Shown here: positions 1 to 39,249 of the stretch, piece after piece | How the letters are laid out: the number at the start of each line of letters is the position of its first letter | How positions within the stretch are numbered: the stretch's first letter is position 1 | Source of the DNA: Lachnospiraceae bacterium | GTDB lineage: Bacteria > Bacillota > Clostridia > Lachnospirales > Lachnospiraceae | DNA: 39,249 bases | Direction: 5' to 3' | NCBI GenBank assembly: GCA_021769135.1 | Contig: JAETTM010000040.1 | Coordinates: 1-39,249 of the forward strand | The notes under the pieces: generated by a model | The model's database searches: none | Seen by the model: only the letters and a program-made list of their open reading frames with translations | What the model was told of the DNA's origin: nothing | Position numbers and translations under genes: made by a program

Positions 1-115
1 ATGAGCCAAGTGCCGTGCTTGCACGAGCATTTGGCGAATGCCGCGAGGGTCAATACCCCGCTGCTCTGCAGCGCTGCAAATTTGATGCCCCGTTGCTTGC
101 AGCGGGGTTGTTGAC
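1..115. repeat. Hairpin-rich dispersed intergenic repeat (copy 1)
   Basis: The first 115 bases carry three adjacent hairpins and no convincing coding frame. Hairpin 1 runs from GCCAA (6-10) to TTGGC (31-35) with an inner CGTGC/GCACG stem around a TT loop. Hairpin 2 is CGCTGC-TCT-GCAGCG (about 59-73). Hairpin 3 is CCCCG-TTGC-TT-GCAGCGGGG (about 89-108). The ATGAGCCAAGT...TTTGGCGAA unit of hairpin 1 recurs at 6366-6410 with compensating stem changes, and more loosely at 13681-13730. This supports a dispersed palindromic (REP-like) element. The boundary at about 115 is inferred from where the downstream protein reading frame opens. Confidence 0.6.
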
Positions 116-180
116 TTGGGGAACAGCAGGCGCGTATTACCGGATGCGAGATAGAGGTAATCGAACTGAAACCGGCTTCT

Positions 181-630
181 TTGCAGACACAGACCATACA
201 GGGGATGATGTGGGGAATCTCGGCGACCACAGAACATCCGAAAGAAGCGATGATTCTTCTGAATGAGATGTATACCAACCCGGAACTGTCCAATGTTCCC
301 TATACGGCCCAGTCCTGGATATGGCCGGGGGCATTTTCCACGCCGGTATGGGAGCCTTATCCGGAGGATTACTGGAAACAGATAGAAGATTTCAATAATA
401 CCGCATTGCGTTCCAAGGCCCTCGGTTTCGTGCCTGATACATCGGCGATAACCAATGAAATTACGGCCTGCACCAATGTGGTGGCGAAATATAATGCGTC
501 TCTGATGACAGGGGCTGTGGATATGGATGAAAATCTGCCCAAATTCCAGGAGGAATTACGGGCTGCGGGAATTGATAAAATTATAGAAACAAAACAGAGC
601 CAGTATGAGGAATGGCTTGCGAATAAATAG
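181..630 (+). CDS. Sugar ABC transporter substrate-binding protein, C-terminal fragment
   Basis: This is the C-terminal part (about 150-170 residues) of an extracellular solute-binding lipoprotein of the LplA/LipO type, which normally has about 500 residues. The protein would capture an oligosaccharide outside the cell for the two permeases that follow. Visible family features are the QGMMWGISATTEHPKEAM segment, the repeated aromatic W/Y-rich region and the EYEEWLANK-like tail. The listed start is a TTG at 181, but protein-like sequence continues in frame back to a TGA at 112-114, so 181 is unlikely to be a real start. Upstream of about 115 the sequence is a hairpin repeat rather than coding. 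The gene is therefore either truncated by that repeat or joined to it by assembly. The 20-bp gap to the next permease indicates one operon. Confidence 0.7.
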   Translation: MQTQTIQGMMWGISATTEHPKEAMILLNEMYTNPELSNVPYTAQSWIWPGAFSTPVWEPYPEDYWKQIEDFNNTALRSKALGFVPDTSAITNEITACTNVVAKYNASLMTGAVDMDENLPKFQEELRAAGIDKIIETKQSQYEEWLANK

Positions 631-650
631 GAAAGAAAGGACAGGGGGCC

Positions 651-1598
651 ATGAAAGAAAAGATGATATCCGGTAAGCTGAAAAAAGGAAAAGTGTGGAA
701 ATCAAAACGATTTTGGCCATTCTATTTGATGATGGTTCCTGGCCTGCTTTATTTAATCATTAACAACTATCTGCCCATGTTTGGGCTGATAGTTGCATTT
801 AAAAAAGTGGATTACCGTTTGGGAATCCTGAAAAGTCCATGGGTTGGCCTCGGCAATTTTGAATATCTGTTCAAGACCAGCGATGCGTGGATTATCACAC
901 GGAACACCATTTGCTATAATCTGGTATTCATTGTAACGGGAACAGTTTTTTCAGTAGCGGTGGCTATACTGCTGAACGAAATCAGGGGGAAGTGGAAAAA
1001 GAAAACTTATCAGACATTGATATTGATTCCTTATTTGATTTCCACCGTAGTAATCAGCTATCTTGTGTATGCCTTTTTGAGTGCGGAATCGGGATTTGTC
1101 AATAACACTGTTTTGCGCGTTCTGGGCCTGCCGGGGGTTTCCTGGTACAGCGAAAAGAAATATTGGCCGGTTATTCTGGTTCTTGTCAACCTTTGGAAAA
1201 GCTTTGGCTACAATTGCATTATTTATTATGCGGCGATTATCAGCATTGACGGAACGCTGTTTGAGGCGGCGGTGGTGGACGGGGCAAGCAGATGGCGCAG
1301 GATTAGGGATATCGTGCTTCCTTCCCTGAAAGGAACGATTATTACCCTTACGCTGATGAGTGTGGGGAGGATTTTTTATTCGGATTTCGGGCTGTTTTTC
1401 CAGGTGCCGATGAACAGCGGCCCTCTGTTCGATGTGACCAACACAATCGATACTTACGTGTACAGGGGGCTTCTCCAACTGAATGATATCGGAAGGGCAT
1501 CGGCAGCAGGCTTTTACCAGTCTTTGATAGGGTTTGTGATTGTCCTGTCCGCAAATGCAATAGTCCGGAAGGTAGAGAAGGAAAATGCACTGTTTTAA
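651..1598 (+). CDS. Sugar ABC transporter permease, LplB family
   Basis: This is an integral membrane permease of a binding-protein-dependent carbohydrate importer. It is 315 residues long, typical of the LplB group. A basic N-terminus leads into hydrophobic helices starting near residue 25 (FWPFYLMMVPGLLYLIINNY). The cytoplasmic EAA loop that docks on the ATPase is visible as EAAVVDGASRWRRIRDIVLP (about residues 204-223). The ATG at 651 follows a purine-rich GAAAGGACAGGGGG site. It pairs with the next permease, and no ATPase gene is nearby. Such importers usually share an MsmK/UgpC-type ATPase encoded elsewhere. The substrate cannot be deduced. Confidence 0.93.
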   Translation: MKEKMISGKLKKGKVWKSKRFWPFYLMMVPGLLYLIINNYLPMFGLIVAFKKVDYRLGILKSPWVGLGNFEYLFKTSDAWIITRNTICYNLVFIVTGTVFSVAVAILLNEIRGKWKKKTYQTLILIPYLISTVVISYLVYAFLSAESGFVNNTVLRVLGLPGVSWYSEKKYWPVILVLVNLWKSFGYNCIIYYAAIISIDGTLFEAAVVDGASRWRRIRDIVLPSLKGTIITLTLMSVGRIFYSDFGLFFQVPMNSGPLFDVTNTIDTYVYRGLLQLNDIGRASAAGFYQSLIGFVIVLSANAIVRKVEKENALF

Positions 1599-1621
1599 CA
1601 TGATAGGAGGTATGGAGAAGG

Positions 1622-2512
1622 ATGGTTGATAATAGTAAAGGGTTTCATATCGTCAATAATGTGATAATGGTTTTGCTGTCGGCCTGTTGTGTGCTGCCGT
1701 TTGTTTTGCTGCTGATATCTTCCCTGACGGAAGAATCGGTTCTTATCCGGAACGGATATTCATTTTTTCCAGAATCCTTCAGCCTGGACGCGTACCGGTA
1801 TATTTTTTCCGGAACGTCAAAGATTATCAAAGGGTATGGGATTACAATATTTATTTCCCTGGTAGGAACGGTGACGGGGATTCTCATGACGCTCCTGCTG
1901 GCATATCCCCTTTCCAGAAAGGGGCTGCCGGGGAAAAACGTGATATCTTTCTTTATATTTTTTACCATGCTGTTTAATGGAGGGCTTGTGCCGTCCTACA
2001 TGATTTGGTCCAATGTGTTCCACATCAGAGATACCATCTGGGCGCTGCTGTTCCCTAACTTGCTGATGAACGCATTCAATATCTTTATGATGAGAAATTA
2101 TTTAAATGCCAATATCCCGGAGGAAATCATTGAGGCGGCCCGGATAGACGGAGCTGGCGAATGGCACATTTTGTTCCGGGTAGTGTTTCCCATGTCGGTG
2201 CCGATGATAGCTACCCTGTCATTGATGGTGGGATTGGGGTACTGGAATGACTGGCAGAACGGCCTGTATTATATTATCGGCCGGACAGATTTGTATTCGA
2301 TACAAAATATTTTGAACCGTATGCTGCAGGACGCGCAGTTTCTTGCCAGCGGCCAGGCAGGCAGCAATGCCAGCAGTATGGCGGCCAGCCTGCCAAGCGT
2401 GGGGATTAAGATGGCGATTGCCGTGGTGGGGATTCTGCCTGTACTGGCCATATACCCATTAATACAGAAATATCTGGTAAAAGGGATTGCCATAGGTGCG
2501 GTCAAAGGGTAG
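1622..2512 (+). CDS. Sugar ABC transporter permease, YtcP/LplC family
   Basis: This is the second membrane subunit of the importer, with 296 residues. The N-terminal helix starts near residue 10. The EAA loop reads EAARIDGAGEWHILFRVVFP (about residues 182-201), and the C-terminus ends with the family-typical IQKYLVKGIAIGAVKG. An AGGAGG site lies about 10 bases before the ATG. It is 23 bp downstream of the first permease and is presumably translated as a heteropair with it. The LplB/YtcP pairing with an LplA-type binding protein is a standard Firmicutes carbohydrate importer arrangement. Confidence 0.93.
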   Translation: MVDNSKGFHIVNNVIMVLLSACCVLPFVLLLISSLTEESVLIRNGYSFFPESFSLDAYRYIFSGTSKIIKGYGITIFISLVGTVTGILMTLLLAYPLSRKGLPGKNVISFFIFFTMLFNGGLVPSYMIWSNVFHIRDTIWALLFPNLLMNAFNIFMMRNYLNANIPEEIIEAARIDGAGEWHILFRVVFPMSVPMIATLSLMVGLGYWNDWQNGLYYIIGRTDLYSIQNILNRMLQDAQFLASGQAGSNASSMAASLPSVGIKMAIAVVGILPVLAIYPLIQKYLVKGIAIGAVKG

Positions 2513-2600
2513 AATATTTAATAGATACGATTGGAAAAGTGAAGCGGATGGTGAGAAAGTTCCAAAGCTTGCAGGTTGTGGAAAGGGCATGGAGGTTAGG

Positions 2601-3488
2601 ATGAAAATACTTGATTTTGGCTCGTTAAACTACGATTACGTATATCGGGTGGAGCATGCGGTGACGGCAGGGGAAACTATATCTTCCTTCGATATGGAAG
2701 TATTCTGCGGGGGAAAAGGCCTGAACCAGGCGATTGCTGCAGCCAGGGCAGGGGCAAAGGTATATCTGGCGGGGATGGTAGGAACGGACGGGAAGCTTTT
2801 CATGGACATATGCGGTGAAAACGGCGTAGATACTTCCTGCATCAGGCAGATGTCCGGGAAAAGCGGGCATGCTATTATACAGCTGGATAAAAAGGGCCAG
2901 AATTGCATCCTGCTGTATGGGGGCACCAACCAGATGATAACCAAAGAATATACGGATGAAGTCCTGTCGGATTTTGGGGAAGGGGATGTGCTTCTTTTGC
3001 AGAATGAGGTAAATCTGCTGGATTATATTATTGACAGGGCCTATGATAAGGGGATGAAGATTGTCCTCAACCCCTCTCCCTTTGATGAAAAAATAACGGC
3101 CTGTGACCTTTCAAAGGTTTCGGTCTTCATGCTGAACGAAATAGAAGGGGAACAGGTTACGGGGGAAAAGGAGCCGGAGAGGATATTGGAAGCGCTGGCC
3201 GGGAAATTCCCGGAAGCGGAAATCGTACTCACCCTGGGGAGCAATGGGGTGGTCTATTCCCATAAGGATGAAAGATTCCGGCAGGATATTTATAAGGTGG
3301 AAACGGTGGATACCACGGCGGCAGGAGATACTTTTACAGGATATTTTGTGGCATCCATGGGAAAAGGTATGGATATGGGGGCGGTTTTGAGAAGATGCTC
3401 CAAAGCGGCGGCTATTGCCGTGTCCAGGAAGGGAGCGGTAAATTCCATACCGATGGAGAAGGAAGTGGATAGATGGCAAGGACAGTAG
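2601..3488 (+). CDS. Ribokinase-family (PfkB) sugar kinase
   Basis: This is a carbohydrate kinase of the PfkB/ribokinase fold with 295 residues, the usual size. The N-terminal signature FCGGKGLNQAIAAARAGA (about residues 35-52) is the sugar-binding loop. The C-terminal DTTAAGDTFTGYF contains the anion hole and the probable catalytic base Asp243. The ATG at 2601 has GGAGG five bases upstream, and the residues after it (MKILDFGSLNYDYVYRV) match the family start. The frame is open further upstream, but that part overlaps the permease and is not protein-like. It probably phosphorylates the sugar imported or released by the upstream transporter. Ribose or another pentose is possible, but specificity is not visible. 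Confidence 0.88.
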   Translation: MKILDFGSLNYDYVYRVEHAVTAGETISSFDMEVFCGGKGLNQAIAAARAGAKVYLAGMVGTDGKLFMDICGENGVDTSCIRQMSGKSGHAIIQLDKKGQNCILLYGGTNQMITKEYTDEVLSDFGEGDVLLLQNEVNLLDYIIDRAYDKGMKIVLNPSPFDEKITACDLSKVSVFMLNEIEGEQVTGEKEPERILEALAGKFPEAEIVLTLGSNGVVYSHKDERFRQDIYKVETVDTTAAGDTFTGYFVASMGKGMDMGAVLRRCSKAAAIAVSRKGAVNSIPMEKEVDRWQGQ

Positions 3489-5245
3489 CGATTGGGCATC
3501 AGGATTTTGAGACAATACGAAAAAATGATTTTTTTTATATCGATAAAACTTTCTTTATTCGTGAATGGTGGGATGGCGGAGATAGCGTTACGTTGATTAC
3601 GCGGCCAAGGCGATTTGGAAAGACTCTTACGATGAGCATGGTGGAGCAGTTTTTTTCCGTTGAATATGCAGGACGGGAGGATTTATTTCGCGGGCTTGCC
3701 ATATGGGAAAATAGAAAATATAGAGAGCTACAGGGAACCTATCCGGTTATTTCGCTCAGCTTTGCAAATGTAAAGGAATCCAGTTTTAGTATAACGAAAA
3801 AGAGAATCGGCCAGATTCTGGCGGGGCTATACAATAGGAATCGCTTTCTCCTTGATGCAGATTTGCTTACGGATGAAGAAAAGAGATATTTTTTAAGTAT
3901 TGAAGCGGATATGGATGAGGTGACTGCCACAATGGCAATCCACAGGATGTCAGATTTTCTGTGCCGCTACTATGGGAAAAAGGTTATCATTCTTATGGAC
4001 GAATATGATACGCCTATGCAGGAAGCCTATGTGTATGGGTATTGGGATAAACTTGTTTCTTATATGAGAAGTATGCTTAATGCCACATTTAAAACAAATC
4101 CCTGTCTGGAACGCGCAATTATGACAGGAATCACAGCAATCAGCAAAGAGTCTATTTTTTCGGAATTTGTCACCAATTCCGAAGGAATTGATGACCTACG
4201 CGCACATCAGTGCGCTTCTTCTTTTCATTTAAATAATCTGAAGATGGTAACTGCGACATCGGAAGAATATAACACGGCATTTGGTTTTACAGAGAATGAG
4301 GTCTTTCACGCATTGGATGAATACGGTTTGTCTGATAAAAAGCAGGATGTAAAGTTGTGGTATGACGGTTTCACGTTTGGAGGCCAAGAGGATATTTATA
4401 ATCCATGGTCTATCATAAATTATCTGGATACTGAAAAACTTCAGCCATACTGGGCAAATACCAGTGCGAACAGCTTAATCGGAAAGCTTCTTCGGGAAGG
4501 AAGCCCAAGCATTAAAGAAACATTTGAAGAACTTTTGCGCGGAGGAACGCTGACGGCAGACATTGACGAGCAGATTGTTTACAGTCAACTGGACCGGGAT
4601 GAAGAGGCAGTTTGGGGGCTTATGCTTGCAAGCGGATATCTGAAGGTGGTAAGCTTTAATATGTTTGCGGATGAATATGCCGGATGGGTATGTAGATATG
4701 TGTTGGCAATTACAAATCTTGAAGTGAAGATTATGTTCCGCAATATGATACGCAGTTGGTTTGGCAGTGCCGCATTTGACTATAATTGTTTTTCAAAAGC
4801 GCTGTTGATGGGAGACGTGAAAACTATGAATGAATATATGAACCGAGTGGCGCTTGAAACTTTCAGTTATTTTGACAGCGGGAAAAGGCCGTCGGGTTCA
4901 GTAGAGCCGGAACGTTTTTACCATGGTTTTGTGTTAGGGATGATTGTGGACTTGGCAGGGCGTTATGCGGTAACTCCCAATCGGGAGTCCGGTTTTGGGC
5001 GCTATGATGTAATGTTAGAACCGCTTAAGAAAGAAGACAATGGGATTATACTGGAGTTCAAGGTTATGGACCCGGAAGAGGAAAATAGTCTGGAAGAGAC
5101 GGCACAGGCGGCGATTATGCAAATAAAAGAACGGAATTATGCAGCTTTATTGAAAACAAAGGGAATTCCGAAGGAAAAAATACAGATATATGGATTTGCT
5201 TTCCAAGGGAAAAAGGTGTTGATAAAAAAGGGGAGTGCACATTAG
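3473..5245 (+). CDS. AAA-ATPase-like / PD-(D/E)XK nuclease family protein
   Basis: This 590-residue protein matches the common anaerobe family with an N-terminal AAA-ATPase-like domain (PF09820 type) and a C-terminal PD-(D/E)XK domain (PF08011 type). The P-loop is the family's short form RPRRFGKT (residues 44-51, Lys50). Walker B is VIILMDEYDTP (Asp176, Glu177). The nuclease-like motif is GRYDVML followed by IILEFKV (Glu528, Lys530). It starts inside the last 16 bases of the kinase gene, so it may be translationally coupled. The cellular role of this family is not established. It is usually multicopy in Lachnospiraceae, and mobile or stress-related roles are only guesses. The gene ends in a strong terminator. 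Confidence 0.85.
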   Translation: MARTVAIGHQDFETIRKNDFFYIDKTFFIREWWDGGDSVTLITRPRRFGKTLTMSMVEQFFSVEYAGREDLFRGLAIWENRKYRELQGTYPVISLSFANVKESSFSITKKRIGQILAGLYNRNRFLLDADLLTDEEKRYFLSIEADMDEVTATMAIHRMSDFLCRYYGKKVIILMDEYDTPMQEAYVYGYWDKLVSYMRSMLNATFKTNPCLERAIMTGITAISKESIFSEFVTNSEGIDDLRAHQCASSFHLNNLKMVTATSEEYNTAFGFTENEVFHALDEYGLSDKKQDVKLWYDGFTFGGQEDIYNPWSIINYLDTEKLQPYWANTSANSLIGKLLREGSPSIKETFEELLRGGTLTADIDEQIVYSQLDRDEEAVWGLMLASGYLKVVSFNMFADEYAGWVCRYVLAITNLEVKIMFRNMIRSWFGSAAFDYNCFSKALLMGDVKTMNEYMNRVALETFSYFDSGKRPSGSVEPERFYHGFVLGMIVDLAGRYAVTPNRESGFGRYDVMLEPLKKEDNGIILEFKVMDPEEENSLEETAQAAIMQIKERNYAALLKTKGIPKEKIQIYGFAFQGKKVLIKKGSAH

Positions 5246-5266
5246 TGAATTATGTGCCCCCCTTTT
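5230..5266 (+). terminator. Rho-independent terminator overlapping the stop codon
   Basis: The stem pairs GCACAT (5237-5242) with ATGTGC (5252-5257). It is extended outward by GGGG (5230-5233) against the C run (5257-5262) and followed by TTTT. The TAG stop of the upstream gene lies at the stem/loop junction. The next gene is convergent and ends at 5277, so the element may serve both strands. Confidence 0.75.
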
Positions 5267-5276
5267 GGCTTCGTGC

Positions 5277-6161
5277 CTATTGAATCATATATTCTACCGT
5301 GATATTCACTTCCACCTGGACTTCGCCGGGCATGACGTTGGAGAGGGAATCTTCCATGTCGGCCATAAGCTCTTCTTTAGCGGCTGTGTTGCGCATTTTG
5401 GAACTGAGGGCATTATCTGTATAACGGGCTTCGCTGTAATTGCTGTTTTCCTTGATGCCCGCCACGGCCCCCAGGGAGCACCCTCCCGCTTCCGCCAGGG
5501 CCAAAGCCTTTCCCCTGGCCGATTCCATGGCCAGTTTCAGTGCATCGGAATAGGCTTGGTCATATTGGCTGGACTGATAGGTAATGGACTGGATATTGTT
5601 GATTCCGGCGCTCACCGATTTGGCCAGGATTTCCCCCAGATTATCCAGGGGCAGCCTGGATACGCTCAGGGAAGTGGAAGCTTCGTATCCGGTAATCCGC
5701 TGCGTATTTCCGCTGTAATTATAAACGGGATACATATAGTAGTCGGAGGTCTGGATGGATGACTCTTCTACCCCCAAACTGGTTAACAGTTCCACCACTT
5801 TGGCCACATCTTCCATGTTCTTTTGCTGGCAGCTGGCAGCGTCGCCCGCTTCCGTGCGAACCGCATATACGATTTCGGCGATATCGGGAATAACGGCGAC
5901 TTTTTCGCTGCTGTTTACGGTGATGGTGTTCCTGACGTCTCCGCTGGCTGCCGTATTTCCGGCAATTGCGCCTGCAGCCGCGGCGTTTCCGGCTTCCGAT
6001 GAAGTTCCGTTTACCGCGTTATTATCCGCCATATTGCTGCTGCCGTTATTGCCCGCAGTGCCGCTTCCGCAGGCGGCAAACAAAAGGCAGGCGGCTGACA
6101 GGAGCGTCAGGAATGAAATAAATTTATGATGGAACATAAATTTTCTCTGCGTATTGTTCAT
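5277..6161 (-). CDS. SIMPL-domain (DUF541) lipoprotein
   Basis: This is a 294-residue secreted lipoprotein. The start at 6161 is chosen because an AGGAGG site lies just upstream on the minus strand, and the next residues (MNNTQRKFMFHHKF) form a basic n-region followed by a hydrophobic stretch and the lipobox LFAAC (Cys31). A low-complexity Ala/Gly/Asn linker (about 32-75) leads to a SIMPL domain: ITVNSSEKVAVIPDIAEI, then the central ALKLAMESARGKALALAEAGG helix, ending PGEVQVEVNITVEYMIQ. SIMPL proteins are periplasmic or surface proteins of unclear role, with links to signalling and stress. It is a single-gene unit with its own promoter. Confidence 0.9.
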   Translation of the reverse strand: MNNTQRKFMFHHKFISFLTLLSAACLLFAACGSGTAGNNGSSNMADNNAVNGTSSEAGNAAAAGAIAGNTAASGDVRNTITVNSSEKVAVIPDIAEIVYAVRTEAGDAASCQQKNMEDVAKVVELLTSLGVEESSIQTSDYYMYPVYNYSGNTQRITGYEASTSLSVSRLPLDNLGEILAKSVSAGINNIQSITYQSSQYDQAYSDALKLAMESARGKALALAEAGGCSLGAVAGIKENSNYSEARYTDNALSSKMRNTAAKEELMADMEDSLSNVMPGEVQVEVNITVEYMIQ

Positions 6162-6282
6162 TTGAAATCCTCCTATTCCAGTATCGCAATTGTCCATTCA
6201 GTATCCGTAATACTTTCATTTTGCAGAATAATTTCCTGGGCACTTGCTGTTTCCGGTTTTGTATGATATTTCTGTACCACCT

Positions 6283-6291
6283 ATTATACCA
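6283..6291 (-). promoter_or_regulatory. Extended -10 promoter for the SIMPL lipoprotein gene
   Basis: On the minus strand the sequence reads TGGTATAAT, a perfect -10 with the TGn extension. No good -35 is seen. It would give a leader of about 115 nt. In the 6162-6482 gap this promoter, the hairpin repeat and the trmL promoter are the only elements recognised. Confidence 0.5.
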
Positions 6292-6365
6292 TGAAGGGGG
6301 ATAAAAAGAAGGAGTAATAATCTTAATTTTATATAACCAATATGGCTTAAATTTTATTTCCGAGA

Positions 6366-6410
6366 GCAATGAGCCAAGTAGACGCGCTTGCGCGTATATT
6401 TGGCGAACGG
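6366..6410. repeat. Dispersed palindromic repeat (copy 2)
   Basis: The sequence GCAATGAGCCAAGT is followed by a near-perfect hairpin: GCCAA (6373-6377) pairs with TTGGC (6400-6404), and ACGCGC (6382-6387) with GCGCGT (6390-6395) around a TT loop. The outer arms are identical to copy 1 at 6-35, while the inner stem changed on both sides (CGTGC/GCACG against ACGCGC/GCGCGT). Paired change of this kind suggests the structure is what is conserved. Confidence 0.65.
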
Positions 6411-6428
6411 GAAAATATGTGATATGAT
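6400..6428 (+). promoter_or_regulatory. Predicted promoter for trmL, -35 inside the repeat
   Basis: TTGGCG (6400-6405), a 17-base spacer and TATGAT (6423-6428) fit a housekeeping promoter in front of trmL. The -35 hexamer is formed by the right arm of the palindromic repeat. Confidence 0.5.
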
Positions 6429-6482
6429 ACATTCATATAAATATATTGGAGCGTAAAAGAACGCTTGGAAATGGGGGCAGAT

Positions 6483-6974
6483 ATGCATATTGTACTGCAT
6501 CAGCCGGAGATACCGGCGAACACGGGGAATATTGGAAGGACATGCGTTGCTACGGGAAGCACGCTGCATTTGATAGAGCCGCTTGGCTTTCGGTTGAATG
6601 AGAAGGAGATTAAAAGAGCGGGGATGGATTACTGGGAGCATCTGGATGTAAGGCGTTACATCAATTTTGCGGAATTTTTGGGGAAGAATCCGGGGGCGAA
6701 GATTTGGATGGCAACTACGAAGGCGAAACAGGCGTATACGGATGTAAAGTTCGGGGAAGATGATTACATAATGTTCGGCAAGGAAAGCGCGGGGATTCCC
6801 GAAGAGATATTGGTGGAGCACGAAGAAACGTGCATCCGCATTCCAATGCTGGATAAAATCAGGTCTTTGAATCTGTCCAATTCCGTGGCCATTGTGCTGT
6901 ATGAAGCGCTGCGGCAGAATGGATTTGGCAGCATGCAGAGGGAAGGGGAACTGCATAGGCTGCATTGGAAGTGA
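6483..6974 (+). CDS. trmL: tRNA (cytidine(34)-2'-O)-methyltransferase TrmL
   Basis: This SPOUT-class methyltransferase 2'-O-methylates the wobble base of certain leucine tRNAs. It has 163 residues, the normal TrmL size. The three SpoU motifs are visible: NTGNIGRTC near the N-terminus, FGKESAGIPEEIL in the middle, and RSLNLSNSVAIVLYEAL at the C-terminus, the latter two forming the AdoMet-binding knot. The ATG at 6483 (MHIVLHQPEIPANTGNIG) matches family N-termini and has GGGGGC upstream. An earlier in-frame ATG at 6471 is less likely. It stands alone in its operon. Confidence 0.93.
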   Translation: MHIVLHQPEIPANTGNIGRTCVATGSTLHLIEPLGFRLNEKEIKRAGMDYWEHLDVRRYINFAEFLGKNPGAKIWMATTKAKQAYTDVKFGEDDYIMFGKESAGIPEEILVEHEETCIRIPMLDKIRSLNLSNSVAIVLYEALRQNGFGSMQREGELHRLHWK

Positions 6975-6984
6975 GTATGGAAGC

Positions 6985-7021
6985 TTGACGTCATAACAAA
7001 ATTTATTTATAATTTTGTTAT
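6985..7021 (+). promoter_or_regulatory. Toxin-antitoxin promoter overlapped by a palindromic operator
   Basis: TTGACG (6985-6990), a 17-base spacer and TATAAT (7008-7013) form a near-consensus promoter. A perfect 10-bp inverted repeat, ATAACAAAAT (6993-7002) and ATTTTGTTAT (7012-7021), covers the spacer and the -10. This is the expected layout for autorepression by a Phd/YefM-type antitoxin or the TA complex. The palindrome plus the A-rich tail could alternatively be a weak terminator of trmL. Confidence 0.75.
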
Positions 7022-7041
7022 TAAAAAAGGAGGTGTTGGTT

Positions 7042-7305
7042 ATGCCAAATATTCGGTCTAGTGCTGATTTGCGCAATAGTTATAATGATATTTCCGAATT
7101 TTGCCATACTTATTCGGAACCTGTATTTATAACAAAGAATGGAAAGGGCGATTTGGCTGTTATGAGTATAGAGACTTATGAACAGCTTATGGGGCGCTTT
7201 GAACTATATGGGCTGATGCAAGAAGGTTTGGATGAAGTCCGTAACGGAGATGTGCGCCCGTTCGCAGAGGCAATTTCTGATTTAAGGAATCGTAAGAGAC
7301 GGTAA
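7042..7305 (+). CDS. Antitoxin, Phd/YefM family
   Basis: This is an 87-residue antitoxin. The N-terminal DNA-binding fold is recognisable from MPNIRSSADLRNSYNDISEF, then EPVFITKNGKGDLAVMSIETYEQL, the typical Phd/YefM strand-helix ending. The C-terminal tail (about 55-87, ending SDLRNRKRR) would be the toxin-neutralising part. The ATG at 7042 follows an AAGGAGGTG site with 7-base spacing, so an upstream in-frame TTG at 7015 is rejected. It is probably autoregulated through the palindrome over its promoter. It is followed at once by a ParE/RelE-like toxin frame. Confidence 0.9.
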   Translation: MPNIRSSADLRNSYNDISEFCHTYSEPVFITKNGKGDLAVMSIETYEQLMGRFELYGLMQEGLDEVRNGDVRPFAEAISDLRNRKRR

Positions 7306-7343
7306 ATTATTCCATCTATATCACGGCTGCTGCCGAACGGGAT

Positions 7344-7634
7344 ATGGGAGATGCCTCGGACCATATCGAATTCGTGCTTAAGAATCCCAAGGCAGCTGAT
7401 GAACTTTTGGATGAAGCGGAATGGAAAATTAACACTCTTTCTTTATTTCCGGAAAAACATCCTCTTGTGGATGAGCCATTGTTGGCTTCATGGGGAATTC
7501 GTTTTATACGGATAAAGAATTATCTTGCTTTTTATGTTGTTTCTATAGAAGAAAAGAAGGTGAGCATTGTCCGCTTCCTTTACGAGAAAAGGAATTGGGA
7601 AGCTATCTTAAAATGCGGTTTTTCGCTTATATAG
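7344..7634 (+). CDS. ParE/RelE-family toxin, start codon apparently lost
   Basis: This is a plasmid-stabilisation/RelE-ParE fold toxin. From the ATG at 7344 it has 96 residues, ending in the typical FRIKNYLAFYVV...VSIVRFLYEKRNWEAIL strands. Family-like sequence begins earlier: codons from 7302 read VNYSIYITAAAERD, which is the usual first strand and helix. There is no ATG, GTG or TTG in that stretch, and the codon at the expected start is GTA (7302-7304), overlapping the antitoxin TAA (7303-7305). A GTGA overlap mutated to GTAA would explain this. The ATG at 7344 would give a product lacking the first strand, so the toxin is either barely expressed or uses a non-standard start. Confidence 0.72.
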   Translation: MGDASDHIEFVLKNPKAADELLDEAEWKINTLSLFPEKHPLVDEPLLASWGIRFIRIKNYLAFYVVSIEEKKVSIVRFLYEKRNWEAILKCGFSLI

Positions 7635-7649
7635 TATTTGTATACAAGG

Positions 7650-7686
7650 AAAAGGGCAAATCACGAATAAACGTTTTGTCCTTTTT
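7650..7686 (+). terminator. Rho-independent terminator after the toxin gene
   Basis: The stem AAAAGGGCAAA (7650-7660) pairs with TTTGTCCTTTT (7675-7685), with one G-T pair and a 13-base loop, and ends in a T run. It separates the TA module from the sigma-factor operon. Confidence 0.65.
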
Positions 7687-7752
7687 GGCTTATTTGTTTG
7701 TAACGAAAAGAACTTTTGCGGCACTTATGAATGTACGGGTAAAATCCCCATT

Positions 7753-7777
7753 GCTATCCGGTTTTGGACCGGACAGC
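7753..7777 (+). other. Stem-loop in the sigma-factor leader
   Basis: GCT-A-TCCGGT (7753-7762) pairs with ACCGGA-C-AGC (7768-7777) around a 5-base loop. There is no T tract, so it is not a clear terminator. It lies about 50 bases before the sigma-factor start. No convincing promoter was identified in 7687-7827; a TGTAAC at about 7699 resembles an ECF -35 but lacks a matching -10. Confidence 0.35.
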
Positions 7778-7827
7778 GGTTGCTCCTTTAATGGAAGCTG
7801 TGGGGAGATGACAGGACGGAAAGAGAG

Positions 7828-8355
7828 GTGAGACGGGAAGCGGTGGATAAGCAGAAGGGAAAACAATTATATGAAGAGAACGTGAAGGCTGTTTATAAAT
7901 ACCTGTTCTGCTTAACCCATAATGCTGATTTGGCTGAGGAACTGACCCAGGAGACCTTTTATCAGGCGATGAAAGGGATGGATAAATTCAGGGGCGAATG
8001 CAAGATTTCCGTCTGGCTTTGCCAGATTGGGAAGAGGCTCTGGTATAAGGAACTGGAGAAAAAACGCAGGGAGATACCGGTGGCGGAAACAATGGAAGAG
8101 GGCGCGCAGGAAACGGGCGCTTTTGGCAGCATTGAGAACGATTATCTGCTCAATGTGGAAAAGGTGGAGCTGTTTCGGATGCTGCATCATTTGGACATTA
8201 CTACGAGGGAAGTGATGTACCTTAGGCTGACCGGTGAACTTAGTTTTGCGGAAATTGGGAGCATTATGGGAAAAACGGAAAATTGGGCAAGAGTTACTTT
8301 TTACAGGGGCAAACAGAAGCTGATGAAAGGAAGAGAAGAATGGAACAACGGTTAG
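7828..8355 (+). CDS. ECF-type RNA polymerase sigma factor
   Basis: This 175-residue group 4 sigma factor contains regions 2 and 4 only. Region 2 shows YKYLFCLTHNADLAEELTQETFYQAM (about residues 23-48). Region 4 shows the helix-turn-helix SFAEIGSIMGKTENWARVTFYRGKQKL near the C-terminus. The listed GTG start has a purine-rich GGAAAGAG site close by; a GTG at 7843 is equally possible. It overlaps the next gene by 16 bases, which encodes a zinc-finger membrane protein, so the two form a sigma/anti-sigma pair that is translationally coupled. Confidence 0.9.
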   Translation: MRREAVDKQKGKQLYEENVKAVYKYLFCLTHNADLAEELTQETFYQAMKGMDKFRGECKISVWLCQIGKRLWYKELEKKRREIPVAETMEEGAQETGAFGSIENDYLLNVEKVELFRMLHHLDITTREVMYLRLTGELSFAEIGSIMGKTENWARVTFYRGKQKLMKGREEWNNG

Positions 8356-9119
8356 TATGCGATACGGTAAGGGATTTGCTTCCCATGTATATCGACCAGA
8401 TGACCAGCGATGCCACTAACAGGTCTATGGAGGAGCATTTGGAAAGCTGCGGGGAATGCAGGGCGGTGATGGAACAGATGAAACAGCCCGTCCAGGCGGA
8501 GACGGCGCCGGAGGTAACGGAATTTAAAAAATTTTTAAAGGAGTCTCGAAAAAGAATGCGGTGGTTTTACTGGTTTATGTTAGCGGCCGCAATGATTGCG
8601 GTACTGACATGTTTTATTGTGAACCTGGCTACGGAAAAGGGACTTTCCTGGTTCTACATTGTCTGCATGGGGATTATGACTGCGTATGTTCCCGCATATG
8701 TGTTCATCGTTTCGGGCAAGCATAAATTCGAGAAAGCGCTGGCGGCTTTAAGCGTTTGCGTCGTCGGCCTGGTGGGAACGGTACAAATTGTGCTGTATTA
8801 TTTGATGGGAACAGGGGATATATGGTTTTGGGAAATAGGCCTGCCGATAGTTTCCTACTGGCTGGTGGTTGTGTGGATGGGGGTATTTTTCCGAATTATT
8901 TTCCATTGCAACTGGCTCTATGTCCTGGCTGTCATAGCGTTTCTGGCTATACCGGGCAACTATTTTACAAACCGTTTGGCAGGCTATTATGAAGGCGTTG
9001 GCGACATGCTTAAAAATTTTATTTCCGATGGGCTGGGAAATTTGCTGGCAGCTATTTTCCTGCTGCTTTGTGCGAAGTGGTGGGATTGCAAGGGGAATAA
9101 AGCGGAAAAAAATTCGTAA
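8340..9119 (+). CDS. Membrane anti-sigma factor with zinc-finger domain
   Basis: This 259-residue protein starts inside the sigma gene (ATG 8340). The N-terminal domain (about 1-50) has the ZAS pattern Cys7 and His33-x3-Cys37-x2-Cys40 in MEEHLESCGECRAVM, typical of anti-sigma factors that bind ECF sigma at the membrane face. A cytoplasmic linker leads to about six hydrophobic helices from residue 75 on (WFYWFMLAAAMIAVLTCFIV and so on), more than the single helix of a classic anti-sigma. The multi-helix domain may sense a membrane or envelope signal, which is inference. The C-terminus is short and charged. Confidence 0.85.
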   Translation: MEQRLVCDTVRDLLPMYIDQMTSDATNRSMEEHLESCGECRAVMEQMKQPVQAETAPEVTEFKKFLKESRKRMRWFYWFMLAAAMIAVLTCFIVNLATEKGLSWFYIVCMGIMTAYVPAYVFIVSGKHKFEKALAALSVCVVGLVGTVQIVLYYLMGTGDIWFWEIGLPIVSYWLVVVWMGVFFRIIFHCNWLYVLAVIAFLAIPGNYFTNRLAGYYEGVGDMLKNFISDGLGNLLAAIFLLLCAKWWDCKGNKAEKNS

Positions 9120-9176
9120 AATCAGGCACAAATGGATTTCGAGAGCATATAAACGGGAAATGGAAGGAGAACGGAG

Positions 9177-9362
9177 ATGGAGAATGGGTATTTCAATGAG
9201 GCTTTGTCGAATTTCACAAAGGATTTTGCCTATGGTGGGGCTATTCGGCATCTGGTGGATAAAGGGTATACGGCGGAGCGGATCATAAAGGAGTTCAATT
9301 ACCCCCTTTCCAGGGAGAGTATCGAGAAGATGGTGGAGGGGTATCGGAAGAGTAAAGTGTGA
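9177..9362 (+). CDS. Small conserved protein of unknown function
   Basis: This is a 61-residue soluble protein, MENGYFNEALSNFTKDF at its start, with an AAGGAG site 7 bases before the ATG. The middle (GGAIRHLVDKGYTAERIIKEFNYPLSRESIEKM) looks like two or three short helices and could be a minimal helix-turn-helix, but no function is known to me. Similar small proteins with the pattern GGAIRHLxxxGY...I appear to recur in this bacterial group. It is 57 bases after the anti-sigma gene and may belong to the same transcript. Confidence 0.6.
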   Translation: MENGYFNEALSNFTKDFAYGGAIRHLVDKGYTAERIIKEFNYPLSRESIEKMVEGYRKSKV

Positions 9363-9386
9363 ATTGCTGTTTCCGGAATACATGTG

Positions 9387-9434
9387 ATGCCCGGCTGCCG
9401 CCCTATACAAGTTCCTGGGCCGGCAGCCGGGCAT
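9387..9434. terminator. Strong 14-bp hairpin, probable bidirectional terminator
   Basis: ATGCCCGGCTGCCG (9387-9400) pairs perfectly with 9421-9434. It lies between two convergent genes, so a shared terminator is the simplest reading. Neither side has a proper T tract, which leaves a REP-like or RNA-stabilising role open. Confidence 0.5.
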
Positions 9435-9460
9435 TACAAAATCCCTATGACATTACATAG

Positions 9461-9823
9461 TCAGGACAGCGCCTGTTCGAATACTTTGAGCAGCTGCTCC
9501 CGATGAAAAGGCTTATCCACAAAGCCTTTTGCGCCGATAGCCTTTGCCCTTTCAAAAGTATCGTCATATGCCAGTGATGAGACTATAACGATTCTTGCAT
9601 CCGGATGTTCTTTCAGAATAAGCTCGGAAGCGTCCAGCCCGTCCATTCCCTGCATAATGATATCCATTGTCACCAAATCGGGCTTTACTTCATCGTACTG
9701 AACAATGGCATCCTCGCCGCTTCGGCAATGCGCTGCGATTTCATAATCCGTTCCCTCCAGAACATCACCCAACTGAACCCGGACCAACCGGGAATCATCT
9801 ACCACCATAATTCGTCTTTTCAT
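9461..9823 (-). CDS. CheY-like single-domain response regulator
   Basis: This 120-residue receiver domain has no output domain. Acidic pocket Asp9/Asp10, phospho-acceptor Asp54 (VTMDIIMQGMDG), Ser82/Ser83 and Lys104 (FVDKPF) are all present. The ATG at 9823 follows a GGGAG site on the minus strand. It is the last gene of a minus-strand signalling operon with a CheX-like phosphatase, another receiver protein and a hybrid kinase. It is probably phosphorylated via the kinase HPt domain and dephosphorylated by the CheX-like protein. No flagellar or chemoreceptor genes are nearby. Confidence 0.92.
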   Translation of the reverse strand: MKRRIMVVDDSRLVRVQLGDVLEGTDYEIAAHCRSGEDAIVQYDEVKPDLVTMDIIMQGMDGLDASELILKEHPDARIVIVSSLAYDDTFERAKAIGAKGFVDKPFHREQLLKVFEQALS

Positions 9824-9848
9824 ATCAAATGCTCCCTTCTTTCAGGTT

Positions 9849-10331
9849 TCACCCGGAAACGGCCCCGCTGTCATCGGAACAAGGCACATGGTGAATTAAC
9901 TGTGCGCCTCCGCAATACTCATCGGAATATGTAAGTACAAACTGTATTTCTCGCCCTTCAGGCTCATAGCGTCCGTGATAAAACGCAGGCGGGCCAAAAT
10001 GTGCCGAAACTTGTGTGGCCCGAAACATTGCTCCGGCTATCCTGCCGCAAAGTACATTAAAATATTCTTTGCTGAACTCTTCCAAATCTTCGGGGCTGAC
10101 CGATTCCTCATGAAAGGAATTGCATGCCATACGGTATAGCAGCCGGGTATCGGCACAGAGGGTAAGGCTGGTGTTAAACCCTTTATCAAAGGTAATTTGA
10201 ACAGTACAAAGATCCTCCCCTGGCGACTGGTTCCCCTGGTGAAGACGTACGCCTGCGGTGCGCTCCGTTACATCCTGAACAGCCTGATCCAATATCTGCT
10301 CAAGTTCATCTTTCGCCATAGCATTATTCAT
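9849..10331 (-). CDS. CheX-like phosphatase (CheC/CheX/FliY fold)
   Basis: This 160-residue protein has the ExxN active-site motif of CheX/CheC phosphatases in EYFNVLCGRIAGAMF (Glu89, Asn92, with glycines at 96 and 100). CheX and CheC hydrolyse phospho-CheY. The start at 10331 (MNNAMAKDEL) has GGGGG 7 bases upstream; the frame is open a further nine codons, but that part covers the ribosome site. Only one ExxN motif is seen, as in CheX. It lies between two receiver genes, which fits a role as their off switch. The N-terminal 80 residues are more divergent. Confidence 0.75.
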   Translation of the reverse strand: MNNAMAKDELEQILDQAVQDVTERTAGVRLHQGNQSPGEDLCTVQITFDKGFNTSLTLCADTRLLYRMACNSFHEESVSPEDLEEFSKEYFNVLCGRIAGAMFRATQVSAHFGPPAFYHGRYEPEGREIQFVLTYSDEYCGGAQLIHHVPCSDDSGAVSG

Positions 10332-10371
10332 CTCATAACCCCCTTTCTTCTGCATCATAATCCATATGCTT

Positions 10372-10767
10372 TTATTTCCCCTGCTCCAAAACGCGTTGGA
10401 TTCTTTCGAGCAGTGCGCCGGAATAAAAAGGTTTCAGTATGTAATCGCAAATCCCCAACTTGGCGCTTTCCAGAACGAAGTTCTTATCCTCTACGCCGGT
10501 AAGCATAATCACCGGTATGTCCGCCCTATCTTTCATAGCGCGTATTACCTGCAGCGTTTCAATGCCGTTCATTTGCGGCATCTGGATATCCAGCAGAATA
10601 AGGTCAGGCTTCTCCTGCTTTAGATATTTTAAAGCCCGTACTCCTGAATTGACTGTAATTACTTCATAATCATTGTTCAGGATATCCGAAATTCGTGTCA
10701 AGACCATTGCGGTATCGTCTACCGCTAAAATGCATTTTTTAGAAGTCCCGCCATTCGCTTGGCTCAT
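10372..10767 (-). CDS. Response regulator receiver protein
   Basis: This 131-residue single receiver domain has Asp17/Asp18, phospho-acceptor Asp60 (LILLDIQMPQMNG), Thr90 and Lys112 (YILKPF). The start at 10767 (MSQANGG) is chosen because GGAGG lies nine bases upstream; ATGs at 10773 and 10788 are possible but badly spaced. The gene start overlaps the end of the hybrid kinase gene by 29 bases, which suggests translational coupling. With no DNA-binding output, it probably acts by protein contact or as a phosphate shuttle. Confidence 0.9.
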   Translation of the reverse strand: MSQANGGTSKKCILAVDDTAMVLTRISDILNNDYEVITVNSGVRALKYLKQEKPDLILLDIQMPQMNGIETLQVIRAMKDRADIPVIMLTGVEDKNFVLESAKLGICDYILKPFYSGALLERIQRVLEQGK

Positions 10768-13615
10768 TTGCATTTTCCTCCTTTCCAAGTATGCTTAGAA
10801 GCTGGTCCAACAGCTCTTCCGCATTATCGTCTTCATATAACTTCAACTGTTCCCGCGTCTGCGAAAGGAGAACCTCTGCGTCTTTTGGCAATTCATGAAG
10901 CAGCATTGCATCCACTCTTTCCGAACATTCCCGGGAGCGAAAATGCCTTAATTCTTCCAGAGCTGTAGCTGCCTGTTCCCTTAGTTCCTGTATTGACAGG
11001 AGGGGGAGCTTTTCTTTCTGGCCGTTTTCCTGTCTGCGTTGGGCCAGAAACTGTTCGATATTTGCCAGAAGGTTCTCATATTCCGCTAACAGCAATGGGA
11101 ACTGGCCGGAAATAAATTCCCTGTCGCCCTGTGCGGCGGCATTCTCATGCGCACGGGCCATGGCTGAGACATCCCTGGCTCCGATATTGGCGGATGCGCT
11201 TTTGAGCCCGTGCACTTCGATTTGATAGCGTAAAATATCTGTTTCCACAAGTTCGGGAAGAAGCTTTATCTTGCGTCTGCCGTCCATGCAGTAAAGATTC
11301 AGTAAATCTATGAACCCCTCTTCATCGCCGGAATAATATTGCATTGCAGCGTTCATATCCACCCCGTTAATATGAAATGCCGACGGATCCAAAGGTTTGG
11401 ATTCCTGTTCCTTGTTTTCTATTTGTCTGTACTTTTCCGGTACCCAGCGCAATAAAAGCTGGTTCAGCTCTTTTCTGTCAAGAGGTTTGGCAATGAAATC
11501 CTGAAAACCGCTTTGAAGGAAATGCTCCCGCATACCTTCCATGGCGTTGGCGGTTAACGCGATAATAACAGGGGCAGCCCCGTTTTCGCCGCAGTCTCTG
11601 CGGATAATCTCCGCCGCCTCAATGCCGTCCATGCCAGGCATCATGTGGTCCATGAAGATGATATCATACCGGGAGGCGCACACCAGTTCAATAGCCTCCG
11701 GCCCGCTTTCCGCCTCGGTCAAATCAAAACCATAATTTTTCAGGAAACCTCTGGCCACCTTGCGGTTGATGACATTATCATCTACGATGAGCACTTTCAC
11801 ACCGGGTGCGGTGAACATATCCGTAATTTTTTGTTCTGCCTGAGGAATGGCAGGCATCTCCGAAACAGGGCGGCTGTCTACAATTTTCTGGGGGATGGAA
11901 ATCGTAACCGTCGTTCCTTTGCCATAAGTGCTTTCCACTTCAATGGTGCCTTCCATCAGTTCCACCAGATGCTTTACAATGGCAAGGCCCAAGCCGGTGC
12001 CTTCCGCGCTCCGGTTTCGCTTGGAGTCCACCTGGCGGAAATCTTCAAAAATCTTGCCAAGGTCTTCCTCCCGAATGCCGCAGCCCGTATCCTCCACACA
12101 GAAAATAAGAAGTTCCTCATCCTCATTCGTTCCGGCTTTTCCGGTAATATATGCGCGTACATATCCTTTTTCCGTAAATTTTATGGCATTGCTGAGAATA
12201 TTAATCAGAATCTGCTTAATCCTGCCGTCATCGCCGTTATAGCGGCAGGGAATCGTTTCGTCGCACTCGTACTTCAAAATCAGCCCCCGTTGGGAAGCCG
12301 CCATATCCATCATCCCAATGATTTCGTCAGCCATAACTTTTATGTAGTAATTCGTATATGCCAATTCCATTTTACCCGCTTCTACCTTGGACAGGTCCAA
12401 AATATCATTGATAATCGCCAGCAGGCTTTTGGCCGCAGACTGTACATCCTTGGCGTGGGCATAAATTTCCGTATCCGCGCATTCTTCCATGATAATATCG
12501 TTCAGCCCGATGATAGCGTTCATCGGGGTCCGTATTTCGTGGGACATATTGGCAAGGAATTCGCTTTTTGCAATGCTGGCTTTCTCCGCCTGGCGCCGCA
12601 CCCGCTTAATCTCATTGATATAGGCCTTTATGTCGGTCATATCCAGAATTAAAATTACGCAGCCCTGTATCCTTCCGTTTTCACCTATGATATGCTTGCT
12701 ATGGCTTTCATAGTGCTGTTCGTTAATGGAAAAGCTCTGGGGGATGTTCTCGTTAAGCATTTCTTCGCGAAAACCTTCCACTACCCTGATGTTTTCCCCC
12801 GGCTTATGGGCAGTCAAGCTGGTAAAAATATTTGCCGCCGCCCTGTTATAGCTGACCAGCCGGTCATGGTCATCCAATGCGATTACCCCATCGCCCAGGC
12901 TTTCCAGAACTTTCTCTGCGGCCAGATGACGAAAATCATAATTGCGGCGTCCCCAGATTACGATGACCACCATGGACATGGATATTGTCAGCGTTATCGG
13001 AGTGAAATCAAATACTTTCACTAATTTACAAACATAGGCTATCAACATAATGACGGGCAGGGCGGAAATCCCCAGAATGGTCCAATATTGACGGTTAACC
13101 AGCCTGTCCGAGCGCTCGCGGATAGCGCGCACCAATGTGTATATGCAAAGTGTATAAGGAATAATTATGCGGCTGAACATAAAAAATATATACAATGGGC
13201 CATAGGTGATGCTGATATGGTAAAATCCATTCGCGTCCGCCGTCCACTGTACTTCCCGGTAGAAAAGGCCATACCAATTAAAAAATACCGAAGGGAGGGC
13301 AAAGAAGCTTACTGCGAAAAGAACCCTTAAAAGCTTTTTGGGGGGAGCGATATAACAATAGATATAAATAAACCAACAATAACATAGCGGTATAAAAACG
13401 GAGCCTACATTTTCCACAGTCACTGCCGTTATCGCAGCCTCCACCGTTGGGGCGGTCAGTTCCAAAAGATACCCCACATTTTGCACCAGTGAGCCGCACA
13501 TAATAATGATTAGCAGTTTCTGTTCTTTGGCCCCATCCCCGTTAAGCAGAAGGAGCAAAGCTACAACAGTCAGGCATATGCCGAAACATTCCAATGCGAT
13601 AACTAAGTTTACCAT
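10739..13615 (-). CDS. Hybrid sensor histidine kinase: 7TM-PAS-HisKA-HATPase-REC-HPt
   Basis: This is a 958-residue membrane kinase. Residues 1-220 hold about seven hydrophobic helices (HisKA_7TM-type sensor). A PAS-like domain covers 225-330. The HisKA H-box is SHEIRTPMN with His359. The ATPase domain has NILSNAIKF (N-box), EDTGCGI and GTGLGLAIVKHL. The receiver is 606-725 with Asp656 (FMDHMMPGMDG) and Lys710, and the HPt has His802 (VHGLKSASANIGA). The helical tail 860-958 is unassigned. The ATG at 13615 is chosen for its GGAAAGG site and the hydrophobic start MVNLVIALECFGICLTVVALL. The frame stays open for 411 codons upstream, but that stretch is antisense to glnA and not real. It is the first gene of a four-gene operon. 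Confidence 0.93.
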   Translation of the reverse strand: MVNLVIALECFGICLTVVALLLLLNGDGAKEQKLLIIIMCGSLVQNVGYLLELTAPTVEAAITAVTVENVGSVFIPLCYCWFIYIYCYIAPPKKLLRVLFAVSFFALPSVFFNWYGLFYREVQWTADANGFYHISITYGPLYIFFMFSRIIIPYTLCIYTLVRAIRERSDRLVNRQYWTILGISALPVIMLIAYVCKLVKVFDFTPITLTISMSMVVIVIWGRRNYDFRHLAAEKVLESLGDGVIALDDHDRLVSYNRAAANIFTSLTAHKPGENIRVVEGFREEMLNENIPQSFSINEQHYESHSKHIIGENGRIQGCVILILDMTDIKAYINEIKRVRRQAEKASIAKSEFLANMSHEIRTPMNAIIGLNDIIMEECADTEIYAHAKDVQSAAKSLLAIINDILDLSKVEAGKMELAYTNYYIKVMADEIIGMMDMAASQRGLILKYECDETIPCRYNGDDGRIKQILINILSNAIKFTEKGYVRAYITGKAGTNEDEELLIFCVEDTGCGIREEDLGKIFEDFRQVDSKRNRSAEGTGLGLAIVKHLVELMEGTIEVESTYGKGTTVTISIPQKIVDSRPVSEMPAIPQAEQKITDMFTAPGVKVLIVDDNVINRKVARGFLKNYGFDLTEAESGPEAIELVCASRYDIIFMDHMMPGMDGIEAAEIIRRDCGENGAAPVIIALTANAMEGMREHFLQSGFQDFIAKPLDRKELNQLLLRWVPEKYRQIENKEQESKPLDPSAFHINGVDMNAAMQYYSGDEEGFIDLLNLYCMDGRRKIKLLPELVETDILRYQIEVHGLKSASANIGARDVSAMARAHENAAAQGDREFISGQFPLLLAEYENLLANIEQFLAQRRQENGQKEKLPLLSIQELREQAATALEELRHFRSRECSERVDAMLLHELPKDAEVLLSQTREQLKLYEDDNAEELLDQLLSILGKEENANEPSEWRDF

Positions 13616-13680
13616 AATACCTTTCCGCCCGCTTGCGGCCTTATTGGCCGACAGGATGGCTTTTTCGTTTATTTCCGCAG

Positions 13681-13730
13681 GCAATGAGCCGGAGGCCATG
13701 CCCGCATGGGCATATGGCAAATGCTGCAGG
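13681..13730. repeat. Dispersed palindromic repeat (copy 3, diverged) in the kinase leader
   Basis: GCAATGAGCC (13681-13690) and GCATATGGCAAATGCTG (13710-13726) match the flanks of copies 1 and 2. The inner stem differs: ATGCCC (13698-13703) with GGGCAT (13708-13713), or alternatively GCCAT with ATGGC. It falls in the transcribed leader of the histidine-kinase operon. Confidence 0.5.
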
Positions 13731-13748
13731 ATATTTGATACTAAAAAT

Positions 13749-13777
13749 ACAATATTACAATTTTGCTGCGGTGTCAA
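13749..13777 (-). promoter_or_regulatory. Promoter of the histidine-kinase signalling operon
   Basis: On the minus strand TTGACA (13772-13777), a 17-base spacer and TATTGT (13749-13754) form a promoter with a perfect -35. The leader would be about 130 nt and includes the palindromic repeat. Confidence 0.6.
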
Positions 13778-13831
13778 GGAATAGCGCATGGATACAGGGC
13801 GTTTCATGAATAATAATTCGCGTAAACATTC

Positions 13832-13860
13832 TTGATAAGCAAAGGGCGATATGATAAGAT
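13832..13860 (+). promoter_or_regulatory. Predicted promoter of the glutamine synthetase gene
   Basis: TTGATA (13832-13837), 17 bases and TAAGAT (13855-13860) lie about 95 bases before the glnA start. The 13616-13954 gap otherwise holds only the divergent kinase promoter and the repeat. No glutamine riboswitch was recognised. Confidence 0.45.
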
Positions 13861-13954
13861 AAAACCACTTTAACGGAGAGGAACCTATTTCGTATCCGTT
13901 AAAAATGCGGGTATGCAGCGAACAAAAAATGAAAAAGAAAGGGATGGGGTTATC

Positions 13955-15385
13955 ATGGACAAGATTCAGGAAATTAAAAAATTGTGTGAAGAAAAGCAGA
14001 TTCGTATGATTGACTTCAAAATGACAGATATTGACGGGCGCTGGAGGCACATTACGATTCCGGTAGAGCGGTTTGACGAAAATACGTTTATTTACGGCAT
14101 CGGGTTTGACGGCTCCAATTACGGGTATGCGCCTATCGAAAAGAGCGACATGGTATTTTTGCCGGATGCCGATACGGCTTATGTAGACCCGTTCGCGTCC
14201 GTGCCTACGCTGACAATGTGCGGAAACGTATGTACAATAGGGAAAGGAGAGAACATACCCTTTGACCAATATCCTAAGAATGTAAGCCTGCGTGCGGTAG
14301 AGTATATGAAGGAAAGCGGAATTGCGGACAGAATGATTATCGGACCGGAATTTGAATTTTATCTGTTTGACACTGCCCGTTATGAAGTGACGCCCTGGCA
14401 GTGCGGGTATCGGATTGACACGAAGCAGGCCGACTGGAACTGCAGCCTGGACAAGGAAGGCAACAATGGATATGAAGTCCCTTATAAAGGGGGCTATCAT
14501 GTAGCGGCACCCCAGGACGTGGGGTATGATTTGCGCAGCCGGATGTGCATGATGATGGAAGACTGGGGGATTAAAGTAAAATATCATCACCATGAAGTGG
14601 GCGGCCCCGGACAGATGGAGATAGAAGTGGAATTGGCGGATATGCCGGCGATGGCGGATAATACCATGATTATTAAGTATATCATTAAAAATATGGCGGC
14701 CAGGGAGGGAAAGACTGCTACTTTCCTGCCAAAGCCGATTTACCAGGAAGCGGGCAGCGGGCTTCATGTCCATATGCTGCTGATGAAGGACGGGAAGCCG
14801 TTGTTCTATGATGAAAACGGCTACTCCGGTTTGAGCCGGACTGCCCATTACTTTATTGGAGGCCTGCTAAAGCATATTGCGTCTTTATGCGCGTTTACCA
14901 ACCCTTCCACCAACTCTTTTAAGCGTTTGGTTCCGGGTTATGAGGCACCGGTGACTATCGGATATGCCACATCCAACAGGAGCGCGGTTATAAGGATTCC
15001 GGCTTATGCGAAATCCCCTGAAGCGAAGCGTTTTGAACTGCGAAACCCTGATGCAACGGCGAATCCGTACTACGCCTATGCAGCGATTTTAATGGCGGGC
15101 CTGGACGGGATTAAGAATCATATCGATCCGGAAGAAAACGGCTGGGGACCGTACGATTTTAACCTTTATACCTTATCGGAAGAGGAGAAGAAAAAGATTA
15201 AAGGTCTGCCGAAGTCATTAGGAGAAGCCTTGGATGCCCTGGAAAAGGACCATGATTATTTGACAGAGGGCGGGGTATTCCCGCAGCGCCTGATTGATAT
15301 ATGGGTGGCGCGCAAACGGGAAGAATTGAAGAAAATGGAGCAAATCCCCAACCCGGCGGAATTTAAGATGTATTATGATTTGTAA
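13955..15385 (+). CDS. glnA: Glutamine synthetase (type I family)
   Basis: The enzyme joins ammonia to glutamate with ATP. The protein has 476 residues. The family motifs are in order: GFDGSNYGYAPIEKSDM, GPEFEFYLF (metal-binding Glu), HHHEVGGPGQMEIEVE, GSGLHVHMLLMKDGKPLF, NPSTNSFKRLVPGYEAPV, and RFELRNPDATANPYYAYAAIL. The adenylylation Tyr region of proteobacterial enzymes is not seen. The ATG at 13955 (MDKIQEIKKLCEEKQIRMIDFKMTDIDG) fits the family start; codons upstream from 13913 are unlikely to be used. It is a single-gene transcript with a divergent kinase operon. The C-terminus is 18 bases from the convergent AraC gene with no visible terminator. Confidence 0.95.
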   Translation: MDKIQEIKKLCEEKQIRMIDFKMTDIDGRWRHITIPVERFDENTFIYGIGFDGSNYGYAPIEKSDMVFLPDADTAYVDPFASVPTLTMCGNVCTIGKGENIPFDQYPKNVSLRAVEYMKESGIADRMIIGPEFEFYLFDTARYEVTPWQCGYRIDTKQADWNCSLDKEGNNGYEVPYKGGYHVAAPQDVGYDLRSRMCMMMEDWGIKVKYHHHEVGGPGQMEIEVELADMPAMADNTMIIKYIIKNMAAREGKTATFLPKPIYQEAGSGLHVHMLLMKDGKPLFYDENGYSGLSRTAHYFIGGLLKHIASLCAFTNPSTNSFKRLVPGYEAPVTIGYATSNRSAVIRIPAYAKSPEAKRFELRNPDATANPYYAYAAILMAGLDGIKNHIDPEENGWGPYDFNLYTLSEEEKKKIKGLPKSLGEALDALEKDHDYLTEGGVFPQRLIDIWVARKREELKKMEQIPNPAEFKMYYDL

Positions 15386-15403
15386 AAGTGATGCCAATAT
15401 GGA

Positions 15404-16330
15404 TTAAAAATCGAAAACGGAATAGGTATAGTTTTTTTTGTGCATGGAACGGGAATTGTTTCTCCATTGGAGGGGAGATATTCCCATAACGCGCTGGAAC
15501 TGGCGGTTGTAGCTGGAAATGCTTGAAAATCCTACCTCCAAAGAAATATCCAGGATGGATTTTTCCGTGTTGTGAAGCAGGATGCAGGAGCGGCGGATGC
15601 GTACACGGTTCAGGTATTCCAGCGGGCTGGTATGCATGGAGGCCTGGAAAAGCCTGCGGAAATGGGTGAGGCTTATTTGGCATAAATCAGCCAGCTTTTG
15701 GATTTTCAGTGGAAACATGTAATTGTTGTCGATATAAGAAATGGCAGGCATAATGGTGAGATATAGGCGGGAAAGCTGGAAGGGGCTGGCGTCCTGCGGA
15801 GAGCTTTCCCGCGTTAATTCGACGAATAAACTTAAGCACAGGCCATATATGCATTCCTGATAATGCTTCTTTTCTAAACGCAATTCTTCCAGAATATTCC
15901 GTACTAATGTATGGAGGAATGGATTATGCTCTTTATGGATAATATTATTTTCCCCTAATGACTGCAACAGAAAAAATTCCTGCTGAGGAAATCCGCCGGG
16001 AAAGAAATTTTTAAGTAGACGTTCCATGTCAATGTAAAGATATTCCCACCAGCTTTGGGTGCCTTTTGTGCTGGTGGAACGATGTACGGTATTCTGGGGG
16101 ATAATGGAAATATCGCCGCTGGAAAAATCTAATTTACGGTCCTCTACAAGCAGATATCCGCTGCCCTCATAGCAATATCCGATTTCCAGGCAGTTATGGA
16201 AATGGAGGAAAGTAATATCCACATCCGGAAGAACCCACCGGCTGCCCAGCAAAGCAAAAATAGGAAAGTCAGCAGGAAAATTATAATATCGGTATTCCAA
16301 GGCATAAGGAAGTGAAGTTATAGATTTCAT
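15404..16330 (-). CDS. AraC-family transcriptional regulator
   Basis: This 308-residue regulator has an N-terminal cupin sensing domain (about 25-130, with HFHNCLEIGYCYEGSG and IPQNTVHRS) and a C-terminal double helix-turn-helix (about 205-300). The latter shows KIQKLADLCQISLTHFRRLFQASMHTSPLEYLNRVRI and SILDISLEVGFSSISSYNRQFQRVMGISPLQWR. It is divergent from the methyltransferase-like gene with a 133-bp shared spacer, which suggests it controls that gene in response to a small carbohydrate-like ligand. The ligand cannot be read from the sequence. Confidence 0.9.
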   Translation of the reverse strand: MKSITSLPYALEYRYYNFPADFPIFALLGSRWVLPDVDITFLHFHNCLEIGYCYEGSGYLLVEDRKLDFSSGDISIIPQNTVHRSTSTKGTQSWWEYLYIDMERLLKNFFPGGFPQQEFFLLQSLGENNIIHKEHNPFLHTLVRNILEELRLEKKHYQECIYGLCLSLFVELTRESSPQDASPFQLSRLYLTIMPAISYIDNNYMFPLKIQKLADLCQISLTHFRRLFQASMHTSPLEYLNRVRIRRSCILLHNTEKSILDISLEVGFSSISSYNRQFQRVMGISPLQWRNNSRSMHKKNYTYSVFDF

Positions 16331-16397
16331 CAGGGTAACCGCGCCTTTCTAAGTTGCTCACCTTGCGTTTGCAATAAAAGTATGCTAATATATTGCG

Positions 16398-16410
16398 ACA
16401 ATAGTATTGT
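16398..16410. promoter_or_regulatory. Palindromic operator candidate in the araC/uroD-like spacer
   Basis: ACAATA-G-TATTGT is a perfect 6-bp inverted repeat, within a wider symmetric AT-rich stretch, about 55 bases before the methyltransferase-like gene. AraC proteins usually bind direct repeats, so the link to the neighbour is only a suggestion. Confidence 0.35.
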
Positions 16411-16463
16411 AATATACTTTACACTGGAAAACAAGCCAAGCTGGGAGCAGAAATGAGGATAAA

Positions 16464-17417
16464 ATGGAAGATAAAAGGCAGAGAGTGAAAATGGCGTTGA
16501 ACAACGAACCGGTGGACGGTGCCCTTTGCAGCGTATGGCGCCATCTTCCGGAGGAAAAACGTACAGGGGAAAGCGTGATACAAGATCAGATACATTATTA
16601 TAGGAAGACGGATGTGGATTTTATAAAAATTATGAGCGACGGATATTTTGCATATCCTATGGAAATAGTGGTACGTAAAGCGGCGGATTGGAAGAAGTTG
16701 GAGCCGCTGCCCGGGAACCATCCGTATTTCACCGAACAGGCAGAGCGGGCCAGGGGGATTGTGGAAGCCGTGGGAAAGGAATGCATGGTATTCTATAATA
16801 TTTTTGCCCCGTTTTCTTCCTTGCGGTTTGCAGCCACGGACGCTATGATTATGGAGCACTTGCGGGAAGATGAGGAGGCTGTTTTACATGCCCTGGATGT
16901 AATAGCTTATGATAACGGGCGGATGGCCAGAAAGGCAATCCGCGAATGCGGGTGCGACGGCGTTTATTTTTGCGTGCAGGGCGGAGAGAAAAAGCGTTTT
17001 TCCCATGAAGAATATATGCGCCTGATTGCCCCAAGCGATAAAAAGGCGCTGATGGAAGCCAATCGACATAGCCAGTGGAATCTGCTCCATTGCTGCGGTT
17101 GGGATGGATATGAAAACCATCTGGAAAACTGGAAAGACTATCCCTGCAAAGCGGTAAACTGGTCGGTGCATGTGGAAAAGATGGATTTGGCCCAGGGAAA
17201 AGAGTTTTTCGGCGGCAAAGCAGTAATCGGCGGGCTGGACAATACGAAGGAAAGCGTGGTGCACAAAGGGGATTTGGATGGAATCCGCAGATGTGTACAG
17301 GAATGGAAAGAAAAATATGCCGGCATGCCGGGAGTTCTGATGGGAGCGGACTGCAGCTTCCATTCCGATATCCCTTTGGAAAACATTGCGCAGTTGGTTA
17401 AGGAAGTGCATCGGTAA
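16464..17417 (+). CDS. Uroporphyrinogen decarboxylase-family (MtaA/CmuA-like) protein
   Basis: This 317-residue protein has the UroD fold and is shorter than true HemE (about 340). A zinc-site pattern of the corrinoid methyltransferase branch is visible: His209-x-Cys211 in LLHCCGWDG and Cys297 in GADCSFHSD. Substrate-pocket residues of HemE are not apparent. In that branch the enzyme moves a methyl group between a corrinoid protein or methylated substrate and a thiol; here the partner is unknown and no corrinoid protein gene is nearby. GAGG lies five bases before the ATG. It is probably controlled by the divergent AraC protein. Confidence 0.8.
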   Translation: MEDKRQRVKMALNNEPVDGALCSVWRHLPEEKRTGESVIQDQIHYYRKTDVDFIKIMSDGYFAYPMEIVVRKAADWKKLEPLPGNHPYFTEQAERARGIVEAVGKECMVFYNIFAPFSSLRFAATDAMIMEHLREDEEAVLHALDVIAYDNGRMARKAIRECGCDGVYFCVQGGEKKRFSHEEYMRLIAPSDKKALMEANRHSQWNLLHCCGWDGYENHLENWKDYPCKAVNWSVHVEKMDLAQGKEFFGGKAVIGGLDNTKESVVHKGDLDGIRRCVQEWKEKYAGMPGVLMGADCSFHSDIPLENIAQLVKEVHR

Positions 17418-17425
17418 TGGTATCC

Positions 17426-17456
17426 GTAACAGGGCAGCCGAAGGCTGAACTGTTAC
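17426..17456. repeat. Two-tier hairpin after the UroD-like gene
   Basis: GTAACAG (17426-17432) pairs with CTGTTAC (17450-17456), and inside it CAGCC (17435-17439) with GGCTG (17443-17447) around GAA. It starts 9 bases after the stop codon and has no T tract. The minus-strand arm GTAACAGTTCAGCC recurs almost exactly at 19748-19761, which suggests a dispersed repeat that may also stop or stabilise transcripts. Confidence 0.5.
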
Positions 17457-17486
17457 CGGTATCCTTGTAGACGCTCGGCAGGATGC

Positions 17487-17515
17487 TTGACTTTTGAATT
17501 GTTTGGTTATAGAAT
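17487..17515 (+). promoter_or_regulatory. Promoter of the phosphonate/surface-polymer operon
   Basis: TTGACT (17487-17492), 17 bases and TAGAAT (17510-17515) match the housekeeping consensus at 10 of 12 positions. The first start codon is 37 bases downstream of the -10. No internal promoter of similar quality was noticed before 24927. Confidence 0.65.
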
Positions 17516-17552
17516 GAAATAGATTATTTTTTCCCCGGAAAGGAGTAAGATT

Positions 17553-17810
17553 ATGAGAAGAAAAAAAGGACTTGCTGTCCTTAAATTCATGTATTTTTTT
17601 ACCTGTTTCTTTTTCCTGCTTAGCAATCACGCACATGCATATATTGACCCTTCGGCGGTTACCTATGTAATTCAGGCTGTGGCGGGCGTATGTATTGCCG
17701 TGGGTGCCGCATGTACCGTTTACAGGCATAAAATAGCGAAGTTTTTCCGCAAAATGAAGAAAAAGCACAGCAAAAAGCAGCATAATAAGGAAAAGGAATC
17801 CGATGAATAG
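17553..17810 (+). CDS. Small secreted/membrane protein with YIDPS motif
   Basis: This 85-residue protein has a signal peptide-like N-terminus (MRRKKGLAVLKFMYFFTCFF then LLSNHAHA) with likely cleavage after AHA. It is followed by YIDPSAVTYVIQAVAGVCIAVGAACTVY, which is a conserved YIDPS segment and one membrane helix, and a strongly basic cytoplasmic tail (HRHKIAKFFRKMKKKHSKK). Similar small YIDP proteins are found near cell-surface polymer and sulfatase-like genes in Firmicutes, but their function is unknown. AAGGAG precedes the ATG. It overlaps the next gene by 8 bases, so the two are probably made together. Confidence 0.75.
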   Translation: MRRKKGLAVLKFMYFFTCFFFLLSNHAHAYIDPSAVTYVIQAVAGVCIAVGAACTVYRHKIAKFFRKMKKKHSKKQHNKEKESDE

Positions 17811-19746
17811 TATAATTAATCTGATTGGGGATGTGCTGGGGTGGCTGATGTATTTCAGCTATAATTTTTTGCAGGATTATTTTTGGGCAATTTTATTCTT
17901 TACCTTTTTAACGAAAATTGTTCTGTTCCCTGTTTCCCTTATGGTGCAGAAAAATTCCATTAAAATGGTGAAAATGCAGCCGGAAATTAATTTTATCAAG
18001 GCGAAATATTTCGGCAACAGCGAAAAGATATCGGAAGAACAATATGAATTATATAAGAGGGAGCATTATCAGCCATTGGCTGATTTGATTCCCTTGATTC
18101 TCCAGCTGATTTTGCTGATGGGCGTTATCAATGTGATTAACGACCCGGCAAAGCATATTTTCCGGTCAGGCGCAGGAACGCTGGATACCATGGCATGGGG
18201 CATGGATTTGTCTTCCATACCGATAGAGACGGGAGGGATTACATTTATAATTCCTCTTATTGCCGCACTTTCGGCATGGTTTATGTGCTTTATCCAAAAT
18301 CATATCAATGTGCTTCAGTCGGAGCAGAGCAAGATAAACCAATATGGTACGATGGTATTGTCCATCGGTTTATCTTTATATTTAGGCTTTTTTGTAAAAA
18401 CGGGGGTTGGCATTTACTGGACATGCAGCAACCTTCTTTCTGTAACCCAGCTATATTTGCTGAATATCCTTATGAATCCCAAGAAATACATTGATTATGA
18501 TGCATTGGAAAAAAGCCGGAAGGAACTGGCGGAAAGCTCCGCTTTTTATAAATCTTCCTCTAAAAAACTGTTTGAAAAGGATCCATACCGCAAACAGGAA
18601 AAGGCTGATTACAGACGGTTTTTTAAAGATTATGAAATGCAGATTGTCTTTTATTCCGAAAAAAATGGGTTCTACAAATATTTTCAGAATATTATCGAAT
18701 ATCTGTTGGAAAAGACAGATGTTGTCATCAACTATGTGACCAGCGACCCGGAAGACAAGGTCTTTGAGATGGCAAGCGATAGGTTCCGGCCGTTTTATAT
18801 CGGGGAGCACAAGCTGATTGTCCTGATGATGAAAGTGGAAGCGGATATCGTGGTAATGACGACCCCGGATTTGGAGAATTTTCATATTAAAAGGTCTTTG
18901 GTGCGCAAGGATAATGAATACATTTATGTGCCCCATGATGTGAACAGCCCTAACCTTACGTTCCATAAAGATGCCTTGGATCATTTCGATACCATTTTTT
19001 CCTCCGGCTTTTTGTGTACGGAGGAGATAAGGAAGCGGGAGGAAATCTATCATTTGCCTGAAAAGAATATCGTTCCCTGGGGGTCAGGCGTCATCGATAA
19101 TATGATTCAGGCATATGAAAAAATGGAAAAGCGGCAGAAAACGGCAAAGGAAATACTGATTGCCCCTTCATGGCAAAAGGATAATATTTTGTCTTCCTGC
19201 ATCGAAGAGATATTGGATATCCTGGACGGGAAAGGATACAAAATCATTGTCAGGCCCCATCCCCAGTTTGTCCGCCACGAAGCGGGGAGATTGGAGCAAC
19301 TGCGTCAGAAATACCATATGGACTCCCGAGAGGATATGGAACTTCAGACGGACTTTTCCTCCAATAATACGGTTTATGAAGCGGATTTGGTGATTACGGA
19401 TTGGTCCAGCATCGCCTTTGAATATTCTTTTGCCACTTTGAAGCCTTCCTTGTTCATCAACACCCCTATGAAGGTGATGAACGAAGATTATAAGGAGTTA
19501 GGGATTACGCCCATCGATGTGGAACTTCGAAGCGCGATTGGCAAAAGCGTTGATTTGGAAAATCTGAAGGAATTGCCGGATGTTGTCCATGAACTGTTGA
19601 GCAGCAACCAATTTTCAAGGGAAAGCCTGAAAGCCATCAGGGAAAAATATATTTATAACATCGGTTCCAGCAGCCAGGCCGGAGGGGATTATATCATAGA
19701 AAGGTTGCGTTACTTCGAGAAAAAACATGAGGAAGAGGAAGACTGA
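17803..19746 (+). CDS. YidC/Oxa1 insertase domain fused to CDP-glycerol glycerophosphotransferase-like domain
   Basis: This is a 647-residue two-domain protein. Residues 1-235 look like a YidC/Oxa1 core: YNFLQDYFWAILFFTFLTKIVLFPVSL, then a cytoplasmic KMVKMQPEINFIKAKYF...EQYELYKREHYQPL hairpin, LIPLILQLILLMGVI and later helices ending GVGIYWTCSNLLSVTQLYLL. Residues about 270-640 resemble teichoic-acid glycerophosphotransferases (TagB/TagF), with VPHDVNSPN, IVRPHPQFVRHEAG and the DLVITDWSSIAFEYSF motif near 527-542. The reading frame is continuous, so the fusion is not an artefact of ORF calling. Inference: the insertase-like part anchors the transferase or handles the lipid/protein acceptor, while the transferase moves a phospho- or phosphonoalcohol from a CDP/CMP donor made by the downstream genes. 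Confidence 0.85.
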   Translation: MNSIINLIGDVLGWLMYFSYNFLQDYFWAILFFTFLTKIVLFPVSLMVQKNSIKMVKMQPEINFIKAKYFGNSEKISEEQYELYKREHYQPLADLIPLILQLILLMGVINVINDPAKHIFRSGAGTLDTMAWGMDLSSIPIETGGITFIIPLIAALSAWFMCFIQNHINVLQSEQSKINQYGTMVLSIGLSLYLGFFVKTGVGIYWTCSNLLSVTQLYLLNILMNPKKYIDYDALEKSRKELAESSAFYKSSSKKLFEKDPYRKQEKADYRRFFKDYEMQIVFYSEKNGFYKYFQNIIEYLLEKTDVVINYVTSDPEDKVFEMASDRFRPFYIGEHKLIVLMMKVEADIVVMTTPDLENFHIKRSLVRKDNEYIYVPHDVNSPNLTFHKDALDHFDTIFSSGFLCTEEIRKREEIYHLPEKNIVPWGSGVIDNMIQAYEKMEKRQKTAKEILIAPSWQKDNILSSCIEEILDILDGKGYKIIVRPHPQFVRHEAGRLEQLRQKYHMDSREDMELQTDFSSNNTVYEADLVITDWSSIAFEYSFATLKPSLFINTPMKVMNEDYKELGITPIDVELRSAIGKSVDLENLKELPDVVHELLSSNQFSRESLKAIREKYIYNIGSSSQAGGDYIIERLRYFEKKHEEEED

Positions 19747-19747
19747 T

Positions 19748-19761
19748 GTAACAGTTCGGCC
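19748..19761 (+). repeat. GTAACAGTTCGGCC half-repeat
   Basis: This matches 13 of 14 bases of the arm at 17443-17456 (opposite strand) and sits one base after the stop codon of the fusion gene. No pairing partner is seen here, so it looks like half of the two-tier hairpin. Confidence 0.35.
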
Positions 19762-19812
19762 CAGGACTTTGCAACAGTGAAGCCAAAGGCAGAAAGGGTG
19801 GGAAGTTTTCGT

Positions 19813-21042
19813 ATGCAGATAGAACAACAGAGGAAAGATAACAAAGAACAGCAGGAATATATCGGGCATATAAAAAGGAATATTTTACTGAATCCGGGCC
19901 CGGCCACAACTACCGATACGGTAAAAATGGCCCAGGTAGTGCCGGATATCTGCCCGAGGGAAAAGGAATTCGCTTCCATGATGAAGGGGATGCGGGAGGA
20001 TTTGGTTCGTATCGTCCATGGGGATTTGGAGAAACATACTTCGGTCCTTTTCTGCGGTTCCGGAACAATCAATATCGATATATGTCTGAATTCCCTTCTG
20101 CCGGAAGGAAAGAAAATATTGGTGATTAACAACGGCGCTTACAGTTCCCGCGCTGCGGAAATATGCGAATATTATCAGCTGCCCTTTATCGACCTTCGAT
20201 TTCCTGCGGACGAGCTGCCGGATTTGGCGGCGGTGGAGAATATCCTGAAGGAGAATCCGGATATCGCATTGGTCCATACGACGCATAACGAGACAGGTAC
20301 GGGTATTTTGAACCCTGTCCGGGAAATCGGGGCGTTGGCACACAAATATGGCGCCGTATTTACGGTAGATACCACATCTACTTATGCCATGCGGCCTATT
20401 CGCATCGAAGAGGACAATATTGATTTCTGCATGGCTTCGGCCCAGAAAGGCCTTATGGCGATGACGGGCCTGTCGTTTATTGTGGGCAGCAGGGAAATTA
20501 TTGAGAAGTCGGCGGAATATCCGAAACGCTCCTATTATTGCAACCTTTATCTGCAATACCATTTTTTTGAAACGACCGGGGAAATGCATTTCACCCCTCC
20601 GGTTCAGACCATATATGCGGCGCGCCAGGCCATAGACGAATATTTTGCGGAAGGGGAAGAGGCGAAATGGCAGCGGCATTTAAGCGTTTTTGAGGCAATT
20701 CATCATGGGCTGGATAAACTGGGTTTTCATGATATCATCAAAAGGGAATGGCAGGCAGGGCTTGTAGTGGCCGTTAAGTATCCGGACGACGCAAACTGGG
20801 ATTTTGAAAAGGTCCATGATTATTGTTATGAGAGAGGATTCACAATATATCCGGGGAAAATCGCTTCCCAGAGCACTTTTCGGCTATGCGCCTTAGGGGC
20901 TATCACGGCAAAGGACATTGAAGACTTTTTCCGGGTATTCGAAGAAGCATTGAGGCATTTCGATGTGAAGATTCCGGTTCGTTATGAAGAAAAAAGGCAG
21001 CCATGGGCAAATTTGACTTCCGCGGGAAACGGGCCAAGCTGA
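19813..21042 (+). CDS. 2-aminoethylphosphonate aminotransferase-like (PhnW family)
   Basis: This PLP-dependent class V aminotransferase has about 409 residues. The PhnW-type start RNILLNPGPATTTDTVK, the FCGSGTINID loop, VHTTHNETGTGILNPV, VDTTSTYAMRP, and the PLP lysine in ASAQKGLMAMTGLSF are visible. PhnW interconverts 2-aminoethylphosphonate plus pyruvate with phosphonoacetaldehyde plus alanine; beside PEP mutase it would run toward synthesis. The ATG at 19813 is preferred to the GTG at 19777 because GGGAAG is better placed. Since no phosphonopyruvate decarboxylase is encoded nearby, direct amination of phosphonopyruvate to phosphonoalanine is an alternative activity. Confidence 0.85.
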   Translation: MQIEQQRKDNKEQQEYIGHIKRNILLNPGPATTTDTVKMAQVVPDICPREKEFASMMKGMREDLVRIVHGDLEKHTSVLFCGSGTINIDICLNSLLPEGKKILVINNGAYSSRAAEICEYYQLPFIDLRFPADELPDLAAVENILKENPDIALVHTTHNETGTGILNPVREIGALAHKYGAVFTVDTTSTYAMRPIRIEEDNIDFCMASAQKGLMAMTGLSFIVGSREIIEKSAEYPKRSYYCNLYLQYHFFETTGEMHFTPPVQTIYAARQAIDEYFAEGEEAKWQRHLSVFEAIHHGLDKLGFHDIIKREWQAGLVVAVKYPDDANWDFEKVHDYCYERGFTIYPGKIASQSTFRLCALGAITAKDIEDFFRVFEEALRHFDVKIPVRYEEKRQPWANLTSAGNGPS

Positions 21043-21142
21043 CGGGCATGAACGGATATTTGGCATTTATGCGCAAGACTGCGGTAAAGTGAAGCGGCAT
21101 TAATAAATGAAAATAGTATAGCTATGTAGGAATGAGGTAAAA

Positions 21143-22438
21143 ATGGGCAAAGTATATGCATGTTTTTGCACAGATATTATACACGAGGGGCATCTGAATA
21201 TTTTAAAGGAAGCGAATAAATACGGGGATGTCACGGTTGGGATTCTCAGTGACCGGGCCATGATAAAGTATAACCGCTTCCCCACCATTTCCATGGAGGA
21301 ACGGAAGAAAATAGTGGAAGAGACGGGCCTGGTATCGGAAGTGACCGTGCAGGATGAAATCATGTACGATGCCGTCATCAGCCGATTGAGGCCGGATTAT
21401 GTGATTCACGGCGACAACTGGTGCAAGGGCCCGGAAAGCGCCATCCGGGCGAATGTGATAAAGAACTTGAATCAGTATGGGGGGAAGCTGATTGAAGTGG
21501 GATACACTTATAACGAGAATGTGAGAAAAATCGACGACAATATGAAGGAAAAGCTTGCCATGCCGGAATTCAGGAGGAAAAGGCTGCGCCAGCTTTTGGA
21601 ATTATGCCCGATTGTGAAAGCCATCGAAGCCCATAGCGGACTGACCGGATTGATTGCGGAAAAGACAATCGTGGAACATAATGGGGAATTCGACCAGTTC
21701 GATGCCATGTGGCTGTCCAGCCTTTGCGATTCCACGGCAAAGGGGAAGCCGGACATTGAATTGGTGGATATGTCGTCCAGGATACGCACCATAGACGATA
21801 TTATGGAAGTGACCACCAAGCCCATTATTTTGGACGGGGATACCGGCGGATTGGTGGAACATTTTATTTACAACATTCGTACATTGGAACGAATGGGCGT
21901 ATCGGCAGTTATCATAGAGGATAAAACGGGGCTTAAGAAAAATTCCCTGTTCGGTACGGAGGTGGCTCAGACCCAGGATTCCATTGAGAATTTCTGCGAA
22001 AAAATCCGTGCGGGGAAAAATGCCCAAAGAACCGAAGAATTCATGATTATTGCCCGGGTTGAGAGCTTGATTTTGGAGAAAGGGCAGGAGGATGCCCTGA
22101 AGCGGGCCTTTGCCTATGTAAAGGCCGGGGCGGACGGCATTATGATACATTCCAGAAAAAAATCCCCGGATGAAATCTTTGCTTTTTGCGATGCGTTCCG
22201 GGAAAAAGACCTTAAGACTCCCATTGTGGTGGTTCCCACATCCTTTAACAGCGTGACGGAGGCGGAACTAAGGCAGCATGGGGTGAATATTGTGATTTAT
22301 GCCAATCAGCTGACCCGCAGCGCTTTTCCGGCCATGCAGGGCACGGCGATGGAGATACTGAAAAACCACAGGGCATTGGAGGTGGATTCCAAGCTGATGC
22401 CTTTTAAGGAAATTATTACGCTAATCGATGATATTTGA
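21143..22438 (+). CDS. Cytidylyltransferase-PEP mutase fusion
   Basis: This is a 431-residue bifunctional protein. Residues 1-130 are a TagD-like nucleotidyltransferase domain with the HxGH motif HEGH (His14, His17) and an ISMEERKKIV helix; the usual downstream RTEGISTT-like motif is not obvious. Residues 150-431 are phosphoenolpyruvate mutase, which converts PEP to phosphonopyruvate. DGDTGG (Asp231, Asp233) binds metal, and EDKTGLKKNSLFG (259-271) is the mutase signature loop with its NS pair. GAGG lies five bases before the ATG. This is the committing step of phosphonate biosynthesis and fixes the pathway assignment of the operon. It overlaps the next reading frame slightly upstream of that gene's start. 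Confidence 0.9.
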   Translation: MGKVYACFCTDIIHEGHLNILKEANKYGDVTVGILSDRAMIKYNRFPTISMEERKKIVEETGLVSEVTVQDEIMYDAVISRLRPDYVIHGDNWCKGPESAIRANVIKNLNQYGGKLIEVGYTYNENVRKIDDNMKEKLAMPEFRRKRLRQLLELCPIVKAIEAHSGLTGLIAEKTIVEHNGEFDQFDAMWLSSLCDSTAKGKPDIELVDMSSRIRTIDDIMEVTTKPIILDGDTGGLVEHFIYNIRTLERMGVSAVIIEDKTGLKKNSLFGTEVAQTQDSIENFCEKIRAGKNAQRTEEFMIIARVESLILEKGQEDALKRAFAYVKAGADGIMIHSRKKSPDEIFAFCDAFREKDLKTPIVVVPTSFNSVTEAELRQHGVNIVIYANQLTRSAFPAMQGTAMEILKNHRALEVDSKLMPFKEIITLIDDI

Positions 22439-22463
22439 CAGCGGCGCAGAAATGGAGTTGAAT

Positions 22464-23171
22464 ATGGATAAAAAAATCGGCATTATTATGGCAGCGGGAA
22501 TAGGAAGCAGGATGCGCCCCATTACGGAAAGGATTCCCAAGCCCATGGTAAAGGTGTTTGGGAAACCGTTGATTGAAACGGTGATTGACGGCCTTTTGGC
22601 GGCGGGGGTGGAGGATATTTATGTGGTGGCAGGTTATCTGAAAGAAAGCTTTTTCCCGTTGAGGGAGAAGTATCCCCAGATAAAGCTGATTGTAAATAAT
22701 GATTATCTGGAAAAAAACAACATTTCTTCCGTCTATGCGGCAAAGGATGTGCTGGGTACGGCGGATTGCTTTATCTGCGAGGCGGATTTGCTGATTTCGG
22801 ATTCGGCAATTTTTAAGAAAAAATTAGAGGAATCCTGCTACTTCGGCAAAATGGTGGCGGGCAGTTCCGACGATTGGGTGTTTGAATTGGAGGACGGTTA
22901 TATTTCCAGAGTGAAGAAAGGCGGCCGGGATACCTATAATATGGTGGGCATTTCTTATTTTACCAAGCCGGACGGCCTGATTCTTAGGGATAAAATCGTG
23001 GAAGCCTATGGGCAGGAGGAGAATTCCGATTTGTTCTGGGACGAAGTGGTAGATGCAAATCTGCAGGAACTTAAGCTAAGGGTGGAGCCTGTGGATGAAG
23101 GGCAGATTGTGGAAATCGATACGGTGGAAGAACTGCTGGCGATAGATGCCAGGGCGGTTTGCCAAGAATGA
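22464..23171 (+). CDS. LicC/PntC-like nucleotidyltransferase, probable CMP-phosphonate synthase
   Basis: This 235-residue nucleotidyltransferase has the N-terminal signature GIIMAAGIGSRMRPITERIPKPMVKVF-type loop (residues 5-30), NNDYLEKNNISSVYAAKDVL and the acidic CEADLLISD metal site. The pattern is that of choline-phosphate and 2-aminoethylphosphonate cytidylyltransferases (LicC, PntC). It would activate the phosphonate as its CMP ester for transfer. GGAG lies six bases before the ATG at 22464; earlier in-frame ATGs (22428, 22452) are less well placed. The C-terminal EIDTVEELLAID segment is typical of the family. It follows the PEP mutase by 25 bases. Confidence 0.83.
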   Translation: MDKKIGIIMAAGIGSRMRPITERIPKPMVKVFGKPLIETVIDGLLAAGVEDIYVVAGYLKESFFPLREKYPQIKLIVNNDYLEKNNISSVYAAKDVLGTADCFICEADLLISDSAIFKKKLEESCYFGKMVAGSSDDWVFELEDGYISRVKKGGRDTYNMVGISYFTKPDGLILRDKIVEAYGQEENSDLFWDEVVDANLQELKLRVEPVDEGQIVEIDTVEELLAIDARAVCQE

Positions 23172-23187
23172 GGGGCGTAGAAAGGGC

Positions 23188-24927
23188 ATGGTTATTCATA
23201 TGAAAGAAAAATTATTCACAAAGGAAAGAATGAAGAACATTGGGATAGGTTTTTTGATATGTTTTTTGTTCACATTTATGCTGTTGATTTTCGGGCCTGC
23301 GGAAATCTATTTTGTGAATGTGGCGGAGTTTAAGTTCGTATATGGCGAGTTTGTGTGGATACTGTCGGGGATTGCGGTTGCCAGTGCGGCTGTGGTAGGG
23401 CTTGCGGCTGCTTTCCTTCCGGCTGCGGCAAGGAAAATTATATGGTCCGTTTTGTTCGGGCTGTCCGTTGCGGGCTACGCCCAGGTAATGTTTATCAATG
23501 AGGGCCTGGATTTGCTGGGGATGAACCCGGAGGGATATCAGGTGGCGAACGGGCAGGCGGCGGTCAATGGCATTATCTGGCTGGCCATACTGTCTGTGGT
23601 GGTTGCACTTTCTTTTTGGAAAGAAAAAATCTGGCGGGGGCTTATTTGTTTCGGGGCAGTTTTTTTAATCGGCATTCAGTTGACGGCATGGGTCTCTTTG
23701 ATGCTGTCGGCGGAAGATATTGCATACAAATACGAGGAAGGGGAATGGTATCTTTCCGGGGAAAACCAATTTATGGTATCGGCCGATAAAAATATTATCG
23801 TCCTTGTGCTGGACTATTTCAGCAATCAATATGTAGAGCCTGCCATGGAAAAATATCCCGATTTGCTGGATTGCATGAATGACTTTACTTACTACGATAA
23901 TACGGACTGTACTTATTTCGGCACATATCCTTCCATTGCCCATATTTTATCGGGCTCGGAGGTGGATCCGTCCATTCCGGTGAATGAATGGACGTCAAAG
24001 ATATGGCAGGATGAAAAGGCACAGGGATTTTATAAGGCGCTGCAGGACCGGAATTATGTCTGCAATATTTATACCCCGGACAGCAATATGATTTGCGGGA
24101 TGAACAGCGTGGAAAATGTAAAGGGGTTATTTTCCAACGTTACCAACGAGGGGCAGGATTTTAACGTGGATTACGGCCTTCTGGTAAAAACAATGACCAA
24201 AATGTCGGGATACCGTATGTTCCCATATGCGGTAAAACCATATTTGTATACGAATGTGGATGAATATTCGGAAATTATTACTCCTAAAAGCAGAGGGGTA
24301 AGCCATGAGAACCACAGGTATTATGGGCATTTGCTGGAAGAACGCCTGAAAACGGACGATACGTCCAATTATTATATTTTCCAGCATCTGTCGGGGGCCC
24401 ATAACTATAATACCAGCGAAAAGGGGGAACTGAAAGAAGATTCCACCTTAGAAGAGACTATAAAGGGCTGCATGGTGATTGTGGAGGAGTATTTGAATCA
24501 GTTAAAAGAATTAGGGGTTTATGACGATGCTACGATTATCGTAACATCGGACCATGGAAGCCCGAGGGATTCCCAGGTAATATTTTTTATGAAAAATGCC
24601 CACGAGACCCATGATGAGATGGAAGTGAGCAGTGCGCCGGTGAGCCTGAATGAGTTCCAGGCCACCATCGCTCAGGCGGCGGGGATTGACTACACGCCGT
24701 ATGGACCGGCGGTGAGCGATATCTCCCCCACGGAACCCCGGGAACGGACGGTGTGGGTCCGTCTGTATGTGGATACCCTCCCTTCTGTGCCTAAATATTC
24801 CGGGGAAGGGGAAAGCGTATCCAATGCTTACTGCGGATTTACTTATACGGGAGACATCGATGATTTATTGGAAAAATACGATGCGGGCCCGGATATTGTG
24901 ATTCCGGAAACGGATGGGTTTTTCTGA
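23188..24927 (+). CDS. Membrane sulfatase-fold (LTA synthase-like) phosphotransferase/hydrolase
   Basis: About 579 residues. The N-terminal 190 residues hold four or five hydrophobic helices (IGIGFLICFLFTFMLLIFGP, then FVWILSGIAVASAAVVGLAA and others). The extracellular alkaline-phosphatase-superfamily domain shows metal Asp in IIVLVLDYFSN, a nucleophile region TYPSIAHILSG, HLSGAHN and the distal metal pair in VTSDHGSPRDSQ. Related proteins move phosphoglycerol or phosphoethanolamine onto surface glycans (LtaS, EptA). Here the transfer or removal of a phosphonate-bearing group is plausible. Start codons at 23188 and 23200 are both possible. It is the last gene of the operon and is followed by a hairpin. 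Confidence 0.82.
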   Translation: MVIHMKEKLFTKERMKNIGIGFLICFLFTFMLLIFGPAEIYFVNVAEFKFVYGEFVWILSGIAVASAAVVGLAAAFLPAAARKIIWSVLFGLSVAGYAQVMFINEGLDLLGMNPEGYQVANGQAAVNGIIWLAILSVVVALSFWKEKIWRGLICFGAVFLIGIQLTAWVSLMLSAEDIAYKYEEGEWYLSGENQFMVSADKNIIVLVLDYFSNQYVEPAMEKYPDLLDCMNDFTYYDNTDCTYFGTYPSIAHILSGSEVDPSIPVNEWTSKIWQDEKAQGFYKALQDRNYVCNIYTPDSNMICGMNSVENVKGLFSNVTNEGQDFNVDYGLLVKTMTKMSGYRMFPYAVKPYLYTNVDEYSEIITPKSRGVSHENHRYYGHLLEERLKTDDTSNYYIFQHLSGAHNYNTSEKGELKEDSTLEETIKGCMVIVEEYLNQLKELGVYDDATIIVTSDHGSPRDSQVIFFMKNAHETHDEMEVSSAPVSLNEFQATIAQAAGIDYTPYGPAVSDISPTEPRERTVWVRLYVDTLPSVPKYSGEGESVSNAYCGFTYTGDIDDLLEKYDAGPDIVIPETDGFF

Positions 24928-24943
24928 AATATCTTTAGAACAT

Positions 24944-24985
24944 ATGGTTATAGTTCATAATTGGCATGAACTATAACCATTGTTT
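24944..24985. terminator. 15-bp perfect hairpin closing the phosphonate operon
   Basis: Arms at 24944-24958 and 24966-24980 pair perfectly around a 7-base loop; the tail TGTTTAAAAA is only moderately T-rich. It sits between convergent genes and could serve both. Confidence 0.65.
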
Positions 24986-25010
24986 AAAAATTCATGTGAA
25001 AATATATAAG

Positions 25011-26048
25011 TTACCATAATTGTCTGGCAATGAATTTAAGCTGGTTTTTACATTTATCTACTGATTTATTTACGCTTACCCTCAATCTATCAATAACTTT
25101 TGTTTCCCCTTCGTTTAATAGTTCCATAGGTTTTGACTCAAAAGAAGAAATACGGCCTGAACCTAGAAAATCATCAAGCATAAATAAATGGTTTTCCGGA
25201 TTACTTGTTGAAAGCAAAGTCCTGTTTTTTGATAAAATATCATATACTTTTTTTAAGTAGACTTTAGTTTGCTGATTTGGTTCATTCCTTGCTCCGGCAA
25301 CAGTAGACCATCCGCAATGAGTTAATACAACCATTTGTATTTTTGGAACATTCATATCATTTTCCGGCAAATATTTTCTAAACTCACTTTGGGGGCTGGT
25401 CAAAGTATTAATGAGCAGCTCTAATGATTTAATCGACTGTTGGTCTGTACGGACCGGGATGACCAAAGCGTCTGCAGCATACCATGCAAGCTGTGTTGCC
25501 CCTGCAAAAAATGGAGATGTATCAATGATACATTTATCTAAGGAATTTTCTGAAAGTTCTCGCTTGATTTCAGTTTCCAAAGAATATAAGATGCTTTTTA
25601 GAGCTTGCTCTTTTTGTGCTTGTTGCAATCCGGAAGTTTGGTTAATGGCCGTAATTAATTGTGATGGCAACAAATATAATTCTTCCGATGAAGGGATATA
25701 AAAATTATTTTTATTAGAAAAATATTGGTTAGTAGCGCCAATATATGAAGCCACTCTTGTTGCCTTACCTAAACCGGGAACTAAATAAGGTAGCAGCATG
25801 TCTTTTACGTTAGTCTGATTGCCTGCATAATAATCTTTATCATAAAAATAAGATAAATTTCCTTGTGGACAGGTATCAACTGCTAATAAATTATCCACTA
25901 AATAACTTAAATTAAATGACAACGTTGTTTTACCAATTCCGCCGCGTAAATTACACAATGCATAAGTATGGTATTTAGGCAACTCTATATCTTCGGCTTG
26001 ATTATTTGCTATATCGAACTGCCTATTAATAATAGTATCCATTGGCAT
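25011..26048 (-). CDS. Orphan ParA/Soj-like ATPase
   Basis: This 345-residue P-loop ATPase of the ParA/MinD class has the deviant Walker A NLRGGIGKTTLSFNLSYL (33-50), where the signature lysine is Arg35 and the catalytic Lys is Lys40. Next comes VDTCPQGNLSYF, where the usual DxDPQGN has Cys60 in place of the second Asp. Walker B-like CIIDTSPF and a VIPVRTDQQSIKSLELL switch region follow. There is no ParB or replication gene beside it. The gene and its upstream region are visibly more AT-rich than the flanks, so acquisition by transfer is likely. Function is unknown: an isolated partition ATPase, a positioning ATPase or part of a mobile element remnant are all possible. Confidence 0.82.
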   Translation of the reverse strand: MPMDTIINRQFDIANNQAEDIELPKYHTYALCNLRGGIGKTTLSFNLSYLVDNLLAVDTCPQGNLSYFYDKDYYAGNQTNVKDMLLPYLVPGLGKATRVASYIGATNQYFSNKNNFYIPSSEELYLLPSQLITAINQTSGLQQAQKEQALKSILYSLETEIKRELSENSLDKCIIDTSPFFAGATQLAWYAADALVIPVRTDQQSIKSLELLINTLTSPQSEFRKYLPENDMNVPKIQMVVLTHCGWSTVAGARNEPNQQTKVYLKKVYDILSKNRTLLSTSNPENHLFMLDDFLGSGRISSFESKPMELLNEGETKVIDRLRVSVNKSVDKCKNQLKFIARQLW

Positions 26049-26114
26049 AATATAATTATCCTTTCTAATATATTAGTTATACATTTTTATGCATTATATG
26101 TAAAACTAATTTAA

Positions 26115-26142
26115 ATTATACACCATTTCTTTATAATGTCAA
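26115..26142 (-). promoter_or_regulatory. Consensus promoter of the ParA-like gene
   Basis: On the minus strand TTGACA (26137-26142), a 16-base spacer and TATAAT (26115-26120) match both hexamers perfectly. It gives a leader of about 60 nt with AAAGGA before the start. Confidence 0.75.
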
Positions 26143-26166
26143 CACATCTCTTATCAATTTGTAAAA

Positions 26167-26200
26167 ATTTTATCCAATTTTATCCATTTCGGGTTTTATC
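26167..26200. repeat. Tandem ATTTTATCCA repeats upstream of the ParA-like gene
   Basis: ATTTTATCCA occurs twice head-to-tail (26167-26176, 26177-26186), and TTTTATC appears again at 26194-26200. The copies lie just upstream of the -35 region. They could be operator or partition sites for the ATPase or a partner. Confidence 0.45.
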
Positions 26201-26445
26201 TACGGTAAAGAAGACGGGCTCTTTGCTGTATTTACATATTTGCACGGATTTTGTAGCATAGAGCAAAACTTTAGGCTTAACTGTTATAAATGTTATTTTC
26301 AATTATTGTCATCAGGAATCCCCGAAAAATATAAAATGGTTGAAATTGCGCAAAAATCAACAAGATAAAATTAGAAATGGAAGTATGGTAACGTATAAAA
26401 TAAATAAAAAGCAGAGCATAAAAGACTGAAGGCAGAGAGAAAGGC
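26201..26445. other. AT-rich gap with no recognised gene
   Basis: I see no coding frame, RNA gene or strong hairpin. It must contain the start of transcription for the carbohydrate operon. A TATAAA near 26393 is the best -10 candidate, without a good -35. Confidence 0.4.
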
Positions 26446-27477
26446 ATGGTTGTTGAGATGAGATATATGAATAATTATGAGGCTTCCCACGGGAGATACG
26501 AAATGATGCAGTATCGTGCTTGTGGGGGGAGTGGGTTGAAATTGCCGCTTATGTCATTTGGGTTATGGCATAACTTTAACGTGACAAGTTCTTATGAAAA
26601 TTGCAGAAAGCTGGTGCTGGGGGCATTCGATTTGGGGATTACCCATTTTGACCTGGCGAACAATTACGGCCCTGTGCCGGGAACCAGCGAGAAGATTTTC
26701 GGGGAGATTCTAAAGCAGGATTTGAAAGAGCACAGGGAGGAACTTCTGATTGCTACGAAAGCCGGTTATGATATGTGGGTTGGCCCTTATGGGAGCGGGG
26801 GTTCCAAGAAGCATTTGATTTCATCGCTGGACCAGTCGCTGCAAAGGATGGGACTGGATTACGTGGATATTTTTTATCATCATAGGCCGGATGCGGAGAC
26901 CCCGATAGAGGAAACGGCGGAAGCGCTGGAGCAGGCAGTGCGCCAGGGGAAAGCTCTTTACATAGGCATTTCAAACTATAATGCTCAGGATACGGAAAGG
27001 ATGGAGAGGGAACTGCAAAAGAGGAACCTGCATTGCCTGATTCACCAGGTACGTTTTTCCATGTTGGAGAGAGGAAATATGGATACGGTGAAGAAGGCGC
27101 AGGAGTTATCCATAGGAACCATAGGCTTTTGTCCTCTCGCCCAAGGGCTTTTAACGGACAAATACTTGAAGGGAATCCCCGATGATTCCAGGGCTGCCAG
27201 CGGAAGCAGATTTTTTGGGAGGGATAAGATAACAAAGGAAAAACTGGAGGTAGTGAGTATTTTAAATGATTTTGCAAAAAATAGGGGACAGACGCTGGCG
27301 CAGCTGGCGCTCATCTGGAACCTCCAGGTAAACACATCGGTTATTTTGGGTGCGAGCAGAATAGAACAGATTTGCGAAAATGTGAACGCCCTTGATAATA
27401 TGCAGCTCTCCAAAGAAGAGCTGTCACAGATTCAAGCAATTCTAAGCAATTACGAAGAAAAGGAGAGTAAGGTATGA
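26446..27477 (+). CDS. Aldo/keto reductase (YghZ-like)
   Basis: This NADPH-type aldo/keto reductase has up to 343 residues. TIM-barrel features are MQYRACGGSGLKLPLMSFGLWHNF, the tetrad region THFDLANNYGP (Asp, Tyr), LLIATKAGYDMW (Lys) and VDIFYHHRPD (His), and the cofactor loop FGRDKI. Resemblance is closest to the YghZ / L-glyceraldehyde 3-phosphate reductase branch. The start is uncertain: ATGs at 26446, 26458 and 26467 are all possible, and the last best fits the family length. Its stop overlaps the binding-protein start by ATGA, so it belongs to the sugar operon. It may reduce an aldose released inside the cell. Confidence 0.9.
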   Translation: MVVEMRYMNNYEASHGRYEMMQYRACGGSGLKLPLMSFGLWHNFNVTSSYENCRKLVLGAFDLGITHFDLANNYGPVPGTSEKIFGEILKQDLKEHREELLIATKAGYDMWVGPYGSGGSKKHLISSLDQSLQRMGLDYVDIFYHHRPDAETPIEETAEALEQAVRQGKALYIGISNYNAQDTERMERELQKRNLHCLIHQVRFSMLERGNMDTVKKAQELSIGTIGFCPLAQGLLTDKYLKGIPDDSRAASGSRFFGRDKITKEKLEVVSILNDFAKNRGQTLAQLALIWNLQVNTSVILGASRIEQICENVNALDNMQLSKEELSQIQAILSNYEEKESKV

Positions 27478-28871
27478 GGAAAAAATTAATTGCCTGCATA
27501 TTGACAGCAGCGATGCTTAGTATGTGTATGGGATGCGGGAACGATTCTGGCGCCAGCCAGGGAAAAGGGGAGGAAAATCAGGCGGAGGAAGCGAGCAGCG
27601 ACACTCAGGCCGAGGGAGATGAAAATGTAAATGCGGAGGTAAGTGAAGAAGCAGAAGGAGAAGCGGATGCGGAAGCCAGTGAAGGTTCCCAGCTTTCCGG
27701 CGAGATTCATGTGGCATCCTGGAATGCATCGGCAGATGGATTGGCAGAAATTGCAGAGAAATTTATGGAATTGCACCCAGGCACAACGGTTATTGTAGAC
27801 AAAGTGGATGCGGAGTATACAAAGCTTTATCCGGCTTTGGCCTCCGGCGTAAACGTACCGGATGTAATGCAGATTCAGCAGACGGATATTCAGGCTTTCT
27901 TAAATAACTATGAAGGCAGTTTTGCAGATGTAACGGATATTGTAGAGCCTGAAAAAGATAATTTTGCAGCCAGCGCAGTGAGCGTAGCGCTGGGTTCAGA
28001 TGGAAAATATTACGGAATTCCGTGGGATATCGGCCCTTGTGCAATGATGTACCGGAAAGATGTTTTTGAAGAAGCTGGGGTAGATGTGGCAACGATTAAG
28101 ACATGGGATGACTTCCTGGAAGCAGGAAAGGTGATTCTGGACAAAACAGGGAAGAAAATGTTTGGCTTCTGTTATAACGGCGCATCCAGCAGCGATGCGG
28201 TGAAGCTGTTTTTGCACCAGCAGGGCGGAACATATTATGATGCGGACGGCAAAGTGGACCTTACCACAGATAAGATGCTGAAAGGCATTGCCTTCCTGAA
28301 AGAAATGCAGGATGCGGGCATTACCATGGATCTTCCCAGTGAATGGGATGACAGGATTACAGCTTTGAATGCCGACCAACTTGTATGCCTGCCTTATCCT
28401 GTTTGGTATACGGGAACGCTGATGAGCTCGGTAGAAGGGCAGAGCGGGAAATGGGGAATCGCTCCGATGCCTTCCTTTGACGGCGAGGGCGGCGAAGTGA
28501 GTATGGGCGGATGTGTTCTGGCTATTTCCGCCAACTCCGAGAATCTGGAATTGGCAAAAGCTTATACGGCATATGCTATGATGGACAATGAAGCGAATGA
28601 AATTAACTTCAAGTGGGGACAGTTCCCGTCATATACGCCTTCCTATGAAGCGGATGCGTTTAAGCAGGTAGATGAATATTTCGGCGTTTCCAGGGGTGAA
28701 ATCTTTACAAAACTGGTAAATTCGCCCAGCATCGATTTCGGCCCGTACTTTACAGATGTGGACCAGTCCATGAGGACGGCCATTGGCGATATTTTCGTAA
28801 ACGGCGCAGACCCGGAGACGGCATTGAGCGAAGCGGCCGAAGCGGCGCAGAGAATTATTGATGCAAAATAA
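27474..28871 (+). CDS. Sugar ABC transporter substrate-binding lipoprotein
   Basis: This 465-residue extracellular binding protein belongs to solute-binding family 1. The signal peptide ends in the lipobox MCMGC (Cys21), and an acidic, low-complexity linker runs to about residue 75. The mature fold starts at GEIHVASWNASADGLAEIAEKF. Family landmarks include GKYYGIPWDIGPCAMMYRKDVFEEAG and GKWGIAPMPSFDGEGGEVSMGG. It delivers a sugar to the two downstream permeases. Its stop is followed by a stable hairpin that probably raises binding-protein output relative to the permeases. Confidence 0.93.
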   Translation: MRKKLIACILTAAMLSMCMGCGNDSGASQGKGEENQAEEASSDTQAEGDENVNAEVSEEAEGEADAEASEGSQLSGEIHVASWNASADGLAEIAEKFMELHPGTTVIVDKVDAEYTKLYPALASGVNVPDVMQIQQTDIQAFLNNYEGSFADVTDIVEPEKDNFAASAVSVALGSDGKYYGIPWDIGPCAMMYRKDVFEEAGVDVATIKTWDDFLEAGKVILDKTGKKMFGFCYNGASSSDAVKLFLHQQGGTYYDADGKVDLTTDKMLKGIAFLKEMQDAGITMDLPSEWDDRITALNADQLVCLPYPVWYTGTLMSSVEGQSGKWGIAPMPSFDGEGGEVSMGGCVLAISANSENLELAKAYTAYAMMDNEANEINFKWGQFPSYTPSYEADAFKQVDEYFGVSRGEIFTKLVNSPSIDFGPYFTDVDQSMRTAIGDIFVNGADPETALSEAAEAAQRIIDAK

Positions 28872-28903
28872 AACAAGATTGATTGCTTAGAATTCATGAA
28901 ATT

Positions 28904-28941
28904 GCCAATATACTCCGAATGGAAATGCGGGGTATATTGGC
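28904..28941 (+). other. Intercistronic stem-loop after the binding-protein gene
   Basis: A 14-bp stem (28904-28917 with 28928-28941, one G-T pair) encloses a 10-base loop. No T tract follows, so a stabilising or attenuating role, as in other binding-protein/permease operons, is more likely than full termination. Confidence 0.6.
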
Positions 28942-29026
28942 GGTTTAGGAAGGGAGTGGGAAGGTGCAGAGCATGGGAAAAATGCCGGGGGTGGAGAAAG
29001 CGTTATATTCCCGAAGAGGGTGCAGT

Positions 29027-29878
29027 ATGAAGAAAATGCTGGTTCCATTTGCATTTTTGCTGCCGTATCTTGTGGTATATTTGACGTTTACGCTTTATCC
29101 GACTGCGTATTCGGTGGTTTTAAGTTTTATGAAATTCAAAGGCGGAAACTTGTCCTTTGTGGGTTTGAAAAATTTCCAGTTTCTTTTTTCGGATCCGGTC
29201 TTTTTTAAGGCGATTGCCAATACTTTTATCATTTTGCTGATTCAGGTTCCCATACAGACGCTGTTGGCGGTTGTGCTGGCTAATTTTTTGAATAAAAAGC
29301 TTCTGCGCTGCAAAGGGCTGCTGCGGATGATAATCTTTATGCCGGTATTAATCGACACGGTAAGTTATTCCATTGTATTCCGGCTGTTTTTTAATACGGA
29401 AAACGGGATGATTAACAACTTCCTGCGAAGCCTTGGGATGGAGGGGCCGGATTGGCTGAATGTGGGGTTTTTATCGAAGGCGGTTATTATGATTGCCATG
29501 ACATGGAGGTGGACCGGCTACAATACGGTTATTATTTTGGGCGGGCTGCAGAATATCCCGATGGAACTTTACGAGGCGGCGGCCATCGACGGTGCGAGCA
29601 CAGGCAAACAGTTCTGGAATATTACGATTCCGGGGATTAAGCCAGTGTTGCTGTTTTCCGTAATTTTGTCCGTAACGGGAACTTTACAGCTGTTTACGGA
29701 GCCATACCTTCTGACCTACGGAGGGCCGGTGAACGAAACGCTGACCATTGTCCAGTACTTATATAAAGTGGGCTTTAAGACGTTCAACTTCGGGGCGGCG
29801 TCGGCAGGGTCTTATGTGCTGGCGATTATGATTGGGATTTTAACATTTCTTCAGCTTAAAGTGACAAAGGAAGATTAG
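29027..29878 (+). CDS. Sugar ABC transporter permease, MalF/UgpA type
   Basis: This 283-residue membrane permease shows MKKMLVPFAFLLPYLVVYLTF at the N-terminus and the EAA loop YEAAAIDGASTGKQFWNITIPG near residue 185. The ATG at 29027 has GAGGGTG upstream; the open frame from 28964 is not protein-like. It forms a heteropair with the next gene, 10 bases away. No ATPase gene is present in the operon, so a shared MsmK-type ATPase elsewhere is expected. Confidence 0.93.
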   Translation: MKKMLVPFAFLLPYLVVYLTFTLYPTAYSVVLSFMKFKGGNLSFVGLKNFQFLFSDPVFFKAIANTFIILLIQVPIQTLLAVVLANFLNKKLLRCKGLLRMIIFMPVLIDTVSYSIVFRLFFNTENGMINNFLRSLGMEGPDWLNVGFLSKAVIMIAMTWRWTGYNTVIILGGLQNIPMELYEAAAIDGASTGKQFWNITIPGIKPVLLFSVILSVTGTLQLFTEPYLLTYGGPVNETLTIVQYLYKVGFKTFNFGAASAGSYVLAIMIGILTFLQLKVTKED

Positions 29879-29888
29879 GGGGTAAAAT

Positions 29889-30713
29889 ATGAAACAGTCA
29901 AAAGTTGGGTTTGTAGCATATGCGGTGCTGATTTTGGCAGCGATTGTTTCCGTATTTCCTTTTGTATGGACTTTTCTGGCTTCTACACATACCAATACGC
30001 AGATTTTTCAGCTGGAATATACGTTGAAAATAGGGAACCATATGCTGGAAAATTTGAGGAATCTGCTGAAGGTTGCGCCTTATTGGAGAAATATGGCCAA
30101 CAGTATTTTTGTGGCAGGGGTTTATACCATATTGGTGTTGCTGTTCGATTCCATGGCGGGCTATGCGTTTGCAAAATTCCGCTTTAAGGGCAGGGATGCT
30201 ATTTTCTTCCTATGTATCGCATCCATGTTTATCCCGCAGCAGGTGTCCATGGTGCCTTTGTTTATCCAGCTTAGCGCTTTTGGGCTGATGGACACGCCCT
30301 GGGCGATTATTTTGCCAGGCCTTGCCAACGTGTTCGGCGTATTTTTGATGCGGCAGAGCTTTATGGGATTTCCGGATGAGCTGATAGAAGCGGCGAGGAT
30401 TGACGGTGCCAGCGATTTCCGCATTTTTTTTACGATTGTGGCCCCGACGATGAAGCCGGCCTTTACTTCGTTGGGGATTTTGTCCTTTGTGAATCAGTGG
30501 GGAAATTTCATGTGGCCGCTGATTGCCATTAATTCGAAGGAACAGTATACAATGCCGCTGGTGCTTTCTTTGATGGTGCAGCCGGGGATGATTATCGACT
30601 ATAGCGCGGTAATGATAGGAGCGGTGATATCTCTGGTGCCCGTGCTTGTATTTTTCCTCGTATTCCAGAAGAACTTCATCGACGGGATTCTGGCGGGGGC
30701 TGTCAAAGGTTAA
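29889..30713 (+). CDS. Sugar ABC transporter permease, MalG/UgpE type
   Basis: This 274-residue second permease starts MKQSKVGFVAYAVLILAAIV. The conserved PLFIQLSAFGLMDTPWAIILP stretch and the EAA loop IEAARIDGASDFRIFFTIVAP are clear. It ends in the usual FQKNFIDGILAGAVKG. AGGGGG precedes the ATG. A short hairpin follows the stop. Confidence 0.93.
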   Translation: MKQSKVGFVAYAVLILAAIVSVFPFVWTFLASTHTNTQIFQLEYTLKIGNHMLENLRNLLKVAPYWRNMANSIFVAGVYTILVLLFDSMAGYAFAKFRFKGRDAIFFLCIASMFIPQQVSMVPLFIQLSAFGLMDTPWAIILPGLANVFGVFLMRQSFMGFPDELIEAARIDGASDFRIFFTIVAPTMKPAFTSLGILSFVNQWGNFMWPLIAINSKEQYTMPLVLSLMVQPGMIIDYSAVMIGAVISLVPVLVFFLVFQKNFIDGILAGAVKG

Positions 30714-30723
30714 CGTGTGAAAA

Positions 30724-30741
30724 AATGCCGCTTGCGGCATT
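30724..30741 (+). other. Short GC hairpin between permease and M24-like gene
   Basis: AATGCCG pairs with CGGCATT around CTTG, 11 bases after the permease stop. The A run precedes it and no T run follows, so on the plus strand it is a weak attenuator or processing site at most. Confidence 0.4.
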
Positions 30742-30785
30742 CTTCCAGGGTATTGGCTGAGGCAGGGAAGGAGATGGTTGTTAAA

Positions 30786-31979
30786 ATGAGGATGAAAAAC
30801 AGGTATGAGCAGATGCAGGTAATAGATGAATCGGAAATGGAAGGCCGCGTGGAGAGTATAAGGGAAATTATGCGCGGATTAAGCGGAAGTACAGCCGGGA
30901 TGGACATGATTTTGGTACTGGACGGAACATGGGAGGGATATAGCCATTGGCTGACCGGTTCCAGGGCGGTGGAGACGGTAATTGTCTTTCAGGAAGGGGA
31001 AATTACGGCGGTTTATGCGGAGGATATGGGCGGTATTCCCTATGAAGATGCGGAATATGGGCATATCCGTTATATAAAGGAACTGGGAACGGAGGATTTG
31101 GCAGGGCCTTTGCGTGGGAAGAAAAATATTCGTATCGGACTGGTACAGCCGGAAGCGATGACGCTGCGGATGCGCCGGATGTTGGAAGAATGCTTCGGAA
31201 ATGTAGAGTTTGTAGACTGCACGCAAAAGGTGGATGTGCAAAAGGCGATGAAAAGCCCGCAGGAGCTTAAATGGATTGGAGAGGCGAACCGAATCCATGA
31301 GCAGATTTTTTATGCCCTGCCATCGATTATCAGGCCGGGTAAAACGATACGGGAAATTAATTGTGAAGTGCGGTATCTGGGTGAGCAGCTTGGCGGGGGA
31401 GGGGAAAAAGCCCTTTATTATGCGATGCAGTACGGAAAAGATAACGGGGAGCCGTTGACATATGCCCTGGGGCTTTCTCCCGTTCCGGAATACAGGGTGG
31501 AACAGGGAGACCGGATTTTTATGATGGTGGAAGGGAACGGCTGCGGCGGGCTGTACACGGCGCTGGGGAGGAATTTTATTCTGGGAGAGCCCTGCAGACA
31601 GACGGTGGAGTATTGGGAAATGGCGGTAAAAGCCCAGGACTTTGCAGCGGCAATGATGAAGCCGGGGGTGAAGCTTAAGGATATTTTCGATGCCAACTAT
31701 CGATATATTACAGGGGAAGGATATCTCACCAATATGCAGAATTACCTTCACAGTTTTGGCTATGTGTTTGGGGAGCGGCCTTATCTCCATGACCGTTCGG
31801 AAACGGAAGCGCTTCAAATGGGAATGCATTATATCGTACATCCCCATGTGCGGATTGACAGAGGAAAGGATACCGGCAAGGTGCCTTATGATGATTATTA
31901 TTGCGTGGATACCTATTATGTGACGGAAGAAGGGGGAGCCAGGGCGAATTCCTATCCCCGGGAACTGGTGATTTTATAG
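30786..31979 (+). CDS. M24 metallopeptidase-fold (creatinase/prolidase-like) protein 1, metal site degraded
   Basis: About 397 residues with the two-part layout of prolidases and creatinases: an N-terminal domain (WEGYSHWLTGSRAVE...GLVQPEAMTLRMRRMLEE) and a C-terminal pita-bread domain from about 175 (VQKAMKSPQELKWIGEANRIHEQIF). The five metal ligands of active M24 peptidases are not kept: the GDxVxxDxG region reads GDRIFMMVEGNG, SDxTR reads TALGR, the GHG region reads LHSFGY and the EPG region reads VHPHV. A metal-independent reaction of the creatinase/ectoine-hydrolase sort, or a non-catalytic role, is likely. ATG at 30774 is an alternative start. Confidence 0.78.
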   Translation: MRMKNRYEQMQVIDESEMEGRVESIREIMRGLSGSTAGMDMILVLDGTWEGYSHWLTGSRAVETVIVFQEGEITAVYAEDMGGIPYEDAEYGHIRYIKELGTEDLAGPLRGKKNIRIGLVQPEAMTLRMRRMLEECFGNVEFVDCTQKVDVQKAMKSPQELKWIGEANRIHEQIFYALPSIIRPGKTIREINCEVRYLGEQLGGGGEKALYYAMQYGKDNGEPLTYALGLSPVPEYRVEQGDRIFMMVEGNGCGGLYTALGRNFILGEPCRQTVEYWEMAVKAQDFAAAMMKPGVKLKDIFDANYRYITGEGYLTNMQNYLHSFGYVFGERPYLHDRSETEALQMGMHYIVHPHVRIDRGKDTGKVPYDDYYCVDTYYVTEEGGARANSYPRELVIL

Positions 31980-31991
31980 GAGGGGTAAAGA

Positions 31992-33197
31992 GTGGAACGG
32001 AGAGTAGATTTGGCGACGGGGCTTTATTATGACGTGGGCCAGGAGGAAATTGCAAGAAGGCATCATTTGGTGCGGGAGTATATGGAAAAAAAGGATATTG
32101 CTGTGCTTTTGGTGCTGGCATCCCATAAGGAAGGCTACCGGTGGTGGCTGACCGGTGTGGATGGAACGGAGCGTCGGTCGGAGAGCTGTTTTGTAGTGCC
32201 CAGGAAAGGGGATATTCTCCATGTGACCGGAGGCAAAATGGCTGAGGAAGATGAAGAGGCGGGGCAGCCTGTAGGAGCCCAGCCGGATGCGGAAGAGGCT
32301 TTTAAGGGAATCCGTACCGTATACCAGATATCGGCTTTCTCCATCCGAAAAATGATGGAGGAAAGCGGGGGGAAAAGGCTGGGATTGGTTCATGGGGAGG
32401 ATATCCGGGCACAGTTGTACGATTATCTGGAAAAATTTTTGCCGAATGTGGAACGGGTGGATGTGACGGAGGATTTTGCCGGGAAAAAGGCGGTGAAATC
32501 TCCGGAAGAACAAAAATTGATACGGGAAGCAGTCAGGCTGCAGGAGAGGGTGCTGGAAGGGCTGTCCGGCTATCTGAAACCTGGCATGAGAGAAGCGGAA
32601 GCGGTCCGCTATGCCCGCTATCTGGCCAATCATCTGGGCAGCGGCGGCATTGACGCCATGGAATATGCCCAGGTAGAGCTGATTTCCTGGAAAGACAGGC
32701 AGATGCAGGGTCCGTTGGATGTTCCGGGCAGATGTATGGAAGCCGGAGATATGATGGAAATAAAACTGCGGATTCGCGGGAACAGCGGATTCTATGGTTT
32801 TATTGCGAGGAGATTTTCTTTTGGGGAGCCTGCCTTTATTGAAAAAGAGATATGGCAGAAAGCAATATTGCTCCAGGAAATGGCAGAGGAAAAAATAAAA
32901 CCGGGGAAAACGGTGGACCGGATAGAAGAAGAGATAAGAGAAGAAGCTAAAGGGCAGGGAATTTCTTTGGCTGAAAAGGATTTTAGCCACGGGATAGGCT
33001 ACTGTGTTTCGGAAGGGCCGGATAGGGCATCGGGGCTGCGGAATATGCCGCTCCAAAGCGGTATGGTCCTGGCGGTGGAGCCGGAAATAGTGGATGAACG
33101 GGGAAATAAGGCTTGCTGCGGAGATGTATATGCGGTAACGGATGACGGCATATGGCGGATGAGCATAAGCGGCAGGGAGATAAAGATATTGGAATGA
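31992..33197 (+). CDS. M24 metallopeptidase-fold protein 2, metal site degraded
   Basis: This 401-residue relative of the preceding protein is only 12 bases downstream. The GTG start has AGGAGGGG in front. The N-terminal domain shows EGYRWWLTGVDGTERRSE, parallel to WEGYSHWLTGSRAVE of the neighbour. In the catalytic half GDMMEIKLRIRGNSG replaces the first metal Asp, FIARRFSFG replaces SDxTR, but FSHGIGYCVSEGP (near 330) keeps the His and AVEPEIVDERG keeps the Glu-Pro. The metal site is therefore only partly lost. The pair may form a heteromeric enzyme acting on a C-N bond in the imported compound; this is inference. Confidence 0.78.
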   Translation: MERRVDLATGLYYDVGQEEIARRHHLVREYMEKKDIAVLLVLASHKEGYRWWLTGVDGTERRSESCFVVPRKGDILHVTGGKMAEEDEEAGQPVGAQPDAEEAFKGIRTVYQISAFSIRKMMEESGGKRLGLVHGEDIRAQLYDYLEKFLPNVERVDVTEDFAGKKAVKSPEEQKLIREAVRLQERVLEGLSGYLKPGMREAEAVRYARYLANHLGSGGIDAMEYAQVELISWKDRQMQGPLDVPGRCMEAGDMMEIKLRIRGNSGFYGFIARRFSFGEPAFIEKEIWQKAILLQEMAEEKIKPGKTVDRIEEEIREEAKGQGISLAEKDFSHGIGYCVSEGPDRASGLRNMPLQSGMVLAVEPEIVDERGNKACCGDVYAVTDDGIWRMSISGREIKILE

Positions 33198-33214
33198 AAC
33201 GGCGGGGGATGATG

Positions 33215-34552
33215 ATGGAGCAGAAAGCGGGAAAACGGGAAATATTGTGTTACGGAATCGGGGATTTTGCCTGCAATGGCTGCTTTACGATAGTGTCTTC
33301 CTTCTTAATGTATTTTTACACGGATGTGGTAAAGCTGGATTTGGGCAGGGTAGGGGCAATTATTCTCGTTTCCAGGATGGCGGACGCCCTCAGCTGCCTG
33401 GGCATGGGCGGGCTGATTGACCGCACGAATACGAAGTGGGGGCGGGTCAGACCGTATCTGGCAGGAATCATCGTGCCCCTTTGCCTGTCAATGGTTGCGC
33501 TTTTCTATATGCCGGATTTGACGGAAAGAGGGAAAACAATATATGGCTATATGACGGCGGTGGTTTTTTCCGTCCTGTATTCGGGGCTTAGCGTGTCTTA
33601 TTCTACGATGATGACTTGTATGACAAAGAATAGCAAAGAACGTCTTGGCTTTAATTTGACAAAAAATATCAGTGCCAATTTAGGTGCTTTTTTTGTAACC
33701 AGCATGACATTATTTTTAGTGGGCCAGATTGGCCGGGGAGATGCGGGAAAAGGGTTTGTAGGAACAATGTGCGCATATGGGGTGCTTTATACGGGGATTA
33801 TTCTGGTGACTTTTTGGAATACAAAGGAAAGGGTTCAAGTCTCGCAAAAGCGATATAGTTTCAGCGAATCGTTAAGCGTCGCGCTGAAGAACCGGCATTG
33901 GATTCTGCTTTGCGTGATAGAATTCTTTATGTTGGTGGGGATGACCATGCGCAGCCAGGGAACCTTATATTATGCCAAGTATTGTTTAGGGCAGGAAGGG
34001 CTGGGCTCCGTGCTCCTTTCCATATCCTCGTTCCTGGCGGTGCCTATGATGCTGGTGGTGACTTATCTGGCGAAAAAGATTGGGAAAAAGCGATGCCTGG
34101 AGTATGGAAATATTTTGTTGCTCATAGGGCTTGCGGGTATGTGGATGGCAAAGCGCAGCATAGGCATACTGATATTTTTCCACGTGCTTGCGTCCATCGG
34201 AAGCGGGATTGCTTCCGGAATGGTATTCGTGATGATTGCGGAAGTGGTGGACTATTCGGAGTACCAGACAGGAAAAAGGCCCCAGGGTTTCCTCACATCC
34301 GCCGTTTCTTTAATGATGAAATTAGGAGTGGCCTGCGCAGGCTTTCTGGCGGCGCGAATCCTGGCATGGGGCGGCTATGCGGCAGGAAGTGAGCAATCGA
34401 GCCAGGCATTGAAGGCGATTGGCATCAACTACATATGGATGCCCGCAGCGATTGCGGTGCTAAGCATATTGGCCACAGGGCTATATACGTTGGATGAAGA
34501 ATACCCGAAAGTGGCCGAAGCTTTACAAAATTTATATAAGAAACTGGAATAG
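33215..34552 (+). CDS. GPH-family (MelB-like) sugar:cation symporter
   Basis: This membrane transporter of the glycoside-pentoside-hexuronide family has about 445 residues and 12 hydrophobic helices. Family signatures are REILCYGIGDFACNGCFTIVSSFLMYFYTDV at the N-terminus, RMADALSCLGMGGLIDRTNTKWGRVRPYL after the second helix, and EVVDYSEYQTGKRPQGFLTSAVS near residue 350. The start at 33215 has GGCGGGGG six bases upstream. An ATG at 33194 overlapping the previous stop (ATGA) is the alternative. Presence of a symporter next to a full ABC importer suggests uptake of a second, smaller sugar or export of a product. Confidence 0.9.
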   Translation: MEQKAGKREILCYGIGDFACNGCFTIVSSFLMYFYTDVVKLDLGRVGAIILVSRMADALSCLGMGGLIDRTNTKWGRVRPYLAGIIVPLCLSMVALFYMPDLTERGKTIYGYMTAVVFSVLYSGLSVSYSTMMTCMTKNSKERLGFNLTKNISANLGAFFVTSMTLFLVGQIGRGDAGKGFVGTMCAYGVLYTGIILVTFWNTKERVQVSQKRYSFSESLSVALKNRHWILLCVIEFFMLVGMTMRSQGTLYYAKYCLGQEGLGSVLLSISSFLAVPMMLVVTYLAKKIGKKRCLEYGNILLLIGLAGMWMAKRSIGILIFFHVLASIGSGIASGMVFVMIAEVVDYSEYQTGKRPQGFLTSAVSLMMKLGVACAGFLAARILAWGGYAAGSEQSSQALKAIGINYIWMPAAIAVLSILATGLYTLDEEYPKVAEALQNLYKKLE

Positions 34553-34562
34553 GAGAACAAAG

Positions 34563-34919
34563 ATGGACGATAAAAAGGTGAAAGCATTTCATTTGGACGA
34601 TATGGAGTGGATGGAGATTTATGATGAACACATGAAGAGTTTTATTTATGACAAGAGGATGATTGATGCGACGGAAGAAGGGATTATGGTGAATTTTTCC
34701 AGATATCCGGCGGGTTACTATAAGACGCCCCACCGCCATCATTGCAGCCATGGGATTTATGTGATTCAGGGGAAGCTGCGGACGGACGAAGGCGTTTACG
34801 GGCCGGGAAGCTTCGTATGGCATTCCGAAGGCTCCCTGGCACGGCATGGGGCAACGGATGAAGAAGACTGCATTTTCCTATTTATAACCAACAAACCTTT
34901 TGATATTATATATGAGTAG
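34563..34919 (+). CDS. Small cupin-domain protein
   Basis: This 118-residue single-cupin protein has cupin motif 1 with PHRHHCSHGIYVIQG-type metal-ligand histidines (about 61-75) and motif 2 in GPGSFVWHSEGSLARHG. AGGAG lies seven bases before the ATG. Small cupins in sugar operons are often isomerases or sensors, but no activity can be assigned. It is 10 bases after the symporter gene and just before the inverted-repeat element. Confidence 0.85.
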   Translation: MDDKKVKAFHLDDMEWMEIYDEHMKSFIYDKRMIDATEEGIMVNFSRYPAGYYKTPHRHHCSHGIYVIQGKLRTDEGVYGPGSFVWHSEGSLARHGATDEEDCIFLFITNKPFDIIYE

Positions 34920-34948
34920 GGAAATAATTGCGGAATTTTAAACTGTGG

Positions 34949-35105
34949 GAATATTCTGACCATATATTCTGTTCAAAGCCTGTTGTGCCGGACATTCCAT
35001 CAAGCCCGAAAGCAGAAGCCAGTCGGGGAGCGGCCCTCCTGCCTTCTATGGTCTTGACTTCATGGCACAAAAAGGCTTTTCACAGAATATATGGTCAGAA
35101 TATTC
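34949..35105. mobile_element. 157-bp MITE-like element with 24-bp perfect terminal inverted repeats
   Basis: The termini 34949-34972 and 35082-35105 are perfect 24-bp inverted repeats beginning GAATATTCTGACC. Inside, AGCCT-G-TTGTGCC (34977-34989) pairs with GGCACAA-AA-AGGCT (35064-35077). The 74-base centre has further stems (CCCGA/TCGGG, GGAG/CTCC). No real gene is inside; a 65-codon frame at 34928-35125 is created by the element. It lies within the operon, ending 39 bases before the GH112 start. No clear target duplication was found. Confidence 0.75.
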
Positions 35106-35144
35106 AGCCAAGTTTATGGATTTAGTAGGAATAGGAGGTTTAAG

Positions 35145-37298
35145 ATGAGCAAAGGAACGGGCGGATTTACTTTGCCGGGAGAGGCGGGATATGAAGAGCT
35201 GACATTTAAGATGGCGGAAAAATGGGGGGCGGATGTAATCCGGGATAGCGACGGAACGAAGCTGTCACAGGATATTATCGATGGGGATTATGGGATTTAC
35301 TCCACCATCTGCCTGATTCGCGACCATAATGAGTGGGCGAAGGAACATTTGGACATGCAGCAGCAGACCTTTTTGGTGACGCAGCCGAAGGTAGCGGAAT
35401 GCGGGGAGTTGGAATTCCGCTTGATGGATGATTTTTTTGAAGGCCAGTTCCAGGTGAATAACAGCAAAGAGGCGCTGGGATACTGGCAGCTGTATGACCG
35501 TACGGTGAACCGGGAAGTGCCCTCCGGCCAATGGAAGTATGATGAAAAAACAGGAGTTCTGGCGGCGGAGGGGTTGACGCCATGGCATAAGTATACGGTC
35601 AGCTTTTTGGCGTACCGCATATGGGAAGAAATTTCCATGTACAATCATACAACGAATCATTGGGAAAAAGAGCATTTGATGCAGATAGACCCCAGGTATC
35701 CTGAAGTGCAGGAATATTTGCTGGACTGGATGAAACGCTGGTGCGAAGAGCATCCGGCCACCACGGTGGTGAGGTTTACTTCCCTTTTCTACAATTTTGT
35801 CTGGATTTGGGGGAGCAGCGAAAAGAACAGAAATTTGTTTACGGATTGGGGCTCCTACGATTTTACGGTCAGCCCGCTGGCGCTGCAGGAGTTTGAAAAA
35901 AAGTATGGCTATGCGCTGACGGCAGAGGATTTTGTCAATAAAGGGCAATACCATGTCACCCATATGCCGGGGGATGCCCATAAAATGGATTGGATGGAGT
36001 TTGTAAATGATTTTGTTGTTTCCTATGGAAAGAAATTGGTAGATTTGGTGCATACTTATGGGAAGAAGGCCTATGTGTTCTACGATGACAGCTGGATTGG
36101 CCTGGAGCCTTATGGGGAGCGGTTTGAAGAATTCGGGTTTGACGGTTTGATTAAATGTGTTTTTTCCGGGTATGAAGCGAGGCTTTGTGCCGGGGTGAAA
36201 GTGGGAGTGCATGAATTGCGCCTGCATCCTTATCTGTTTCCGGTAGGGCTGGGAGGGGCGCCCACTTTTATGGAAGGCGGGAACCCGGCATTGGATGCAA
36301 AAAAATATTGGAACAATGTGCGCCGGGCACTTCTTCGGGAACCGGTGGACAGAATCGGTTTAGGGGGATATCTGCATTTGACGGAGGGCTTCCCGGATTT
36401 TGTGGATTATATAGAAGAAGTTTCCGATGAATTCCGGTTTATCCGGGATTTGCATAAGAAAGGAAAGCCTTATACCTGTAAGCCGCGGGTAGGCGTATTG
36501 CATGCATGGGGGAAACTGCGTTCATGGACGCTTTCCGGGCACTTCCATGAAACTTACATGCATGATTTGATTCATGTGAATGAAAGCCTTTCCGGGCTGC
36601 CGTTTCATGTGGAGTTTATCGGCTTTGAGGATGTAAAAAGAGGGGCTTTGGAACATTTGGATGTGGTGATTAATGCGGGATATGCGAAAAGCGCATGGAG
36701 CGGCGGCGAGGCCTGGCGGGAAGCCGAAGTAGTGGAGCGGCTGACCAAATGGGTGCGGGAAGGCGGCTGCTTTATCGGAATAAACGAGCCATCGGCGGTG
36801 GAAGGTTATGATACATTTTTCCGTATGGCCCATGTGTTGGGCATTGATGAGGACACCGGGGCAAGGGTTTGCCATGGAAAATGGGAGTATGAAGTGCGGG
36901 AAGACAGGAAGCTTTTGCCCGAAGGGATTGCTTTGGAAGGCAAGGAAAAGAGATATTTGACGGACGGCAAAGCATGGGTGCTGGCGGAAGAAAACGGGCT
37001 CCCGACCCTGGCCGTAAATCCATGGGGGAAAGGATGCGGAATTTACTTATCTTCGTACAGCTATTCCCTGGAAAATACAAGGATGCTGATGAACCTGATT
37101 TTATACGGCTGCAAAGAACCGCTGGAACAGATGTATTTGACGGACAATGCCCATACCGAGTGCGCATACTTCCCCGAAAGCCAGTGCCTGGTAGTGATGA
37201 ATAACAGCGGAAGCCCGGAAGAATGCAGCGTGCGGACGGAAAAAGGCATCTGCGAATTCCGATTGAAACCTTATGAAACAAGAATGAAGCAATTATAA
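35145..37298 (+). CDS. GH112 galactosyl-hexoside phosphorylase
   Basis: This 717-residue phosphorylase belongs to family GH112, which cleaves beta-1,3-galactosyl-N-acetylhexosamine (lacto-N-biose/galacto-N-biose) or beta-1,4-galactosyl-rhamnose with phosphate to give galactose 1-phosphate. Typical segments are GRFTLPGEAGYE-like (GGFTLPGEAGYE), TPWHKYTVSFLAYRIWEEISMYNH, the catalytic region VFYDDSWIGLEPYGERF with the probable general-acid Asp, and HPYLFPVGLGGAPTFMEGGNP. AGGAGG lies six bases before the ATG; the upstream open frame lies in the inverted-repeat element. It is the only glycan-cleaving enzyme of the operon and thus the best clue to its substrate. Choice between mucin/milk-type disaccharides and galactosyl-rhamnose cannot be made by eye. 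Confidence 0.92.
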   Translation: MSKGTGGFTLPGEAGYEELTFKMAEKWGADVIRDSDGTKLSQDIIDGDYGIYSTICLIRDHNEWAKEHLDMQQQTFLVTQPKVAECGELEFRLMDDFFEGQFQVNNSKEALGYWQLYDRTVNREVPSGQWKYDEKTGVLAAEGLTPWHKYTVSFLAYRIWEEISMYNHTTNHWEKEHLMQIDPRYPEVQEYLLDWMKRWCEEHPATTVVRFTSLFYNFVWIWGSSEKNRNLFTDWGSYDFTVSPLALQEFEKKYGYALTAEDFVNKGQYHVTHMPGDAHKMDWMEFVNDFVVSYGKKLVDLVHTYGKKAYVFYDDSWIGLEPYGERFEEFGFDGLIKCVFSGYEARLCAGVKVGVHELRLHPYLFPVGLGGAPTFMEGGNPALDAKKYWNNVRRALLREPVDRIGLGGYLHLTEGFPDFVDYIEEVSDEFRFIRDLHKKGKPYTCKPRVGVLHAWGKLRSWTLSGHFHETYMHDLIHVNESLSGLPFHVEFIGFEDVKRGALEHLDVVINAGYAKSAWSGGEAWREAEVVERLTKWVREGGCFIGINEPSAVEGYDTFFRMAHVLGIDEDTGARVCHGKWEYEVREDRKLLPEGIALEGKEKRYLTDGKAWVLAEENGLPTLAVNPWGKGCGIYLSSYSYSLENTRMLMNLILYGCKEPLEQMYLTDNAHTECAYFPESQCLVVMNNSGSPEECSVRTEKGICEFRLKPYETRMKQL

Positions 37299-37387
37299 AA
37301 AATCCTGTAAACATGGCAAGTAAAATAAATTCCAGAGCAAAAAGCGGCGCAGAAATTAGCTAGGCGGTATATGTAGGAGCATGATAA

Positions 37388-37948
37388 ATGAGAATGACAG
37401 ACCATACTCAACTGAAGATGAACCATGAAGACAGAAGAATTGCAGAGCCGGAGCTAATCCGGGGAATATTGGACAGGAATTCGGTTTGTACGGTAGCGAT
37501 GCATGACCTGCCGTATCCCTATGTGGTTCCTATGAACTATGGCTATGTGTGGGAAGAAAAACTGGTGCTGTATATGCATATGGCAGGTAGGGGCCATCGG
37601 TTGGAATTGCTGGAGGAAAACCCTTGCGTCGCCTGCAGCATCAGCATGTTCCTCGACCGGGTGGGAAAAAAGAAATATAAAAAAGAAGGGCATGATTACC
37701 GCAGCGTGACGGTGTTCGGGAAAGCGGAAATAGTTACGATGGAAGAACCGGAAGAATTCCTGAAAGGGCTGAATGCCCTTTGCAGGAATACGGGCCGCCC
37801 TCCGCTGCGGAAAATCCCCGGAAATAAAAATTTGTTGGTGATGAAGGTCATAGCCGATACCGTTACGGCAAAAGCCCAGTATCCTGTGAATGATATCGGC
37901 GAAATACCCATGCCTCCGCTGGACCTTTCATCCAATCCTTTGGGTTAA
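37388..37948 (+). CDS. Pyridoxamine 5'-phosphate oxidase-fold flavoprotein (NimA-like)
   Basis: This 186-residue split-barrel FMN-binding protein starts MRMTDHTQLKMNHEDRRIAEPE and has the NimA/PPOX pattern SVCTVAMHDLPYPYVVPMNYGYVW, LYMHMAGRGHRLELLEENPCVACSI and SVTVFGKAEIV. Proteins of this type reduce or bind small aromatic compounds, and their natural role is usually unknown. AGGAG lies nine bases upstream. Its stop codon shares bases with the stop of the convergent regulator gene (TTAA), so the two genes are packed end to end. Confidence 0.88.
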   Translation: MRMTDHTQLKMNHEDRRIAEPELIRGILDRNSVCTVAMHDLPYPYVVPMNYGYVWEEKLVLYMHMAGRGHRLELLEENPCVACSISMFLDRVGKKKYKKEGHDYRSVTVFGKAEIVTMEEPEEFLKGLNALCRNTGRPPLRKIPGNKNLLVMKVIADTVTAKAQYPVNDIGEIPMPPLDLSSNPLG

Positions 37949-38670
37949 CATTTGCGCCTGACGGCATTATCCTGAAACCGAAAAAAGTCAGGGCGGTGGC
38001 GGGATTGGGTATATTCGAACATGATGCCATCGCTGTTGAATGTCTGGCTGCTGACCACGGCAAGGCAGTTATAATCGCCTAATTGAAGGTATTTTTCGTC
38101 AATTTCCGTCATTTTTTCCACCGTCATCACCCTTTTGCTTGTGACGATGGAAATATGCAGTTCGTTTTCCAGATACTCATAAATAGAACCTTCCGCAATC
38201 TCTTTCGTAAGGTTTACCGCTATATTTTTTAAAAAATAATTGTGATTGAGAATCAAAGCCTTTCCATCCAGATAATGGAGACGCTGAATGTAATACAATT
38301 GGGAGCCCGCAGGAAACCCTGTCCTGTTGGCTATTTTTTCGTCCGCAATAATTTCCGTAAAACATAGAACCTGTGTTTTTGGAGTCTGATGGTTCCGGAG
38401 GGCGGACTCCTTAAAGGATTCGATGCCGCCGATGGTAAAAGAAGTCTGCAAAGCGGGGCGGAAAATATTGCGCACCCCTTTTCCCTGCATAGTCTGCACA
38501 TAGCCATCCATGACAAGGGCACTGATTGCACGCCGTATGGTGTTGCGGGAACAGTCATAGGTTAAAATCAGCTGGTTCTCGGAAGGCAGCATTTCCTGAA
38601 ATTCGTACTCGCCGGTTTCTATTTTGGTTTTTAGGCTGCGGTATATTTCGGCATACTTTTTCTTGGGCAT
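37945..38670 (-). CDS. GntR/UTRA transcriptional regulator
   Basis: This 241-residue regulator of the HutC subgroup has a winged helix at 1-70 (YAEIYRSLKTKIETGEYEF, LPSENQLILTYDCSRNTIRRAISAL, GKGVRNIF) and a UTRA ligand domain at about 90-235 (QLYYIQRLHYLDGKALILNHNYF and CLAVVSSQTFNSDG). TreR is a similar protein. GAGG precedes the ATG. The protein is divergent from the partial gene at 38885 and convergent with the sugar operon. It probably controls its own promoter through two palindromes and may repress the adjacent carbohydrate operon until a sugar phosphate is present. Confidence 0.92.
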   Translation of the reverse strand: MPKKKYAEIYRSLKTKIETGEYEFQEMLPSENQLILTYDCSRNTIRRAISALVMDGYVQTMQGKGVRNIFRPALQTSFTIGGIESFKESALRNHQTPKTQVLCFTEIIADEKIANRTGFPAGSQLYYIQRLHYLDGKALILNHNYFLKNIAVNLTKEIAEGSIYEYLENELHISIVTSKRVMTVEKMTEIDEKYLQLGDYNCLAVVSSQTFNSDGIMFEYTQSRHRPDFFRFQDNAVRRKC

Positions 38671-38686
38671 GGCAATTCGACCTCAC

Positions 38687-38756
38687 TTGTTTAAACATAT
38701 ATATATTATTATAGTTCGGAAAAAATAAAAGTCAAGAATTAAAAATGTTTAAACAA
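38687..38756 (-). promoter_or_regulatory. GntR promoter flanked by two GTTTAAAC operator-like sites
   Basis: On the minus strand TTGACT (38730-38735), 16 bases and TATAAT (38708-38713) form a strong promoter. TTGTTTAAACAT (38687-38698) lies downstream of the -10, and its exact reverse complement (38745-38756) lies upstream of the -35. The spacing of about 58 bp between the palindromes suits looping or cooperative repression by the regulator itself. Confidence 0.72.
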
Positions 38757-38827
38757 CTTTGAATGCAACAGTTTAGTACAGGATAGCAAGAAATAATACA
38801 GAGAAAATTTCAGGATGTGTGAAATTC

Positions 38828-38856
38828 TTGAATTTAGGGTGAAAAAATGATATGAT
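38828..38856 (+). promoter_or_regulatory. Promoter of the final partial gene
   Basis: TTGAAT (38828-38833), 17 bases and TATGAT (38851-38856) precede the ATG at 38885, which has AGGAGG nine bases upstream. Confidence 0.6.
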
Positions 38857-38884
38857 AAGGACACAAATAGGAGGGGAATAAGAT

Positions 38885-39249
38885 ATGGCAAATATATATG
38901 ATGGGGCGTTTCGGACAATTCTGAATGATTGCCGGAAGCTGATTATCCCCGTAATCAATGAAATGTTTGGGGAAACATATACAGGGGAGGAAGAAATCCG
39001 GTTTTTTCCCAATGAACATTTTTTAGACCAGCAGGACGAGGCTGATAGGGAACGGATTACGGATACGAATTTTACAGTTTTCGGAAAGACACCAAAGAAA
39101 TACCATGTGGAGTGCGAAAGCAGCCTGCCGGATGGGAAAATCATGATAAGGCTTTTCGAATACGATGCACAGATAGCCCTTGATGAGGGCGAGGTGACTG
39201 AGGAGACATTGACCGTGACATTTCCCAATACGGCGGTTCTGTATCTTCG
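38885..39249 (+). CDS. PD-(D/E)XK nuclease family (Rpn/transposase-like) protein, 5' part
   Basis: The frame runs open to the window end (121 codons visible): MANIYDGAFRTILNDCRKLI, then EMFGETYTGEEEIRF, FLDQQDEADRERITDTNFTVFG and YHVECESSLPDGKIMIRLFEYDAQIAL. This is the N-terminal half of a family often annotated as PD-(D/E)XK nuclease family transposase, common and multicopy in Lachnospiraceae. The Asp in the ITDTNF stretch and the VECESS strand resemble the nuclease core. Whether it moves DNA is not established. It has its own promoter, separated from the GntR gene by about 210 bp. Confidence 0.78.
   Translation, partial: MANIYDGAFRTILNDCRKLIIPVINEMFGETYTGEEEIRFFPNEHFLDQQDEADRERITDTNFTVFGKTPKKYHVECESSLPDGKIMIRLFEYDAQIALDEGEVTEETLTVTFPNTAVLYL

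What the first reader, a model, noticed from the sequence alone, without database searches (positions are those of the whole stretch)
17553..24927. Phosphonate-activated surface-polymer operon built around an insertase-transferase fusion
One promoter appears to drive six genes: a small YIDPS membrane protein, a YidC-CDP-glycerophosphotransferase fusion, a PhnW-like aminotransferase, a cytidylyltransferase-PEP mutase fusion, a LicC/PntC-like nucleotidyltransferase and an LTA-synthase-like membrane protein. PEP mutase establishes phosphonate synthesis, and PntC-type enzymes make CMP-aminoethylphosphonate. Inferred model: the CMP-phosphonate is the donor for the transferase domain, and the sulfatase-fold protein finishes or trims the product at the surface. 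I am not aware of this exact combination as a characterised system.
Basis: partly seen in the sequence, partly recalled or inferred. Interest (0 to 1): 0.85.

Follow-up and report, generated by a model that had tools for sequence, protein, structure and literature searches.

The report
Membrane machine attaching phosphonate to surface
A gut bacterium carries a gene set that makes a rare carbon-phosphorus compound, activates it, and probably attaches it to something in its cell envelope with an unusual membrane machine that, in related bacteria, sits beside genes for ethanolamine- or choline-type groups instead.

Summary
The six genes are real and the domain calls hold. Gene order fusion-PhnW-Ppm-PntC is kept in 12 of the 18 related loci with a phosphonate cassette. 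The decarboxylase Ppd, missing from the operon, is present in the window's genome and in 18 of 18 other tested genomes of this kind, so the expected product is CMP-2-aminoethylphosphonate (CMP-AEP).

The new result is comparative. The YidC-transferase fusion belongs to a four-part set: YIDPS hairpin, YidC domain, TagF-like transferase domain, LtaS-like ectoenzyme. The parts recur in permuted fusions. Beside 76 fusions lie a phosphonate cassette (18), a cytidylyltransferase plus CobD-like PLP enzyme, predicted to make CDP-ethanolamine (18), choline kinase plus LicC (5), or others. Transferases 86% identical sit beside different cassettes, and the tree forces at least six changes of the phosphonate label. 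LicD is absent from 10 of 30 such genomes; a CDP-glycerol synthase model reaches its cut-off in 3 of 30.

Best reading: the fusion is the missing AEP transferase, a decorating enzyme, not a polymerase. Whether the YidC domain passes the product across the membrane is open. Nothing biochemical is shown.

The parts
17487..17515 (+). promoter-like site TTGACT-17-TAGAAT ahead of the first gene
   Evidence: no more such sites in the region than in shuffles (14 found, 16.0 expected)
17553..17810 (+). YIDPS membrane peptide, 85 aa: leader ending AHA, then YIDPS at the predicted outer face, one further TM helix, basic tail
   Evidence: A just before the motif in 35 of 53 homologues, the window's included; many others have a short leader
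17803..19746 (+). YidC-TagF-like transferase fusion, 647 aa: YidC domain 17878-18465, transferase domain about 18607-19743
   Evidence: model pLDDT 85.7, pTM 0.61
19777..21042 (+). PhnW/AepZ-type AEP aminotransferase (likely start 19813)
   Evidence: TIGR03301 458 bits, cut-off 361
21143..22438 (+). Ppm: N-terminal Fom1-like cytidylyltransferase domain (HEGH) fused to PEP mutase (EDKTGLKKNS)
   Evidence: TIGR02320 415 bits; 5X3D 4e-28 and 5UNC 2.6e-40; motifs; the only PF13714 match in the genome
22428..23171 (+). PntC/LicC-like cytidylyltransferase (likely start 22464); Glu118 at the Tde-PntC Glu104 / Spn-LicC Asp105 position
23146..24927 (+). LtaS-like membrane ectoenzyme of the sulfatase fold (likely start 23188); Asp223, Thr260, Asp469, His470
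24944..24980 (.). perfect inverted repeat, 15-nt arms, after the last gene; possible terminator

Best explanation
A phosphonyl-tailoring operon with a dedicated membrane transferase machine. Ppm turns PEP into phosphonopyruvate; Ppd, encoded elsewhere in the genome, gives phosphonoacetaldehyde; the PhnW-type enzyme gives 2-aminoethylphosphonate (AEP); PntC makes CMP-AEP. The cytosolic TagF-like domain of the YidC fusion then transfers AEP from CMP-AEP to a membrane-held acceptor (a lipid or lipid-linked glycan), as a decoration or cap and not as a repeating polymer. The YIDPS peptide and the LtaS-like ectoenzyme work in the same complex, the latter moving or removing the group on the outer face. 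Shown by sequence: the enzymes, their conserved active-site residues, the linkage and the swapping of cassettes. Inferred: every reaction, the acceptor, the complex and the outside step.
For: Complete AEP route: Ppm, PhnW and PntC in the operon, Ppd above cut-off at C15:62517-63602 of the window's genome. Ppd is above cut-off in 18 of 18 other tested genomes with Ppm near the fusion (17 of the 18 P loci, plus L115, whose fusion ORF my script lost) and in 0 of 7 tested genomes with a CobD-type or choline cassette; L102, whose contig begins at the fusion, also has it. Glu at one published specificity position in 16 of 16 readable phosphonate-cassette PntCs, the window's included. Cassettes of 76 loci: 18 phosphonate, 18 NTase+CobD-like, 5 choline kinase, 4 HisC-like, 2 NT3-type, 8 NTase only, 21 none; at least 6 changes of the phosphonate label forced by starred branches (38 of 77 rows chosen by me; quick tree of all 77 likewise forces 6); 86% identical transferases beside different cassettes. 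LicD absent in 10 of 30 genomes; TIGR01518 over cut-off in 3 of 30. Control: 0 of 20 housekeeping yidC loci have any of these neighbours. Residues: His378 and His486 66 of 66, Lys or Arg at 38 66 of 66; ectoenzyme Asp223, Asp469, His470 36 of 36, Thr260 35 of 36 (the alignments hold 66 of 72 fusion and 36 of 65 ectoenzyme sequences at hand). Fold: TagF 3L7L 3.5e-10, YidC 6AL2 7.8e-7; LtaS 2W5Q 2.9e-9 by profile.
Against: No biochemistry, no NMR, no acceptor known. 21 of 76 loci show no recognised cassette and 8 an NTase alone; some contigs are short. In the window's own genome Ppd lies on a contig with three LicD matches, so a LicD could be the transferase there. Only 12 of 40 Ppm loci in the family sample have a TagF-like transferase of this type; 12 have LicD, one both, 17 neither. 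The CobD-like domain scores 173 bits, under the CobD cut-off of 291, so 'ethanolamine' is a prediction. The specificity residue is not a clean split: of the five readable NTases from loci with choline kinase tested, two have Asp, two Pro, one Ser, and two NTases without a kinase label have Glu. Foldseek also matches other GT-B enzymes, such as UDP-GlcNAc 2-epimerases, almost as well as TagF. The swap shows that cassettes change under one transferase, not that it uses their products. In the careful tree the CobD-type label is scattered as in shuffles (243 of 500 as low).
Confidence: 0.62

Rival explanations
1. The fusion is a true teichoic-acid-type polymerase using CDP-glycerol or another polyol; AEP (or ethanolamine or choline) is added to that polymer by a LicD elsewhere.
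For: PF04464 is named for CDP-glycerol transferases; the window's genome has 5 LicD matches, three on the contig that holds Ppd.
Against: LicD absent in 4 of 17 phosphonate and 6 of 13 CobD-type genomes. TIGR01518 over cut-off in 3 of 30, no match at all in 6. No TagD-like gene within 6 kb in 34 of the 36 phosphonate and CobD-type loci (table). Draft genomes may miss genes, and CDP-ribitol synthases were not searched.
Confidence: 0.18
2. Two-sided relay: the fusion loads AEP on a lipid carrier inside, the YidC domain moves the loaded head group across the membrane as a scramblase, and the LtaS-like enzyme transfers it to the final acceptor outside. This contains the best explanation and adds the crossing step, so the odds overlap.
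For: Ectoenzyme within 6 kb in 53 of 76 loci and fused directly to YidC or YidC-GT in 7 of 92 loci; E. coli YidC scrambles phospholipids in vitro (PMC10491306, preprint, passages); the groove Arg position is Lys or Arg in 66 of 66; LtaS and EptA use lipid donors (recalled).
Against: No direct evidence that this YidC domain moves lipids; the preprint says that physiological relevance is not shown; 5 of 50 well-flanked loci hold only two of the four parts nearby.
Confidence: 0.25
3. The YidC domain is a private insertase that places the YIDPS peptide (N-out, like known YidC clients) and holds it in the complex; it has no part in moving lipid.
For: The YIDPS peptide often has a very short leader and must still export its N-terminus; YIDPS within 6 kb in 55 of 76 loci; a weak phage coat match below cut-off for one homologue (PF05356) recalls Pf3 coat, a YidC client (recalled).
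Against: Where YIDPG is fused to the transferase, a YidC domain is still nearby, now fused to the ectoenzyme, in 3 of 5 such loci; YIDPS was not found within 6 kb in 21 of 76 loci.
Confidence: 0.2
4. The product stops at phosphonoalanine (transamination of phosphonopyruvate), and CMP-phosphonoalanine is the donor.
Against: Ppd present in the window's genome and in 18 of 18 other tested genomes of this kind, within the fetched locus in 14 of the 18; the aminotransferase is over the PhnW-AepZ cut-off.
Confidence: 0.06

Closest known systems
Phosphonyl tailoring (Pnt) pathway with PntC, Rice et al. 2019 (PMC6697681; parts 1 to 4 of 8 read, plus a word search)
   Same: Ppm with fused PF01467 domain, AEP transaminase, LicC-like PntC; clusters with both a fused and a separate nucleotidyltransferase are described there
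   Different: That paper calls later steps enigmatic and names LicD-like phosphotransferases or glycosyltransferases as neighbours; the word YidC does not occur in its main text. Here a YidC-TagF-like fusion, a YIDPS peptide and an LtaS-like enzyme stand in that place
LicABCD phosphocholine pathway
   Same: CMP-activated aminoalkyl phosphate; some relatives of the fusion lie beside choline kinase and LicC-like genes
   Different: LicD does not seem needed: absent in 10 of 30 genomes with the fusion, none of them of the choline type
TagF / TarL / Cps3D teichoic acid and capsule polymerases
   Same: fold and PF04464 domain
   Different: membrane part is a YidC domain; the expected donor has no hydroxyl for chain growth; CDP-glycerol synthase model below cut-off in 27 of 30 genomes
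LtaS / EptA / PbgA membrane ectoenzymes
   Same: five predicted TM helices plus a sulfatase-fold domain, conserved Asp, His and Thr
   Different: too distant to assign a reaction; fused in relatives to YIDPS, to YidC or to YidC-GT
YidC/Oxa1 insertases
   Same: PF02096, fold, positive groove residue
   Different: second copy besides a housekeeping YidC; fused to a transferase or, in some relatives, to an ectoenzyme

Membership tests
Phosphonate biosynthesis (PEP mutase) | EDKxxxxxNS motif and equivalog score | tested here: met
   EDKTGLKKNS; TIGR02320 415 bits, cut-off 320
AEP pathway | Ppd in the genome | tested here: met
   TIGR03297 460 bits, cut-off 312.5, at C15:62517-63602
AEP pathway | AEP aminotransferase | tested here: met
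   TIGR03301 458 bits, cut-off 361
PntC (AEP cytidylyltransferase) | GxG(T/S)R-x4-8-PK motif and Glu at Tde 104 | tested here: met
PntC (AEP cytidylyltransferase) | Glu at Tde 196 | tested here: inconclusive
   the alignment to Tde-PntC did not reach that part; the window has a LicC-like FWDE in the matching stretch
PntC (AEP cytidylyltransferase) | prefers AEP over phosphocholine | not testable with these tools
   needs an enzyme assay
TagF-like CDP-polyol transferase | PF04464 domain with two catalytic His | tested here: met
   PF04464; His378 and His486 in 66 of 66; that these are the TagF His pair is recalled, not aligned
TagF-like CDP-polyol transferase | uses CDP-glycerol | tested here: inconclusive
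   synthase model over cut-off in 3 of 30 genomes; use of the donor not testable
YidC insertase | YidC fold and positive groove residue | tested here: met
YidC insertase | inserts membrane proteins | not testable with these tools
   needs complementation
LTA synthase | TM bundle plus sulfatase-fold domain with Thr nucleophile and metal ligands | tested here: met
   the nucleophile role of Thr260 is by position before a helix, not by aligned structure
LTA synthase | polymerises glycerol phosphate from phosphatidylglycerol | not testable with these tools
   needs an assay; no family cut-off reached
CobD-like cassette of relatives | CobD equivalog score | tested here: not met
   172.8 bits against 290.55; nearest PDB chain 6OUX 2.7e-43

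The most novel reading that the evidence does not exclude
A new kind of envelope machine: a four-part complex of YIDPx hairpin, YidC domain, TagF-like transferase and LtaS-like ectoenzyme that loads CMP/CDP-activated aminoalkyl phospho(no) groups onto a lipid carrier in the cytosol, uses the YidC fold as a lipid-head-group scramblase, and hands the group to surface acceptors outside, with the donor cassette (AEP, ethanolamine phosphate, choline phosphate) exchanged repeatedly in evolution, from Lachnospiraceae to Saccharibacteria.
Probability: 0.2. Interest if true: 0.9.

Novelty: new variant of a known kind. Interest (0 to 1): 0.72.

Why it matters
How CMP-activated phosphonates reach bacterial surfaces is an open step; the 2019 PntC paper calls the later steps enigmatic. 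This set names a concrete transferase candidate that can be tested with one substrate, CMP-AEP. It also offers the YidC/Oxa1 fold, known as a protein insertase and lately reported to scramble lipids in vitro, a setting where lipid movement could be its job. Gut Lachnospiraceae and small Saccharibacteria genomes carry it, so it bears on how commensals decorate their surfaces.

Tried and rejected
Pfam and NCBIfam gave no name for the YIDPS protein. Sequence profiles of the full fusion found YidC and OXA1L chains, not TagF; the transferase part needed a fold search and a profile of its own, which reached Cps3D and TarL. A Fisher test for exclusion between LicD and TagF-like transferases at Ppm loci was not significant (p 0.067), so I claim no exclusion. 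I first took the 620-aa neighbour for a LicC-choline kinase protein; two searches showed NTase plus CobD-like. Phosphonoalanine as end product was set aside because Ppd is always there. The coat-protein hit of a YIDPS homologue is below cut-off.

Rows dropped before counts. Four of 80 fusion loci (L083, L105, L110, L115) gave no fusion ORF in my script, at least in part through its overlap rule, and are not in the 76. Of the 48 places besides the window's, 40 regions were fetched and L043, L046, L048 were at hand; L167, L169, L173, L197 gave no Ppm ORF in my script, leaving 40 with the window's. My ORF script missed Ppd in L056 and L057; one search places it within about 6 kb of Ppm there. One search covered 17 of the 18 phosphonate loci (L059 left out). 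One search read 16 of 17 phosphonate NTases given, 13 of 14 CobD-fused, 7 of 10 others and 0 of 2 of the NT3 type. The careful tree used 38 of 77 rows. Cassette labels come from BLAST at 1e-5 within 6 kb, in a fixed order of priority.

Paper searches that found no description of this set: phosphonate, glycerophosphotransferase, PEP mutase: 0 papers; YidC, glycerophosphotransferase, fusion: 1 paper on LcpA, listing seen only; phosphonoglycan and related terms, any two of four: 251 papers, 20 listings seen; phosphonyl tailoring: 1; phosphoenolpyruvate mutase with Lachnospiraceae: 0; LicD, phosphonate, teichoic, TagF, cytidylyltransferase, YidC, any four: 5 listings. They cover open-licence PMC papers only.


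Full report
What is there. Six + strand genes span 17553-24927 of a contig whose nearest fusion loci are from Lachnospiraceae bacterium IMSAGC_002 and strain 526-35. They encode a YIDPS membrane peptide, a YidC-TagF-like fusion, a PhnW/AepZ aminotransferase, a PEP mutase with an N-terminal Fom1-like cytidylyltransferase, a PntC/LicC-like enzyme and an LtaS-like membrane enzyme. Motifs of Ppm, of the fused cytidylyltransferase and of PntC are intact. The genome as held has one PEP mutase match, the window's, a separate housekeeping YidC, and a Ppd above cut-off on another contig.

What the small molecule is. AEP synthesis needs Ppd, which the operon lacks. Seventeen of the 18 fusion loci with Ppm nearby, plus L115, were tested for Ppd in their genomes: 18 of 18 have it above cut-off; of seven tested genomes with other cassettes none has; L102, cut at the fusion, also has it. 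In L049, L060, L063 and L115 it lies outside the fetched locus, as in the window's genome; in the other 14 it lies in it (L056 and L057 by position). So the route runs to AEP. At the position where Tde-PntC has Glu104 and Spn-LicC Asp105 (PMC6697681, parts 1 to 4 of 8 read), the 16 phosphonate-cassette PntCs that my motif script could read, the window's included, have Glu, and so do the 13 readable CobD-fused NTases. The choline side is mixed: Asp in L065 and in the small L070 NTase, Pro in the two NTases that are fused to choline kinase or share its reading frame (L070, L072), Ser in the other L072 NTase; L100 and L113, without a kinase label, have Glu. The second published position was not reached by an alignment.

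What the fusion belongs to. A pattern scan of GTDB species genomes gave 282 relatives at E 1e-3; the best 80 were kept and the rest not examined. In 76 my script found the fusion as one frame. Within 6 kb of these 76: ectoenzyme in 53, YIDPS in 55, a cytidylyltransferase in 57. Of 47 loci with at least 6 kb on both sides: 34, 32 and 40, and a PLP enzyme in 30. Twenty housekeeping yidC loci of family members, about 12 to 20 kb each, gave 0 of 20 for each of these neighbours. The four domains also occur in other fusions: YidC-GT-S (L067, L068), S-YidC-GT (L071, L096), Y-S beside YidC-GT (L101, L113, L121, L125), and Y-GT beside YidC-S (L045, L046, L047). Of 50 loci with good flanks in that call, 27 hold all four parts, 18 three, 5 two. 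Permuted fusions of this sort usually mean that the parts act together; that is inference.

What it carries. Cassettes beside the 76 fusions: phosphonate 18; NTase with a CobD-like PLP domain 18; choline kinase 5; HisC-like 4 (all Saccharibacteria records); NT3-type 2; NTase only 8; none recognised 21. In 12 of the 18 phosphonate loci the order fusion-PhnW-Ppm-PntC is kept (small unlabelled ORFs in L051 and L056; the fusion in two ORFs in L060); L063 has it with one ORF between; five differ. The CobD-like domain is nearest to 6OUX and below the CobD cut-off. In Campylobacter, Cj1436 decarboxylates serine phosphate to ethanolamine phosphate (PMC12409886, passages); by analogy I predict CDP-ethanolamine, the phosphate counterpart of CMP-AEP. 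On a careful tree of 38 chosen transferases the phosphonate label needs 6 changes, all forced by starred branches, and phosphonate against CobD-type alone needs 6; the quick tree of all 77 needs 7, at least 6 forced, and 6. L079 (phosphonate) is 86% identical to L075 and L076 (CobD-type), L104 and L094 81% to L084. Against this, in the careful tree the CobD-type label is no more clustered than in shuffles.

Is the fusion the transferase? Two other readings need LicD or CDP-glycerol. LicD is absent from 10 of 30 tested genomes: 4 of 17 phosphonate (window included), 6 of 13 CobD-type. The glycerol-3-phosphate cytidylyltransferase model is over cut-off in 3 of 30; 6 have no match, all CobD-type; in G150, G160, G161, G163 and G164 the only match is, by place or frame length, the domain fused to Ppm. 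Draft genomes may miss genes. In the window's own genome LicD is present, three of five matches on the Ppd contig, so there a LicD cannot be ruled out. In the family sample, 46 of 397 genomes have Ppm at E 1e-60; of 40 Ppm loci read, 9 have the YidC fusion, 3 the YIDPG transferase, 12 LicD, one of these both, 17 neither; some of these contigs are short.

How it may work. The transferase domain matches TagF best, with other GT-B folds close behind, and keeps two invariant His (66 of 66); its place after the last YidC helix puts it in the cytosol (from known YidC topology), where CMP-AEP would be made. AEP has no hydroxyl, so the enzyme should cap or decorate and not polymerise. The YIDPS peptide has Ala just before the motif in 35 of 53 homologues, often as A-x-A or S-x-A after a hydrophobic leader, while others have a leader of only a few residues, so YIDPS likely faces outward; in the YIDPG transferases a like motif leads one hydrophobic stretch into the cytosolic domain. 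The ectoenzyme has five predicted helices and a sulfatase-fold domain nearest LtaS by profile, with PbgA, sulfatases, phosphonate monoester hydrolases, LtaS and EptA among fold matches; Pfam Sulfatase matched 35 of 36 homologues at E 0.01. Because an inside transferase and an outside phospho-enzyme are so often linked, and E. coli YidC scrambles lipids in vitro (PMC10491306, preprint, passages), a relay across the membrane is an attractive but unproven reading. A private insertase for YIDPS is the main other role for the YidC domain.

Verdict. Parts and pathway logic are of known kinds; the assembly and the changing of cassettes under one transferase were not found in the open papers searched.

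Noticed in passing
G000 contig C15:54000-72000 (L009): The Ppd gene lies away from any Ppm, on a contig with three LicD matches and several TagD-like matches; a Glyphos_transf-like 876-aa ORF and AAA/nuclease-like ORFs beside it were judged by eye only.
   Followed up: partly
window 21143-21562: Ppm carries a second cytidylyltransferase domain with HEGH although PntC is next door; why two are kept is unexplained.
   Followed up: partly
L107, L109, L112, L116, L117, L118, L124, L126, L127 and others: Records titled Saccharibacteria carry the YidC-transferase fusion with CobD-like or HisC-like cassettes; the two genomes tested (G427, G430; 0.7 and 0.8 Mb as listed) have no LicD or TagD match.
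   Followed up: partly
L045:8614-12774, L046:5828-10700, L047:9084-13126: YIDPG-transferase next to a YidC-sulfatase fusion protein: the mirror arrangement of the window's domains.
   Followed up: yes
L055:6439-7371; ORFs of the same length in L058, L059: A membrane acyltransferase (PF01757 in L055) sits between Ppd and the ectoenzyme; the L058 and L059 ORFs were judged by length only.
   Followed up: no
window 35091-37298: Lacto-N-biose phosphorylase, fitting a gut bacterium that feeds on mucin or milk glycans (inference).
   Followed up: no
window 10739-14848 (-): A 1369-aa hybrid histidine kinase ORF whose first part overlaps the glutamine synthetase gene 13913-15385 on the other strand; the true start is probably further in.
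   Followed up: no
L060 around 10001: In strain 526-35 the YidC-transferase reading frame appears as two ORFs; a sequencing error or a break.
   Followed up: no
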